64,000 nucleotides of DNA from Ensifer adhaerens (GTDB lineage: Bacteria > Pseudomonadota > Alphaproteobacteria > Rhizobiales > Rhizobiaceae). Position 1 is the stretch's first letter. Each line of letters starts with the position of its first letter. Location: NCBI RefSeq assembly GCF_028993555.1, contig NZ_CP118610.1, forward strand, positions 1,116,001-1,180,000. The letters are read 5' to 3'. The translations under genes were made by a program, and so were the position numbers. Below are positions 1 through 64,000 of this stretch, piece after piece. The notes below the pieces were generated by a model. It had not been told where the DNA came from. It saw nothing but the letters and a program-made list of their open reading frames with translations, and did no database searches.

Positions 1-1
1 G

Positions 2-316
2 GCGTTTCGCGCCGTTTGTGCGCTGGCGCCGAGCTTTCTGCCTGAGGCCGAGGGCATCACGTATGCGACGGCCGTGTCGCAGCGCCCGCAACGCCGGGCA
101 ACGGAAGACGGCCTTTGGATGCTTTCGTCACGTCTTCGTGGCCTAGCGATCCTCGCCAGCGTTGAGCTGCTGGGCCTTACCCAGGCCGAGGCGAGCCGCG
201 CGGCGCGCATGTCGAGGGCCGCGGTTTCCATCGCCATACGACGCGTCCAGCAGGATCTGCAGCGGCCCCGGATCGAGCGTCTTTATGACGCTGTCGAGCA
301 GAGCCTTTGCCCATGA
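2..316 (+). CDS. HTH DNA-binding phage protein, 5' end outside window
   Basis: The frame is open from the first bases of the window, so the true start is probably upstream; a GTG at 74 is the first internal candidate. The segment LTQAEASRAARMSRAAVS followed by IRRVQQD reads as a helix-turn-helix: a Q-A-E-A helix, a short turn and a second helix with Ser-Arg contacts. The protein ends by ATGA overlap with the primase-like gene at 313, so the two are likely co-translated. A role as a small phage regulator or replication accessory is inferred from the HTH and the position only. Confidence 0.6.
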   Translation, partial: AFRAVCALAPSFLPEAEGITYATAVSQRPQRRATEDGLWMLSSRLRGLAILASVELLGLTQAEASRAARMSRAAVSIAIRRVQQDLQRPRIERLYDAVEQSLCP

Positions 317-1428
317 CCCGCGAGAACGATACCCCCCTGGTCAAAGAACAACTGAAGCGCCGGATCGAAAGCCTTTGCGCCAAGCTGCTGCCCGACGGCC
401 GCCGGCAGGGGCGCCTCTGGGTGGCCCACAATCCTGTGACGGCCGATTACAAGCAGAGTGCCGAATTCAAGGTGGCTCTCAATCGAGACACCGGCGCCTG
501 GAAGGATTGGCGGACCGGCGAGAAGGGCGACGTTATCGGCCTGATCCAGTACCTGCACAATTGCGATTTCCGCGAGGCGCTGGACTGGGCTCGCGATTTC
601 CTCGGCATGCGCAACATGTCGTCGGACCAGCGCCGGCGCCTCCAGGTTGAGGCGCGCCAGGCGCAAGAGGATGCCGAGGCGCGTGCGGCCGAAGATCTGC
701 TGAAGCGCATGCGGCAGGCCGAAAAGCTGTGGGAGCGTGGTTTCCAGGACGGCGCAGGCAGTGCGGCCGAAGCCTATGCCCGCCGATATTTCGCCGCCCG
801 CAACGTGCCGCTCGACGAGATCCCGAACCGCGATCGGCAGACGTTCCGGTTTTCGCCGGCCGAGGAATACTGGAAGCGGGCGCAGTTCCGCTACGAGAAC
901 GGCCGGAGCGTAAAGGTGCAGAAGGGGCCGGAATATCCGGTGATCCTTTCCGCCATGCGGTTGGCAACCGGGCAGATCGCGGCCGTCCACATGACGTTCC
1001 TCGATCCGCTCGGACCCCGCAAGCTGCCGGTTCTGAAAGAAGAGGACGAGAACGCGAAGCTGATGCGCGGCCCCTCAGCCGGCGCCGTCGTGCGCATTTC
1101 CCATGGCCCGGAAGGCGAGCCGCCGGAGACCGCGCAGAAAGCCTATCCGCTGATCATGGGCGAAGGCATCGAGACGACGGCCAGCGCTGCGATCGCCGCG
1201 CCCGAGGCGCGCGCCTGGGCGGCTGGCAGCCTCGCCAACATGCTTTCGGCGCCGATCTGGCTGCCGTGCGTGTCGTCGATCGTGCTGCTGCGCGACCACT
1301 TCAAGCACCACACGACCGAAAAGCAATTCCTGCAGGTGTGCGAAGCGATGGAGCGTTCGGGCAAGCCCTGGACGGCGATCGACAGCCACGTGGGGAACGA
1401 TTTCAACGACTTGATACAGGAGGAATAG
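313..1428 (+). CDS. Toprim-domain DNA primase-like protein
   Basis: A 371-residue protein likely to act in phage DNA replication. The N-terminal part carries the pattern KDWRTGEKGD (about residues 60-70), seen in the zinc-binding/primase family of phages and plasmids. The Toprim core is at about residues 277-370: PLIMGEGIE supplies the conserved glutamate, then a helical stretch, then a strand ending LLRD, and near the C terminus GNDFNDL, the usual DFND motif. The second acidic residue of the classical DxD is missing (RDHF), so metal binding may differ. ATG 313 was chosen because it overlaps the previous stop (ATGA); a TTG at 307 is possible. The next gene starts 4 bases after the stop. Confidence 0.75.
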   Translation: MTRENDTPLVKEQLKRRIESLCAKLLPDGRRQGRLWVAHNPVTADYKQSAEFKVALNRDTGAWKDWRTGEKGDVIGLIQYLHNCDFREALDWARDFLGMRNMSSDQRRRLQVEARQAQEDAEARAAEDLLKRMRQAEKLWERGFQDGAGSAAEAYARRYFAARNVPLDEIPNRDRQTFRFSPAEEYWKRAQFRYENGRSVKVQKGPEYPVILSAMRLATGQIAAVHMTFLDPLGPRKLPVLKEEDENAKLMRGPSAGAVVRISHGPEGEPPETAQKAYPLIMGEGIETTASAAIAAPEARAWAAGSLANMLSAPIWLPCVSSIVLLRDHFKHHTTEKQFLQVCEAMERSGKPWTAIDSHVGNDFNDLIQEE

Positions 1429-1432
1429 GGCG

Positions 1433-1756
1433 ATGGATGACCTTCCGGAAACCTTCAACCTGCCACCGGAGCTACGCGCGAAGGTCGCAGTGATTACCGA
1501 CAAATATCGTCTGTCTCTGGCGATGCAGATGGCAGGCGAACTCTCCGATGCCGGCGTCGACATGCCTACCGCGTTTCAGATCACGGTTGGCGAGCTGGTC
1601 ACTGCCGCCGCCCGCATGGGCATGCTCGGCGCCCTTGGGATCGAGAAGCGGGAGCCCCGCCAGGATCTTTGGATGAAGCGTGCCGCCGAAAGCTTCGATG
1701 ATGCGCGCAGATGGTTCACGGACTGGCAGGCCAGCGAGGAGCCCGACCTTGGCTGA
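1433..1756 (+). CDS. Hypothetical phage protein
   Basis: A 107-residue soluble, mostly helical and acidic protein with no family I recognise. It lies 4 bases after the primase-like gene and overlaps the GapR-type gene by 8 bases, so it belongs to the same translationally coupled replication module. The sequence has no transmembrane segment or cysteines. Codon third positions are G/C rich as in its neighbours, which supports real coding. Confidence 0.6.
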
Positions 1757-2030
1757 GATCGGCGACAATTCCAGTGCATTCGGCATTGCCCGGGACCAGC
1801 TACGCGCTTTCGTCGAGCGTATCGAGCGCCTGGACGAGGAAGCGAAGTGCCTCAACGACGATCGCAAGGACGTCTATGGCGAGGCCAAGTCGATGGGGTT
1901 CGACGTCAAGATCCTGAAAAAAGTTATCGCGATCCGCCGCAAGGACCATGACCAGCGCATGGAAGAGGAGGCGCTTCTCGACACGTATCTGCAGGCCCTC
2001 GGCATGGTGCCGGCGGCGGAAGAGGAGTGA
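1749..2030 (+). CDS. GapR-family DNA-binding protein (DUF2312)
   Basis: A 93-residue protein matching the GapR/DUF2312 pattern: [19 protein letters not shown], then [20 protein letters not shown], then IRRKDHDQR and a C-terminal [10 protein letters not shown]. In Caulobacter, GapR is a nucleoid-associated protein that encircles overtwisted AT-rich DNA and assists topoisomerases during replication. The start is taken as TTG 1749, because GAGGA lies eight bases upstream and the conserved region begins just after it; a GTG at 1680 would add 23 unlike residues. The position inside a replication module suggests a role in phage DNA topology or in altering host chromosome structure (inference). Confidence 0.85.
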
Positions 2031-2036
2031 GTGAAC

Positions 2037-3443
2037 ATGGCAAGGAGAAGGAAAGGCAATGCGCAGAAGTCAGCAAGCGGCAAGCCGCAGATTGTCGACG
2101 CGGCGGTTTCGCCGGCAGCAGTGGCACCGGAAGCAGAAGCGGCACTGGATCTCGGTGATAGTGCGGCCGCTGCAGCAGCAGGGCTGCAACACCAGGCTGG
2201 AACGCATGATCCGGCGCTCGACAGTGCCGCTGGGAATTCTGGGGGCGTAGCCGATGGGCAAGATACAGAAAATGGTCTGGCCCCAGGGCAAGAACTTGAA
2301 ACCGCAGCCGAAGGGCAGGGCGCCGGTGCAGCCGATACCGGGACCGAAGCCCCGGAAGACGCCGGCGGAGAAGCGGAAGGATCAGGAGTATCGACTGGCA
2401 CTCTCGAAGGGGCACTATCCTCGGGGCGAATTGCTGGAACCGCTGGCGTTGAGCCCGTGCCAGTTGGCGATGCCATCGGTGGAATACCTTCAACTGATGG
2501 AGGTGCGACAGGAACTGGTGGAAACATTCTTCCTGACGCCGGAGCAGATGGGAGCAAAACCAACATCGTCGAGCACGGTAGCGATGGTCGCAGCACCGAG
2601 AATGACGGCGGCGCAGCTGGCGGCGCTGGCAAACTTGATGGTGGCGCCGGCGCCGAGCCGGGAACCGATCGAGGTGACGGAAGCGGAGTACCAGGCACTG
2701 GTGAAAACGGCGTCGGCAAGCCAGATCTCGGCCCAGACGCCGGAAATGCTGATGAGCAGTCAGCGCACCTATCGGGGGGCGGTGTTCGTGGTGAAGCCGG
2801 AGCCAGCGCCGTTGGAGGGGGAGATCCTGCCTCCGGAGCCGGTGAGCGTGTCGATCTCGAACGATATGGTTTTTCTGAGCAATCCGCCGCTCGATCCGAG
2901 GCTGGAGGAAATGTGGGAGAGGCATCGCGAGAGGATCCAGAACGCGAGCGACGCGATGATGGTGGCAGCGATTACCGGTGGCTGGAAGGTGTAGGCTCGG
3001 AACGCGTCTCCCCGATCGACGACGCTGTCTCGGCTGCCGAGACGGCCGCCTGGAACGTCGTCGTCTTCCTCGGCAATAACCATCTGTCCGAGCTCGGAAA
3101 CTTCCGTATCCACGTTCTTACCGGATACGCCGGATCCGCCGGCACCAATGCCATGGCCGAGCTGGTGCGCAAGATCGGCAAGGAACGGGCGACGCCGGAG
3201 GTTTGCGCGCAGCAGCTGAAGATCCTCGGCATGCTCGATCATCCGGAGCTGTCGGAGGCCGAGACGCTGATCGTCCAGACCTTCATCAACATCGTCGCCG
3301 GGGTGGACGCCTTCGACAAGACCGTGGCTGAGCGGCGGGCTGCTGCCGATCGGCAGCCCGAGGAGCGCAAGCCGATCCCCATCGAGGATACGACCATGGA
3401 GACCGTCGACGACGCCATGGCGACTTGGGGAGGGCGTGGCTGA
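2037..3443 (+). CDS. Hypothetical protein, acidic Gly/Ala-rich N-terminal half
   Basis: An open frame of 468 codons behind a good GAGGAG site. Residues about 20-300 are low complexity (Gly, Ala, Asp, Glu, Ser); residues after about 320 (AAWNVVVFLGNN onward) look like a folded helical domain. From about 3000 to the stop, third positions are G/C rich as expected, but between 2254 and 2994 the coding signal is in the other frame. The 5' two thirds may therefore be open only because the overlapping gene almost never has T in its third position. A GTG at 2913, preceded by GGAGG, would give a shorter 176-residue protein covering the folded part and may be the true gene. Function unknown. Confidence 0.5.
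   Translation: MARRRKGNAQKSASGKPQIVDAAVSPAAVAPEAEAALDLGDSAAAAAAGLQHQAGTHDPALDSAAGNSGGVADGQDTENGLAPGQELETAAEGQGAGAADTGTEAPEDAGGEAEGSGVSTGTLEGALSSGRIAGTAGVEPVPVGDAIGGIPSTDGGATGTGGNILPDAGADGSKTNIVEHGSDGRSTENDGGAAGGAGKLDGGAGAEPGTDRGDGSGVPGTGENGVGKPDLGPDAGNADEQSAHLSGGGVRGEAGASAVGGGDPASGAGERVDLERYGFSEQSAARSEAGGNVGEASREDPERERRDDGGSDYRWLEGVGSERVSPIDDAVSAAETAAWNVVVFLGNNHLSELGNFRIHVLTGYAGSAGTNAMAELVRKIGKERATPEVCAQQLKILGMLDHPELSEAETLIVQTFINIVAGVDAFDKTVAERRAAADRQPEERKPIPIEDTTMETVDDAMATWGGRG
2254..2994 (+). CDS. Hypothetical protein overlapping in another frame
   Basis: A 246-residue frame lying entirely inside the longer open frame 2037-3443. It has strong G/C third positions and a normal residue mixture: a Lys/Pro-rich basic N terminus (KPQPKGRAPVQPIPGPK), then mixed helices, with a Trp-rich end. 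A GGGGG site precedes ATG 2254. In the same frame just upstream, 2059-2250 encodes a 63-residue Arg-rich peptide (WHRKQKRHW) ending four bases before this start. No family is recognised. On codon use this is more likely to be the translated frame than the one it overlaps; both could be used. Confidence 0.5.
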   Translation: MGKIQKMVWPQGKNLKPQPKGRAPVQPIPGPKPRKTPAEKRKDQEYRLALSKGHYPRGELLEPLALSPCQLAMPSVEYLQLMEVRQELVETFFLTPEQMGAKPTSSSTVAMVAAPRMTAAQLAALANLMVAPAPSREPIEVTEAEYQALVKTASASQISAQTPEMLMSSQRTYRGAVFVVKPEPAPLEGEILPPEPVSVSISNDMVFLSNPPLDPRLEEMWERHRERIQNASDAMMVAAITGGWKV

Positions 3444-3841
3444 TGGGCAAGCTCAGAGAGGCGGCCGGCCGAATGGTCGACCAGATGGAAGCTCATAGTG
3501 GCGGCGATCGCCGTCGTGAGGCTGCGAAGGCGCGGCTTCAGCACCATGCCGCAGAGGCCGAGGTTGCGCGTGAGGAACTGCGCCGATCAACGCAGCCCTT
3601 TCTTACCGGTGACCTGGTCGAGCTGAAGTCCGGCGGCTTTCAGATGATGGTCGAGGGCGTCGATCAGCGCTGCGGCGAGGATTATTGGACCGTCCACCTC
3701 GTCTGGAACACGTTCATCGACCGCGCTGAAATCTCCCGCGACAGCTTGCCGTCGAGCTGCCTGCAACTGGTGCCGATCGTCGATGGTCGGTTCCGTCCGA
3801 CGCGCAGCAGTCGTGACCTGGACACCGATATCCCGTTCTGA
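3443..3841 (+). CDS. YodC-like (DUF2158) phage protein
   Basis: A 132-residue protein. Residues about 1-50 form a charged helix rich in Glu, Arg and Ala. The rest matches the YodC/DUF2158 pattern: a GDLVELKSGG turn, a beta strand MMVEGV, then HLVWN and a final SLPSSCLQLV. YodC proteins are small, probably beta-barrel proteins of unknown function that are common in prophages. The start ATG 3443 overlaps the upstream stop (ATGA); an in-frame GTG at 3425 is less likely. It is followed by a hairpin and the Tad2-type gene. Confidence 0.6.
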   Translation: MGKLREAAGRMVDQMEAHSGGDRRREAAKARLQHHAAEAEVAREELRRSTQPFLTGDLVELKSGGFQMMVEGVDQRCGEDYWTVHLVWNTFIDRAEISRDSLPSSCLQLVPIVDGRFRPTRSSRDLDTDIPF

Positions 3842-3848
3842 CCATCCC

Positions 3849-3887
3849 GGCCGGCAATGGTGCCGGCCGCAACACGAGGAGAAGAGC
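3849..3887 (+). promoter_or_regulatory. Intercistronic hairpin plus strong ribosome site
   Basis: GGCCGGC (3849-3855) pairs with GCCGGCC (3862-3868) around a six-base loop, followed by ACGAGGAGAAGAGC and ATG 3888. The same arrangement recurs before ATG 4447. It may isolate translation of the following gene from its neighbour or stabilise processed mRNA (inference). Confidence 0.5.
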
Positions 3888-4403
3888 ATGAAAAACTACT
3901 ACGGCACAAAGCTTGTCACCGCCCTGGCGATGACGCGGCTTGCGTACAATGACTATCGTGGCTGGCAGCTGCCGACGGATGAGAATGGCGCCGATGAAGG
4001 CTACCTGGTCGAGTACCAGGACGGCGGCGCCGGCAATCATCCGAACCACGCTGGCTATATCTCCTGGTCTCCCAAGGCGCAATTCGACGCGGCGTATCAG
4101 CCGACTGGAGCCATGTCGTTCGGCCACGCCCTCGCTGCGCTGAAGGCCGGCGAGCGCGTTGCCCGTGCAGGTTGGAACGGCAAGGGCATGTGGCTCGCGC
4201 TCAGTGGGCCGAACGGACCGCGAGAAATCGCCTACGAAAACTTCTGGTCAAGGCACGCCAGCGAGTATGCCCGCCTGAATGGCGGATCTGCGGCCGTGTT
4301 GCCTTGCATCATCATGAAGACTGCAACCGGCGAGATCCTGATGGGCTGGCTCGCCAGCCAGACCGACATGCTCGCCGACGACTGGACGATCGTCGAGGAC
4401 TGA
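3888..4403 (+). CDS. Tad2-like DUF2829 protein, putative anti-Thoeris
   Basis: A 171-residue protein with two parts. Residues 1-75 form a module common in prophage proteins (YYGTKLVTALAMTRLAYND, then RGWQLPTDENGADEGYLVEY and GYISWSPK). Residues 76-171 are a DUF2829 domain: MSFGHALAALKAGERVARAG, WNGKGMWLAL, a central PCIIMKTATGEI, and the C-terminal hallmark WLASQTDMLADDW. DUF2829 is the Tad2 family, shown in other phages to bind and sequester cyclic ADP-ribose-type signals of the Thoeris defence and, in some members, CBASS cyclic nucleotides. Activity here is inferred from the family. The start ATG 3888 has an excellent GAGGAG site. It lies in a small accessory block with the YodC-like and Gp49-family genes. 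Confidence 0.8.
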   Translation: MKNYYGTKLVTALAMTRLAYNDYRGWQLPTDENGADEGYLVEYQDGGAGNHPNHAGYISWSPKAQFDAAYQPTGAMSFGHALAALKAGERVARAGWNGKGMWLALSGPNGPREIAYENFWSRHASEYARLNGGSAAVLPCIIMKTATGEILMGWLASQTDMLADDWTIVED

Positions 4404-4410
4404 ACCCGGC

Positions 4411-4446
4411 CCGGCATTTGGTGCCGGCCACAACGAGGAGAAGAGC
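4411..4446 (+). promoter_or_regulatory. Second copy of the hairpin-ribosome-site cassette
   Basis: CCGGC (4411-4415) pairs with GCCGG (4423-4427), then ACGAGGAGAAGAGC before ATG 4447. The 3' part, from GGTGCCGGCC to the start codon, is nearly identical to the stretch before ATG 3888, so it looks like a duplicated leader. Confidence 0.5.
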
Positions 4447-4785
4447 ATGAAAGATGAAGACGCCATCGAGCGGGAAATCCAGAGCAAGGGGCTCAATGCG
4501 CCGCGGCTGACGCCGACGCGCATCGATGCCGTGATCGCATCCGAGCAGTATCACGTCTTCCCGGGCACCACGCTGACCGTCTGCGCTCTGACGCTGCGGA
4601 ATGGGTTCAACGTGACCGGCGAGAGCGCGGCCGCCAGCCCGGAAAACTTCGACGAGGAAATCGGCCGAAAGATCGCCCGCGAAAATGCTCGCAACAAGAT
4701 CTGGGCGCTGGAAGGCTACCTGTTGAAGCAGTGGCTGCACGAAGGCGCCGGAGACTACGTGGCCGCGAGCGAAATCGGCTTCTGA
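4447..4785 (+). CDS. Gp49-family phage protein
   Basis: A 112-residue protein matching the Gp49/gp66 family (phage_gp49_66): IDAVIASEQYHVFPGTTLTV, then LRNGFNVTGESA, NFDEEIGRKIARENA and KIWALEGYLL. The family is widespread in tailed phages and prophages of Proteobacteria; its function is unknown. It is translated from a duplicated leader like that of the upstream Tad2-type gene and is often found close to DUF2829 proteins, so the two may belong to one accessory block. Confidence 0.8.
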   Translation: MKDEDAIEREIQSKGLNAPRLTPTRIDAVIASEQYHVFPGTTLTVCALTLRNGFNVTGESAAASPENFDEEIGRKIARENARNKIWALEGYLLKQWLHEGAGDYVAASEIGF

Positions 4786-4792
4786 CCCATGC

Positions 4793-4820
4793 CCGCGGCG
4801 CCAGACGAGGGGCGCCGCGG
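4793..4820 (+). terminator. GC-rich hairpin, possible weak terminator or attenuator
   Basis: CCGCGGCGCC (4793-4802) and GGCGCCGCGG (4811-4820) form a perfect ten-base stem with an eight-base loop, followed by TTTCC. It falls between the Gp49-family stop and the preferred start of the helicase gene. Confidence 0.45.
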
Positions 4821-4845
4821 TTTCCATTCCAGATGCGGGCTGACA

Positions 4846-6756
4846 ATGACCAGGAAAACAAAAGAACAGCGCGGCGTTGCGGCCGTGCGGGCCAAGGTGC
4901 TCGATGGGCTCGAAGATCTGGAAGAGGCAAGGGACCTTTCCGATCCGGATCCGAACAATAACCGCGACGGCATCAAGGCGGGCCAGTGGGAAGGTTTTCC
5001 CCACGGCAAGATGCCGCCGGGCTGCCCGATCACTGTGCTCGGCATGAAGGGCGAAACGGTCTATGTGATCTCGGCGACCGGCTTCCTCTATGAGGTTTCC
5101 AAGTGGGATCACCCGACGCTGGTCAAGCTCTTCTCTCCCTATGTCAACTATCTGAAGTGGGCCTGGCCGGCCTTCACCAAGGCCAAGACTGAAGAAGATG
5201 GCACTGTGATCCCGCCGAAGGTCGATCGCGTTGCGCGCGACAAGGCTGTAGAGGCCATTATCGCCGAGGCCGGCCGGCGCGGCACCTTCGACCCCTCGGA
5301 GAACGTGCGCGGCCGCGGCGGCTGGAAGAGCGGCGACAATTTCGTCTGGCACTCCGGCAAATACCTGTTCTCGACCGACATCAAGCAGGGCATCGCCGTT
5401 AAGCCCGATGTCATGCGGATGAAGCCGGGCGAGCACGAGGGCTATTTCTACGCCCAGGACAGCGACACGATGCGGCCGTGGAAGACGACGATCGAGACGC
5501 GGGACAGTCCGGCGCACGAAATCCTGCAGCATCTCAAGACGTGGAACTGGGAACGCGGCTATATCGACCCGATCTTCACGCTGGGCTGGATCTGTGACGC
5601 CTTTCTTTCCGGCGCGCTCGACCAGCGGCCGATCATCTTCGTGACTGGCGGCCCTGGTACCGGTAAATCGGCGCTGCAGCGCTATATCCGATCGCTCTAT
5701 GAGAACACGATTTTCGCGACCTCGAACACGACGGCCGCCGGCATCTATCAGACCATGGGCCACGATAGCCGGCCGATCGCCGTCGACGAATTCGAGCGCA
5801 CGGCCAATTCGCACAAGCAGACCGCCATCATCGAGATCGCGCGCCAGGCCTATTCCGGCGACAAGGGCTATCGCGGCGGCTCGGACGGCTCGTCCAGCCA
5901 GTTCGAGCTGAACAACGCCTTCATGTTCACCGCGATCCTGAAGCCGCATATGGAGCAGCAGGACAAGACGCGCATGGCGATCATGCAGCTGAACCCGCTA
6001 AGGGCCCATGGCGAGCGGCCGATCGTGAAGGACTTTTGGGGCCGGCAACTGCTTCGCCAGGTGATGGACGGTTACCACGATTTCGTGACGCGGATCCTGC
6101 CGAAGTGGCGCGAGATCCTTTCCGACGATCGTCTGCGCTTCGACAGCCGCGCGATCGACACCTACGGCACCTTGCTCGCCGGCGCCGAGTTGCTGGTGGG
6201 TGAAGTCGGCATGATTGACGGCGGGTTTCCAGCAACGAGCGACGGCAGCGGAAAAATCGATATCCACTATCTCAAGGACATCCTCGAAGTCGCCACCTCG
6301 GCCGAGCGCGCCAACCAGCTGCCGAAATGGCAGGACGTCATCGAGCGGATCCTTGGCTGCAAGCTCGACGCTTATAAGAGTGGTGAGCGCCTTACCGTGG
6401 GCGCGGTCATCGAGCAGCTTGAGGACACTGGGCGTAGTGAGTTCGATATCATCGATGCCCGCGCCCGCCTGGCGCTGCTCGGCCTCGGCATACGGGATAT
6501 CCCGAAGAACGATGAAAACAATCCCTGCGGCGGCTATGCGCTGGCGATCCCGATGAGCGACGTCAATCTGAACAAGCTCTTTGCCGATAGCGAGTTTGCG
6601 AATGGCGGCTGGACTGACGCGCTGCACCTCGGCCCGCAGGAGATCATTCCCCGCGGCCTGGCGAAGGCCATGAAGACGGTAAAGATTAACCGCGCCTCGA
6701 AGACGTGCGTGCTCGTCGACCTGCAGGCATATGACGCGTGGGTGGACCGGGAATGA
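4846..6756 (+). CDS. Phage P-loop helicase / primase-helicase-like protein
   Basis: A 636-residue protein. A Walker A motif GGPGTGKS is at about residues 268-275 and a Walker B-like PIAVDEFE at about 310-317. Between them lies a polar motif ATSNTTAAGIYQ, and after them AFMFTAILKP, a sensor-1-like strand. This resembles the superfamily 3-type or virulence-protein-E-like ATPases used by phages for replication. The 260-residue N-terminal region shows no clear primase motif. ATG 4846 was chosen because the alternative ATG 4789 would put a perfect hairpin inside the coding region and lacks a ribosome site. The gene ends by ATGA overlap with the PP-loop gene. The helicase role is an inference from the ATPase core and neighbours. 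Confidence 0.7.
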   Translation: MTRKTKEQRGVAAVRAKVLDGLEDLEEARDLSDPDPNNNRDGIKAGQWEGFPHGKMPPGCPITVLGMKGETVYVISATGFLYEVSKWDHPTLVKLFSPYVNYLKWAWPAFTKAKTEEDGTVIPPKVDRVARDKAVEAIIAEAGRRGTFDPSENVRGRGGWKSGDNFVWHSGKYLFSTDIKQGIAVKPDVMRMKPGEHEGYFYAQDSDTMRPWKTTIETRDSPAHEILQHLKTWNWERGYIDPIFTLGWICDAFLSGALDQRPIIFVTGGPGTGKSALQRYIRSLYENTIFATSNTTAAGIYQTMGHDSRPIAVDEFERTANSHKQTAIIEIARQAYSGDKGYRGGSDGSSSQFELNNAFMFTAILKPHMEQQDKTRMAIMQLNPLRAHGERPIVKDFWGRQLLRQVMDGYHDFVTRILPKWREILSDDRLRFDSRAIDTYGTLLAGAELLVGEVGMIDGGFPATSDGSGKIDIHYLKDILEVATSAERANQLPKWQDVIERILGCKLDAYKSGERLTVGAVIEQLEDTGRSEFDIIDARARLALLGLGIRDIPKNDENNPCGGYALAIPMSDVNLNKLFADSEFANGGWTDALHLGPQEIIPRGLAKAMKTVKINRASKTCVLVDLQAYDAWVDRE

Positions 6757-7484
6757 TCGAGAACCTGATCGAGCGCGGCGCGCTGTTCGTCATAAACCAC
6801 AGCGCCGGCAAAGACAGCCAGGCCATGACGATCAGGCTGCGCAAGCTGGTGCCGGCCGAGCAGATGCTCGTCATCCATGCGGATCTCGGCGAGGTCGAAT
6901 GGCGTGGCAACATCGAGCACATCAAGTCGACGATCGGCGATCTGCCGCTGATCGTTTGCCGCAATGAAAACCGGACGTTCCTCGACATGGTCGAGCAGCG
7001 CGGCATGTGGCCAAGCCCGAGCCAGCGCCAATGCACCAGCGACCAAAAGCGCAATCCCATCGAGCGTGAAATCCGCCGCTATCTGAAGGCCAAGCCCCAG
7101 TTCGGCGGCCTGGTCGTCAATTGCATGGGGATCCGCGCGGCAGAGAGCCCGGCCCGCAGCAAGCAGACACCGTTCCGCAAGGTGGATGGGAACAGCCTCG
7201 GCGGCCGCGAGTGGTATAACTGGCTACCCATCTTCGAGCTTTCAACCGAGGAGGTCTTTGCGGCGATCGCGGCGGCCGGCGAGGTGCCGCACTGGGCCTA
7301 TGCCGGCGGCATGTCGCGCCTCTCCTGCGTGTTCTGCATTATGGCGAGCCGTGCTGATCTGCGCACCGCCGCGGCGCTCAATCCCGATCTGTATCGTCGT
7401 TATGTCGAGCTGGAGAAGCGGATCGGCCACACGATGTCGATGGAGCGCCGGCCGCTGGAAGAGGTGACGGGCATCCCAGTCTGA
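6753..7484 (+). CDS. PP-loop protein of the PAPS reductase/DndC family
   Basis: A 243-residue protein with the PP-loop signature HSAGKDSQAM at about residues 16-25, which binds ATP or an adenylated substrate, followed by HADLGEVEW and later NWLPIFELSTEEVF, the usual helix of this family. A CVFC pair at residues 192-195, in SRLSCVFCIMAS, resembles the cysteine motif of PAPS reductases and DndC. Phage members are common; proposed roles include sulfur activation, DNA or tRNA modification. No DndD/E or other modification gene is seen next to it. The start ATG 6753 overlaps the helicase stop. A strong terminator follows, so it closes the left operon. Confidence 0.75.
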   Translation: MIENLIERGALFVINHSAGKDSQAMTIRLRKLVPAEQMLVIHADLGEVEWRGNIEHIKSTIGDLPLIVCRNENRTFLDMVEQRGMWPSPSQRQCTSDQKRNPIEREIRRYLKAKPQFGGLVVNCMGIRAAESPARSKQTPFRKVDGNSLGGREWYNWLPIFELSTEEVFAAIAAAGEVPHWAYAGGMSRLSCVFCIMASRADLRTAAALNPDLYRRYVELEKRIGHTMSMERRPLEEVTGIPV

Positions 7485-7511
7485 ACCCTGACCCCGCCAG
7501 CGCAACACAGC

Positions 7512-7540
7512 GGCCCGCCAGAGCGATTTGGCGGGCCTTT
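7512..7540 (+). terminator. Rho-independent terminator
   Basis: GGCCCGCC (7512-7519) pairs with GGCGGGCC (7530-7537) around a ten-base loop, followed by TTT and a pyrimidine-rich run. It ends the replication/accessory operon. Confidence 0.8.
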
Positions 7541-7585
7541 CCTTGTCTTCCCTTGCCCGCGCCCCGCTGCTAGCGTGCCGGTCGC

Positions 7586-7762
7586 ATGATTGACCTCATT
7601 TGGATAGCCGTCTTCACCGCCTTTAGCGCCGCCTGGTTCGTCGCCAGCGGCTATCTGTCCTATGCCTGGTCGAACGGCGATGAGCGCACCAGGACGCGCT
7701 TCCATGGGCTGATGCTGACCCTCTACTTCGTCGCGGCCTATCTGCTCTTCAACAATTGGTGA
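7586..7762 (+). CDS. Small two-helix membrane protein
   Basis: A 58-residue frame, ATG 7586 to TGA 7760-7762. The N-terminal stretch LIWIAVFTAFSAAWFVASGY and the C-terminal LMLTLYFVAAYLLF are both long enough to cross the membrane, separated by a charged loop SNGDERTRTRF. Third positions are G/C rich. The ribosome site is weak and no family is recognised. It stands alone between a terminator and the repeat region; it could be a lysogeny-expressed inner-membrane protein or a spurious frame. Confidence 0.45.
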   Translation: MIDLIWIAVFTAFSAAWFVASGYLSYAWSNGDERTRTRFHGLMLTLYFVAAYLLFNNW

Positions 7763-8023
7763 CCCACGCCCTGTCGCATTTGCGGCAGCGTTTCCGCCCC
7801 ATACCTCCTTCTCATTTAACTCTCTTCCCCCGCCCCGGAGGGGAGAAAAGCGGAGCCCGCGCCAGCGTTGGAGCCAGCGAGCGGCTATCGGCGACCGCTG
7901 GTCGCGTCCGCCTCGCTGGCTCGCCACGATATGTCAGCGCAAGTGAGGCGCGAGCACTTAACGCAGTCGGGGCCGTGTACAGGATGCGGGGTGGCGGTGC
8001 ATTCCGCTGCGACGGGTGCGGGT

Positions 8024-8269
8024 GGTTACCACCGGTTACCCAACGGTTACCAGAGCGGTAACCGCGATATCTCAACGAAAACAGAGGCTTGTTGTGTCGG
8101 TTACCGGGTTGGCGATGAATAGAGGCTTTTTCACGCGCGCGCGTGTGCGATACGCGTAAAGGGGAAACCGGTAACCGGGTAACCGAGATATATAAATCTC
8201 TGATTTCTTTAGAGATATGCGGTTGGCGCAACGGTTACCGGCAACGGAATTCGGCTTTGGCCGGTAACC
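8024..8269. repeat. Array of nine GGTTACC/GGTAACC sites
   Basis: Five GGTTACC (starting 8024, 8034, 8045, 8099, 8233) and four of its reverse complement GGTAACC (8057, 8170, 8178, 8263) within 246 bases. The first four are 10, 11 and 12 bases apart, about one helix turn. Between them lie a 14-base palindrome CACGCGCGCGCGTG (8132-8145) and an AT-rich patch (8186-8218) with GAGAT/ATCTC arms. The 7765-8294 interval contains no other gene. Placed between the replication operon and terminase, it is a candidate replication origin, terminase recognition site or operator cluster for a phage DNA-binding protein. Confidence 0.85.
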
Positions 8270-8294
8270 GGAATAAACAAATAGGGAAATAGCC

Positions 8295-9017
8295 GTGAGC
8301 GGTGAAAACGAGCAAAATCAGGGGCTTCGAGAGGCACACCCACCGGCCGATTTTTCCGGCGCTGGCGCCGATCGGCCCGGCCTCGACGTTGATCCGGACC
8401 GATCGGCGAAGGTCGGGGCGACGAAAGCCCTGGCGGAAGCCGCCATGACCGGCCTCGCCCAGCAGCTGGCGGCCGCCGAGCCCGAGGCCGACCAGCCATC
8501 GCTGATGTTCGACCAGGACGAGACCGCCTGTCTCTTCCGTGGCCCTGTGGCGCATGTCGCGAACATACGTGATGCCGCCAAGCGGGGTAGGGGACGGCCT
8601 CCCGGCAGCCAGAACAAGCGCTCCACCGATCTCGCGAACTACCTGCTATCCATGGGTTATCGCGATCCAGCCCTCAACCTTGCCGACCTGGCCAACGCTG
8701 ATCCTCTGGCTCTGGCGCTGGAGCTGACGGGCGTGCCGCTGGCCGATGGCGTCGAGCCTCGCGAGATGATGGCCGCAGCGATCCACGCGGGCGCGCTCAA
8801 GCGGGCGGACATGTACGAGGCGATCGTGAAGGCGCAGGCCATGATCGCCGATGCCAACGCCGAGCTGATGCCCTACTTCCATGCGAAGAAGCCGCAGGCT
8901 ATTCAGGTCGACAAGACGCTTCGCGGGTTCATGGTCTTTGGCGAGATGCCGGAGGCCGAGCAGCGCCGGGAGACGCTGGATCTCCGGCCGATCGGCAGCA
9001 GCGAAAAAGGCCAATGA
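8295..9017 (+). CDS. Putative terminase small subunit
   Basis: A 240-residue protein starting at GTG 8295 behind AGGGA. The N-terminal 85 residues are polar and probably disordered. The segment GRGRPPGSQNKRS at about residue 97 is an AT-hook-like basic patch, followed by helices (LANYLLSMGYRDPALNLADL; ADPLALALELTG) and a C-terminal helix with MPYFHAKKPQAIQV. That AT-hook plus helices arrangement, and the position immediately before the large terminase, fit a DNA-recognising small subunit in many rhizobial podoviruses. The assignment rests on position and general architecture, not on a diagnostic motif. The GGTTACC array directly upstream would be a plausible binding site. Confidence 0.6.
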   Translation: MSGENEQNQGLREAHPPADFSGAGADRPGLDVDPDRSAKVGATKALAEAAMTGLAQQLAAAEPEADQPSLMFDQDETACLFRGPVAHVANIRDAAKRGRGRPPGSQNKRSTDLANYLLSMGYRDPALNLADLANADPLALALELTGVPLADGVEPREMMAAAIHAGALKRADMYEAIVKAQAMIADANAELMPYFHAKKPQAIQVDKTLRGFMVFGEMPEAEQRRETLDLRPIGSSEKGQ

Positions 9018-9373
9018 ATTCAATGGCCCGTCATCCGACATTTAGCCGTCCGACATTTCGACCGCTAAGCCGTTGAATTTCCTAGACCGCGAATGATGCT
9101 AAATCAGTGACGGCCTTTCTGGCTCGGCCCTTTTCCCGGCGGAAAAGCGGCTGGCCTATCTCCTCGTACGCGGGCGGGCGCGCGTCGCGCGAGGCGGGGC
9201 GGCGGCCAGCGACCTTGAAACTTTGGCGGCGAGCCCCCTCCATGGGGGTCGCGGCTCACACACACGACCCTTTTGCCCATTGCCTGACTGAACCACTGGC
9301 GGCCGAACCTAACCTTCTGAGGACCGGAGGGGCGCGGGCGCGGGGCCCCGCCCAATCGCAAGGGTATCGGGTT
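9018..9373. other. 356-base gap before terminase large subunit
   Basis: No convincing gene. An in-frame extension of the terminase runs back to 9107, but its residues are unlike terminases. The stretch is very GC-rich, with a perfect palindrome GCGGGGCCCCGC at 9340-9351 and CCCC/GGGG arms around 9233-9248. It could hold a promoter, a packaging site or an mRNA leader; nothing decisive is visible. Confidence 0.4.
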
Positions 9374-10978
9374 ATGGGTTTTGACGTTCAGTTTCGGAAG
9401 CCGGCGGGGCCGGTGGCGGGCGCCTACACGCGATCGCGCGGCCCGATCGATATCATCATGGGCCCGGCCGGGTCGGGCAAAACCGTCGCCAGCTGCGAAA
9501 AGGGGCCAAGGCTAGCCGCCGAATACATGCCGGTCTGCAAGGATGGCTGGGTGCGGTTCAAGATCGCCTGCGTCCGCGATACCTATCGCGACTTCGCCCG
9601 AACGGCGCTCGCTTCCTGGTATGAGATGTTTCCGATCGGGAACCCGTTTCAGGTGAGCCACGAGGGCGGCCAGGATCGCCCAGTTAAGCACCGCATGCAG
9701 TGGGAAGCATTGCGCGGGCGAGACTTGATCAAGGTCGATTTCATGTTTGAAACCGGCGCGATCGGCGACCACAACGTCGAGCAATTCATCAAGGGTTACG
9801 AGCTTTCTGCCGGCTGGGGCAACGAAGTCGATCTGCTGGATCCGCGTGTGCCTGGTCTGATGTTTCAGCGAACCGGCCGCTATCCGCCGGTGAAGGATAT
9901 CGCCGACAGCGAGCTGCAGCGGGTGTCGCGCGAAGGGCGAGAGGCCATGCGCAAGATGGGCCTCACGGTCTCTGAGGGAGAGATCGTCCTGCCGCGCGTT
10001 TTCTTTGGCGACATGAACCCTCCGGACATCGATCATCCGATCCTCGTCGAGTGCGGTTATGGCGAGCATGCGGAGAAGAAAAACCCGGCCTACAACCTGT
10101 TTCACCAACCTGGTGGGCTTGATCCCGCGGCCGAAAATCCGGTCGGCAAGCCGCGTTCCTCCTATGAGCTTGAGGCTGCAACTCAGCCCGAACACATCGT
10201 CCGGCGAATGGTCCACGGGCTGCCTGGTTATGCGCAGGACGGCAAGCCGGTTTATCCGGAGTTCAACCAGCGGGTCCATGTGTCGCAGCAGAACATCGAG
10301 CCGACGCAGGGCCTCGGCCTCACGGTCGGCATCGACGCCGGCGGCTCACCGGCCGCGACGATCGGGCAGCCGCAGCCGAACGGACAGGATCGTCTGCTCG
10401 CCGAGCTCGTCACCGAACCGGGCACCGGCCCTTCGCGGTTCGGCTCGATGCTGATCGAGCTGCTGCTGCAGCGCTTCCCGGGCCTGCCAATCCTCGGCGT
10501 ATGGGCGGACCCGGCGGCCTTCATGGGCGGCGATACAGCCACCGGCGAATTCAACTGGGTGATGACGGTGCAGGGTATCGTCCGCATGCCGATCATGCCG
10601 GCGCCCTCGAACGAACCCGGGATCCGCCAGGAGGCGGTGCGCTGGGGGCTCACGGGCATGATCGACGGCCTGGTGCCGCGCTACCTGATCGATCCTCGCT
10701 GCAAGAAAATGGTTGGCGGCTTTGCGGCGCACTACAAGCTCACGAAGCTCGCCAGCGCCGGCGGTACTGACAAGCTTGCCGTCGTCAAGAACGAGTATTC
10801 GCACCCTCACGACGCCGAGCAGTATCGCGTGCTCGGCTATCGCGGCCTGGCGAACGTAATTTCGAGCGCAGCCCGATCGGCCCTGCCTGGCAATGTCATG
10901 AGCCTGCAGGAACAGCGCCAGCGCCGTGAGGCCGAGGCGCGGCCGCGGCCGGGTGATTTCAGCGTATGGGACGTCTGA
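9374..10978 (+). CDS. Terminase large subunit
   Basis: A 534-residue packaging motor. The ATPase domain begins with a Walker A motif GPAGSGKT at residues 30-37; a candidate Walker B region is GWGNEVDLLD around residue 150. The nuclease domain starts near residue 318 with TVGIDAGGSPAA, where Asp321 is the likely first catalytic acid, and later ADPAAF supplies a further aspartate. The protein pumps DNA into the prohead and cuts concatemers. ATG 9374 was chosen because it gives the usual short lead before Walker A and has AAGGG upstream. The final bases overlap the next gene at 10966. Confidence 0.9.
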   Translation: MGFDVQFRKPAGPVAGAYTRSRGPIDIIMGPAGSGKTVASCEKGPRLAAEYMPVCKDGWVRFKIACVRDTYRDFARTALASWYEMFPIGNPFQVSHEGGQDRPVKHRMQWEALRGRDLIKVDFMFETGAIGDHNVEQFIKGYELSAGWGNEVDLLDPRVPGLMFQRTGRYPPVKDIADSELQRVSREGREAMRKMGLTVSEGEIVLPRVFFGDMNPPDIDHPILVECGYGEHAEKKNPAYNLFHQPGGLDPAAENPVGKPRSSYELEAATQPEHIVRRMVHGLPGYAQDGKPVYPEFNQRVHVSQQNIEPTQGLGLTVGIDAGGSPAATIGQPQPNGQDRLLAELVTEPGTGPSRFGSMLIELLLQRFPGLPILGVWADPAAFMGGDTATGEFNWVMTVQGIVRMPIMPAPSNEPGIRQEAVRWGLTGMIDGLVPRYLIDPRCKKMVGGFAAHYKLTKLASAGGTDKLAVVKNEYSHPHDAEQYRVLGYRGLANVISSAARSALPGNVMSLQEQRQRREAEARPRPGDFSVWDV

Positions 10979-11457
10979 CGGTTCGATCGCCGGCGGATTA
11001 TTCGGACTGCCTCACGTGCGCGGGCGGGCGCTCGCTCGCGCGTAAGGCGGCGATCTGGATGCGCAACAACGGAGACAGCGTTGCGATCTTCCACGTCGAA
11101 GAGCTTTTGGCCGTCGTCTACCTGGTGCCCGACCAGGCGGGGCGCCGGGAATTCTGCCTGGTCATCCGTCCTGCCGCCCGGGTGCATATCGGAAAGCTCT
11201 GCAAGCTGGCGCACTCAACGCTCAAGGCGATGGCCGATCATGGCGTCGTGGTGTTCTGCCGCGTGATGCCGGGCAACCGGACGGGAACGCGAATGGCGCA
11301 CCTCACGGGCTTCACGCCCGCGGGCGATGAGTGGCTTTTCGAAGGGGTGAGCGATGCAGGCGGTGAAGGGACTGTTCGGCGGCGGCGGGGACAATGGGGC
11401 TGCTGCTGCCAAGAAAGAGGCGGAGAAGAGCCGGCAGCTGCAGGCGGTAGCGAATGA
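10966..11457 (+). CDS. Hypothetical phage protein after terminase
   Basis: A 163-residue frame whose ATG overlaps the terminase end by 13 bases. The core FHVEELLAVVYLVPDQAGRREFCLVIRPAA (split here into motifs FHVEELLAV and EFCLVIRP) and HGVVVFCRVMPGN with RMAHLTGF is alpha/beta and faintly recalls the small acetyltransferase-like proteins found near the portal in T7-type phages; this is uncertain. The last 34 residues are Gly/Arg/Cys-rich and overlap the start of the next gene for 104 bases, so the functional part probably ends around 11350. Confidence 0.6.
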   Translation: MGRLTVRSPADYSDCLTCAGGRSLARKAAIWMRNNGDSVAIFHVEELLAVVYLVPDQAGRREFCLVIRPAARVHIGKLCKLAHSTLKAMADHGVVVFCRVMPGNRTGTRMAHLTGFTPAGDEWLFEGVSDAGGEGTVRRRRGQWGCCCQERGGEEPAAAGGSE

Positions 11458-11575
11458 TCGCCAGCTTTCGGAGCTGAACCGGAACGACAAGGCCGTGGCC
11501 GCGACCCGCAAGGCGCCCCGCGGCCGTCGCCTGTTCGAGGATGGCTCCGAGGCGCTGGCTGGGACGCTTGCCTAA
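11354..11575 (+). CDS. Small virion-region protein before the portal
   Basis: A 73-residue protein starting at ATG 11354 behind AAGGGG. It has a Gly-rich N terminus (GLFGGGG), a charged helix (AAKKEAEKSRQLQAV), then NDRQLSELN and a basic KAPRGRRLF. Proteins of this size and shape regularly sit just upstream of the portal gene in podoviruses of alphaproteobacteria; their role is unknown. It shares a base with the portal start. Confidence 0.65.
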   Translation: MQAVKGLFGGGGDNGAAAAKKEAEKSRQLQAVANDRQLSELNRNDKAVAATRKAPRGRRLFEDGSEALAGTLA

Positions 11576-13194
11576 TGCGGGGCGATTATCGCGTCGACGT
11601 CCAGAAGCACCGGACGCGGGTCAACAATACCTGGGGGGCGCGGTCCGGTTGGACCCGCATCTACCAGGACGCCTACGATTACGCGATCCCCATGCGTCGC
11701 CCTTCGGGCGGCGCCAATGGCCGCCCCAGCCAGCCCGATCGCCTCTTCGACATGACAGCGCCGACCTCGGCCATGTACTTCGCTGGCAACCTGCAGCGTG
11801 ATCTCTTCCCTGCCGGGCAGCCGGCCTTCGAACTCGAAACCGGACCGCTTGCGGCAATGGTGCTTGCGCCAGATGACAAGAAGCGCTTCGATCGGGAGCT
11901 TTCGCGAACGTCGAGCCTTATCCACCCGTTCTTCCTGGCAGGCGACTGGGACACCGCGATCCACGAAATGTGCGTGGATTTGGCGGTCGGGACCGGTGCG
12001 TTGCTGCCGGTCAAGGGCAAGTCTGCGAACAACCCCATTCAGTTCGCCTGCCTGCCGTTCGACGAGCTGGCGATCTCGGCCGACGGCTTCGGTGCGGTCG
12101 ACCTGGTCGACTGGAAAACCCAGATGACCGCTGACCAGATCGTCAGCCAATGGCCTGAAAACAGCAGGTTGCCAGAGGGGTTCAAGGAAAAAGCGGTCAC
12201 CAAGCCTTCCGACACGTACACGGTCAATCAGACCTGGTGGAAGGATCCAGTGGCCGGCTGGCACTTCGGCGTGATGCTCGACACGTCCACCGAGTTGCTG
12301 TGGCACGAGCGCTACCGTACGCAGCCGATCGCCGTCGCGCGCTACTACCGCGTGCCAGGTGAAGCCTACGGCCGCGGCGTCGTGCTGACGGCTCTGCCAT
12401 CGATCAAGACCGTGAACAAGGCCCAGGAACTGGCGCTCAAAAGTGCTGCAATTTCCATGCTTGGCATTTGGGGCTATCGCGCCGGCGGCACCTTCAATCC
12501 GAACACGGTTCGGCTTGGCCCCGGGGAGTTCTGGGCGATGCAGTCGACGGGCGGCATGCTCGGCCCGGACGTTTCGCGCCTCGACAGCGCCAGCGGCAAT
12601 CTCAACGTCGCCCAGATGTTGATCGGCGAGCAGCAAAACCAGATCAAGGCGGCGATGTTCGATACCCGTCTGCCGGATTACCAGGGCACGCCTCGCTCTG
12701 CTTCGGAGATGGCCGCGCGCCTTCAGCAGCGGGCGAACATCCACATTGGTGCGTTCGGCCGCCTGGTCAACGAGATCATGCCGGTGGTCGTTCCGCGCGT
12801 CGCCGAGATCCTGTTCGAGTTCAACATGCTGCCGATGGTGCAGCAGGTCGACGATCTCCTGGTCTCGGTCAAGGTCAAGTCGCCGATGCAGGCGGCATTG
12901 AACGCTGACCGCATCGCAGCCATCGCCAACTATCACGATTTTGTCGTTGCGTTCGCTGGGCCGGAGCGCGCCCAGTTGCACCTCAAGCAGACGGAAGTCC
13001 TCGATCGCGTGGCCGAGGGGCTGCAGATCGACAAGGATCTGATCCCAGACGAGGACGAGCGCAAGGTGATCGAGGAGCAGATCGCGGAACAGCAGCGGCA
13101 GCAGCTGGCGATGATGATGGCAGCGGAGGCCGCCAAGCAGGCACCTGGCGCGATAAAGGATGTTGCCGTCGCCGAGATGCGGAGGGCCGCGTAA
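11575..13194 (+). CDS. Portal / head-to-tail connector protein
   Basis: A 539-residue protein of the podoviral head-tail connector family (Head-tail_con). Hallmarks are the N-terminal RIYQDAYDYAIPMR, a conserved PTSAMYFAGNLQRDLFPAG, the central LKSAAISMLGIWGY, and the helix GTPRSASEMAARLQQRANIH followed by LVNEIMPVVVPRVAEIL. Twelve copies form the ring at the prohead vertex through which the terminase drives DNA and on which the tail tube assembles. The length is typical. It overlaps the small upstream gene by one base and is followed directly by a GTG start. Confidence 0.92.
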   Translation: MRGDYRVDVQKHRTRVNNTWGARSGWTRIYQDAYDYAIPMRRPSGGANGRPSQPDRLFDMTAPTSAMYFAGNLQRDLFPAGQPAFELETGPLAAMVLAPDDKKRFDRELSRTSSLIHPFFLAGDWDTAIHEMCVDLAVGTGALLPVKGKSANNPIQFACLPFDELAISADGFGAVDLVDWKTQMTADQIVSQWPENSRLPEGFKEKAVTKPSDTYTVNQTWWKDPVAGWHFGVMLDTSTELLWHERYRTQPIAVARYYRVPGEAYGRGVVLTALPSIKTVNKAQELALKSAAISMLGIWGYRAGGTFNPNTVRLGPGEFWAMQSTGGMLGPDVSRLDSASGNLNVAQMLIGEQQNQIKAAMFDTRLPDYQGTPRSASEMAARLQQRANIHIGAFGRLVNEIMPVVVPRVAEILFEFNMLPMVQQVDDLLVSVKVKSPMQAALNADRIAAIANYHDFVVAFAGPERAQLHLKQTEVLDRVAEGLQIDKDLIPDEDERKVIEEQIAEQQRQQLAMMMAAEAAKQAPGAIKDVAVAEMRRAA

Positions 13195-13575
13195 GTGTCC
13201 GGTCCGTTCATTCCGCCCCGCGCCGGCCAGCCCTTTGACCTGCTCGAGCAAGGCGCCGCCGGCAACGGCTGGGAAGGCGTCGAGGAGCTGTTCAAGCCGT
13301 TCCTGCAGACCGGCAATCTCCAGCCAGCCGACGAAGTCGCCAAGTTCATGGCCGCTCTCCGGCGCACGCCGCAAGGCCTCGCGATGTTCGAATGGATGAT
13401 GGACATTTCCCTTCGACAGCCGCTGCGTGTCGTCGGCAATACCATCGAGCAAACGGCCCTGAACGCCTCGGTGCGGCAGGGCATCAACGGTTATGCCGAG
13501 GCGGTTCTGAACGCCATCGCCCACGGCGAAAAGCTCATGAAGCAAACCAAACCCCAGAATGGAGCTGGAGAATGA
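13195..13575 (+). CDS. Hypothetical protein between portal and scaffold
   Basis: A 126-residue protein starting with GTG directly after the portal stop. It is helical and amphipathic (VEELFKPFLQTGNL; ADEVAKFMAALRRTPQGLAMF) with no membrane segment. It ends by ATGA overlap with the scaffold gene. Its position suggests a head-assembly accessory protein; no family is recognised. Confidence 0.7.
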   Translation: MSGPFIPPRAGQPFDLLEQGAAGNGWEGVEELFKPFLQTGNLQPADEVAKFMAALRRTPQGLAMFEWMMDISLRQPLRVVGNTIEQTALNASVRQGINGYAEAVLNAIAHGEKLMKQTKPQNGAGE

Positions 13576-14483
13576 AGACTTTTCTTGATCGCCTGACTTT
13601 CAATGCGGCTGACGCCGGGGCCGGCGCAGCAGCCGTTCCTGCAGCAGCTGCACCCGTTCCGGCCGCCGGCACTCCTCCCGCTGGCACAGAAACCCCGCCG
13701 GCTCCATCGGCGGCGGCAGCTCCACCGGCGGGCGCCGGCGATCCGCCCGCCGGTGGAGCTTTCTATCGTCCGGACGGCCTGGCCCAGCACATGCTTGGCA
13801 AGGACCAAAACGAGACCATGGACAACATGCACAAGGCCTTGGAGGGCTATCGCACGCGGGATGCCAGCAACGGCGTGCCGGAAAGCTCCGAGGCTTACGG
13901 GCAGTTCACCGGTGAGATCCCGGAGGCAATCAAGCCGCACCTCGACACGCTGACAGCGGATCCGCTTTTCGGTCGCGTTGCCACCAAGGCGCTCGAACTG
14001 AAGGTGCCGGTCGCTACCTATCAGGCGTTGACGCAAGAATTTCTGTCTGTGTCCAACGAGATGGGGATGATGGAGCCCGTCGTTGACGCGGCTGCCGAGC
14101 GGGCGGCTCTGACGCCGGACGCAGCCAAGCATCTCCCGGACGCCGAGCAGCAGCGGGCGCGCGAGCAGCGAATGAACGATAATTACGCCTTCGTCGACGG
14201 TTTGGTCACCAGGGGGCTGACAACCAAGGACGACGCCGAGTTCGCCAAGGCGATGCTCGGTGATACCGCCAAGGGACACCGGTTCTTCGAAAGCATGCGC
14301 AAGCTTGCGGCTGGCGGCGAGGGCGGTGGTCCTGCTCTCGGTCATCAGCCCAGCCCCGCAGATCCGAAGGGCGATATCCAGCGCCGGCAGGCGTTGCCCG
14401 AAAACACCTGGGGCGATCCCAAGTTCAACCAGCAGAGTTACGATCAGCTTCAGGCAGACCTTCGCCGAACATATGGCGATTAG
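13572..14483 (+). CDS. Putative capsid scaffolding protein
   Basis: A 303-residue protein between portal and capsid, the usual place of the scaffold. After MKTFLDRLTF, residues 14-62 are an Ala/Pro/Gly linker, then comes a polar helical region (NETMDNMHKALEGYR; EAIKPHLDTLTADPLF; YQALTQEFLSV) and a C terminus ending YDQLQADLRRTYGD. This low-complexity start plus helical acidic body is typical of podoviral scaffolds, which guide capsid assembly and leave the head. ATG 13572 overlaps the previous stop; an in-frame start at 13392 is rejected because it runs through the upstream gene. The linker DNA contains a 15-base perfect inverted repeat (13719-13759). Confidence 0.75.
   Translation: MKTFLDRLTFNAADAGAGAAAVPAAAAPVPAAGTPPAGTETPPAPSAAAAPPAGAGDPPAGGAFYRPDGLAQHMLGKDQNETMDNMHKALEGYRTRDASNGVPESSEAYGQFTGEIPEAIKPHLDTLTADPLFGRVATKALELKVPVATYQALTQEFLSVSNEMGMMEPVVDAAAERAALTPDAAKHLPDAEQQRAREQRMNDNYAFVDGLVTRGLTTKDDAEFAKAMLGDTAKGHRFFESMRKLAAGGEGGGPALGHQPSPADPKGDIQRRQALPENTWGDPKFNQQSYDQLQADLRRTYGD
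13719..13759 (+). repeat. Perfect 15-base inverted repeat inside scaffold gene
   Basis: GCTCCACCGGCGGGC (13719-13733) and its exact reverse complement (13745-13759) around an eleven-base loop. It lies in the Ala/Pro linker of the scaffold gene and would form a very stable mRNA hairpin. Confidence 0.8.
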
Positions 14484-14638
14484 TCCACACTGAACGGCTT
14501 CCGGCCGGTGGCAGCATTCGAAGCGCTACCGGACGGGAGCGACCTGGAACAACCGCTGGCTATCCTTCACCGGACCCGGCGGCTCCGGCTAATCGGCCCT
14601 CACGGTGATTTCGTCCATCACTCATAGAGGGTCTACAC

Positions 14639-15568
14639 ATGCCTGTTTCCACATGGTTCCGCGAAGAGATCAAGGGTCTCGTTCGTGCCCGCTACCAGGC
14701 CAAGGGCGGTTATCTCGACGACACGATGCTCAAGGGCGAAAGCTCTGCCGGCACGGTCAAGTACCCGGTTGGCGGCGGCCGGGTCGAAATGTACGAGCTG
14801 ACCGGCGCGATCAACAAGGTGTCGCCCAGCAATGTCAGCCTCGACATGGTGACGCTCGTCACCAAGGACTACGAGGCCTCCGTCTACTTCCGCATGCAGG
14901 ATGAGAAGCGCATGGGGCCTAGCCTCAAGGCGAAACTCGCCGACGATCTCACCAAGGCACAGCGTCGGAAAAAGGATCGGATCAAGCTCGACGCCCTCGA
15001 TCTCTTTGCTACGGGCGGCGCCGCGCTGACCGATGCGCCGAACGCGGTGCAGACGATCGGCGACGGCACCCAGCGCGTTGACCTGCTCAATGCGATTGAG
15101 GCAATCGACCAGATCTCCGGCGCTGGATCCGATGATGAGGTCTTTTGGCCGATCCCGAATGTCTGGATGTCGCAGCTCCTGATGTACAAGGAATTCTCCA
15201 ATTCCGATTACATGGGGCCGGCCGACCTGCCGTTCGCGAAGGCGAGCAAGGTCATCCGGAAGACGTTCCGCGGTGTCCACATGTTCAGCATTCCGGACGA
15301 GTACTTCACCTATGGTACCGGCGCCTTCGTGCCCGGCACCCCCGGCTTCACCGGGTCCGGCTACCTCGACACCTTCATGTACACGAAGGAAGCCATCGGC
15401 TCGGAGACCTGGTGGGACCAGGAGAACATGACCATGGAGCCACTGCCTGATTACGAAGGCACGCCCTACGTCTGCAAGGTGCAGCTCTCCAGCGCCTCGA
15501 TCGGCATTCTGCCGGAAGGCGTCAAGCGCGTCCGCAACCTCGCCATCAAGTCGGCGATCCGCGTCTAG
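14639..15568 (+). CDS. Major capsid protein
   Basis: A 309-residue protein in the position and size of podoviral HK97-fold capsid proteins. It starts MPVSTWFREEIKGLVRARYQ, has a loop region with YPVGGGRVEMYEL, the helix AKLADDLTKAQRRKKDRIKL (spine-like), and a C terminus rich in aromatic strands (GSETWWDQENMTMEPLPDY). It resembles the capsid proteins of rhizobial podoviral prophages. The 155 bases between scaffold stop and this start are non-coding, with AGAGGG before ATG 14639, giving a strong independent start as expected for the most abundant virion protein. Confidence 0.85.
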   Translation: MPVSTWFREEIKGLVRARYQAKGGYLDDTMLKGESSAGTVKYPVGGGRVEMYELTGAINKVSPSNVSLDMVTLVTKDYEASVYFRMQDEKRMGPSLKAKLADDLTKAQRRKKDRIKLDALDLFATGGAALTDAPNAVQTIGDGTQRVDLLNAIEAIDQISGAGSDDEVFWPIPNVWMSQLLMYKEFSNSDYMGPADLPFAKASKVIRKTFRGVHMFSIPDEYFTYGTGAFVPGTPGFTGSGYLDTFMYTKEAIGSETWWDQENMTMEPLPDYEGTPYVCKVQLSSASIGILPEGVKRVRNLAIKSAIRV

Positions 15569-15575
15569 CGGTGCT

Positions 15576-15593
15576 CCGCCGCTTCGGCGGCGG
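15576..15593 (+). terminator. UUCG hairpin after the capsid gene
   Basis: CCGCCGC (15576-15582) and GCGGCGG (15587-15593) form a seven-base stem closed by the very stable TTCG tetraloop. There is no T-run, so it may protect the capsid mRNA 3' end or attenuate rather than terminate. Confidence 0.5.
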
Positions 15594-15638
15594 TCGCCTC
15601 GTCTGCAGCAACGCTTCAAAGCCACAGAGGTTATCACC

Positions 15639-15920
15639 ATGGCTCACGTTCCTACCCAGCTCCGGCGCTCGAATTCGATCACGCTTTCGGGCAACCGGAA
15701 AATTCATACCTTCGACTATGCGACCGACCACACCAAGGCGGAAATGTTGGCGGCCGGCTACTTCAATGCCAGCCGCGCGGCACTGGCCGTGTCGTCGATC
15801 ATAAACGCGGTCGCCGACGTCGACGGCACGTCCGAGTACGTCCGGATCAAGGTCGCAACCGTTCCGTCGAGCGGCAACGTCACTGTGACCGATGTCACCG
15901 GCGACACCACGCCGGATTGA
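15639..15920 (+). CDS. Putative head decoration/structural protein
   Basis: A 93-residue beta-rich protein directly after the capsid gene (LRRSNSITLSGNRKIHTFDY; EYVRIKVATVPSSGNVTVTD) ending GDTTPD. Small beta proteins here often decorate the capsid; the sequence itself has no diagnostic motif. A hairpin precedes it and a strong terminator follows, so capsid and this gene form a separate transcript end. Confidence 0.6.
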   Translation: MAHVPTQLRRSNSITLSGNRKIHTFDYATDHTKAEMLAAGYFNASRAALAVSSIINAVADVDGTSEYVRIKVATVPSSGNVTVTDVTGDTTPD

Positions 15921-15947
15921 TCCGGCCCGCTTCGCACTCAACGCGGG

Positions 15948-15984
15948 ACCGCGGCCGGTAATCTGGCCGCGGTTCTTCTTTTTT
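15948..15984 (+). terminator. Rho-independent terminator of the head operon
   Basis: ACCGCGGCC (15948-15956) and GGCCGCGGT (15965-15973) around an eight-base loop, followed by TCTTCTTTTTT-type T-rich sequence to 15984. It falls just before the tail genes. Confidence 0.85.
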
Positions 15985-15995
15985 GGGCGGCAGCG

Positions 15996-16643
15996 ATGAC
16001 GGAAGACGAGGCGACGATCATCAATGAGGCGCTGACGGACATTGGCGCCGGGCCGATGTTCTCGATTGACGATGACAGCGACCTTGCGATGCAGATCCAG
16101 TATGTCTGGCAATCGGTGGTCAACCGATGTTTCGGTCTGCATCCTTGGAGCTGGTCACGGAAAACGTTCCGCAATGATCGTCTCGCGGCTACGCCCGAGA
16201 ACGGTTTCGCCTATGGCTTCGCGCTGCCTGGTGGGCGGATCGGCAATCCGCTGAAATATTCGAGCGATGCCCGTTGCCGGTCTCCCATCCGCGATTTTTC
16301 GCTCGAAGCCGGGCAGTTCTTCTGCGATTTCCCCGACACCTGGTCGCAATGCCGGGTCTATGTTAATCCGGTCGCGTGGCCGCCGGAATGGCGCGACGGC
16401 TTCAAGCTGGCGCTGGGCGGTTTTCTTTATGTGCCTGTCTGGCAGGACAAGCCGTCGCGCGACGAGGTGCTGACGGAAGCTTTCGGCACCCCATCGCAGG
16501 GCGGCGCCGGCGGCGTTTTCGGTCGGCTGATCGCGCAGGACGCGGCCAGCCAGCCAATCGGTGAACCCCAGACGCATGACGAGCCCCTGTCGAACGCTCG
16601 ATACAACGGCGGCGGTGATCACTGGGCGGGGAGGTACGCCTGA
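15996..16643 (+). CDS. Tail tubular protein A-like adaptor (gp11-like)
   Basis: A 215-residue protein like T7 gp11, which forms the ring between portal and nozzle. Typical features are the N-terminal helix IINEALTDIGAGPM, the conserved AMQIQYVWQSVVNRCFGLHP with WSWSRKTF, and the later strand pattern FCDFPDTWSQCRVYVNP. The gene begins only 12 bases after the terminator T-run and ends by ATGA overlap with the nozzle gene, so these two are made together. Confidence 0.8.
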   Translation: MTEDEATIINEALTDIGAGPMFSIDDDSDLAMQIQYVWQSVVNRCFGLHPWSWSRKTFRNDRLAATPENGFAYGFALPGGRIGNPLKYSSDARCRSPIRDFSLEAGQFFCDFPDTWSQCRVYVNPVAWPPEWRDGFKLALGGFLYVPVWQDKPSRDEVLTEAFGTPSQGGAGGVFGRLIAQDAASQPIGEPQTHDEPLSNARYNGGGDHWAGRYA

Positions 16644-18772
16644 TGGCCCGCGTCTCCGGTTCCCTGAAAAGCAGCGTCAACGCCGGCCAGCTGTCGAAAA
16701 GCCTTCTCGGCAAGGTCAACCTGAAGCAATACTACTCAGGCGCCAAGCGCATGCTCGGTTTCGAGCCGATCGCGCAGTCTGGCTTCAAGCTGCTTCCCGG
16801 CTCGCGCTATGTTGGCGCAGGCGTCTCCGCCAACTGCAATAAGTGTGTCCTGGCGATCTCGAACAGCCTCTCCTACACGCTCGTGGTAACGGCGGGGCGG
16901 ATCGATATCTGGCGCAATGACCGTGTCCTGGTCGCGACGGTGACCGGTGGCGCCGTGGCTGGCATCACGTCCGGAATGGTTCCGGATCTCCGGTTCTACG
17001 GCGAGGCGAACACGGTCGGCATCTGGCATCCGGATCTATGGCAGGCCGTGCGTCTGGTGCGCAATCCGGCCAATGATGCGATCTGGAATGCATCGACCTG
17101 GCCCTACGGCGACCTGCCCGAGGTCGACCTTGGCGGGGTGTATCCGACGGTTGCCGACAAGTGGACTATCTTCATCCGCTATACTGCTGCGACGATCAAT
17201 CTCGTCATGTCGTTGTCGATCGACGGCAACAATACGAGCGCGGTGCAGCTGAAGGATGGCAGTGGCACTAACATCAACCCCAATGCCGCCACCAATCCGG
17301 ATTGGGACCTCTTCGCGGGCGCGCTGCAGACGGCGGCCCGAGCGTTGCCGGGCATGAATGCGGGCCTGACCATCGTCAACGACCATGCCGCCTCGTACAG
17401 TCTCTATCGCGTGCTGGTCGTGACCTTCGATGGCACCCTGAAGGGTGACGAATACCAATTCGACGCCCGGGTGACCAACACCTCGGACGCCTCGGCCCTG
17501 ACGAGCCATACGCAGGTTGGCAAGACGGACGGTGAACCGCTGATCTCGGCGAGCCGTGGCGGTTTCTCGGGCATGTCGCTGTTTCAGGATCGGGCTTGCT
17601 ACTTCGGTCCGAAAGCGCGCTCGGCCGCCGTAGCCATGTCGCGGATCGCGGAATATTTCGACCTGAACATCGAGGCGCAGCAGGACAACGCGGCCCGTCT
17701 CGATGCGCTCCGGACGGATACGAGCGAGCAGATCCTCTATCTGATGGATGCAACTTACCTGCTCGCCTTCACCGACAAGGGCGTCTACTTCGCCTCGAAC
17801 CGGACGATCGAGCGCAACAAGCCTTTGAACTGGGTCAATGCGATCGAGGTGGGCATCAAGCGGAACTGCCCGCCGGTAAAGCTGGAAGGCAAGGTCTATT
17901 TCGTCTCGGCTGAGGGCGGGCAGCTTTATTCGATCGACTATGACGCCGTCACCGAAAAATTCGCGCCGGAGCCGGAAAACGATCTCAACGGCTCGGATCC
18001 CGAAGACCTGGTGCGCGACATCAAGACGATTGCTGTCCAGCACAAGACGGGCAAGATGACGAGCAACCGGCTCTGGGTGCTGCGCGACGACGGGCGCCTG
18101 GTGCTCTGCGTCATCAACAAGAAACAGGAAATCATGGCGGCCTGCGAATGGCCGATCGCCGACGGCGGCCAGGTGTGCAGTCTGGCCGTCGATGGGCAAG
18201 AACAGGTCTGGCTGACGATCGACCGCAACGGCACGATCGTCGAGGAAGTGCTGGAAGAGGAAGACGTCAATCTTTTCCAGATGGCCTTCAGCGTCGTTAC
18301 GGACCTGACCGGACAGGCGAGCGGCCTTGCGACGCTGAACGGCAAGACGGTCTGGGCGCTGATCGACAATGACGTGCATGGCCCGTTCACGGTCAGCGCC
18401 GGCGCCGTGCAGACGGAGATCCCGTCGCGTCCGGCAAAGATCGGCATCTGGGCGCCGCCGATCTATGAAAGCATGCCTTATGTGCGCGTGCTGCCGAATG
18501 ACGAGGTGGTGCGGCGCCCGGGCAAGGTCGGGTCGGCGCGGCTGTTCATTGAGAACACGGCCTCGATCGCGATCGGCGCCAATGGTCGGGCCCCGCGCGA
18601 CGTGTCGTTGAGCCTAGCCGGCGACGATCTTTCCCAGCCGAAAAAGAACTATTCGGGGCACACGACCGTCACCGGTCTGATCGGCGCCTGCATGGATCCG
18701 ACGTTGACGATCAGCCAGGTGCGGCCGGGGCAAATCAGGGTGCGCGATTACATTCCGGGGGTGAAACTGTGA
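16643..18772 (+). CDS. Tail tubular protein B-like nozzle (gp12-like)
   Basis: A 709-residue protein, the size and position of T7 gp12, the nozzle below the adaptor ring. The N terminus GSLKSSVNAGQLSKSL and YYSGAKRMLGFEPIAQSG are typical of the family; the body is rich in beta strands as in a propeller, for example YFVSAEGGQLYSIDYDAVT and LWVLRDDGRLVLCVIN. GGAGGT precedes the ATGA-coupled start. The gene ends by GTGA overlap with the first internal virion gene. Confidence 0.85.
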   Translation: MARVSGSLKSSVNAGQLSKSLLGKVNLKQYYSGAKRMLGFEPIAQSGFKLLPGSRYVGAGVSANCNKCVLAISNSLSYTLVVTAGRIDIWRNDRVLVATVTGGAVAGITSGMVPDLRFYGEANTVGIWHPDLWQAVRLVRNPANDAIWNASTWPYGDLPEVDLGGVYPTVADKWTIFIRYTAATINLVMSLSIDGNNTSAVQLKDGSGTNINPNAATNPDWDLFAGALQTAARALPGMNAGLTIVNDHAASYSLYRVLVVTFDGTLKGDEYQFDARVTNTSDASALTSHTQVGKTDGEPLISASRGGFSGMSLFQDRACYFGPKARSAAVAMSRIAEYFDLNIEAQQDNAARLDALRTDTSEQILYLMDATYLLAFTDKGVYFASNRTIERNKPLNWVNAIEVGIKRNCPPVKLEGKVYFVSAEGGQLYSIDYDAVTEKFAPEPENDLNGSDPEDLVRDIKTIAVQHKTGKMTSNRLWVLRDDGRLVLCVINKKQEIMAACEWPIADGGQVCSLAVDGQEQVWLTIDRNGTIVEEVLEEEDVNLFQMAFSVVTDLTGQASGLATLNGKTVWALIDNDVHGPFTVSAGAVQTEIPSRPAKIGIWAPPIYESMPYVRVLPNDEVVRRPGKVGSARLFIENTASIAIGANGRAPRDVSLSLAGDDLSQPKKNYSGHTTVTGLIGACMDPTLTISQVRPGQIRVRDYIPGVKL

Positions 18773-19323
18773 CAGAGATTGCGGCGGCCGTTGCAGGCCT
18801 TTTTTCATCGGCGGCCCCTGCAGCGACGGCGGCGACCGGTACGGCTGTTGCCGCGGCTGCGCCTGCCGCCGGCGCCGGTTTTCTGTCGTCGCTGCTGCAA
18901 GGCACGGCCACGGTTTTCTCGATGGTGAGTGCGCTCGGCGCCGGGAAAGCCGATGCGGAGCAGTTCGAGCTCGCCGCCGATGATGCCGCGCGCGAAAAGC
19001 CGCTCGAAACCTTGCAGGGCATCAACCGGCGCACCGGGATCAAGGCCGAGATGCAAAACCGCATCGCCGAGCAGGACGTCGCCTACGCCGCGTCCGGCGC
19101 CGATCTTTCGTTCGGAACGCCCCTGCAGGCGCGGCGCGACGCCTTCCGCGAAGGTGATATGGCGCTCGAAACCGACATGGGAACGGAACAGACACGCGTC
19201 GCGCGCCTCGCCGAGCGGGAAGCGAACTATCGAAAGCGCGCGAAGCGGGCGAAATCTGGCGCCGTCCTGGACGCGATCGGCATTGGCCTGAAGGGCGCAA
19301 CATCTCTGGCTGACAGGTACTGA
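18769..19323 (+). CDS. Internal virion protein, gp14-like
   Basis: A 184-residue protein starting at a GTG that overlaps the nozzle stop. It opens with an Ala-rich hydrophobic segment (about residues 3-40) long enough to insert in a membrane, then a charged helical region (DAEQFELAADDAAREKPLE; RVARLAEREANYRKRAKRAK). Size, hydrophobic start and position match T7 gp14, the ejected core protein thought to form the outer-membrane part of the DNA channel. The function is inferred from synteny. Confidence 0.7.
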   Translation: MTEIAAAVAGLFSSAAPAATAATGTAVAAAAPAAGAGFLSSLLQGTATVFSMVSALGAGKADAEQFELAADDAAREKPLETLQGINRRTGIKAEMQNRIAEQDVAYAASGADLSFGTPLQARRDAFREGDMALETDMGTEQTRVARLAEREANYRKRAKRAKSGAVLDAIGIGLKGATSLADRY

Positions 19324-19324
19324 C

Positions 19325-22138
19325 ATGGCAAATGGTCGACTTGATCCCGTTTCCTACCGCCGGTTCGAAGCGGATCCGCTGCTTTCCGAAGGTCTGCTTT
19401 CCGTTGCTCGCGATAATGGCGACCTGGAACGCAAGGTGGCGATGGGCCTTGCCCGCGTTGCCGACGAGTTCGGCCGTCGCGCCGATCGCGAGGCGCAGCG
19501 CGCCGGCGAACTGGCCGGGGCGCGTGATGCGTTGGCGGGGGCGCCGACGGGCGCGAAGGTCATCCGCACGGATCCGCAAACCACTTCGTCGGTTCCTGCA
19601 GACGGCGTCAAGCCGGTGTCTGTAGCGCCGGGTGTCCGCGTCGAGGTGAACGGCCGGCTGCCGGCCGGTATGCGCAACAACAACCCGGGGAACATCAAGT
19701 TCACGGGAACCGGCGCCTTCCCGGGCGTCGTCGGGCCTTCGGTCAACCGCGACCAGGGCGACCCGCAGGCCGTCTTCGAAACGGCGGAAGCGGGCATGAA
19801 CGCGATGTTCACGCTGGCGAAGCGGAAGTATGACGGCGGCAAACGCAGCACAAATCAGCTGATCGCCGGCAACATGGGCTGGACGCCGGGCAACTTCGAA
19901 GCGGCTGCCAACGTCGCGCGCACCATGGGGATCGGTGCAAACGACGACATCAATCTGAGCGACCCGGCGAGTGCCGCTCGTTTCATGCGGGCGCTGATGC
20001 TGCAGGAGCATGGGAACGCGAGCCGGCTTTATACCGACGCTATGATCACGGCCGCGATCTCCGGCAGCGGCGCATCGGCCGGATCAAGCAAAAAGGCCTA
20101 TGCCTCGATGCCGTCGCCGGCCTCGGTTGGCCCTGTCTCGGTTACGCCGGTGCGGGAAGAGGTCACGGTCGAGCCGGGCAAGCCTGGTACGTTCCGCCCT
20201 TCCGGCCGCGACACCGTTTTCGGTCGCGCCTATGACGTTTCGGGCACGCGGACCTATCTCGAAATGACCGACGCGGCCATGGTTGAAAACCAGCGGGCCA
20301 TTTACGAGCAGTACAAGGACGATCCGGCAACGCTGCGCCAGGCGCTGGAAGAGGGGCTGACGGCGGATCTGCGCGACAACGTGTTCGAGGAAATCGAGCC
20401 GGAATACACGGTCTCCTATCGCAAGCGTGCCGCGAACCTTCTGGAGAAGGCCGATAGCGCGTTGCGCGAACGCGAGCTGATGCAGAACCGGGTCGGTTTC
20501 CTTGACCGCGTCCAGCAGCTGGAAAACCAGAAGAGCCAGCAGATCGCGGGTATCGACTTCGCCAATCCCTCGGCTGGCGCCGAGCTCGCGGACCTGCAGG
20601 CCTCGATCGATGCGCATTGGGATAGCGCCGTGGCGCGCGGCATCGTCGATCTCGACGATGCGGAGAAGTTCAAGCGCCAAAGCCGCTCGGATGCGTCCGT
20701 CAGTTTCTACGTCAAGCAGGCGGCGACAATGCCGGCCGATGACATCAAGACGATGCGCGCCCGGATGACGGAAGATTACGCCGCGGGAAAGCTCGCCGGC
20801 GTTACAGCCGACGACTGGGACAAGATCGACAAGGGGCTTGCCGGCGCCGAGAGCGCACGGAAGACGCAAGACGATAAGGCCAATGCCGATTTTTCGAAGC
20901 GCGGCGAGGATCTGGCGAAGCGTGTAGCCCGTGGCCTGCCGGTCACCGCCGAGGAGTTGGCGCGCTTCCAGCTCGATGCCGGCACGGCGCCGAAGGGCAA
21001 AGAGATTGCCTCCTCGACCCTTGCCCGTATGCGCGTTTCCGAAGCGATCCGCTCGCAGCCGCTCGCGGCCGTGGAGAGGAACGTCAAATCGCTGCTCGGC
21101 GATGGCGCGACCAGCGACGATATCGACTTCGCGCGGCGCACGATCGCCGAGCATCGCAAGGATCTGCAGACGGATCCGCTGGGTGTCGCCGAGCGGTTCG
21201 GCGTGCTGCCGGTCTCGCCGGGGCTGCCGCTGGATGGAGACGTCGATCCCGACAGCGTTTCCGGCGCGTTTGCCGAGCGGATCAACGCGGCGCAGGCGGC
21301 CGCATCGCATTTCGGGGTGCAGCCGAAGTTTTTCCGCCCGGGCGAGGCGGCCGCGATCGAGGCGGCGGTCAAGGCGGATCCGGAGCGCGGGCTTGATATC
21401 GCGGCCGGCCTGGTCGGCGCCGCCGGCGCCAACACGGACAAGGTGTTTCGCGAGCTCGGCGACGTCGCCCCTGCAGTTGCGCTTTCCGGCGGGTTGATCG
21501 CCGCCGGCGGCGAGCGCCAGGCCGCGCTGGATCTAATCGCCGGTTTCGGCAAGTCGCCCGATGGCAAAGATTATGTCGACGTGCCGAACACGAAGCGCCT
21601 CCCGGCCGCGCAGGCGATGACGGGAAAGGCGCTCGTTTTCACGCCCGACCAGGTCAACAAGCTCGACCAGGCTGCGGCGGCGATCGCGCGCAAGCGGCTC
21701 TATGATGCCGGCATCGATCCAAAAAAAGAGGATGCCAAGCCGGTTTATGAGCGCGCCTATCAGGAGGCGGCCGGCGCATCCTTCTCGAACGGGATCCAGT
21801 TTGGCGGCATCACCGATTACGATCGGGGCGCGTGGTACAGCTCGGAAAAGGTGCTGCTGCCGCCTTCGATCCGCGCCGATCGTTTCCCGGATCTGATGCA
21901 GGCGCTGACGGACGCCGACGTTGGCAGCGTCAAAGCCAAGAACGGCCGCACCTGGACGGCACGTGACTTCCAGAAGGCGATGCCGGTCGCGGTAAAGGGC
22001 GGCTATGCCTTCGCGCTCGGCGACGTCGGCGGATCCGCGCCGATGTTCATCGCCGACGAAATGGGCAATCCCGTGGTGCTGGATCTCGAAGGTCTGCGCC
22101 CGGCGCTCGAACCGCGCGTGCCGGGGGCCTTTCGATGA
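19325..22138 (+). CDS. Internal virion protein with lytic transglycosylase-like domain
   Basis: A 937-residue ejected core protein. Residues about 110-240 contain GMRNNNPGNIKF, VFETAEAGMNAMFTLAKRK and LIAGNMGWTP, the pattern of peptidoglycan-cleaving virion proteins (structural-protein-P5-like lytic domain), which would open the cell wall during DNA entry. The remainder is long, helical and charged, with repeated Ala/Asp-rich helices. In T7 the lytic domain is on gp16; here it is on the second of four core proteins. It starts one base after the previous stop and ends with ATGA overlap. Confidence 0.8.
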   Translation: MANGRLDPVSYRRFEADPLLSEGLLSVARDNGDLERKVAMGLARVADEFGRRADREAQRAGELAGARDALAGAPTGAKVIRTDPQTTSSVPADGVKPVSVAPGVRVEVNGRLPAGMRNNNPGNIKFTGTGAFPGVVGPSVNRDQGDPQAVFETAEAGMNAMFTLAKRKYDGGKRSTNQLIAGNMGWTPGNFEAAANVARTMGIGANDDINLSDPASAARFMRALMLQEHGNASRLYTDAMITAAISGSGASAGSSKKAYASMPSPASVGPVSVTPVREEVTVEPGKPGTFRPSGRDTVFGRAYDVSGTRTYLEMTDAAMVENQRAIYEQYKDDPATLRQALEEGLTADLRDNVFEEIEPEYTVSYRKRAANLLEKADSALRERELMQNRVGFLDRVQQLENQKSQQIAGIDFANPSAGAELADLQASIDAHWDSAVARGIVDLDDAEKFKRQSRSDASVSFYVKQAATMPADDIKTMRARMTEDYAAGKLAGVTADDWDKIDKGLAGAESARKTQDDKANADFSKRGEDLAKRVARGLPVTAEELARFQLDAGTAPKGKEIASSTLARMRVSEAIRSQPLAAVERNVKSLLGDGATSDDIDFARRTIAEHRKDLQTDPLGVAERFGVLPVSPGLPLDGDVDPDSVSGAFAERINAAQAAASHFGVQPKFFRPGEAAAIEAAVKADPERGLDIAAGLVGAAGANTDKVFRELGDVAPAVALSGGLIAAGGERQAALDLIAGFGKSPDGKDYVDVPNTKRLPAAQAMTGKALVFTPDQVNKLDQAAAAIARKRLYDAGIDPKKEDAKPVYERAYQEAAGASFSNGIQFGGITDYDRGAWYSSEKVLLPPSIRADRFPDLMQALTDADVGSVKAKNGRTWTARDFQKAMPVAVKGGYAFALGDVGGSAPMFIADEMGNPVVLDLEGLRPALEPRVPGAFR

Positions 22139-23940
22139 TCGATTTGATTGATCCGTCCGCCCTGGCGAAGGGCGCATCCGAAGGTCCACAGACATGGGGT
22201 GAGGCGTTTTCGCGCGCCGTCGGGACATCCGACGACGTCATGACGGTGATCGAGAACACCAACGCCGATAGCGATGCTCTCGAGCGGGCCTATGACTTGC
22301 GGATCGCCGCAATTCGAGACCTGACGGGAACCCAGCTGCCGAACCCGCTGCGCGTTGCTTCGGGTGTCGATCGCGAGATGATCGATATCTTCGCCATGCA
22401 GGCAGGCGGCGGCGGGACGGTGCTGCCATCGCAGATCAGTCCCGATTTCCGCCGGCGCCAAGAGGAGGAATTCAACGAGCGGGCTCGCGCGTTGTCCGAT
22501 CGCTTTCCTCAGATCGAGGCGATTATCAGCAAGCCGGTCATCGAAGAGCGCAACCAGGTCGTGCGCGACGCCAAGACGGCCGCCGACTTAGCCAACCAGT
22601 CGCCTGAACTTGGCACAATCGGGCGGTTTGCGGCGGGTCTTGTCGGCGGCCTCAAGGGCGCTGCGCGCGATCCGCAGCAATGGGGCATGGCATTCCTCGG
22701 CGCCGGCGGTGGCACGGCGAAGACGGTCGCCGGCCGGATCGGCCAGACGATCTTGACAGAGGGCCTGATCAATGGCGGGCAGGAGCTCGTACTGCAGGGC
22801 TTGAGTCAGGAGCGCAAGCGCGAGGCCGGTATCGAGCACGGGATGGGCGACATGCTCGCCAATGTCGGTATTGCCGCGACCTTCGGCGCGCTCTTCGGCG
22901 GCACGGTCCAGGGCGGCGCCGAGCTCGCCCGCGTCTTCAAGCTCGGGGAGGGCGGCGAGGCGATCGCGGCCCGCGTCATCGAGGGACGGCCCGAGCCCGG
23001 CGACGTCGAGGTGATGGCGAAGGTGATGAATATCGAGCTCGGCCCGGAACGGCTCGATCTGATCAGCCGATCCTTCGAAGAGCGCGTCCTTGACGACGTC
23101 ACCGTGCGGGCCGATGCCTCGCCGGCCGAGATCCGCGTCTTTGAAGCCGCCCAGCGCTATGCCGACGATCCGGACAACAATCCGCCGCCGGAACTCATCG
23201 AGCGGCTGCTGGCGGACGAGGAAGCGGCGCGCACGCGATTTTCGCCGGACGAATATGAGCGCATGTTTGCCGGCGACCAGAATGCGATCGACGATATCGC
23301 CGATACCTTCATGGCCGGCGCGGTCGACGACGCTGTGCGCCGCATCGATGCTGTTGCCGATCGGGTGGATGCGATAGCAGAGCGCGTCGACGATATCTCC
23401 GACCGGCCATCGGCTGCTTCCACTCCTACCGCGAGCTGGGTGATCCGGGAACGTGCGAATGGCCGCGTCATTTTGGAGACCTTCGATCGCAGGAAGGTCG
23501 ACGCGCTCAATACTGAGAAATACGAGGCTATTCCGGTCCAGCAGCATCTGGCCGAAGTCAATCGATCGGCATCCGGATCGGCCGAGGCCGTTCGCCAAGA
23601 GGGCGGCTCGGCTCGTCCAGGGACGCGCGAAGTAGTAGCGGGGGATCAGCGTGCTCCTGCGAATGATCGTGCGTCTCTGGACCCCATCGAAGGGCAGACC
23701 ATTCGGCCGCGCCAAACTCCGGAGCCGCTGGACAATGCGGCCGAGACCATTGCCGACGTCCAGGCCGGCGAGATCGTGGAGCCGGCACGCGACGCCAACG
23801 GCAATCCGGAAAACTATCTCGATTTCATCGCCATCGACACCGGGGGCGAGAAGCCAGAGATCATGTCCGTCTCAGAGGCTTTGGCTCTGGCGGACGAACC
23901 CGAATTTTTCGCTGACCTTATGGAAGCCTGCAAACTATGA
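22135..23940 (+). CDS. Internal virion protein (core)
   Basis: A 601-residue protein coupled by ATGA on both sides. It has a Gly/Ala-rich stretch (RFAAGLVGGLKGAARD; FLGAGGGTAKTVAGRIG; NVGIAATFGALFGGTVQGG) that could form membrane-active helices, then a coiled-coil-like repeat AVADRVDAIAERVDDISDRP around residues 400-425, and a disordered acidic C-terminal third. It probably corresponds to part of T7 gp15/gp16, forming the periplasmic DNA tunnel (inference from synteny). Confidence 0.65.
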   Translation: MIDLIDPSALAKGASEGPQTWGEAFSRAVGTSDDVMTVIENTNADSDALERAYDLRIAAIRDLTGTQLPNPLRVASGVDREMIDIFAMQAGGGGTVLPSQISPDFRRRQEEEFNERARALSDRFPQIEAIISKPVIEERNQVVRDAKTAADLANQSPELGTIGRFAAGLVGGLKGAARDPQQWGMAFLGAGGGTAKTVAGRIGQTILTEGLINGGQELVLQGLSQERKREAGIEHGMGDMLANVGIAATFGALFGGTVQGGAELARVFKLGEGGEAIAARVIEGRPEPGDVEVMAKVMNIELGPERLDLISRSFEERVLDDVTVRADASPAEIRVFEAAQRYADDPDNNPPPELIERLLADEEAARTRFSPDEYERMFAGDQNAIDDIADTFMAGAVDDAVRRIDAVADRVDAIAERVDDISDRPSAASTPTASWVIRERANGRVILETFDRRKVDALNTEKYEAIPVQQHLAEVNRSASGSAEAVRQEGGSARPGTREVVAGDQRAPANDRASLDPIEGQTIRPRQTPEPLDNAAETIADVQAGEIVEPARDANGNPENYLDFIAIDTGGEKPEIMSVSEALALADEPEFFADLMEACKL

Positions 23941-26480
23941 GCCTTCGTGATTGCCTGAATTCTGCCGTCCAGCAGGGCGCCATCAACTCGCGCCAGGCCG
24001 AGGAACTGCACCGCTATTACCAGGCGCGCTTCAACCGCAAGCGCCCGGGCATGACGGAACGGGAGGCGGCCGCGGCCGCACGCGATGAAGTTGTCGGCGC
24101 CCTGCGGGCGGAAGCGAAAGAGCTGCGCCGGCAGGTGAAGCTTACTGAGGCGCGGCGCAAGGAAATCGCCGACTTCATCGAGAATTACCGTGATCGCTAT
24201 GGCAACCCGAACCAGCTCGACGCGGTCATGTCGCTGATGATCCACAACGGCTTTAAAGGCACCCAGTCCATGGCCGGCAAGGCGAATGCGATCATCGCTA
24301 TGGCGCATCGGGATCTTTCCGAGGTGATGTATCATTTCCGGCGCTCGAAGGGGCTCGGCCTACGGCTGAACAAGGCGGACCTGCCGGCGCTGATCAAGGC
24401 CATGCACGGCGAGCCTACCGACAACCAGACGGCGAAGGCACTGGCCGGCGCACTCTCCGGCGTGCTTGAAGATATGCGGTTGCGCTTCAACGAGGCGGGC
24501 GGCAACATCCCGAAGCGCGAGGACTGGGGCATCGTTCACAGCCACAATCGCCGGGCGATCCGCGAACTCGGCGTCACGGGCCGCCAGCTCACAAAGACCG
24601 GCTATCGGAAGATTTACGATACCAGCGTCGCGCGGCAAAATTGGAAAGATTTCATTCGGCCGCTGCTCGATCCGGACGCGATGACGAACCCGAACACGGG
24701 GGAGGTGATCGGCGCAGACGGGCTCGATGCTTCGCTCGACTATGTGTTCGAAACCATCACCTCGGACGGGTGGGCGCATCGCCGCCCGGAAAGCCGCAAG
24801 TTTGGCAAGGGCAAGACGGCGAGCCGTCACCAGGACAGCCGGTTCCTGATCTTCCGGGATGCTCAGAGCTGGCTGACCTATAACGAGCGGTTCGGTAAGC
24901 AGGACGCCATCGGCTCGATCTTCAACCACATCAACGGCATGGCGCGCGATATCGCCTCTATGGAGCGTTTTGGGCCAAATCCGGACGCGACGATCGAATG
25001 GCTGACGCAGGCGGTGCAAGTCGATATCGGGAAGCGCCAGGCGGGCGTCGTAGACGCGCAAGGAAAGCCGCCCGGCATGTCGGCGGTCAAGTTGGCCGAG
25101 TATCGCATCAACAGCCTCTGGCGGGCGCTGCGCGGTCGAGAAACGGTCATGGATGGTCCGGCACAATGGGCCGGCGACATCCGCAATGTCGCGACGTCGG
25201 CGGCGCTCGGCTCGACCGGGATCCTCGCGGCCGTCACGGATCCTTTTGTCGCGGCCGCCTCGCGCCGCCTGGCCGGCCTGCCGGTCATGAAGGGCATCGA
25301 AACGATGATCCGTCGCTTCGCCAACGACGGCGATCGGCGCGCGATGGCGCGGCGGGCGGTGATCTGGGAGGATTACCTGCACACGATGAACGAAAGCGCC
25401 CGCTTCGTCGACCAGATGTTTGGCCATGAGTGGAGCCGCTACCTGGTCGACCGATCGCTGACCTGGAACGCGCTTTCGCCGATGACCGATGCTCGCAAGC
25501 GGATCGAGGCCTCGGCCTGGCACGAGACGCTGGGCGGGTATGCGGAGAAGGATACGGACTGGCTCGACCTGCCGCAGCTGCTCAAGAACTCCTTGGAAGG
25601 CTTCGGCATTACCGCGGACGACTGGCACATCATGCGCGCCGGCGTCGACGACATGGGCTTCCTAGATCCGGGTGGCATCTTCGCGAAAACTGGCGATCGG
25701 GCGCTGGCTGAGAAGTATGCCGAGCTCATCGCGCAATGGTCGGAACGGTCCGTGCCCTCCGGCGACCCTCGGATCAAGAGCTTTCTGACCGGCAAGACGG
25801 AACGCGGCACCATCCTCGGCGAGGTGGCCGAGTTCGGTTCCCAGTTCATGAGCTTCGGCATGAGCTTCACGGCGCGGCAGCTGGAGGCGATTTATCTCTA
25901 TTCAATGCTTGGTCGATCTCAGGGCGGCAAGATCGCCCGCGGCGCCTGGTACTTTGCCTCGATGGCGATCCCGCTGATGATGGGCGCCAGCGTCTATATG
26001 CAGATCAGCAACGTGCTGAACGGCAAGGATCCGGAGGACATGACCGATCCGGCATTCTGGGGCAAAGCCTTCGTCAAGGGCGGCGGCGGTGGTCTCTTTG
26101 CCGATTTCGTCGACAAGGGCGAAAACCGCTTCGGTCAGAGCCTGGCCGAGACGCTGGGCGGCATCGGCGGGGCCTTCATCGGCGATACGACGGATATCAC
26201 GATCAGGACGATTAAGGCGATCATCCCGGGTGGAGAGGATCAGAAGCTCGGCCGAACGGCGACGAAATATGTCGGCCGCTACACCCCGATCCTGTCGTCG
26301 CATCCGGCGACCCGCACCTGGTACCGCCGCGCCTTCGTCGACCAGCTGCAGTGGCTGACGGATCCGGACGCGGACAAGAGTTTCAAGGCGCAGAAGGCGA
26401 AATCGAGTTTCTGGTGGGAGCCCGGCGAAATGAGCTTCCATCGTCTGCCGGCGCCGGAGGCTGCCTTGGGCGCGGAGTAG
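23937..26480 (+). CDS. Large internal virion protein (core)
   Basis: An 847-residue protein, last of the internal set. The N-terminal 90 residues are a charged helix (EREAAAAARDEVVGALRAEA). The middle includes HRRPESRKFGKGKTASRH and ALGSTGILAAVTDPFVAA; near the C terminus SMAIPLMMGASVYMQIS is strongly hydrophobic and could span a membrane. It is likely ejected with the DNA, like T7 gp16, though the lytic domain is on the 937-residue protein instead. The ATG overlaps the previous stop. Confidence 0.65.
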   Translation: MSLRDCLNSAVQQGAINSRQAEELHRYYQARFNRKRPGMTEREAAAAARDEVVGALRAEAKELRRQVKLTEARRKEIADFIENYRDRYGNPNQLDAVMSLMIHNGFKGTQSMAGKANAIIAMAHRDLSEVMYHFRRSKGLGLRLNKADLPALIKAMHGEPTDNQTAKALAGALSGVLEDMRLRFNEAGGNIPKREDWGIVHSHNRRAIRELGVTGRQLTKTGYRKIYDTSVARQNWKDFIRPLLDPDAMTNPNTGEVIGADGLDASLDYVFETITSDGWAHRRPESRKFGKGKTASRHQDSRFLIFRDAQSWLTYNERFGKQDAIGSIFNHINGMARDIASMERFGPNPDATIEWLTQAVQVDIGKRQAGVVDAQGKPPGMSAVKLAEYRINSLWRALRGRETVMDGPAQWAGDIRNVATSAALGSTGILAAVTDPFVAAASRRLAGLPVMKGIETMIRRFANDGDRRAMARRAVIWEDYLHTMNESARFVDQMFGHEWSRYLVDRSLTWNALSPMTDARKRIEASAWHETLGGYAEKDTDWLDLPQLLKNSLEGFGITADDWHIMRAGVDDMGFLDPGGIFAKTGDRALAEKYAELIAQWSERSVPSGDPRIKSFLTGKTERGTILGEVAEFGSQFMSFGMSFTARQLEAIYLYSMLGRSQGGKIARGAWYFASMAIPLMMGASVYMQISNVLNGKDPEDMTDPAFWGKAFVKGGGGGLFADFVDKGENRFGQSLAETLGGIGGAFIGDTTDITIRTIKAIIPGGEDQKLGRTATKYVGRYTPILSSHPATRTWYRRAFVDQLQWLTDPDADKSFKAQKAKSSFWWEPGEMSFHRLPAPEAALGAE

Positions 26481-26537
26481 TCATCGCACCGTTTTGATCT
26501 ACCTTTGCCCCTGAAGTGTGGGCGAAAGGGAGATTTA

Positions 26538-29063
26538 ATGAAACGGCGATCGTTCCTTCAGGTTGGCATGCTGGCCGCGGCGGACACCAGTGCCGCTCAC
26601 TTAACGGATGGTACGTCCTTTTATTCTGGCCTGATCGATGATCTAGGCAGGGCGACCATGACCAATCCGTATCCCATTCCTCGGGCTGCACGACAGACCG
26701 ATGTTCTCGTCGGCAATGGCGGCAAGGTCTACGGGCCGTTCGACGGCCTTCAGATATTCGACAACGAGGACGTTGTCGTCTGGTCGCGCGCCAGCGCTGC
26801 CGATGCCTTCGAGAAGGTGTCGGTGACGGTCGCCAAGGTCAGCGGACTTTCCTTCGATTTCTTCACCATCGAGTTTGCTGCCAATGTGCCGGCGACGACG
26901 GAATTCGTTGTCTCGTCCGAGCGTATCGCCGAGCGCACTGCTGGGGTGAAAAAGGGCACCATGCTCGACATGACGGCCCTCGAAAAAGAGCTGTCCAAAC
27001 AGGCCACCGTGCTGCAGGAGCTGCGTCGCGACGTCGATCGTGCCATGAAGGTGCAGTTCAATCACCCGCCAGCCGCAGTGCCTGGTCCTCAGGACAATCG
27101 CCTTTTGGGCTGGCACGGGGGCGTTCTCGCCAACATCGACCCGGCGGAGTTCATCAACGATGCCGGTTTCGCGACGGCCGAGCAGGGGTTCAAGGCGGAT
27201 AGCGCCCTGCAGCCGGGGGCCTCCGGCACCCAGATCGGTTTCATTCGGGCTGAAGCCGGCGCAGTTGAGCGCACCGTCCAGGACAAGGCGCGCGAACGGA
27301 AATCACTGCTTGATTTCATCCCCTTCGCTCTTCATCCGGGCATTATCGCCGGTACGAACACGCAGGATCTGGCGAGCTACATCAACGCCGCACTTGCGAC
27401 CGGCGGCGTCATCGATACTCTGAAGTTCACGTACCTGATCAAGAGCCGGATGCTGCCTGTCCCGGGCACCCGGCTTGTGGGTCATGGCACGTTCAAGGCG
27501 ATCTTTAACTCCGACGCCGACAAGTTCAACGACAGCGCGGCTGGCGACGGGCTGAACATGATGATCAGGCTGTGCTCTGATCTGGAGGTGGCCAGCGGGA
27601 TCACCTTCGACGGCAACTCGATCACAACAGCGGGCTTCTGGATTTACGGGGCTAGGAATACAGGCGCGATCACCGGTGTTGTCTTCGACGCGACTGTCAA
27701 GAACGTCTCGTTTACGGGGATTGACGTCAATAGAAACAATGGCGCCTGGGTCAACTCTAACATTTTCGTTCGCGGTCGAGTGGAAAACTGCGGGTGGGTC
27801 GGAGCCAACCTTGAGGGCGTGACGAACCTAAACCACAGCGGCCTCACCGCTTACCGCACCGGGTGGATCGGGATCTTTGTCGGTTACTCCAAAAATATCA
27901 TCGGACATGGTTTCGGTTCGAACAAGAGTGTCCCCCCCTATCGAATTTACGATGGCCCCGGCGGTCATGCTGGGGTGGAGAAAGGGTTTCTCTTCGGTCA
28001 CTTCGGGAACGATGGCGCCGTCTGGACGGGCTTTTTGCTGAACGACAACCGCAATGCTGCCGAGGATGGTTTCGGGATAGGCGAGGACGGCGCCCTTGTG
28101 GATGCAGAAAGCACCAACATCTACGCACAGGGCCAGATCTGGTACGCCGGGCTCTTTGGCTTTGACGTGTCGAGCGATATGGTGGCCGACATTCAGGTTT
28201 TTTTCCCGACGCGACAGGGTGTGCAGATCGGGCTGGACCTTGGCGGAACGCTCTCCAACATCGACATTAAGGCCCAAGTCTACAACAACCAGAACGATGA
28301 GGCGGCGAGGTTCTCGGCGACCGGCGCTGCTGTGCGGAATTGCTCGATTACTAACGGTTCCAACTCGGTAACGATCAACAGCGGAAGCGGCTTCTACGTC
28401 GTGCCAGGTCAGAAGGTCACGGGCACAGGAATTCCGGCCAACGCTTATGTTAAGACCGTAGTGGGCAACACCGTGACGATGGTCACGGCTCCGGGCGGCG
28501 TCACGCCAGCCAACGCGACGGCGACCAACGGATCCGTCTCGTTGACCTTCCGCGGGATCATCAACTTCCAGAGCGTCAAGCTCGACCTTCGGACGATCTC
28601 GTGCATCTACGGCGTTGGCATCGAGAGCGGCGTTGACGGCTACGCCACCTACAGCAACTGTGAGGTGACCGGGAACCTATCGGACGTCACCACTGAAAGC
28701 GTGCGGCCGCTCAACGGGAACTACCCCTCCGGGATGGCGGTTCGAGCCTCCAAGTACAAAACGGCCACGATCGGCAAGACGGTCTCAAGCTTCTCGGCCA
28801 TCGGCAACGACACGTTCGAGCTCAATGGCGGCGGAACGTTGAGTGCGATCACCAATGGCTACGACAAGCAGGAGATCACGATCTTCGTGAACGTGTCGGA
28901 CATTGTCCTGAATTATGACTGGCTCGATGCGGGCGGAAACGGCGTTAACCGCATCATCGGCGGTGGGAACGTCGACATCACCGTCAAATCAGGAAGCATG
29001 TTTAGGGCGCGCTATCGCCAAGGCGTCGGTTGGTACGCGTGGGGCGTGGTCCAGGCCCAGTAA
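26538..29063 (+). CDS. Tail fibre / tailspike protein
   Basis: An 841-residue receptor-binding protein. A T7-fibre-like virion-anchoring domain runs from MTNPYPIPRAARQTDVLVGN (ATG 26658) to the coiled coil MTALEKELSKQATVLQELRR. The central region (about residues 265-620) has the short beta-strand turns of a right-handed beta-helix (SGITFDGNSITTAGFWIYG; VSFTGIDVNRNNGAW), as in spikes that bind or degrade surface polysaccharide. ATG 26538 has the better ribosome site (AAAGGGAG) and adds 40 residues beginning MKRRSFLQVG, unusual for this family; the start could instead be 26658. It is preceded by a 57-base gap. Confidence 0.85.
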   Translation: MKRRSFLQVGMLAAADTSAAHLTDGTSFYSGLIDDLGRATMTNPYPIPRAARQTDVLVGNGGKVYGPFDGLQIFDNEDVVVWSRASAADAFEKVSVTVAKVSGLSFDFFTIEFAANVPATTEFVVSSERIAERTAGVKKGTMLDMTALEKELSKQATVLQELRRDVDRAMKVQFNHPPAAVPGPQDNRLLGWHGGVLANIDPAEFINDAGFATAEQGFKADSALQPGASGTQIGFIRAEAGAVERTVQDKARERKSLLDFIPFALHPGIIAGTNTQDLASYINAALATGGVIDTLKFTYLIKSRMLPVPGTRLVGHGTFKAIFNSDADKFNDSAAGDGLNMMIRLCSDLEVASGITFDGNSITTAGFWIYGARNTGAITGVVFDATVKNVSFTGIDVNRNNGAWVNSNIFVRGRVENCGWVGANLEGVTNLNHSGLTAYRTGWIGIFVGYSKNIIGHGFGSNKSVPPYRIYDGPGGHAGVEKGFLFGHFGNDGAVWTGFLLNDNRNAAEDGFGIGEDGALVDAESTNIYAQGQIWYAGLFGFDVSSDMVADIQVFFPTRQGVQIGLDLGGTLSNIDIKAQVYNNQNDEAARFSATGAAVRNCSITNGSNSVTINSGSGFYVVPGQKVTGTGIPANAYVKTVVGNTVTMVTAPGGVTPANATATNGSVSLTFRGIINFQSVKLDLRTISCIYGVGIESGVDGYATYSNCEVTGNLSDVTTESVRPLNGNYPSGMAVRASKYKTATIGKTVSSFSAIGNDTFELNGGGTLSAITNGYDKQEITIFVNVSDIVLNYDWLDAGGNGVNRIIGGGNVDITVKSGSMFRARYRQGVGWYAWGVVQAQ

Positions 29064-29152
29064 CACGAGCGCGACGGCCGATTAGCGGTTGCGCTTCGCT
29101 GTGCTTCACCCTATGCAAATTGCTCGTGTTTGTTGCAGGGAAGGGCGGCGAC

Positions 29153-30154
29153 TTGTTGAGGGAATTTTACAAGAAGATCCTGAAAGACCATCATCAGCCG
29201 GTCGCGATCAAGACCGTGGCTGACTTCGAAAAGACGCCTGTCAGTTATGAACAGCGCATCACCAATGAGAACTGGACCTTCGACGTCAAGCCGCGCGATG
29301 AGAGCACCGGCAACGAGGTCGCGATCGACAATATGTTCGTCTATAAGTTCCTGATCCTTGAAAGGAAGCTGTCAGCTTACAAGGGGATGGATTACTGGGA
29401 CTTCATCCGACACGTCGTCAACACCCGCGAGTATACCCGGATCCTGTCAGTAGGAAGCGGGCCGTGCGCGGTGGAGATGGAAATCGCGGAGAAGTTCACT
29501 AAGCCCTATGTGATCGATTGCCTCGATATCAACGAGAACCTGATCAAGGATGCAACCCGGCGCGCCCAGGAACGGGGGATGAACCTCAATCCGATCGTGG
29601 CGGACCTGAACGAGATCGAATTCAAAGAGAAATATGATCTCGTCATCATCTGCGCGGCCCTTCACCACTTCGTCGAGTTGGAAACGGTTCTTGAGCGGTT
29701 CCACGACGCGCTCGCGGATGATGGCATGTTCGTCACCTATGAGCCGGTCATGCGTAATGGCATGTTCCTCTGGCCGGCAACACGCTTCGTGCTAGGGCTG
29801 ATATTCCTGGCATTGCCTGCGCGCTTCCGCGTCAACCATCAGGATTACCCTGGCGAGAAGCGCGTCGATCGCTACTACAATGAGTACGACCGCAGCGGGT
29901 GGACCTTCGAAAGCATCCGATCAGGGGAAATCCCGGGCCTGCTTCCGAACTACTTCAAGACTGTCCACTTCGGCCGTGGCATGACGTTCCTGCGTCGGGT
30001 CTCCGATACGCTCTATGGCCCGAACTACCGCATCAATGAGAAAAAGGGCGACATGCGCTTGGCAAACGCCCTTTGCTGGATTGATCGGTTCTTCCGCGCT
30101 ACCCGCCTGCTGAAGCCTGAGGGCCTTTTCTACATCGGGAAGCGGCGGGCTTAA
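29153..30154 (+). CDS. SAM-dependent class I methyltransferase (phage cargo)
   Basis: A 333-residue enzyme. Motif I is ILSVGSGPCAVEME near residue 97, followed by DCLDINENLIKDA (acidic end of strand 2), VADLNEI, and DLVIICAALHHF (motif IV region), a pattern of small-molecule or sugar/lipid methyltransferases. A hydrophobic stretch FLWPATRFVLGLIFLALPA may touch the membrane. TTG 29153 behind GGAAGGGCGG was chosen; an upstream start at 29030 would overlap the spike gene and adds unlike residues. A role in surface-polysaccharide modification (lysogenic conversion) is plausible from its place after the spike but unproven. Confidence 0.75.
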   Translation: MLREFYKKILKDHHQPVAIKTVADFEKTPVSYEQRITNENWTFDVKPRDESTGNEVAIDNMFVYKFLILERKLSAYKGMDYWDFIRHVVNTREYTRILSVGSGPCAVEMEIAEKFTKPYVIDCLDINENLIKDATRRAQERGMNLNPIVADLNEIEFKEKYDLVIICAALHHFVELETVLERFHDALADDGMFVTYEPVMRNGMFLWPATRFVLGLIFLALPARFRVNHQDYPGEKRVDRYYNEYDRSGWTFESIRSGEIPGLLPNYFKTVHFGRGMTFLRRVSDTLYGPNYRINEKKGDMRLANALCWIDRFFRATRLLKPEGLFYIGKRRA

Positions 30155-30420
30155 GCCTGTCGCTCCCTGAATGAATTGATCTCGCTGGCGAAGTCCCGCG
30201 AGAGCCTGCTCAAGACTCCAGTCCGAAATGCCGGGACTTCGGCCCAATAGGTCTCTTTTCCCGGGGGCTGAATGTGGTGATAAAACGCCTCGCTCGTCGT
30301 GCCATCTTCAAATAAGCGGCAGGTCATCCGAACCATATCTGGTACCGCGCCTCCATAACTGGGCTGAAGCACAAGCTTTTCGAATGTTTCTTCTGCGATT
30401 TTTTTTGGGCTGCGCTTCAT
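30151..30420 (-). CDS. Hypothetical reverse-strand cargo protein
   Basis: An 89-residue protein on the minus strand, convergent with the methyltransferase (4-base overlap of stop regions). Its ATG has AGGAA about seven bases upstream, which supports real translation. The protein has a basic start (KRSPKKIAEETFEKL) and a C-terminal LSRLSRDFASEI; no family is recognised. It is the only minus-strand gene in this prophage part, as expected of a separately controlled cargo gene. Confidence 0.55.
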   Translation of the reverse strand: MKRSPKKIAEETFEKLVLQPSYGGAVPDMVRMTCRLFEDGTTSEAFYHHIQPPGKETYWAEVPAFRTGVLSRLSRDFASEINSFRERQA

Positions 30421-30535
30421 ATCCGTTCCTGCCTAACCATAGCGGTTTCCAATGCGTACAACGATATCACTCGGTCTAGCGCGTTGCCAACCCTTGATCC
30501 TGTAGGTTAACGTCCGCGCAACTAGGGGGCGATTT

Positions 30536-31246
30536 ATGCAGAATAACCTGGCAAGCGGCTTCGATGCCAGCAACACAAAGAACTACAAAGGTGCAGTCGA
30601 TGTGTATGACGATCTCACCGCAGTGGGGTGGGTAGCTCCGCTTGACAGTTCAACCCAAGCAGCGGTCGATCTGCAAATAAACTCGGTATTCGTGGGAACC
30701 TACCAGGCCAGCGTCGACCGCCTAGATGTTGCCGAATTTGAGGGCCGCTGGTTCAGCGTGCGCTTCGGCGATCTAGTTGAGCCTCACGATCTCGTAACAA
30801 TCTGCTATCCTGGAACATCGATCGTTCTGGCTAACGGCACGTTCAGAGTGCCGGATGGAGCACCAAACAACATGTCTGAAGTCACGCGAGAAGAGATCGA
30901 CGCTAAGATTGCCGCTTCCGAGGCGCGAACCGACACAAAGTTCGAGCGCATGATGACCGAGTTTGCTGCCTTGCGTGGCGACCTCGCGGCGATAACGATC
31001 GAGATGGGTCAAGTACGGCAATCGACTTCGGGTTTGCGATCCACGATCGTCACTACCGCCATCGCGACCGTGCTCAGTCTTGCTGGTTTGGTTGTTGCCG
31101 TAATAGCCCTGAACGGCCAGGCGTTCTCGACTGGCATGGATGTGCGGGCTGTCGTCACCGAAGTGCTGGAGCAAACGCGACAGCCACAGAGTTCCGGGGG
31201 ACCAGCAAAATCCGAGACGCCTGGAGCGCAGCCTGAAACGCCTTGA
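30536..31246 (+). CDS. Membrane-anchored protein with beta-sandwich and coiled coil
   Basis: A 236-residue protein behind AGGGGGCG. Residues 18-108 follow the pattern of a beta-sandwich module found at the ends of rhizobial glycosyltransferases and surface proteins (GAVDVYDDLTAVGWVAP; LDVAEFEGRWFSVRFGD; VLANGTFRVP). Residues about 115-165 form a coiled coil, and TTAIATVLSLAGLVVAVIAL (about 178-198) is one transmembrane helix, leaving a Pro/Gln/Ser tail. It could act at the inner membrane against superinfection or bind polysaccharide intermediates; these are inferences from architecture and its place among cargo genes. Confidence 0.6.
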   Translation: MQNNLASGFDASNTKNYKGAVDVYDDLTAVGWVAPLDSSTQAAVDLQINSVFVGTYQASVDRLDVAEFEGRWFSVRFGDLVEPHDLVTICYPGTSIVLANGTFRVPDGAPNNMSEVTREEIDAKIAASEARTDTKFERMMTEFAALRGDLAAITIEMGQVRQSTSGLRSTIVTTAIATVLSLAGLVVAVIALNGQAFSTGMDVRAVVTEVLEQTRQPQSSGGPAKSETPGAQPETP

Positions 31247-31289
31247 GCGCCCGGGCACATTTGACGCTGTTTCATGGCCTTTAGCATCG

Positions 31290-31317
31290 GCTCCAGTTTC
31301 CGAAACTGGGGCTTTCT
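31290..31317 (+). terminator. Hairpin terminator directly before the endolysin start
   Basis: GCTCCAGTTT (31290-31299) pairs with AAACTGGGGC (31303-31312; one G-T pair) around a three-base loop, followed by TTTCT. It separates the cargo genes from the lysis genes and abuts ATG 31319. Confidence 0.65.
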
Positions 31318-31318
31318 C

Positions 31319-31990
31319 ATGCGCAAGACGCTTCCGACGATCATTCCCGCGCCCGCGATGCTGTTGCTCGATTTCATCGTCGGCATCGAGGCCCCGCGGG
31401 GCTATGACACGATCTACGGCAACAACCAGGACAAGTTGCCGAAGCCACTTACGACGATGACGCTCGGCGAAGTGATCGACGCGCAGAAGTCCTGGACGAA
31501 GCGCTTCAAGTCGAGCGCTGCCGGCGGGCCGCAGTTCATGCGGCAGACCCTGATCGACATCTGCACCGAGATCCCGTCGCTGCGTGGGGACATGCTGTTC
31601 GACAAGGTGCTGCAGCAGAAGCTCGGCTATCACCTGTTGCTCCGTCGCGGCTATGAGAAGTTCATCGCTGGCGAGCTGTCGATCGTCGCCTTCGGCAAGG
31701 CCCTTGCGCAGGAGTGGGCGAGCTTCCCCGTCCTGGCAGCGTGCAAGGGTCAGGAGCGCCTGGTCGAACGCGGTCAGAGCTACTACGCCGGGGATGGCCT
31801 CAACAAGTCGCTGGTCGCGCCGGAGCGCGTCGAGGCGATGCTGCGGAAGGTTCTGGCGGCCGCTCGTCAGCAGCCGATCCCTGATGAGGATCCGCCGGCA
31901 TTTCCCTCGGCGCCGGCACCCGCTGCAAAGCGACCGCTCTGGGCCATTCTCGCCGACCTCCTGGCGAAGATTTTCGGGGGGCGCAAATGA
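31319..31990 (+). CDS. Endolysin (lysozyme-like muramidase)
   Basis: A 223-residue cell-wall hydrolase of the phage lysozyme type. Residues 12-30 contain LLDFIVGIEAPRGYDTIYG, where Glu24 is the likely catalytic acid; then KLPKPLTTMTLGEVIDAQK, WTKRFKSS and QFMRQTL, and later FGKALAQEWASFPVLA, all typical. Where many relatives have G-R-Y-Q before F-M, this has G-G-P-Q. No signal peptide is seen, so release would depend on a holin. The C-terminal 40 residues are Pro/Ala-rich and end with a short hydrophobic helix. It is the first gene of the lysis cluster and overlaps the next by ATGA. Confidence 0.8.
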   Translation: MRKTLPTIIPAPAMLLLDFIVGIEAPRGYDTIYGNNQDKLPKPLTTMTLGEVIDAQKSWTKRFKSSAAGGPQFMRQTLIDICTEIPSLRGDMLFDKVLQQKLGYHLLLRRGYEKFIAGELSIVAFGKALAQEWASFPVLAACKGQERLVERGQSYYAGDGLNKSLVAPERVEAMLRKVLAAARQQPIPDEDPPAFPSAPAPAAKRPLWAILADLLAKIFGGRK

Positions 31991-32223
31991 AGAAGCTTGT
32001 CGAACACATCGTCCGTTTCCGCACATGGATCCTCAACCTGCTTCTGACGCTCGCGGTCCTCGCTCCTGATCTCCTGAACTCTCCGGAGATGCTGGCCCTG
32101 GTGCCGGCGGAATATCAGCGCTGGGTGCTGGCGGCCGCATTCCTGATCAATATCTGGATGCGGCCGCGCCCGGCGGTGATCTCCAGCGATCCGGAAGTGC
32201 GCTTCAAGGGCGACCGGCCATGA
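31987..32223 (+). CDS. Holin-like small membrane protein
   Basis: A 78-residue protein coupled to the endolysin by ATGA. WILNLLLTLAVLAPDLL and a second hydrophobic stretch WVLAAAFLINIWM suggest two transmembrane segments, with a basic start (KKLVEHIVRFR) and a charged C terminus. Size, topology and place after the endolysin fit a holin or antiholin. Confidence 0.65.
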   Translation: MKKLVEHIVRFRTWILNLLLTLAVLAPDLLNSPEMLALVPAEYQRWVLAAAFLINIWMRPRPAVISSDPEVRFKGDRP

Positions 32224-32459
32224 ACTGGATCCCGCTCGGCCTCGGCGCCGTCGTCGGCGCCGCACTTATGGTGATCCCGGCCTGCAGGTACGGCCAGGGC
32301 ATCGAGCGTGACCAGGCGGCCGCCGAGCAGGGCAGGGCCGCGCTAGAGCGCATCACCGAACTGGAGAAGAGCAATGCGAACTTCAAGAGCCTTTCGGATC
32401 GCGATCGTTGTCTCGTTTTCATGCGTGACAGCGGCCTGCCAGACAACGCCTGCGACTGA
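32220..32459 (+). CDS. i-spanin (Rz-like)
   Basis: A 79-residue protein with an N-terminal transmembrane segment (PLGLGAVVGAALMVIPA) and a periplasmic coiled-coil region (DQAAAEQGRAALERITELEK), the layout of inner-membrane spanins that link to an outer-membrane lipoprotein and disrupt the outer membrane at lysis. The ATG overlaps the preceding stop. The o-spanin gene starts inside it in another frame. Confidence 0.75.
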   Translation: MNWIPLGLGAVVGAALMVIPACRYGQGIERDQAAAEQGRAALERITELEKSNANFKSLSDRDRCLVFMRDSGLPDNACD

Positions 32460-32592
32460 CGGCGCCGGCTACCAGTTCGTGCGCTTCTCCTCTGCTGAAG
32501 CGGCCCGGGCGGCATCGCAAGATGCGACGGCCGGGCCGGCTATCTCATCCAACAACAGGCAGTGCCGGCAGGATCCCGGCTGCCGCAAATAG
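32374..32592 (+). CDS. o-spanin lipoprotein (Rz1-like)
   Basis: A 72-residue lipoprotein starting at ATG 32374 inside the i-spanin gene, in a different frame, the classical nested Rz/Rz1 arrangement. The signal peptide AFRIAIVVSFSCVTAAC ends in a lipobox-like VTAAC, so Cys22 would be lipidated and the mature part sits on the inner face of the outer membrane. The mature protein is short and polar, as usual for Rz1. Confidence 0.75.
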   Translation: MRTSRAFRIAIVVSFSCVTAACQTTPATDGAGYQFVRFSSAEAARAASQDATAGPAISSNNRQCRQDPGCRK

Positions 32593-32604
32593 GGTCTCTG
32601 CCGA

Positions 32605-32928
32605 ATGACGCTTGCCGATGTTCTGGAAGCCTTGGGCATTAAGTTGAGCGTCCTGGTCGCCGGCGCCGCCGGCGGCGTTCTGCGCGCTCTGTCGCGCCGG
32701 CCGCATAATTGGCGGGAGTATATTGTGTCCCCCATCTGCGGCGCCCTGGCGGCCGCTTATCTCAGCGGCGCGATCGCCCATTATCTACGGCTCATATCCT
32801 TTCCGTTGCCCGACGATCCGGCGGCCGCGATCGGCGCCGTCGGTTTCATCCTCGGGATCTCGGCCATGTGGATCTCCGACATCGTGCTGGAAGTCCTTGC
32901 CCGCCGCCTGAGGCAACCCCCAGCCTGA
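32605..32928 (+). CDS. Putative holin (three hydrophobic segments)
   Basis: A 107-residue membrane protein. Hydrophobic stretches are at about residues 11-27 (IKLSVLVAGAAGGVLRA), 41-58 (VSPICGALAAAYLSGAI) and 74-95 (AIGAVGFILGISAMWISDIV), with a basic C terminus RRLRQPPA. This fits the holin superfamily of small phage membrane proteins. With the smaller membrane gene at 31987, one may be the holin and the other its regulator. Confidence 0.7.
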   Translation: MTLADVLEALGIKLSVLVAGAAGGVLRALSRRPHNWREYIVSPICGALAAAYLSGAIAHYLRLISFPLPDDPAAAIGAVGFILGISAMWISDIVLEVLARRLRQPPA

Positions 32929-32977
32929 TGCACCTGCCGTTCTTGACTCTGTGCCTCAATGAGAACAGATAAAGAAC

Positions 32978-33262
32978 ATGAAGCATCGCCGCGGCATAGA
33001 ACTGGATCCCGACAAGCTCGGCGCCGAGCAACTTGGCAGCGCCGAGGAACTGGCCTGGCTGACCTTCGACAAGCTTTCCGAATGGTATCTCCTCGGTGCC
33101 CGATGCTCAAAATGCGAGCGGGCGGCCTGGCTCGATCGGTGGGAGCTGCAAAGGCGTTTCTCGGCCGGCGCTTACATCAACCAACTGTCATCCCGGCTCC
33201 GCTGCAGGGCGTGCGGAAACCGCTCTGGCAACAAGTTTCTGCTTGGGAAAATGGCCCGGTGA
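32978..33262 (+). CDS. Zinc-ribbon protein near the prophage right end
   Basis: A 94-residue protein with two CxxC pairs, Cys43/Cys46 (CSKC) and Cys76/Cys79 (CRAC), that would bind one zinc ion. The N-terminal half is helical and acidic; the region between the pairs holds a conserved Trp-rich helix AAWLDRWELQRRF. Similar small ribbon proteins are frequent in rhizobial prophages; function unknown. It is the last gene before attR. Confidence 0.65.
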   Translation: MKHRRGIELDPDKLGAEQLGSAEELAWLTFDKLSEWYLLGARCSKCERAAWLDRWELQRRFSAGAYINQLSSRLRCRACGNRSGNKFLLGKMAR

Positions 33263-33347
33263 GGAGCGTCAACCGGTGTCTATCCGGTCACAATGTCGGA
33301 CAAGGGTATTGGCCTAAGTGATTGAAAACAAAGCATCCGTGGATAAT

Positions 33348-33391
33348 TTGTAATCAGTAGGTCGGGAGTTCGAGTCTCTCTGGGGGCACCA
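33348..33391 (+). other. attR: 3' half of tRNA-Thr(TGT)
   Basis: From TTGTAATCAGT (anticodon loop with TGT and the 3' strand of the anticodon stem), through a T-arm GGGAG-TTCGAGT-CTCTC, to TGGGGGC and ACCA at 33388-33391. The upstream half of the tRNA is absent, so this is not a functional gene; it is what remains when a phage recombines into the 3' end of a tRNA gene and restores the intact copy at the other end. The intact tRNA-Thr should lie left of the window. Confidence 0.8.
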
Positions 33392-33660
33392 AGCTTTTCT
33401 CAGCTAATTTTATCCTAACTAGCTGATTTATCTTCATAAAAATTTTGAATAGTTTGGCTTTTTCGCCGCGATACAGCTTTTTTGTGCCACCTTCTGTGAC
33501 ACAGGCCGTCGATGTCGAGCATCATGCCTGGATGAAAGAAGCTCCGCCATCCTTCAGGTGAACAGCGCAGGTGTATGGGGTGAAGCGGCCGACCGCGGCG
33601 TGCGAGTGTTTGTTGTGAGTTGGCGGACTGCGTCTTAGATTGCGTCGTAGACGACTCGAA

Positions 33661-34377
33661 ATGATGGGGAATCGATTGGCAACAGATGAAGAGCTGCTCG
33701 GCGAAATCGAAGACGTTATTCGAACGATGCCCGATCCGGATACCTTTCATCACCGTGAAGGTGGTGTTCTCGATTGGCTCGGGCGCGTTAAGGCGCTGTT
33801 TGAGACGATGAAGGGTGGCTCTTACGTAGAGATGAACCTAGCAATCTCGAAATTGGGGCTCGATCACTCGGTTTGGCAGGCTTCGCGGGAGATTATGCTT
33901 CTAATCAGATCCGCCCGTCATAAGTTAAGAATGCAAACAACCGGGCCATTAAGCCTCGTGGTCGACAGGGGGATGGTTTTCGAATACTTCGATGCACTTC
34001 GCCAGGTCATTGAGGAAGCTCGAAAAGACGTATTTTTTATCGATCCATATTTGGATGCGGATGTGGTGAAGCGCTACGCGCCCTTTGTTGGAAGCGGGGT
34101 AACCGTAAGAATGCTTGCACGCGAGCGCGTTAAAACACTCGTTCCCGCTGCTCAGGCTTTCACCGCGCAAAATGGTACGCCGATTGAGGTACGGTCTGGC
34201 TCGAGCTTTCATGATCGGTTCGTGATTGTCGATTCTGGCCGCATATTTCAGTCTGGCGCCTCGTTCAAGGATGGCGGGCACAAAACACCTACTACCCTGA
34301 CGGAGATCGCCGACGCCGCGAACGAAATGCGCAGAATATACGAAGACATCTGGAGCAAGAGTGTTGTCGCTTTGTAA
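33661..34377 (+). CDS. Phospholipase-D-like domain protein
   Basis: A 238-residue protein. The C-terminal half is a PLD-like module: FFIDPYLDADVV (about residue 126), then FHDRFVIVDSGRIFQSGASF (from about residue 183) with KDGG after it, the pattern HDRF...GAS.KD found in nuclease-like PLD proteins associated with accessory islands. Only one such H-D motif is present and the usual lysine of HKD is replaced (HDR). The N-terminal part is helical. ATG 33661 and 33664 are equal candidates; the ribosome site is weak. It lies alone between two tRNA-Thr 3' fragments and is less GC-rich than its neighbours, so it is probably acquired DNA. Confidence 0.7.
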   Translation: MMGNRLATDEELLGEIEDVIRTMPDPDTFHHREGGVLDWLGRVKALFETMKGGSYVEMNLAISKLGLDHSVWQASREIMLLIRSARHKLRMQTTGPLSLVVDRGMVFEYFDALRQVIEEARKDVFFIDPYLDADVVKRYAPFVGSGVTVRMLARERVKTLVPAAQAFTAQNGTPIEVRSGSSFHDRFVIVDSGRIFQSGASFKDGGHKTPTTLTEIADAANEMRRIYEDIWSKSVVAL

Positions 34378-34747
34378 TTCATAAGCACGCGGCCTGTGTG
34401 CAAAGGGGCGCACGGTATCGAATCTTGCAATTCTCCAGCTCCTGAAGAATCGTGCGCGACGTTGGCCGTCCAGCGCCTAGAGTTTCTTCGTCGCGGTCGA
34501 GGAGTGGCTATCGGCTCTAGTTTGAGTTGCGAGGCAACAAACTCAAAAAATGTGACACAATGGGTGACACTAAATGCGCCACAAGTCGCGCTAGAATGCC
34601 GAAAAGCATAGCATTTTCAACGGGAGCGATTTAAGCAGGTTGCTCTCTGGGGGCACCACTTCAATCCTCCTTCGTTGAAATCTCTCGCTTTTGAAGCCCT
34701 CCCATATTCGGATTTGAGAACGGGGAGTAAGGCACTGATCGGGGTCG
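34378..34747. other. 370-base gap with tRNA fragment, no gene
   Basis: No convincing coding frame. A 71-residue plus-strand frame at 34396-34611 has no ribosome site or recognisable content. The interval contains the second tRNA-Thr 3' fragment at 34643-34658, followed by TTCAA/TTGAA arms that could be the old tRNA terminator. Confidence 0.5.
34643..34658 (+). repeat. Second copy of tRNA-Thr 3' end (old att site)
   Basis: CTCTCTGGGGGCACCA is identical to the last 16 bases of attR at 33376-33391. The sequence upstream (AAGCAGGTTG) only loosely resembles the T-arm, so recombination or decay has trimmed the rest. It probably marks the far end of an older element or the original chromosomal junction. 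Confidence 0.7.
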
Positions 34748-34996
34748 TCAATTACGCCCGGCAAGGATCACCATAAAGACAGGTGTGCTGATCGGAGTGC
34801 AGATGAGAGAGAACAACGGCCCGTAAATCAGCGCGCTCATCAGAATCATGGATGTGCATTCGCCGATGCCGCCGGTCAGGCAATTGTGCGACCCCCCCTC
34901 GAAAATGCCGTAGACGGGTAGAAACAGCGCCGCGACCATGAGGCTGGCAGAAAAAGCCAGGACGGCGGATACGGTCAGCCTTGCAAGAGTTCTCAT
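34748..34996 (-). CDS. Small membrane protein, hypothetical
   Basis: An 82-residue minus-strand protein starting MRTLARLTVSAVLAF. It has a hydrophobic N-terminal segment (about residues 8-28), a loop with two cysteines (HNCLTGGIGEC), and a second hydrophobic region (MILMSALIYGPLFSLI and TPVFMVILAG). A longer frame begins at 35080, but the extra 28 residues look non-membrane and poorly coding. The ribosome site is weak. No family is recognised. Confidence 0.45.
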   Translation of the reverse strand: MRTLARLTVSAVLAFSASLMVAALFLPVYGIFEGGSHNCLTGGIGECTSMILMSALIYGPLFSLICTPISTPVFMVILAGRN

Positions 34997-35241
34997 GCTG
35001 CTGGGATATAGAGAAACAGTCGTTCTTGCTACCGCCGATTGTTGTCCGAATCGGGCGTCCGTCTTGCGCGCATTCCCCATTTCCTTGGAAAGCTCATGGT
35101 CGTTAATCGGTCATTTGCTCCACGACGTCACGAAGCGTTCACCGAGATTGAACGCGGCAAAGAACGACGCCAACGATAAGTTGACACCGATGGCAGCGTC
35201 GTAGCGATCTGCCTGTGTCGAACGGGCCAGAGCGTGCGCCG

Positions 35242-36183
35242 TCAGATGTCGAACGACGGCCCCATCCGAACCGGAACTTCTCGGCATTTCTGCAGGGCGT
35301 TGAGAAGGTTTTCGGCGAGATAGTCGATCAGCGCCCGGGTTGCCGGCAGCATGCCCTGGCGGGATGGGAAGACGAGATGGACGACGACGTCGTTCGACGT
35401 CCATTCCGGAAGCACCGGCACCAGCACGCCGGCGCGGAACGCCCGCTCGCAGATATGGTCCGGCAATAGCGCCACGCCCATGCCCTCGATGGCGGCACGC
35501 TCGAGAATGATGAAGTCGCTGCAACCGATGATCGGCCGATGGGAGATTTCGGTCGTGTTCCCATCGACCGAGACGAGCCGCCAGACATCGGTCGGGTGCT
35601 GCTCGTTCATGGACAACGTCGGTTGCTGACTAAGGTTGTCGATCGTGATCTCGCCCGAGCGGGCAAGGAATGTCGGGCTTGCAGCAAGCCGTTCCCGCAC
35701 CTCGCCGAATTTGCGAATGATGAGCTGATTGTCGGTATCGAGCTGGCCACGAGCGCGAAGCGCCACGTCGATGCGCTCCTCGATCAGATCGATGCGGCGG
35801 TTGGTGGCGGTGATCAGTAGCCGCACGCCGGGATAACGCCGGTGGAACGCCGGCAGGATATCGGCAAGCATCGGGGTGAAGCCGAGCGGGCAGGCGAGGC
35901 GGACGGTGCCCGAGGGTTCAGCGCGTACAGCCGCGATTTCGGCTTCGGCGGCCGCGACACCGTCGAGCAGCCCCTGGCAATGTTCATAGAAGACCCGGCC
36001 GATGTCGGTCACGCGCAGCTTGCGGGTTGAGCGCTCCAGCAACCGCACGCCGAGCTGTTCCTCGAGGCGGGCCACATGTTTGCTGAGTTTGGATTTTGGT
36101 ATATTGAGATCGCGTGCGGCAGCGCTGAAGCCGTTGTTGCGCACGACGGCGGCAAAGAGCCCGAGATCGTTCAGATCCTGCAT
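35242..36183 (-). CDS. LysR-family transcriptional regulator
   Basis: A 313-residue regulator. The winged HTH is at residues 1-65: LFAAVVRNNGFSAAARDLNI, then PKSKLSKHVARLEEQLGVRL, LLERSTRKLRVTD. The effector domain follows from about residue 92 (GTVRLACPLGF, RRYPGVRLLI, RIDVALRARG). It is divergent from azoR with 137 bases between the starts, the classical layout for a LysR regulator of the neighbouring redox enzyme; the inducer is unknown, probably a quinone, azo or electrophilic compound (inference). Confidence 0.9.
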   Translation of the reverse strand: MQDLNDLGLFAAVVRNNGFSAAARDLNIPKSKLSKHVARLEEQLGVRLLERSTRKLRVTDIGRVFYEHCQGLLDGVAAAEAEIAAVRAEPSGTVRLACPLGFTPMLADILPAFHRRYPGVRLLITATNRRIDLIEERIDVALRARGQLDTDNQLIIRKFGEVRERLAASPTFLARSGEITIDNLSQQPTLSMNEQHPTDVWRLVSVDGNTTEISHRPIIGCSDFIILERAAIEGMGVALLPDHICERAFRAGVLVPVLPEWTSNDVVVHLVFPSRQGMLPATRALIDYLAENLLNALQKCREVPVRMGPSFDI

Positions 36184-36218
36184 TGTCCTGTCTCCGAGGT
36201 CCGGATGATTTGCCCGAT

Positions 36219-36236
36219 TGTTTCCGCCTGGAAACA
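36219..36236. promoter_or_regulatory. Candidate LysR operator between regulator and azoR
   Basis: A perfect inverted repeat TGTTTCC-GCCT-GGAAACA, with a partly repeated half (GATTGTTTTCC) about 50 bases nearer azoR. Its size and T...A ends fit LysR binding sites. Confidence 0.55.
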
Positions 36237-36320
36237 GTATGTCAAATATCCGCTGGCTTATCGGTCGATTGTTTTCCCCTCATATGTGGATCACCGCAAC
36301 GCAAACACAAAGGTGTTCCC

Positions 36321-36941
36321 ATGAACGTTCTTCATATCGACTCTGGTATCCTCGGTGATCACTCGGTTTCCCGTCGCCTGACGGCGGCACTTGCAGCCCA
36401 GGTCAAGGCAGACCGCCCGGATGCCGCCGTGACCTATCGCGACCTCGCCGCCAGCTCGCTCCCGCATCTGACCGGCGCCCAGATCATGGCCCCCGCAGAC
36501 CTCGCAGGCGTGGACGCTGACCTTGCGGCCGACGTCAAGCTTGGCCGCGACATGCTCGAAGAATTCCTGGCAGCCGACACGGTCATCATCGGTGCCCCGA
36601 TGTACAACTTCGGCATTCCGAGTCAGCTGAAAGCATGGATCGACCGCGTCGCCGTCTCCGGCAAGACTTTCCGCTACACCGAAAATGGTCCGGAAGGCCT
36701 CGCCAAGGGCAAGAAGATCATCGTCGCCTCGACCCGTGGCGGTCACTACTCCGCCGGTCCGGCTGCCGTCATGGACCACCAGGAATCCTACCTGAAGACG
36801 GTCTTCGGCTTCCTCGGCGTCACGGATGTGGAATTTGTCCGTGCCGAAGGCCTCAACCTCAGCGCCGACTCCAAGCAGTTTGCGATCGCCGAAGCTGAAA
36901 AGACCATCGCGGAAGGCAGCGTCCTTCGCCTCGCGAGCTAA
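36321..36941 (+). CDS. azoR: FMN-dependent NADH-azoreductase
   Basis: A 206-residue flavodoxin-fold enzyme that reduces azo compounds and quinones with NADH and FMN. Diagnostic parts are the N-terminal VLHIDSGILGDHSVSRRLT (phosphate-binding loop), ADTVIIGAPMYNFGIPSQLK (from about residue 87; FMN site), WIDRVAVSGKTFRYTENGP, and IVASTRGGHYS. The length matches AcpD/AzoR. ATG 36321 follows AAAGGTG. It is divergent from the LysR gene and probably controlled by it, and is followed by a hairpin. Confidence 0.92.
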   Translation: MNVLHIDSGILGDHSVSRRLTAALAAQVKADRPDAAVTYRDLAASSLPHLTGAQIMAPADLAGVDADLAADVKLGRDMLEEFLAADTVIIGAPMYNFGIPSQLKAWIDRVAVSGKTFRYTENGPEGLAKGKKIIVASTRGGHYSAGPAAVMDHQESYLKTVFGFLGVTDVEFVRAEGLNLSADSKQFAIAEAEKTIAEGSVLRLAS

Positions 36942-36952
36942 CATATAGGTTC

Positions 36953-36978
36953 ACCGGGTCACCGAGGTGACCCGGTGG
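36953..36978 (+). terminator. Perfect 12-base hairpin after azoR
   Basis: CACCGGGTCACC (36953-36964) and GGTGACCCGGTG (36967-36978) are exact complements; no T-run follows. It is likely a terminator or mRNA 3' end stabiliser for azoR. Confidence 0.6.
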
Positions 36979-37071
36979 AGGGGCCCAGGCCCTGCGTGCG
37001 GACGGTGCCGGTTGCAGATGCAGCCGGCATTGTCCGTTTTCGGATATGCAAATCTGCTTTATAATGCGTTT

Positions 37072-37365
37072 ATGATGAGCGGGCGCACGATCCTTTGGGG
37101 CATGACCTCTGCGGTGGCTTTCCTGGTTGCCGCCGAAGCCGCGCTCGCCGCCCCGCCGGACCATGGCTGCACTTGCCGCAACCGCGACGGTTCGAAGTAT
37201 GAACTCGGGCAGGTGGCCTGCTTGCGCGTCGATGGCGGTACCTATCTTGCGCGCTGCGAAATGAACCTCAATGTCACTACCTGGAAGAAGTTGCGCGACG
37301 GCTGCCCGACGGCGGCCGGCATGAGCACGCCGTTGAGCCTTAAGGGGCAATCGATCAGTTTCTGA
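37072..37365 (+). CDS. Secreted Cys-rich hypothetical protein
   Basis: A 97-residue protein with a signal peptide (TILWGMTSAVAFLVAAEAAL, cleavage after ALAA). The mature part has CTC, then C-L, C-E and a final C, five cysteines, with conserved-looking GSKYELGQVACLRVDGGTYL and NVTTWKKLRDGCP. It is a periplasmic/exported protein of a kind common in Rhizobiales; function unknown. Its last 11 bases overlap the end of the convergent gene. Confidence 0.7.
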   Translation: MMSGRTILWGMTSAVAFLVAAEAALAAPPDHGCTCRNRDGSKYELGQVACLRVDGGTYLARCEMNLNVTTWKKLRDGCPTAAGMSTPLSLKGQSISF

Positions 37366-38071
37366 TCAGAAGCAGCGGTTTGCCGCCTTCGTTCCGGTCT
37401 TTCTCGAATCCGGAAGGTGTGGCCGTGAAAGCGAGCGAACTGCCGTCTTCGCCAAGCAGGGTTATGCCAAGGCCGTTTGCCGTCCAGCTCCGCAGTTTTA
37501 GTTTTCTGACGACGCTATCGCATGGTTCTCCCACGGACAGAGCGAGATTGCCGTCACCATCGGCAGCTTCCAGGAAGCTTACCTGGCAGATGACGATCCC
37601 ATCCGGACGTTTCATCTGCCACGCGCCTTTCATGTTTTCCGGTGCCGGCAGATGCCAAACGCCGTCCACTGCAGGCACGAGCGCCAGGCGAGGCCCGTTT
37701 TCGCCGTTGGTCACGAGCGGCGATCCCTCGCTCTCTTCGAAGCGGGCGTGGACTTTTCGCAGGACGTCGATCAGCAGCAGGCCGCCGTTCCCGTCGAAAT
37801 TCCATGCGGCGACGTCGGCAAGGGTTGGCAGGCTCTTGGCGCAGGACTCGGCGCCAGCAACTGCGTAGCCGCCGATCGCCTCATCGGCGGTAAGGGTGAG
37901 CTTGCATCCGTCGGCGCCATCGAGCGGTGCGACCAGATAGTCACCCGTCTGCGCCGCGACGATCCCGGGATCGATGTCGCCGGCCGCGAAAGCGATGTGT
38001 GGACCGAGGCATGCTACGCTCAAGGCGAGCAGCCGAAACATAGGAACGCGTAACGCAACTGCGACGATCAT
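37355..38071 (-). CDS. AprI/Inh-type protease-inhibitor-like secreted protein
   Basis: A 238-residue exported protein. The signal peptide MFRLLALSVACLGPHIAFA lies near the start; ATG 38071 is chosen because GGAGGG precedes it, although ATG 38041 is possible. Two copies of the Inh beta-barrel pattern follow: the first around GDYLVAPLDGADGCKLTL with AESCAKSLP and WNFDGNGGLLL, the second around MKGAWQMKRPDGIVICQVSF with VGEPCDSVV and WTANGLGITLLGEDGSSL. Inh domains inhibit serralysin-type metalloproteases and recur in rhizobial periplasmic proteins. A tandem pair is less usual. Confidence 0.65.
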   Translation of the reverse strand: MIVAVALRVPMFRLLALSVACLGPHIAFAAGDIDPGIVAAQTGDYLVAPLDGADGCKLTLTADEAIGGYAVAGAESCAKSLPTLADVAAWNFDGNGGLLLIDVLRKVHARFEESEGSPLVTNGENGPRLALVPAVDGVWHLPAPENMKGAWQMKRPDGIVICQVSFLEAADGDGNLALSVGEPCDSVVRKLKLRSWTANGLGITLLGEDGSSLAFTATPSGFEKDRNEGGKPLLLIRN

Positions 38072-38218
38072 GGAGCCCTCCGATCCCAACGACGCGGAGA
38101 TTTCCACAGGCTCAATTTCGCGTCAATGCATCGGCCAGCGACGTCGCTGTCGCGCCCCGCAGGGAGATGCGACCGCCCGATCGTCGCAGTGACGGGCGGC
38201 CGGCGTTGTCCGCAGTTG

Positions 38219-39094
38219 TCAGCGATTCAGGAACTGGCGCGCCGCGTACATGGCGATTGCCGCCGCGTTCGATACGTTCAGCGACTTGATCGCGCCGGGC
38301 ATGTCGAGCCGGGCGAGATCCGTCACGATCGAACGGGTCTTCTGCCGCAGTCCCTTGCCCTCGGAGCCGAGAACGAGCGCGATCTTCTCACCGCTGAATG
38401 TACCTTCGAGCGGTTGCGGTCCTTCCGAATCGAGGCCGATCGTCTGGAAACCCAGCCGGTGGAGTTCCTCGATGGCGTCGCCAAGATTGGTGATCTGGAT
38501 ATAGGGGATCATTTCCAGCGCGCCCGAGGCGGATTTGGCAAGAACGCCCGATTCGGTCGGGCTGTGGCGCATGGTGGTAATCAGCGCGCCTGCGTCGAAG
38601 GCGACGGCGGAGCGCATGATGGCGCCGACATTGTGCGGATCAGTCACCTGGTCGAGCACGAGAATCAGCGGGCAGTCGCGAAGCGCTTCGAGCCGGCGAT
38701 GCGGCAAGGGGCGCGTTTCGAGCATTACGCCCTGGTGGATCGCATCGGGGCCGAGAATCCTGTCGAGGTCCTGCGGCGTCACCGTTTCGACGGGGAAGGG
38801 AAGCGCCGAAAGGTCGTCAAGCTCCAGGCGCGCAGCAGCGTTTTGCGTCACGCTGAGGCGAACGATCTGGCGCGCCGGGTTGTCGAGGGCGGCGCGAACC
38901 GTATGCAGGCCGTAGAGCAGAACCTCCTCCGGCGAAAGCTGCGGCGGCTTCCAGTCGGTCGGCGCCTTGCGACGCTTCTCCTGCTTTGGCGTTGGGATTT
39001 CGCCACGTTCTCGCTTGGCGTCGCGGTGGGCGCGCCTGAGGTTGGCGTAGTGGGTGTCCTTGGCGCTCTTGTCGCCGGTGCGATCTTTGCTCAT
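38219..39094 (-). CDS. rlmB: 23S rRNA 2'-O-ribose methyltransferase RlmB-like
   Basis: A 291-residue SPOUT-class enzyme that methylates 23S rRNA (G2251 in E. coli). The N-terminal 60 residues are basic and rhizobia-like; the substrate-binding domain starts at EEVLLYGLHTVRAAL. The catalytic domain carries LDQVTDPHNVGAIMRSA (motif 1, about residues 144-160), VLGSEGKGLR (motif 2) and a C-terminal SLNVSNAAAIAMYAA (motif 3, knot). ATG 39094 was preferred to 39160, which adds an unconserved leader. It is divergent from the tRNA-tufA operon. Confidence 0.9.
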   Translation of the reverse strand: MSKDRTGDKSAKDTHYANLRRAHRDAKRERGEIPTPKQEKRRKAPTDWKPPQLSPEEVLLYGLHTVRAALDNPARQIVRLSVTQNAAARLELDDLSALPFPVETVTPQDLDRILGPDAIHQGVMLETRPLPHRRLEALRDCPLILVLDQVTDPHNVGAIMRSAVAFDAGALITTMRHSPTESGVLAKSASGALEMIPYIQITNLGDAIEELHRLGFQTIGLDSEGPQPLEGTFSGEKIALVLGSEGKGLRQKTRSIVTDLARLDMPGAIKSLNVSNAAAIAMYAARQFLNR

Positions 39095-39195
39095 GGGCGT
39101 CTTATAGAGAGGTTGCGCGCGTGGCGAAATGGTTTTCCGCCGACGGTCAGAATTCGACACTGTGGAGAAATTCGGAAATTTTCCGCTGAGCCGTG

Positions 39196-39224
39196 TTGAC
39201 AGGACGAAAGAGGGCAGTCATATA
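39196..39224 (+). promoter_or_regulatory. Promoter of the tRNA-Tyr-tRNA-Gly-tufA unit
   Basis: TTGACA (39196-39201), 17 bases, then CATATA (39219-39224), close to the rhizobial housekeeping consensus and about 90 bases before tRNA-Tyr. Confidence 0.75.
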
Positions 39225-39312
39225 CCCGGCCACAGATCGAGAGGCGGCAACGACAAGTCGCTGGTTGTCTTACGATCTCAAATGCTTGGTCGAAAGATCC
39301 CGACAGAATAAT

Positions 39313-39397
39313 GGAGGGATGCCCGAGTGGTTAAAGGGGACGGACTGTAAATCCGTTGGCTCAGCCTACGTTGGTTCAAATCCAACTCCCTCCACCA
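39313..39397 (+). tRNA. tRNA-Tyr(GTA)
   Basis: Acceptor GGAGGGA pairs with TCCCTCC, encoded CCA ends at 39397. Anticodon GTA in CTGTAAA, and a long variable arm as expected for class II tRNA-Tyr. 85 bases. T-loop TTCAAAT. Confidence 0.95.
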
Positions 39398-39420
39398 TTC
39401 TGCTTCTGGATCGAAGGCCC

Positions 39421-39494
39421 GCGGGTATAGCTCAATGGTAGAGCAGCAGCCTTCCAAGCTGAATACGCGGGTTCGATTCCCGCTACCCGCTCCA
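39421..39494 (+). tRNA. tRNA-Gly(TCC)
   Basis: Acceptor GCGGGTA pairs with TACCCGC; anticodon TCC in CTTCCAA; T-loop TTCGATT; CCA encoded. 74 bases. It follows tRNA-Tyr by 23 bases and is probably cotranscribed with tufA. Confidence 0.95.
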
Positions 39495-39771
39495 GCAGCG
39501 AAATCTCTCTTCATCCTATATTAATCCGACGCTTCAACGATTCGCAGTAAGTCACTGTTTGTCTTGTTTGCCTGGCGATCCGCGATTCGCGGATGCTTGC
39601 TCTTGTGCCGGCGCTTCGCCGTTCTTACATATCGGCAGGAAAAGGCCGTCGGCGACCGGTCCGGGCGTACGCAATTAAGTCTTGCGCAAATCCCCTGAAA
39701 CCCTTAAACGGCTCCACAAACCGGCCCTGCCGGCTGATCATTATTCATACTTGACCACAGGAAACGTACCC

Positions 39772-40947
<1,176 letters not shown>

Positions 40948-40971
40948 TCCTGAGGATTACAACTCTTCAGA

Positions 40972-41003
40972 AGGCCCCGCTGGCAACAGCGGGGCCTTTT
41001 TTG
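40972..41003 (+). terminator. Rho-independent terminator of tufA
   Basis: AGGCCCCGCTG (40972-40982) and CAGCGGGGCCT (40987-40997) closed by a GCAA tetraloop, followed by a T-run. Confidence 0.92.
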
Positions 41004-41009
41004 TTGGCG

Positions 41010-41499
41010 TCCGTGCGGGGACTTTGGCGATGAAGTCTTGCTTGCCGATCGTGTAGATATGCCGGTCGCCCTAAGCCTCGCTGGCGAGCCGCCGCTTCGG
41101 TGTCTGGTAGCGGCGGGTGAACGTTCGATGCTCGCGGAGAGTATCACGGAAGCGGAGGCGCGCCGTGTGAGCGACGTTGTCGCCACCGCAAAGGTAGAGG
41201 CGAGTGCCGTCGGGGCGCGTATCGGTGCTCAACGTCCACAGGCAGCCTTCATGCGGATCGCCGTGAAAGGTGTAGCCGGTGCCGCGAAGGCGCGCGTTCA
41301 ACTCCGGCGGTCATCACGGATCCGAGACGACCGCATCGATATCGATCTTCGGTTTCGACGCCAATCCGGACACGGCGGTGGTGCCGATGTGATGGACCTC
41401 GCGGGCGAAGGGCGGCAGCATCGTCACGATCTCTGAAGCCCGCTCCTCGAACAACTGCGGCCAGCAGGGATCATGTTCGATCAGCGTGATGCGCGACAT
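41010..41499 (-). pseudogene. GrpB-family (UPF0157) pseudogene
   Basis: On the minus strand from ATG 41499 the frame reads SRITLIEHDPCWPQLFEERA, then VHHIGTTAVSGLASKPKIDI, the nucleotidyltransferase-like GrpB start. It then meets two adjacent in-frame TGA stops at about 41312-41317. The same frame continues with ELNARLRGTGYTFHGDP, RLYLCGGDNVAHTARLRFRD, and after a third stop (TAG 41071-41073) with YTIGKQDFIA, the family C terminus. The whole gene is thus recognisable in one frame but interrupted by three stops, with no frameshift needed. It lies between tufA and tRNA-Trp. Confidence 0.8.
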
Positions 41500-41671
41500 G
41501 TGATTCGCTTCCCGGTAACTGCCGCCAGGATAGGAGGGGGGCGATTTCGCGGGCCGCGGAAATTACGGCAGGCTCGGCAATGACTTGCGCTCGTTCGTGA
41601 CGCCGAATGCGGCAGGGCAGGGGGTTGCCGCAATTCGCTGAGGATTTTTTCGCTTCTTCGATGAAAGGTGC

Positions 41672-41700
41672 TTGTCATCCTCCGGCAAACTTAATATGAA
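41672..41700 (+). promoter_or_regulatory. Promoter of tRNA-Trp
   Basis: TTGTCA (41672-41677), 17 bases, TATGAA (41695-41700); the tRNA starts 50 bases downstream. Confidence 0.65.
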
Positions 41701-41750
41701 GCCGCTGACTTGAGGCGGCGACGCGTTGTTAGACGAAGGCGCAGCTGATT

Positions 41751-41826
<76 letters not shown>

Positions 41827-41923
41827 TTTCTCTCGTGTTCGTATAAGCGTCGAGAGGTCGGCAGACTAAAGGTTAAGGACCGATTATCGGTCGACGAAAT
41901 TCACAAAAAAGACTGATTGGCTC

Positions 41924-41952
41924 TTGTGGTTTTTAGAATCGGTCTTTATGTA
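41924..41952 (+). promoter_or_regulatory. Candidate promoter of secE-nusG
   Basis: TTGTGG (41924-41929), 17 bases, TATGTA (41947-41952), about 70 bases before secE. Weaker than the two tRNA promoters. Confidence 0.4.
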
Positions 41953-42023
41953 GGGTCCAAACAGACACGCGGTGCGTGGGGCTGAATCATCGGCTTTACG
42001 CGCCGTAATGGCGTGAGCATTAC

Positions 42024-42224
42024 ATGGCATCCAAAACGAATCCGGTAACGTTTCTCCAGCAGGTTCGCTCTGAGACGTCGAAAGTGACTTGGCCTTCGCG
42101 GCGCGAGACGATGATCTCGACGCTGATGGTTTTTGTCATGGTCTTTTTTGCCGCTGCCTTCTTCTTTGCTGCGGACCAGTTGATGGGTTGGGCGATCGGC
42201 CTCATCCTCAACGTTGGCGCTTGA
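42024..42224 (+). CDS. secE: Preprotein translocase subunit SecE
   Basis: A 66-residue single-span inner-membrane subunit that clamps SecY. It has the conserved FLQQVRSETSKVTWPSRRET before a hydrophobic helix TLMVFVMVFFAAAFFFAADQ. The short alphaproteobacterial form lacks the first two helices of the E. coli protein. It is followed 16 bases later by nusG. Confidence 0.95.
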   Translation: MASKTNPVTFLQQVRSETSKVTWPSRRETMISTLMVFVMVFFAAAFFFAADQLMGWAIGLILNVGA

Positions 42225-42240
42225 TTGGGTGGAGGGTAGT

Positions 42241-42771
42241 ATGGCTGCGCGCTGGTATATTGTTCACGCCTATTCGAACTTCGAAAAGAAGGTCGCAGAA
42301 TCGATCGAGGAAAAGGCCAAGCAGAAGGGTCTCGAGCATCTGTTCGAGAAGATTCTCGTGCCGACCGAGAAGGTTGTCGAAGTGCGTCGTGGCCGCAAGG
42401 TCGACGCCGAGCGCAAGTTCTTCCCGGGTTACGTTCTGGTTCGCGCCAATCTGACGGATGAGGCGTTCCATCTCATCAAGAATACGCCGAAGGTAACGGG
42501 TTTCCTCGGTACCGACAGCAAGCCGGTTCCGATTCCGGACCATGAGGCCGAGCGCATCCTTGGTCAGGTCCAGGATGGCGTAGAGCGTCCGAAGCCGTCG
42601 GTTTCGTTCGAGATCGGCGAGCAGGTCCGCGTTTCGGATGGTCCGTTCGCCTCGTTCAACGGCGTCGTTCAGGATGTCGACGAAGAGCGTTCGCGCCTCA
42701 AGGTCGAGGTTTCGATCTTCGGTCGCGCGACGCCGGTCGAGCTGGAATACGGTCAGGTCGAGAAGGTCTGA
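42241..42771 (+). CDS. nusG: Transcription termination/antitermination protein NusG
   Basis: A 176-residue factor that binds RNA polymerase and links it to Rho or the ribosome. The NGN domain begins RWYIVHAYSNFEKKVAESI and contains FFPGYVLVRANLTD; the KOW domain is at the C terminus (GEQVRVSDGPFASFNGVVQD). ATG 42241 follows GGAGGG; an upstream in-frame start at 42214 overlaps secE and is rejected. Confidence 0.97.
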   Translation: MAARWYIVHAYSNFEKKVAESIEEKAKQKGLEHLFEKILVPTEKVVEVRRGRKVDAERKFFPGYVLVRANLTDEAFHLIKNTPKVTGFLGTDSKPVPIPDHEAERILGQVQDGVERPKPSVSFEIGEQVRVSDGPFASFNGVVQDVDEERSRLKVEVSIFGRATPVELEYGQVEKV

Positions 42772-42978
42772 GAAGATCTCAAGAGATAGGGCGGGTTACG
42801 ACCCGTTCTGGCGGAGAAATCCGCATGCGCGTGGAAGGGGAGCGACCTTAGCCGGGTCGGATCGTCCGTACCACGCAACCGCAGCCGCCGGTCTCCGTGA
42901 TCGGCAACAAGCCGGGCAACCGGTGTAACAGATCCTGGCGCGATCCGTCGCAAGGGGATTTCAGAAAGGCAGAGAGAA

Positions 42979-43410
42979 ATGGCTAAGAAAGTTGCAGGCC
43001 AGCTCAAGCTGCAGGTGAAGGCTGGGTCGGCCAATCCGTCCCCGCCGATCGGTCCTGCGCTTGGTCAGCGTGGCATTAACATCATGGAATTCTGCAAGGC
43101 GTTCAATGCCGCCACGCAGGAAATGGAAAAGGGTATGCCGATCCCGGTCGTCATCACCTATTACCAGGACAAGTCCTTCACTTTCGTCATGAAGCAGCCG
43201 CCGGTCAGCTACTTCCTGAAGAAGGAAGCGAAGATCCAGTCCGGTTCGAAGACCCCCGGCAAGGGCGGTTCGGCCGGCAAGCTCACCAAGGCTCAGATCA
43301 AGTCGATCGCCGAAGCCAAGATGAAGGATCTCAATGCTGCCGATATCGACGGCGCAATGGCCATGATCGAGGGCTCTGCCCGCGCTATGGGCCTGGAAGT
43401 GGTAGGCTAA
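42979..43410 (+). CDS. rplK: Ribosomal protein L11
   Basis: A 143-residue large-subunit protein of the GTPase-associated centre. It shows [35 protein letters not shown] and the C-terminal [13 protein letters not shown]. It lies 207 bases after nusG, a gap with GGGC-rich sequence but no gene, and 4 bases before rplA. Confidence 0.98.
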
Positions 43411-43414
43411 GACC

Positions 43415-44113
43415 ATGGCGAAGATTGCAAAGCGAGTACAGAAGTCCCGCGAAGGCGTCGATCCGACGAAGATCTACGGCCTCACCGAAGCCGTTTCGAT
43501 GGTCAAGGAACGTGCGACCGCCAAGTTCGACGAAACCATCGAAGTTGCGATGAACCTCGGCGTTGACCCGCGCCACGCCGACCAGATGGTCCGCGGCGTT
43601 GTCAACCTGCCGAACGGCACGGGCCGCTCGGTTCGCGTCGCCGTTTTCGCACGTGGCGCCAAGGCTGATGAAGCCAAGGCTGCTGGTGCTGACGTTGTTG
43701 GCGCAGAAGAGCTGGTTGAAATCGTCCAGGGCGGCAAGATCGACTTCGATCGTTGCATCGCGACCCCGGACATGATGCCGCTCGTCGGCCGTCTCGGTAA
43801 GGTTCTCGGCCCGCGCGGCATGATGCCGAACCCGAAGGTCGGAACGGTCACCATGGACGTTGCCGGTGCCGTCAAGGCATCCAAGGGCGGCGCCGTTGAG
43901 TTCCGCGTCGAAAAGGCCGGTATCGTTCACGCCGGCATCGGCAAGGCATCCTTCGACGCCAAGGCGCTGGAAGAAAACATCCGCGCTTTCGCTGACGCCG
44001 TCGTCAAGGCAAAGCCGACCGGCGCCAAGGGCAACTACGTCAAGCGCGTCGCGATTTCGTCGACCATGGGCCCGGGTCTCAAGATCGACCCCGCCACGCT
44101 CAGCGTCGCCTAA
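43415..44113 (+). CDS. rplA: Ribosomal protein L1
   Basis: A 232-residue protein of the L1 stalk, involved in E-site tRNA release and, in many bacteria, in repressing its own operon. Typical segments are [39 protein letters not shown] and [15 protein letters not shown]. It is coupled to rplK and followed by two hairpins. Confidence 0.98.
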
Positions 44114-44119
44114 TAAATT

Positions 44120-44167
44120 TCGGGCTTCGGCCCGAGGCTGAATTCCCGGCCTTTCGGGGCCGGGAAT
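44120..44167 (+). terminator. Two tandem hairpins after rplA
   Basis: TCGGGC-TTCG-GCCCGA (44120-44135), then ATTCCCGGCC (44142-44151) with GGCCGGGAAT (44158-44167) around six bases. Neither has a T-run, so partial termination or mRNA processing between rplKA and rplJL is more likely than a full stop. Confidence 0.6.
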
Positions 44168-44279
44168 CCGGGCGTTAAGTCCGGAACTCCTGTCCGAGAT
44201 TGCGGGTGGTTTTACCTTAATCACTTCGGCCTGCATGAGACGGGTAAGATCTGAATTTCAAAATGGCGCCGGAGGCGTC

Positions 44280-44440
44280 GAAATTCGGTTCGAACCTCGC
44301 TTGCCTTGTGTCAGACCCGGCTCTTCCGGGAACGCCAAGGGACAGGATCCTTAAGCGTTACGTGGGATCGAGCTCGATCTCGGGTGACAAAGGCAAACCC
44401 GGCAGGGCTGCATTATTGCAACCCTGTCTACTGGAGACAG
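44280..44440 (+). promoter_or_regulatory. L10-type leader of rplJL
   Basis: A structured leader ahead of rplJ with a hairpin AGGGCTGCA-TTAT-TGCAACCCT (44404-44425, one mismatch) close to the start codon and several G/A-rich bulged segments. The L10-L12 complex is known to bind such leaders to repress translation. The 330 bases from 44114 to 44443 hold no gene. The assignment is from position and general structure. Confidence 0.55.
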
Positions 44441-44443
44441 ACA

Positions 44444-44962
44444 GTGGAAAGAGCGGAAAAACGCGAATTCGTCACGGAGCTGAACGAAGTCTTCAAGGCT
44501 TCCGGTTCGGTTGTCGTGGCCCACTATGCTGGTGTCACAGTTGCGCAGATGAACGACTTCCGTTCGAAGATGCGCGCTGCTGGCGGCACCGTCAAAGTCG
44601 CGAAAAACCGCCTGGCCAAGATCGCTCTTCAGGGCACCGAGTCGGAAGGGATGAGCAATCTCTTCAAGGGTCAGACGCTGATCGCATACAGCGAAGACCC
44701 GATCACGGCTCCTAAGGTTGTCATGGATTTCGCCAAGACCAACGACAAGCTCGTTGTTCTCGGTGGCGCCATGGGAACGACCACGCTCAACGCCGAAGCA
44801 GTCAAGTCGCTTGCGACCCTGCCTTCGCTCGACGAGCTGCGCGCAAAGCTGCTGGGCCTTCTCAATGCCCCGGCAACCCGCGTCGCAACGGTTGTTCAGG
44901 CACCGGCAAGCCAGCTTGCTCGCGTGTTCTCGGCCTATGCCAAGAAGGACGAAGCCGCCTAA
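44444..44962 (+). CDS. rplJ: Ribosomal protein L10
   Basis: A 172-residue base of the L7/L12 stalk. The conserved start is [20 protein letters not shown], which sets the GTG at 44444 behind CTGGAGAC as the start; the longer frame from 44306 would run through the leader. It also shows [20 protein letters not shown] and a C-terminal helix [14 protein letters not shown] for L7/L12 binding. Confidence 0.97.
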
Positions 44963-45020
44963 GGCGGATTTTCGCTGTTGTATTTAAAACCAGTTCGAAC
45001 CGAACAAAAGGAAAAGTAAA

Positions 45021-45404
<384 letters not shown>

Positions 45405-45421
45405 TTCGGCTACATGCAAGG

Positions 45422-45450
45422 GGAGGTGGCCTTTTCGGGCCGCCTCTCTT
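45422..45450 (+). terminator. Attenuator-like hairpin between rplL and rpoB
   Basis: GGAGGTGGCC (45422-45431) pairs with GGCCGCCTCT (45438-45447; one G-T pair) with a TTTTCG loop and a short T-rich tail. It would lower read-through from rplL to rpoB. Confidence 0.6.
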
Positions 45451-45469
45451 TGACCGTTTTTAGAACATA

Positions 45470-45506
45470 TTACCCAAAAGCCTGTCGAAAAACGGCTTTT
45501 GGGTAA
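45470..45506 (+). repeat. Perfect 13-base inverted repeat before rpoB
   Basis: TTACCCAAAAGCC (45470-45482) and its exact complement (45494-45506) around eleven bases, with no T-run. It lies 166 bases before rpoB and may be an RNA processing site or an operator. Confidence 0.7.
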
Positions 45507-45671
45507 TGGGTTCTTCAAGAGGATGGTCTCGAACGGAAGGCAGCACAGCAATCCGCGCTGAGCGTTTTCCGTTAGCTGGACGAGATTGAACTACTCATTG
45601 ATTGACGGGGTCGACTGGCCATCGGTTCCCGTCCGTTGCAGGCCCGGATGCAAGATTGACAAGGAGCGACG

Positions 45672-48600
45672 ATGGCTCAGACCCTTTCGTTTAACGGTCG
45701 CAGGCGCGTACGCAAGTTTTTTGGTAAAATTCCAGAAGTCGCAGAAATGCCGAACCTCATCGAGGTTCAGAAGGCATCCTACGACCAGTTTCTGATGGTT
45801 GAAGAGCCCAAGGGCGGTCGCCCTGACGAAGGGCTCCAAGCTGTGTTCAAGTCCGTTTTCCCGATCAAGGATTTCTCGGGCGCGTCGATGCTTGAATTCG
45901 TTTCCTACGAATTCGAGCCGCCGAAGTTCGACGTCGAGGAATGCCGTCAGCGCGATCTGACCTACGCAGCGCCGCTCAAGGTGACGCTGCGCCTCATCGT
46001 ATTCGATATCGACGAGGATACCGGCGCGAAGTCGATCAAGGACATCAAGGAACAGAACGTCTACATGGGCGACATGCCGCTCATGACCGACAACGGTACC
46101 TTCATCGTCAATGGTACCGAGCGCGTTATCGTTTCGCAGATGCACCGCTCGCCGGGCGTGTTCTTCGACCACGACAAGGGCAAGAGCCACTCGTCGGGCA
46201 AGCTGCTCTTTGCAGCCCGCGTCATTCCTTACCGTGGTTCCTGGCTCGATATCGAATTTGACGCCAAGGACATCGTCCACGCTCGTATCGACCGTCGCCG
46301 CAAGATCCCCGTGTCTTCGCTGCTGATGGCGCTCGGCATGGACGGCGAGGAAATCCTCGACACGTTCTACACGAAGTCGCTCTACCAGCGCGACGGAGAA
46401 GGCTGGCGCGTGCCGTTCCAGCCGGATGCGCTGAAGGGCCAGAAGGCGATCACCGAGATGGTCGACGCCGATACGGGCGAAGTCGTCGTCGAAGCTGGCA
46501 AGAAGCTGACCCCGCGTCTGCTTCGTCAGTTGCAGGACAAGGGCCTGAAGGCGCTCAAGGCGACCAATGATGACCTCTACGGCAACTATCTTGCCGAAGA
46601 CGTCGTCAACTTTGCAACCGGTGAAATCTACCTGGAAGCCGGCGACGAGATCGACGAGAAGACGCTTCCGCTCATTCTCTCGGCTGGTTTCGACGAGATT
46701 CCGGTTCTCGACATCGACCACATCAACGTCGGTGCCTACATCCGCAACACGCTTGCGGCTGATAAGAACGAGAACCGTCAGGACGCTCTGTTCGACATCT
46801 ACCGCGTCATGCGTCCGGGCGAACCGCCGACCATGGATTCCGCGGAAGCGATGTTCAACACGCTGTTCTTCGATGCCGAGCGGTACGACCTTTCGGCCGT
46901 CGGTCGCGTGAAGATGAACATGCGCCTCGACCTCGAAGTCGCTGACACCGTTCGTATCCTGCGCAAGGAAGACATCCTGGCGGTCGTCAAGATGCTCGTT
47001 GAGCTGCGTGACGGCAAGGGTGAGATCGACGACATCGACAACCTCGGCAACCGCCGTGTTCGTTCGGTCGGCGAACTCATGGAGAACCAGTATCGTCTCG
47101 GCCTGCTCCGCATGGAGCGCGCGATCAAGGAACGTATGTCCTCGATCGAGATCGACACGGTCATGCCGCAGGATCTGATCAACGCGAAGCCGGCAGCTGC
47201 CGCCGTTCGCGAGTTCTTCGGCTCCTCGCAGCTGTCGCAGTTCATGGACCAGGTGAACCCGCTTTCGGAAATCACCCACAAGCGCCGTCTCTCGGCTCTT
47301 GGCCCGGGTGGTCTGACCCGCGAGCGCGCCGGCTTCGAAGTCCGCGACGTTCATCCGACCCACTACGGCCGTATTTGCCCGATCGAGACGCCGGAAGGCC
47401 CGAACATCGGTCTGATCAACTCGCTCGCAACCTTTGCCCGCGTCAACAAGTACGGCTTCATCGAAAGCCCGTACCGCAAGATCGTTGACGGCAAGGTGAC
47501 GAACGACGTCGTCTATCTCTCGGCGATGGAAGAAGCAAAGTATCACGTCGCCCAGGCCAACTCCGTTCTCGAAGACGATGGTTCGTTCTCCGAAGAGTTC
47601 GTCGTTTGCCGCCACTCCGGCGAAGTTATGCTGGCACCGCGCGACAACATCAACCTGATGGACGTTTCGCCGAAGCAGCTCGTTTCGGTCGCGGCCGCGC
47701 TCATCCCGTTCCTTGAGAACGACGACGCCAACCGCGCACTGATGGGCTCGAACATGCAGCGTCAGGCCGTGCCTCTGCTGCGCGCCGAAGCTCCGTTCGT
47801 CGGTACCGGCATGGAGCCGGTCGTTGCCCGCGACTCCGGCGCTGCGATTGCAGCCCGCCGTGGCGGTGTCGTCGACCAGGTCGATGCGACCCGTATCGTT
47901 ATCCGAGCCACCGAAGACCTCGATCCGTCGAAGTCGGGCGTCGATATCTACCGTCTGCAGAAGTTCCAGCGTTCGAACCAGAACACCTGCGTCAACCAGC
48001 GCCCGCTGGTCACCGTCGGTGACATCCTGAACAAGGGCGACATCATCGCGGACGGTCCGTCGACCGACCTCGGCGATCTGGCCCTCGGCCGCAACGCGCT
48101 CGTCGCGTTCATGCCGTGGAACGGCTACAACTACGAAGACTCGATCCTGCTCTCCGAGCGTATCGTGCGCGACGACGTGTTCACATCCATCCACATCGAA
48201 GAATTCGAAGTGATGGCGCGTGACACCAAGCTCGGCCCGGAAGAAATTACCCGCGACATTCCGAACGTTTCGGAAGAAGCGCTGCGTAATCTCGACGAAG
48301 CCGGCATCGTCTACATCGGTGCTGAGGTTCAGCCGGGTGACATCCTCGTCGGCAAGATCACGCCGAAGGGTGAAAGCCCGATGACGCCGGAAGAAAAGCT
48401 TCTGCGCGCCATCTTCGGTGAGAAGGCCTCCGACGTCCGCGACACCTCGATGCGCATGCCCCCGGGCACCTTCGGTACCGTCGTCGAAGTTCGCGTTTTC
48501 AACCGCCACGGCGTTGAGAAGGACGAACGCGCGATGGCGATCGAGCGCGAGGAAATCGAACGCCTCGCCAAGGACCGCGACGACGAACAGGCGATCCTCG

Positions 48601-49811
48601 ACCGCAACGTCTACGCACGTCTCGTCGACATGCTGCGTGGCCACACGGCCGTTGCTGGCCCGAAGGGCTTCAAGAAGGGCACAGAGCTTTCGAACCTCGT
48701 CGTCAGCGAATATCCCCGCTCGCAGTGGTGGATGTTTGCCGTCGAGGACGAAAAGGCTCAGGGCGAGATCGAAGCTCTGCGCGCCCAGTACGACGAATCC
48801 AAGTCGCGCCTTGAACAGCGCTTCATGGACAAGGTCGAGAAGGTCCAGCGCGGCGACGAAATGCCTCCGGGCGTCATGAAGATGGTCAAGGTCTTCGTCG
48901 CTGTTAAGCGCAAGATCCAGCCGGGCGACAAGATGGCCGGCCGTCACGGCAACAAGGGTGTCGTGTCGCGTATCGTGCCGATCGAAGACATGCCGTTCCT
49001 GGAAGACGGCACGCATGTCGACGTCGTTCTGAACCCGCTCGGCGTGCCTTCGCGCATGAACGTCGGCCAGATCCTTGAAACCCATCTTGGCTGGGCTTGC
49101 GCCGGCATGGGCAAGAAGATCGGTGCGATGCTCGATGCCTACAAGGCAGGTGCCGATATCCAGCCGCTGCGCGACACCATCGACAGCGTCATCGGGTCAG
49201 GCCCGAAGGGTGAGCCGATCAAGCAGTACGACGACGAGTCGATCGTGCGCCTGGCCGAGCAGACCCGTCGCGGCGTTTCGATCGCAACGCCGGTCTTCGA
49301 CGGTGCTGTCGAGGCCGACGTCAACGAGATGCTGGAGCAGGCAGGTCTGAAGGTGACCGGTCAGTCGACGCTCTATGATGGCCGTACCGGCGATCAGTTC
49401 GACCGTCAGGTGACCGTGGGCTACATCTACATGCTGAAGCTCAACCACCTTGTCGACGACAAGATCCACGCCCGCTCGATCGGCCCGTACTCACTCGTCA
49501 CCCAGCAGCCGCTGGGCGGTAAGGCGCAGTTCGGCGGTCAGCGCTTCGGGGAAATGGAGGTCTGGGCGCTGGAAGCTTACGGCGCAGCCTACACCCTGCA
49601 GGAAATGCTGACGGTCAAGTCGGACGACGTGGCCGGCCGTACCAAGGTCTACGAAGCGATCGTCCGTGGCGACGACACCTTCGAAGCGGGCATTCCGGAG
49701 AGCTTCAACGTTCTCGTCAAGGAAATGCGCTCGCTGGGCCTTTCGGTCGAGCTCGAAAACTCGAAGGTCGACGAGGCCGGCGCAGCACAATTGCCGGACG
49801 CAGCCGAGTAA
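45672..49811 (+). CDS. rpoB: RNA polymerase subunit beta
   Basis: A 1379-residue catalytic subunit, full length for rhizobia. The rifampicin pocket reads [20 protein letters not shown] and [12 protein letters not shown], so no classical resistance change is visible (the Val in DQVNPL is normal for this class). The C-terminal part has [15 protein letters not shown] with the active-site lysine, and [23 protein letters not shown] 45672 follows AAGGAGCGACG. A 184-base spacer separates it from rpoC. Confidence 0.99.
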
Positions 49812-49995
49812 TGAGACCCAAGGTGCGTGCCGCTTGAGCGGCGCGCACCGTTTCCGCCTGGAGACGCTGACGTCTTCGGCAGGAACAGAGCCGCAGCCGA
49901 TGCGGTTTTAGCTGTTTATGGGGCAGGGGCCGGCGCCCGGGATTTGCCGGCACCCTCGCCAAGCTCAGGGCGTAAAGCCCGTAAAGGAGACAGGC

Positions 49996-54201
<4,206 letters not shown>

Positions 54202-54237
54202 GCGGGGAGGGCGGTTCCGCCCTCTGACCCACACAAA

Positions 54238-54277
54238 GAAGAAGCCGCCGAGAGCGATCTCGGCGGCTTCTTCTTTT
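54238..54277 (+). terminator. Rho-independent terminator of rpoBC
   Basis: GAAGAAGCCGCCGAGA (54238-54253) and TCTCGGCGGCTTCTTC (54258-54273), a 16-base perfect stem closed by GCGA, then TTTT. A smaller hairpin GAGGGCGG/CCGCCCTC lies just before it. Confidence 0.95.
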
Positions 54278-54331
54278 GGGCAGTCGACCCGCGCGGCAAC
54301 GGCGAGTGCGAAGGTCACCTGACTGCAAAGA

Positions 54332-54628
54332 TTAGCTAAAGCGGATGATTGCCACTTCGCCTTCGAGGGCGCCCTGGTAGGCGGAGGCGTGGGGTTCGTC
54401 GCTCGGGACTTCGGTCAGTGTGCCGATCTGGTCCAGATCAGCCTCGAGAAAACCCTCTTCTGCAAGGGCGTTCAGTGCTTCGCGGACGGCGGTATCGTCG
54501 TCGGGCGCCTTCAGCATCACGTGAATGTCCACGCCGTCTTCGTCGCCGTCGGTCTCATAGGCCTTGCCGATGATGATGAACACCATCGGTTCGTCCGGGG
54601 CATTGTCGTTGTCTGGGGTGACGGCCAT
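54332..54628 (-). CDS. Acidic hypothetical protein between rpoC and rpsL
   Basis: A 98-residue, strongly acidic soluble protein on the strand opposite to the surrounding operons. It has an exposed N terminus TPDNDNAPDEP, then a core MVFIIIGKAYETDGDEDGVD, IHVMLKAPDDDTAVREALNA, LAEEGFLEADLDQIG and a C-terminal EGEVAIIRFS, resembling an alpha/beta fold. AAAGGAAAC precedes its ATG on the minus strand. I do not recognise a functional family. Confidence 0.7.
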   Translation of the reverse strand: MAVTPDNDNAPDEPMVFIIIGKAYETDGDEDGVDIHVMLKAPDDDTAVREALNALAEEGFLEADLDQIGTLTEVPSDEPHASAYQGALEGEVAIIRFS

Positions 54629-55192
54629 TTTGTTTCCTTTCGATTGGCTGGTGCGACCTTAGCGCCCTTTTTTGTCCGGCGCGATGGAAATGCATCGCGC
54701 CTCGGATGCTTCTGTAGTGACCGACTCGAAGATGGTGGAAAACCCCCACAAAGTGGTTGCCGATTCCTTAACCCTGTCTGACACTCCGTCCGTCCAAGGG
54801 CCGACGAGGCTGGCACGAGGTTCGAAACCATGTGCAAAAGCCTTGTTTTGCAGGCATGTCGGGCCTGCGCGCGATAGAATATTTCTTAATTGCCCTTGAC
54901 TGTTGGCCTTGAAATCAGTACACCCCGCCGCATCGGAGCCCATGTGAGGCTGGCTGGTTCGGAACGTCGCGTTCTGGAGTTCGCCTCAAACAAGGTTCGA
55001 AACGCACGCCGACGACTACAATGCTGCACGCAAGACGCGCACGATAGTGCGTCCTCTGCTTTATTTGGGGCCATCTGCGGAAAGGCGGATCGGCCCCTGT
55101 TTTGCGCATTTCATGAGGCGTTCGAAACTGCCGGCGACGGCAACGATCCGCCCGCAAGGGTAATGTGATAAGATTTTGCAAGGGATGGGTAT
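54629..55192. promoter_or_regulatory. Intergenic region with candidate str-operon promoter
   Basis: 564 bases without a convincing gene. TTGACT (54896-54901), 17 bases, TACACC (54919-54924) is a candidate promoter for rpsL-rpsG-fusA-tufB, leaving a leader of about 265 bases; the -10 match is poor. AAGGGAT lies before the rpsL ATG. Confidence 0.4.
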
Positions 55193-55564
55193 ATGCCTAC
55201 CGTAAACCAGCTGATCCGCAAGCCTCGTCAGGCACAGGTAAAGCGCAATAAGGTTCCTGCTCTGCAGGAAAACCCGCAGAAGCGTGGCGTTTGCACCCGC
55301 GTTTACACGACGACCCCGAAGAAGCCGAACTCGGCTCTCCGCAAGGTTGCCAAGATTCGTCTGACGAACGGCTTTGAAGTCATCGGCTACATTCCGGGTG
55401 AAGGTCACAACCTTCAGGAACACTCGGTTGTCATGATCCGCGGCGGCCGCGTTAAGGACCTTCCGGGCGTTCGTTACCACATCATCCGTGGTGTTCTCGA
55501 TACGCAGGGCGTCAAGAACCGCAAGCAGCGCCGTTCGAAGTACGGTGCGAAGCGTCCGAAGTAA
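55193..55564 (+). CDS. rpsL: Ribosomal protein S12
   Basis: A 123-residue decoding-centre protein. The streptomycin-relevant loops read [20 protein letters not shown] and [14 protein letters not shown], both with lysines at the usual sensitive positions. First gene of the str operon. Confidence 0.98.
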
Positions 55565-56113
<549 letters not shown>

Positions 56114-56146
56114 TTCTGGCGCGAACGTCTCAAGAGGCAGTCCACT

Positions 56147-58246
<2,100 letters not shown>

Positions 58247-58318
58247 CCGGAATACCCGACCTCTGAAAGCAGATAAGAAAGTTTTCCCCGCGAGGGGATA
58301 GAAAACGGAGAGCCGGAA

Positions 58319-59494
<1,176 letters not shown>

Positions 59495-59507
59495 TCGACG
59501 AGACTGA

Positions 59508-59558
59508 GGGCGGGAACAAGCGAGGCGCATGTGCTATGCGCCTCGAACATACCCGCCC
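59508..59558 (+). terminator. Compound hairpin after tufB
   Basis: An outer stem GGGCGGG/CCCGCCC (59508-59514 with 59552-59558) encloses an inner perfect stem CGAGGCGCAT/ATGCGCCTCG (59521-59530 with 59536-59545). It has no T-run but would strongly reduce read-through into the S10 operon. Confidence 0.65.
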
Positions 59559-59814
59559 CGAAAGATTTAGTTGGTCGCACGGCTTGCCGAAGACGACGAA
59601 ATAGTGCAAATGGCGCCCACGCGTGATTTGCACGGTGCTTCGACGTTGTGCGCTCACAAAAAGACAGGCCGGCCACGGCCGCTCAAATAGGAAGGGGCAG
59701 GGGAAACTCTGTCCCTCCGATCTTTGAAAATTAGCGGACTGGCCGAACATTAAACGAAGTTCAATGCGTGTTTTTCCACGGAAACCGCAGACAACATGAA
59801 CAAGGATAAGTCGT
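59559..59814 (+). promoter_or_regulatory. Leader/promoter region of the S10 operon
   Basis: No gene. A TTGAAA at about 59724 followed after 17 bases by ACATTA is a weak promoter candidate. The rest would be the rpsJ leader. No L4-type control structure could be recognised by eye. Confidence 0.35.
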
Positions 59815-60123
59815 ATGAACGGCCAGAACATCCGCATCCGCCTCAAGGCGTTTGATCACCGGATCCTCGACGCCTCGACGCGCGAAATCGTGTCGACGGC
59901 AAAGCGTACCGGTGCAAGCGTGCGCGGTCCCGTACCGCTGCCGACGCGCATTGAAAAGTTTACGGTCAACCGCTCGCCGCACGTCGACAAGAAGAGCCGT
60001 GAACAGTTCGAAATGCGCACCCACAAGCGCCTTCTCGATATCGTAGATCCGACCCCGCAGACCGTTGACGCGCTGATGAAGCTCGACCTGGCTGCCGGCG
60101 TCGACGTGGAAATCAAGCTTTAA
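59815..60123 (+). CDS. rpsJ: Ribosomal protein S10
   Basis: A 102-residue protein of the 30S head, also NusE in antitermination. It shows [38 protein letters not shown] and [20 protein letters not shown]. First gene of the S10 operon. Confidence 0.98.
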
Positions 60124-60261
60124 TAACAAGGAAGGTACGTGGACCCCGGTCCAACGGCTTCCGAAAACGGGCGACCTCAAGATCGGATGATCTCAAGGAA
60201 ACCTTAAACCAGAGATGTGAGGGGGCTCGCCCCACCACTAACTCTCAAGAGGAATGAACCA

Positions 60262-60948
60262 ATGCGTTCAGGTGTGATTGCACAGAAAGTGGGAATGACC
60301 CGCGTCTATAACGACGCCGGTGAGCATATCCCGGTTACAGTATTGAAGCTGGAGAACTGCCAGGTGGTAGCCCAGCGTACGGAAGAGAAGAATGGCTACG
60401 TGGCTGTCCAGCTGGGCGCCGGCCGTTCCAAGGTCAAGAACACGCCGAAGGCGATGCGCGGCCATTTTGCTGCTGCCAACGTCGAGCCGAAGGCGAAGCT
60501 CGTCGAGTTCCGCGTCTCTGCGGACAACCTGATCGACATCGGTGCAGAACTGACGGCCAACCATTTCGTTGCCGGTCAGCTCGTTGACGTTACCGGCACC
60601 ACGATCGGTAAGGGCTTTGCTGGTGCGATCAAGCGCCACAACTTCGGCGGTCTGCGTGCAACGCACGGCGTTTCCGTATCGCACCGTTCGCATGGTTCGA
60701 CCGGTTCCAACCAGGATCCGGGCCGCGTTTGGAAGGGCAAGCGCATGGCTGGTCACATGGGTCAGACCCGCGTCACCACCCAGAACCTCGAAGTCGTATC
60801 GACCGATGAAGACCGCGGTCTGATCCTGGTCAAGGGCGCTGTCCCCGGCTCCAAGGGTGCCTGGATCGTCGTTCGTGACGCCATCAAGTCGGGCACCCCG
60901 GAAGGCGCTCCGCGCCCGGCCGCTGTGCGCGCCGAAGCATCGAAGTAA
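60262..60948 (+). CDS. rplC: Ribosomal protein L3
   Basis: A 228-residue protein near the peptidyl-transferase centre. Start [20 protein letters not shown] sets ATG 60262 behind AGAGGAATG; an upstream in-frame start at 60217 is leader. It contains [39 protein letters not shown] and a short Ala-rich alphaproteobacterial tail. Confidence 0.98.
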
Positions 60949-60960
60949 GGGAGCCGAGTA

Positions 60961-61581
60961 ATGGATCTCAACGTCAAAACCCTCGAGGGCAAGGACGCGG
61001 GAAAGGTTTCCCTTTCTGACGCCATTTTCGGCCTCGAACCCCGTGAAGACATCATCGCCCGCGTCGTTCGCTGGCAGCTTGCCAAGAAGCAGCAGGGCAC
61101 GCACAAGGCCAAGGGCCGCGCGGAAGTTTCGCGCACCGGCGCCAAGATGTACAAGCAGAAGGGTACGGGCCGCGCCCGCCACCACTCCGCTCGCGCTCCG
61201 CAGTTCCGCGGCGGTGGCAAGGCTCACGGCCCGGTCGTCCGCAGCCACGCACACGACCTGCCGAAGAAGGTACGCGCCCTCGGCTTGCGTCATGCACTGT
61301 CGGCCAAGCTGAAGGCTGAAGAGATCATCGTCATCGACGATCTCGTTGCCAAGGAAGCCAAGACCAAGGCTCTCGCCGGCGTATTTGCGTCGCTCGGCCT
61401 CACCAACGCTCTCATCATCGGCGGCGCCGAGATCGAGAACAACTTCAAGCTCGCAGCCCAGAACATCCCGAACGTGGACGTTCTGCCGGTTCAGGGCATC
61501 AACGTTTACGACATTCTGCGCCGTGGCAAGCTCGTGCTTTCCAAGGCTGCCGTGGAAGCTCTGGAGGAGCGGTTCAAATGA
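60961..61581 (+). CDS. rplD: Ribosomal protein L4
   Basis: A 206-residue protein lining the exit tunnel. The tunnel loop is [20 protein letters not shown] with [10 protein letters not shown]; the C terminus ends [14 protein letters not shown]. It is coupled to rplW by ATGA overlap. L4 represses the S10 operon in E. coli; whether so here is unknown. Confidence 0.98.
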
Positions 61582-61871
61582 CGGATCTTCGCCACTACGA
61601 CGTGATCGTGTCCCCCTCGATCACTGAAAAGTCGACGCTGGTTTCCGAACAGAACCAGGTCGTCTTCAACGTCGCCAAGGACGCTTCGAAGCCTGAAATC
61701 AAGGCTGCTGTCGAAGCTCTGTTCGGCGTCAAGGTTACGGCCGTGAACACGCTCGTCCGCAAGGGCAAGACGAAGCGTTTCCGCGGCTTTGCCGGAAAGC
61801 AGAAGGACGTGAAAAAGGCGATCATTACGCTCGCCGACGGTCAGTCCATCGACGTCTCCACCGGTCTCTAA
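61578..61871 (+). CDS. rplW: Ribosomal protein L23
   Basis: A 97-residue protein at the tunnel exit, docking site for trigger factor and SRP. It shows [40 protein letters not shown] and [19 protein letters not shown] 61578 overlaps the rplD stop. Confidence 0.98.
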
Positions 61872-61914
61872 CGGATAGGCCCATTAGGGTAAAAACCCAA
61901 AAGGGAACAAGAAA

Positions 61915-62751
61915 ATGGCATTGAAAAGTTTCAATCCGACGACCCCGAGCCAGCGCCAGCTGGTCATCGTTGACCGGGCTGGTCTCTACAAGGGCAAGCC
62001 GGTCAAGGCGCTGACCGAGGGCCTGTCCTCCAAGGGCGGTCGCAACAACCTCGGTCGCATCACCGTTCGCTTCCAGGGCGGCGGTCACAAGCGTACCTAC
62101 CGTCTGGTCGACTTCAAGCGTCGCAAGTTCGACGTTGAAGGCACGGTCGAACGTCTGGAATACGACCCGAACCGCACCGCCTTCATCGCGCTCGTCAACT
62201 ACGCCGACGGCGAAAAGGCCTACATCCTCGCTCCGCAGCGTCTCGCTGCCGGCGACAAGGTCATCGCTTCGGAGAAGGCCGTTGACGTTAAGCCCGGCAA
62301 CACGATGCCGCTGCAGTACATCCCGGTTGGCTCCATCATCCACAACGTGGAAATGAAGCCGGGCAAGGGCGGCCAGATGGCTCGCTCGGCCGGTACCTAC
62401 GCGCAGCTCGTCGGTCGTGACCAGGGCATGGCGATCCTTCGTCTGAACTCGGGCGAACAGCGTCTCGTGCACGGTTCCTGCCTCGCATCGATCGGCGCCG
62501 TATCGAACCCCGATCACGGCAACATCAATGACGGTAAGGCTGGTCGTTCGCGTTGGCGCGGCAAGCGTCCGCACGTTCGCGGCGTCGTCATGAACCCGGT
62601 TGACCACCCGCACGGCGGTGGTGAAGGCCGTACCTCGGGTGGTCGCCACCCGGTTACCCCGTGGGGCAAGCCCACGAAGGGCAAGCGTACGCGCTCGAAC
62701 AAGTCGACCGACAAGTTCATCATGCGCTCGCGGCACCAGAAGAAGAAGTAA
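61915..62751 (+). CDS. rplB: Ribosomal protein L2
   Basis: A 278-residue core protein of the 50S subunit. It shows [40 protein letters not shown] and the strongly conserved [19 protein letters not shown] segment, here [15 protein letters not shown], with [13 protein letters not shown] at the end. Confidence 0.98.
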
Positions 62752-62766
62752 GAGAGGAAGTCTCGA

Positions 62767-63045
62767 ATGACTCGTTCAGTATGGAAAGGTCCGTTCGTTG
62801 ACGGTTATCTTCTCAAGAAGGCTGAGAAGGTCCGCGAAGGCGGTCGTAACGAAGTGATCAAGATTTGGAGCCGCCGCTCCACGATCCTTCCGCAGTTTGT
62901 CGGCCTCACCTTCGGCGTCTACAACGGCAGCAAGCACGTTCCGGTCAGCGTCAATGAAGACATGGTCGGTCACAAGTTTGGCGAATTCTCTCCGACCCGG
63001 ACCTACTACGGTCATGGCGCGGACAAGAAGGCAAAGAGGAAGTAA
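62767..63045 (+). CDS. rpsS: Ribosomal protein S19
   Basis: A 92-residue 30S head protein. It shows [40 protein letters not shown] and [20 protein letters not shown] with [15 protein letters not shown]. Confidence 0.98.
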
Positions 63046-63047
63046 CA

Positions 63048-63437
63048 ATGGGCAAGGCAAAAGCCGAACGCCGGCTGAAGGATAATGAGGCGCAGGCAGT
63101 TGCGCGCACGATCCGCGTCAGCCCCCAGAAGCTCAACCTGGTTGCCGCGATGATCCGCGGCAAGAAGGTCGACCGCGCTCTGGCCGAACTGGAGTTCTCC
63201 CGCAAGCGCATCGCAGAAACGGTCAAGAAGACCCTTGAATCTGCCATCGCAAACGCAGAGAACAACCACGATCTCGACGTCGATTCGCTCGTCGTTGCAG
63301 AAGCTTACGTTGGCAAGTCGATCGTCATGAAGCGCTTCCACGCTCGTGGTCGCGGCCGTGCATCGCGTGTCGAAAAGCCGTTCTCTCACTTGACGATTGT
63401 CGTTCGTGAAGTGGAAGCCAAAGGGGAGGCCGCATAA
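63048..63437 (+). CDS. rplV: Ribosomal protein L22
   Basis: A 129-residue protein lining the exit tunnel, also a site of macrolide-resistance changes. It shows [40 protein letters not shown] and the loop [19 protein letters not shown]. It starts 2 bases after the rpsS stop and shares its last base with rpsC. Confidence 0.98.
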
Positions 63438-64000
63438 TGGGCCAGAAGATTAATCCAATCGGGTTCCGTCTTGGCATCAACCGGACCTGGGATAGCCGCT
63501 GGTTCGCGGACAACGCCGAATACGGCCAGCTTCTTCATGAAGACCTGAAGATCCGCGCCTACCTGATGGAAGAACTGAAGGCTGCCGGCATCGCCAAGGT
63601 GGTGATCGAGCGTCCGCACAAGAAGTGCCGCGTCACGATCCACTCGGCTCGTCCGGGCCTCATCATCGGCAAGAAGGGCGCCGACATCGAAAAGCTCCGC
63701 AAGAAGCTTTCCGAGATGACCAACTCCGAAACGCACCTCAACATCGTTGAAGTACGCAAGCCGGAAGTTGACGCAACGCTCGTTGCCCAGTCGATCGCCC
63801 AGCAGCTCGAGCGCCGCGTGGCTTTCCGCCGTGCGATGAAGCGCGCTGTTCAGTCGGCCATGCGTCTTGGCGCCGAAGGCATCAAGATCACCTGCGCCGG
63901 TCGTCTCGGTGGCGCCGAAATCGCTCGTACCGAATGGTACCGCGAAGGTCGCGTTCCGCTGCACACGTTGCGCGCGGACATTGACTACGGCACGGCTGAA
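63437..64000 (+). CDS. rpsC: Ribosomal protein S3, 3' end outside window
   Basis: The first 188 residues are present. The start [20 protein letters not shown] and the KH RNA-binding loop [20 protein letters not shown] are typical, followed by the start of the C-terminal domain with [23 protein letters not shown] 63437 overlaps the rplV stop. Confidence 0.97.

What the first reader, a model, noticed from the sequence alone, without database searches (positions are those of the whole stretch)
8024..8269. Nine-copy GGTTACC/GGTAACC array between the replication and packaging modules
Nine exact copies of one 7-base word (five in one direction, four in the other) in 246 bases; with even base use about 0.03 would be expected by chance. 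The first four are spaced 10, 11 and 12 bases, so they face the same side of the helix. An AT-rich patch (8186-8218) and a CACGCGCGCGCGTG palindrome lie among them. This looks like iterons around an unwinding element, or a packaging or operator site. The adjacent putative small terminase (AT-hook-like), the GapR-type protein and the HTH protein are candidate binders. I know of no described system using this exact arrangement.
Basis: partly seen in the sequence, partly recalled or inferred. Interest (0 to 1): 0.72.

Follow-up and report, generated by a model that had tools for sequence, protein, structure and literature searches.

The report
Prophage replication origin with conserved layout
The nine repeats are most likely the place where a bacterial prophage starts copying its DNA; related phages keep the same layout of about twelve sites while the repeated DNA word itself changes, apparently in step with the tip of the phage helicase that reads it.

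Summary
In detail: nine exact GGTTACC/GGTAACC copies at 8024-8269, plus three degenerate ones. It is not a local oddity. Most phages and prophages examined that encode a relative of the window's helicase (4789-6756) carry an array downstream of that gene with one layout: blocks A and B, a central alternating purine-pyrimidine tract, block B' inverted to B, an AT-rich stretch, block A'. The word differs by lineage (GGTTACC, GGTTGAA, GGTTAGA, GGGACAC, TGGAACA, TAGACAC...; 17-29 word groups in 88 loci, by criterion). The helicase model is closest, by VIA-align, to SCCmec Cch, a relative of SaPI Rep, whose kind use iteron origins downstream of their own gene. The word covaries most with one residue (K632) of the helicase's C-terminal beta-hairpin, above all 600 permutations. 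Five loci keep the layout with a different or no homologous small terminase beside it, which argues against a packaging site. Best reading: a replication origin read by the helicase itself; a PICI-like rep-ori module in full phages, with a strict layout I found nowhere described. No wet evidence; GC skew gives no support; in the main clade the array abuts the small terminase gene; Pfam did not recognise DUF927 in the helicase.

The parts
8024..8063 (.). Block A: sites 8024+, 8034+, 8045+, 8057-
   Evidence: layout
8064..8098 (.). A-B spacer with an A-rich CAACGAAAACA / ATCAAGGAAATCA-like core
   Evidence: A-B distance
8099..8113 (+). Block B: exact site 8099-8105 and degenerate site 8107-8113 (GGTTGGC)
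8132..8149 (.). Central alternating purine-pyrimidine tract CACGCGCGCGCGTGTGCG (Z-DNA-prone by general knowledge)
8163..8184 (-). Block B', inverted to B: degenerate 8163-8169, exact 8170-8176 and 8178-8184
8186..8218 (.). AT-rich stretch between B' and A' (79% A+T), candidate unwinding element
8220..8269 (.). Block A': degenerate 8220-8227, exact 8233+ and 8263-
8271..8285 (+). A-rich element between block A' and the small terminase start; counterpart of an AATAAAATATT-like element common in relatives
   Evidence: 38 of 88 loci within 2 mismatches, 0.8 expected from shuffles
4789..6756 (+). Cch-like AAA+ helicase, proposed initiator that reads the array
   Evidence: Pfam gives only weak AAA matches
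6673..6705 (+). Codons 629-639: C-terminal beta-hairpin of the helicase model, holding the top covarying residue K632 and also T630, K629, S637, T639
307..1428 (+). Toprim/DUF7146 primase of the same module
   Evidence: PF13362, PF23639
6738..7484 (+). PAPS-reductase-like gene between helicase and array
8295..9017 (+). Small-terminase-like gene, named by position before TerL; no family match above cut-off (AT_hook E 0.23)
9107..10978 (+). Large terminase (30% identical to BcepC6B TerL; no Pfam or PHROG match)
1..316 (+). 3' part of a second DnaA-domain-IV-like HTH protein; the main one (197 aa) lies just upstream of the window (L050:19316-19909)

Best explanation
The array is the prophage's origin of replication. 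The module is primase (307-1428), Cch-like helicase (4789-6756) and origin (8024-8269). Proposed mechanism: helicase subunits bind the iterons through the beta-hairpin of their C-terminal domain. Blocks B and B', about 58 bp apart and in opposite orientation, seat two hexamers head to head across the central alternating tract, with A and A' as outer anchors. Supercoil stress taken up at the centre helps open the AT-rich stretch between B' and A'. The helicases load, and the Toprim primase starts synthesis; no phage DNA polymerase turned up among the proteins scanned (not all genes), so a host polymerase is presumed. Shown: the layout, its recurrence, its association with the helicase, the Cch-like fold and the covariation. 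Inferred: binding, two hexamers, unwinding, replication. Because the array abuts the small terminase gene, it may also couple replication to late transcription (inference).
Against: No binding, replication or depth data. GC skew does not change across the array (right above left in 38 of 82 loci). In the main clade the array (taken as centre +130 bp) ends a median 24 bp before the small terminase start while the helicase lies a median 886 bp away (60 loci), as a packaging site would. T630, S240 and K629 (0.20-0.22) do not exceed the neighbour-swap 95% level (0.265). Small terminase R123 (0.20) exceeds all 60 full permutations (max 0.198) and reaches its neighbour-swap 95% level (0.198); connector T364 (0.29) exceeds its 60 full permutations but not its neighbour-swap level (0.344). 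The code is not one-to-one: GGTTGGC and GGTTACC loci share hairpins. All loci were found through the helicase, so its constancy is ascertainment; the reverse control is three distant, truncated terminase loci, without arrays. Six helicase loci (L046, L048, L049, L112, L115, L117) show no array. Pfam found no DUF927 in eight helicases, and Foldseek ranked NrS-1, ASFV PrimPol and SaPI5 Rep helicases first, with Cch not in its 50 listed rows. The detector requires inversion, so orientation counts are partly circular.
Confidence: 0.75

Rival explanations
1. Packaging site (cos or pac): the GC-rich central palindrome is the cut and the flanking repeats are small-terminase sites, as in lambda cosB or P1 pac (both recalled).
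For: The array abuts the small terminase gene in the main clade, also when the helicase is more than 6 kb away (L088: helicase end 9827, array from 16321); GC-rich near-palindromic centre; small terminase column R123 is borderline.
Against: Five loci show the layout without a homologous small terminase beside it; in L111 and L116 a phrog_57-type small terminase lies about 2 kb downstream. The word covaries more with the helicase hairpin; an AT-rich stretch is kept mostly on one side.
Confidence: 0.11
2. Origin, but the iterons are read by the DnaA-domain-IV-like two-HTH protein encoded just before the primase, and the helicase is recruited secondarily.
For: Its C-terminal half matches DnaA domain IV on DnaA-box DNA (1j1v, TM 0.80 by target length; whole-model E-values weak, best 4.3e-3). 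Its profile hits 64 of 80 IMG/VR loci (an upper bound, as short XRE proteins also match). The words are short, asymmetric and arrayed, like DnaA boxes. Partial correlation of word with the whole protein given helicase 0.17, reached by 2 of 2000 permutations (but Toprim 0.178 and TerL 0.149 do likewise, 7 and 18 of 2000).
Against: No column exceeds its null (top 0.18; 95% levels 0.214 and 0.223); no such domain detected in the stretches held of L109, L110 and L114, which have arrays.
Confidence: 0.17
3. Transcriptional operator array of the late operon, without origin function.
For: Directly upstream of the small terminase gene, with a common A-rich element between.
Against: A dyad layout over about 250 bp with an alternating centre and an AT-rich stretch exceeds what an operator needs; a separate palindromic set exists; the layout persists with other downstream genes.
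Confidence: 0.06

Closest known systems
PICI/SaPI rep-ori replicons (passages of PMC6092414 and PMC7581432 seen)
   Same: Rep helicase gene with the origin immediately 3' to it; sets of short iterons and an AT-rich region; Rep reads them with its C-terminal domain; a small terminase gene can lie further downstream
   Different: Here in full phages with their own large terminase and connector; about 12 sites in a four-block inverted layout; an alternating purine-pyrimidine tract at the centre with the AT-rich stretch off-centre. [quoted passage not shown]
SCCmec Cch / Cch2 (PMC7581432, passages seen)
   Same: Best VIA match to the phage helicase (5dgk); putative iteron origin downstream of cch2 bound by the Cch2 C-terminal domain
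   Different: Only three iterons found in that putative origin; staphylococcal cassette, not a phage
Vibrio PLE RepA-ori (PMC8263062, passages seen)
   Same: The DNA-binding domain of the initiator and the origin covary and work as a module
   Different: RepA_N initiator, three ~30-bp semi-palindromic iterons, satellite element
Phage P4 alpha/ori and lambda O/ori (recalled)
   Same: Phage-encoded initiator with iterons next to an AT-rich region
   Different: Other initiators, no such four-block layout or central tract as far as recalled; not tested here

Membership tests
PICI/SaPI-type rep-ori module | Rep/Cch-type AAA+ helicase encoded in the module | tested here: met
PICI/SaPI-type rep-ori module | Origin region 3' to the rep gene | tested here: met
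   Array downstream of the helicase; median gap 886 bp, 10th percentile 211 bp, in 60 loci; in the window other genes lie between
[quoted passage not shown]
   AT-rich stretch mostly between B' and A', but four blocks and a further GC-rich centre
PICI/SaPI-type rep-ori module | Rep binds its own iterons through the C-terminal domain | tested here: inconclusive
   Covariation of word with C-terminal hairpin residue K632; binding not testable
PICI/SaPI-type rep-ori module | Drives autonomous replication | not testable with these tools
   none
PICI (the element) | Satellite that relies on a helper's structural genes | tested here: not met
   Large terminase and head-tail connector follow
cos/pac site | Next to the small terminase gene in all carriers | tested here: not met
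   L111 and L116: small terminase of another family about 2 kb away; L118, L119, L047: no homologous one in the locus
cos/pac site | Virion DNA ends at the centre | not testable with these tools
   none
CI-type operator array | Palindromic sites | tested here: not met
   Sites asymmetric; palindromes found elsewhere

The most novel reading that the evidence does not exclude
A family of phage origins whose layout is fixed while the word is free: a Cch-like helicase re-evolves its DNA word through one C-terminal hairpin, all twelve sites follow in concert, and a Z-DNA-forming alternating tract, selected as a physical property, sits between two head-to-head helicase hexamers as the supercoil sensor that triggers opening, possibly also coupling initiation to late transcription of the adjacent terminase operon.
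Probability: 0.3. Interest if true: 0.88.

Novelty: new variant of a known kind. Interest (0 to 1): 0.73.

Why it matters
It gives a natural series (88 loci with helicases under 92% identical, 17-29 word groups) of one origin layout with many words and their helicases, so that the reading of origin DNA by Cch/MCM-like helicases can be tested directly. A centre kept as an alternating purine-pyrimidine tract without a fixed sequence makes a role for Z-prone DNA in bacterial replication initiation testable. It also places a PICI-like rep-ori module in full temperate phages, which bears on where satellites obtained theirs. The listings (titles, abstract starts) of full-text searches showed no description of such arrays in these phages; subscription papers are largely not covered.

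Tried and rejected
Packaging site was my own leading idea midway (note), because the array abuts the small terminase; dropped after L111 and L116, later joined by L118, L119 and L047. The two-HTH protein was my second candidate; its DnaA-IV fold held but its covariation did not exceed its null. Whole-protein correlation of word with proteins (35 loci) ranks helicase 0.592, TerL 0.551, Toprim 0.546, two-HTH protein 0.484, TerS 0.389, DnaA-IV domain alone 0.325; it cannot separate linked genes. Windowed correlation on 35 loci gave no clear domain. GC skew gave nothing. No near-identical phage DNA in INPHARED. BcepC6B was fetched and its annotation read, but it was not tested for an array.

Rows dropped: L051 (gut phage MT835534) has six CAGAACC copies after its helicase, but the finder before TerS chose another word, so it is left out; L107, whose array does not beat its controls, is out. 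The other arrays that do not beat all their controls are L011, L040 and L089; all three keep the layout. L240, from another part of the phylum, has GTGACA repeats after its helicase in a looser arrangement (B-B' 138 bp), and the detector did not fire; it and L241 are not counted. The simple 7-mer scan missed L118, which the detector found. Of 80 IMG/VR loci 20 fell below five exact copies; about 15 of these show a plausible word at the place by the mismatch-tolerant finder, judged by eye. Rows with four copies entered. The 66 consensus 9-mers include the same word in other registers; grouping gives 17 (shared 6-mer) to 29 (shared 7-mer). The search for related loci with the terminase found nothing, nor with the L116 and L111 helicases.

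Full report
WHAT IS THERE. The nine copies are exact and at the stated places: 14 in the 64-kb window against 1.90 expected from shuffles. Three degenerate copies complete a set of about 12 sites. The array lies between a PAPS-reductase-like gene and a gene called small terminase here by position only, in a prophage with a Toprim primase, a GapR-like protein, a helicase, a large terminase and a PF12236 head-tail connector. The window lies in a 7.77-Mb genome; the nearest named helicase relatives are from Sinorhizobium/Ensifer. A close relative, L011 (IMG/VR, helicase 85% identical), keeps six exact copies at the same place.

ONE LAYOUT, MANY WORDS. With the helicase as query, 19 of 297 genomes of the family (E <= 1e-3), 23 of 397 of the order and 7 of 385 of the class (E <= 1e-40) gave matches, the own genome included each time. 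I examined 54 helicase-bearing loci. A homologous small terminase is found in 43, mostly in the order two-HTH protein, Toprim primase, helicase, array, small terminase, large terminase, connector. A motif finder returned an array-like set before it in 42 (L051 set aside). As that finder returns something anywhere, its score was compared with 12 control windows per locus: 38 of 42 arrays beat all of theirs, and 6 of 504 controls reach their array's score. The words differ: GGTTACC, GGTTACA, GGTTGAA, GGTTAGA, GTTGCC, GGGTACAC, GGGGACAC, TGGAACA, GTGAGACA, AGACAC, ACCTAACG and more. The finder uses no orientation, yet block B' is inverted to block B in 39 of 41 loci (107 of 109 B' sites; B is oriented by its own majority). 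Median distances are B-B' 58 bp, A-B 42, B'-A' 46 (L051 and L107 left out).

THE CENTRE. Between B and B' lies an alternating purine-pyrimidine tract of 12-32 bp (median 22) at median relative position 0.51, the longest such run of its whole locus in 35 of 42 loci and among the top three in 41. The AT-richest 35 bp lie at median relative position 0.775, between B' and A', with a few exceptions. The centre varies in sequence: CACGCGCGCGCGTGTGCG in the window, CACATACACATGCGCATACGCACATACATG in L043, GTGTGCGCATGCGTGTG in L114. What is kept is the alternation (0.91 of steps at the centre, 0.49 far away, 88 loci; the centre there is defined by the run, so one search is the fairer statistic). Such tracts are Z-DNA-prone by general knowledge; no energy was computed.

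FURTHER SETS. A detector that demands such a tract (11 or more), a 7-mer to its left and the reverse complement to its right, with at least five exact copies in 300 bp, fires downstream of the helicase in 60 of 80 IMG/VR loci, in 0 of 80 upstream stretches (median 7.95 kb; two empty, nine under 3 kb) and in 0 of 80 block-shuffled loci. In 45 more loci (42 named GTDB contigs: Rhizobium, Mesorhizobium, Stappia, Aurantimonas, Aureimonas, Aminobacter and others; three unnamed) it fires in 29, upstream in none (one with four copies). These sets overlap the first. After removing helicases above 92% identity, 88 loci remain, with 66 raw consensus 9-mers, or 17 to 29 word groups once registers are merged.

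HELICASE OR TERMINASE? In 60 IMG/VR loci the array (taken as centre -140 to +130) ends a median 24 bp before the small terminase start, while the helicase ends a median 886 bp before the array. That looks like a packaging site. Against it, the detector also fires in five divergent helicase loci without a homologous small terminase: L111 (12 copies, from 2 bp after the helicase), L116 (12 GGTTAC sites), L118 (5 copies, about 130 bp after the helicase), L047 (8 copies) and L119 (8 copies, 5 kb from the helicase). In L111 and L116 another gene follows, and a small terminase of another family (phrog_57) lies about 2 kb on. Near the L119 array there is a protein fusing a ParB-like part to a DnaA C-terminal domain (PF08299). 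Six other divergent helicase loci (L046, L048, L049, L112, L115, L117) show none. Three large-terminase relatives without the helicase (L150-L152) show no array, but they are distant and truncated.

The residue table shows the pattern, with exceptions: GGTTACC mostly with KVKINGSxxHC or KTVKINRxxKT (not L168, L040, L282); GGTTGAA with HNxKINGSTKWC (2 of 2); GGTTAGG mostly with xHTxKI...AKFC (L170 and L251 differ); GGTAGAC with VKINRxxQ; GGGACAC mostly with NKxKIGGxSRR (not L226); TAGACAC mostly with T at 632 (L106 has V); TGGAACA with ARIxGxKKRGTAF in L044, L221 and L274. GGTTGGC loci (L156, L157, L166) carry nearly the hairpin of the window's GGTTACC, so other residues must matter too.

THE OTHER BINDER. 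The two-HTH protein encoded just before the primase has an XRE-like N-terminal HTH and a C-terminal half whose model matches DnaA domain IV (1j1v TM 0.80, 3pvp 0.75 by target length; E-values weak, best 4.3e-3). Its profile hits 64 of 80 IMG/VR loci (an upper bound). In L043 the two HTH parts lie on separate frames. It may assist initiation or read part of the array; covariation does not single it out.

VERDICT. Most likely a replication origin of the PICI/SaPI-Cch kind in full temperate phages, read by the helicase's own C-terminal tip: a known kind of replicon in a new setting with a strict layout that I found nowhere described. The evidence is sequence-level only; binding, unwinding and replication are inferred. 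The GC-skew test gave no support (38 of 82), and the tight linkage to the small terminase stays unexplained unless the array also serves late transcription; the A-rich element before that gene (38 of 88 loci within two mismatches, 0.8 expected) would fit this.

Noticed in passing
L050:16730-16844 (own genome, about 3.2 kb upstream of the window start): Four perfect GGAGCGCTCC palindromes 35 bp apart, probably repressor operators; other dense palindromic words lie upstream of the primase in relatives (L011 GGAACGTTCC, L038 CCGGACG/GTCCGGA).
   Followed up: partly
window 3783-4403: Protein with a C-terminal Tad2-like Thoeris anti-defence domain (PF11195).
   Followed up: no
window 1680-2030: GapR-like DNA-binding protein (PF10073).
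   Followed up: no
L119:641-1846 (-): ParB-like protein fused to a DnaA C-terminal domain; in the window's prophage a DUF6551 protein (ParB-like by eye, L050:17814-19268 frame) sits separately just before the two-HTH protein, suggesting that the pair works together.
   Followed up: partly
window 8271-8285 and the like place in relatives: AATAAAATATT-like element between block A' and the small terminase start (38 of 88 loci within two mismatches, 0.8 expected); could be a late-promoter -10 overlapping block A'.
   Followed up: partly
between helicase and array, e.g. window 6738-8023; L088 oriented 9827-16321: Inserted genes vary between helicase and array (gap 10th-90th percentile 0.2-2.6 kb) but not between array and small terminase (90th percentile 59 bp) in 60 loci.
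   Followed up: partly
window -94 to 316: A second DnaA-domain-IV-like protein in tandem with the main one.
   Followed up: no
L240:9745-10136: AT-rich genome from another part of the phylum with GTGACA repeats after a related helicase in a looser array.
   Followed up: partly
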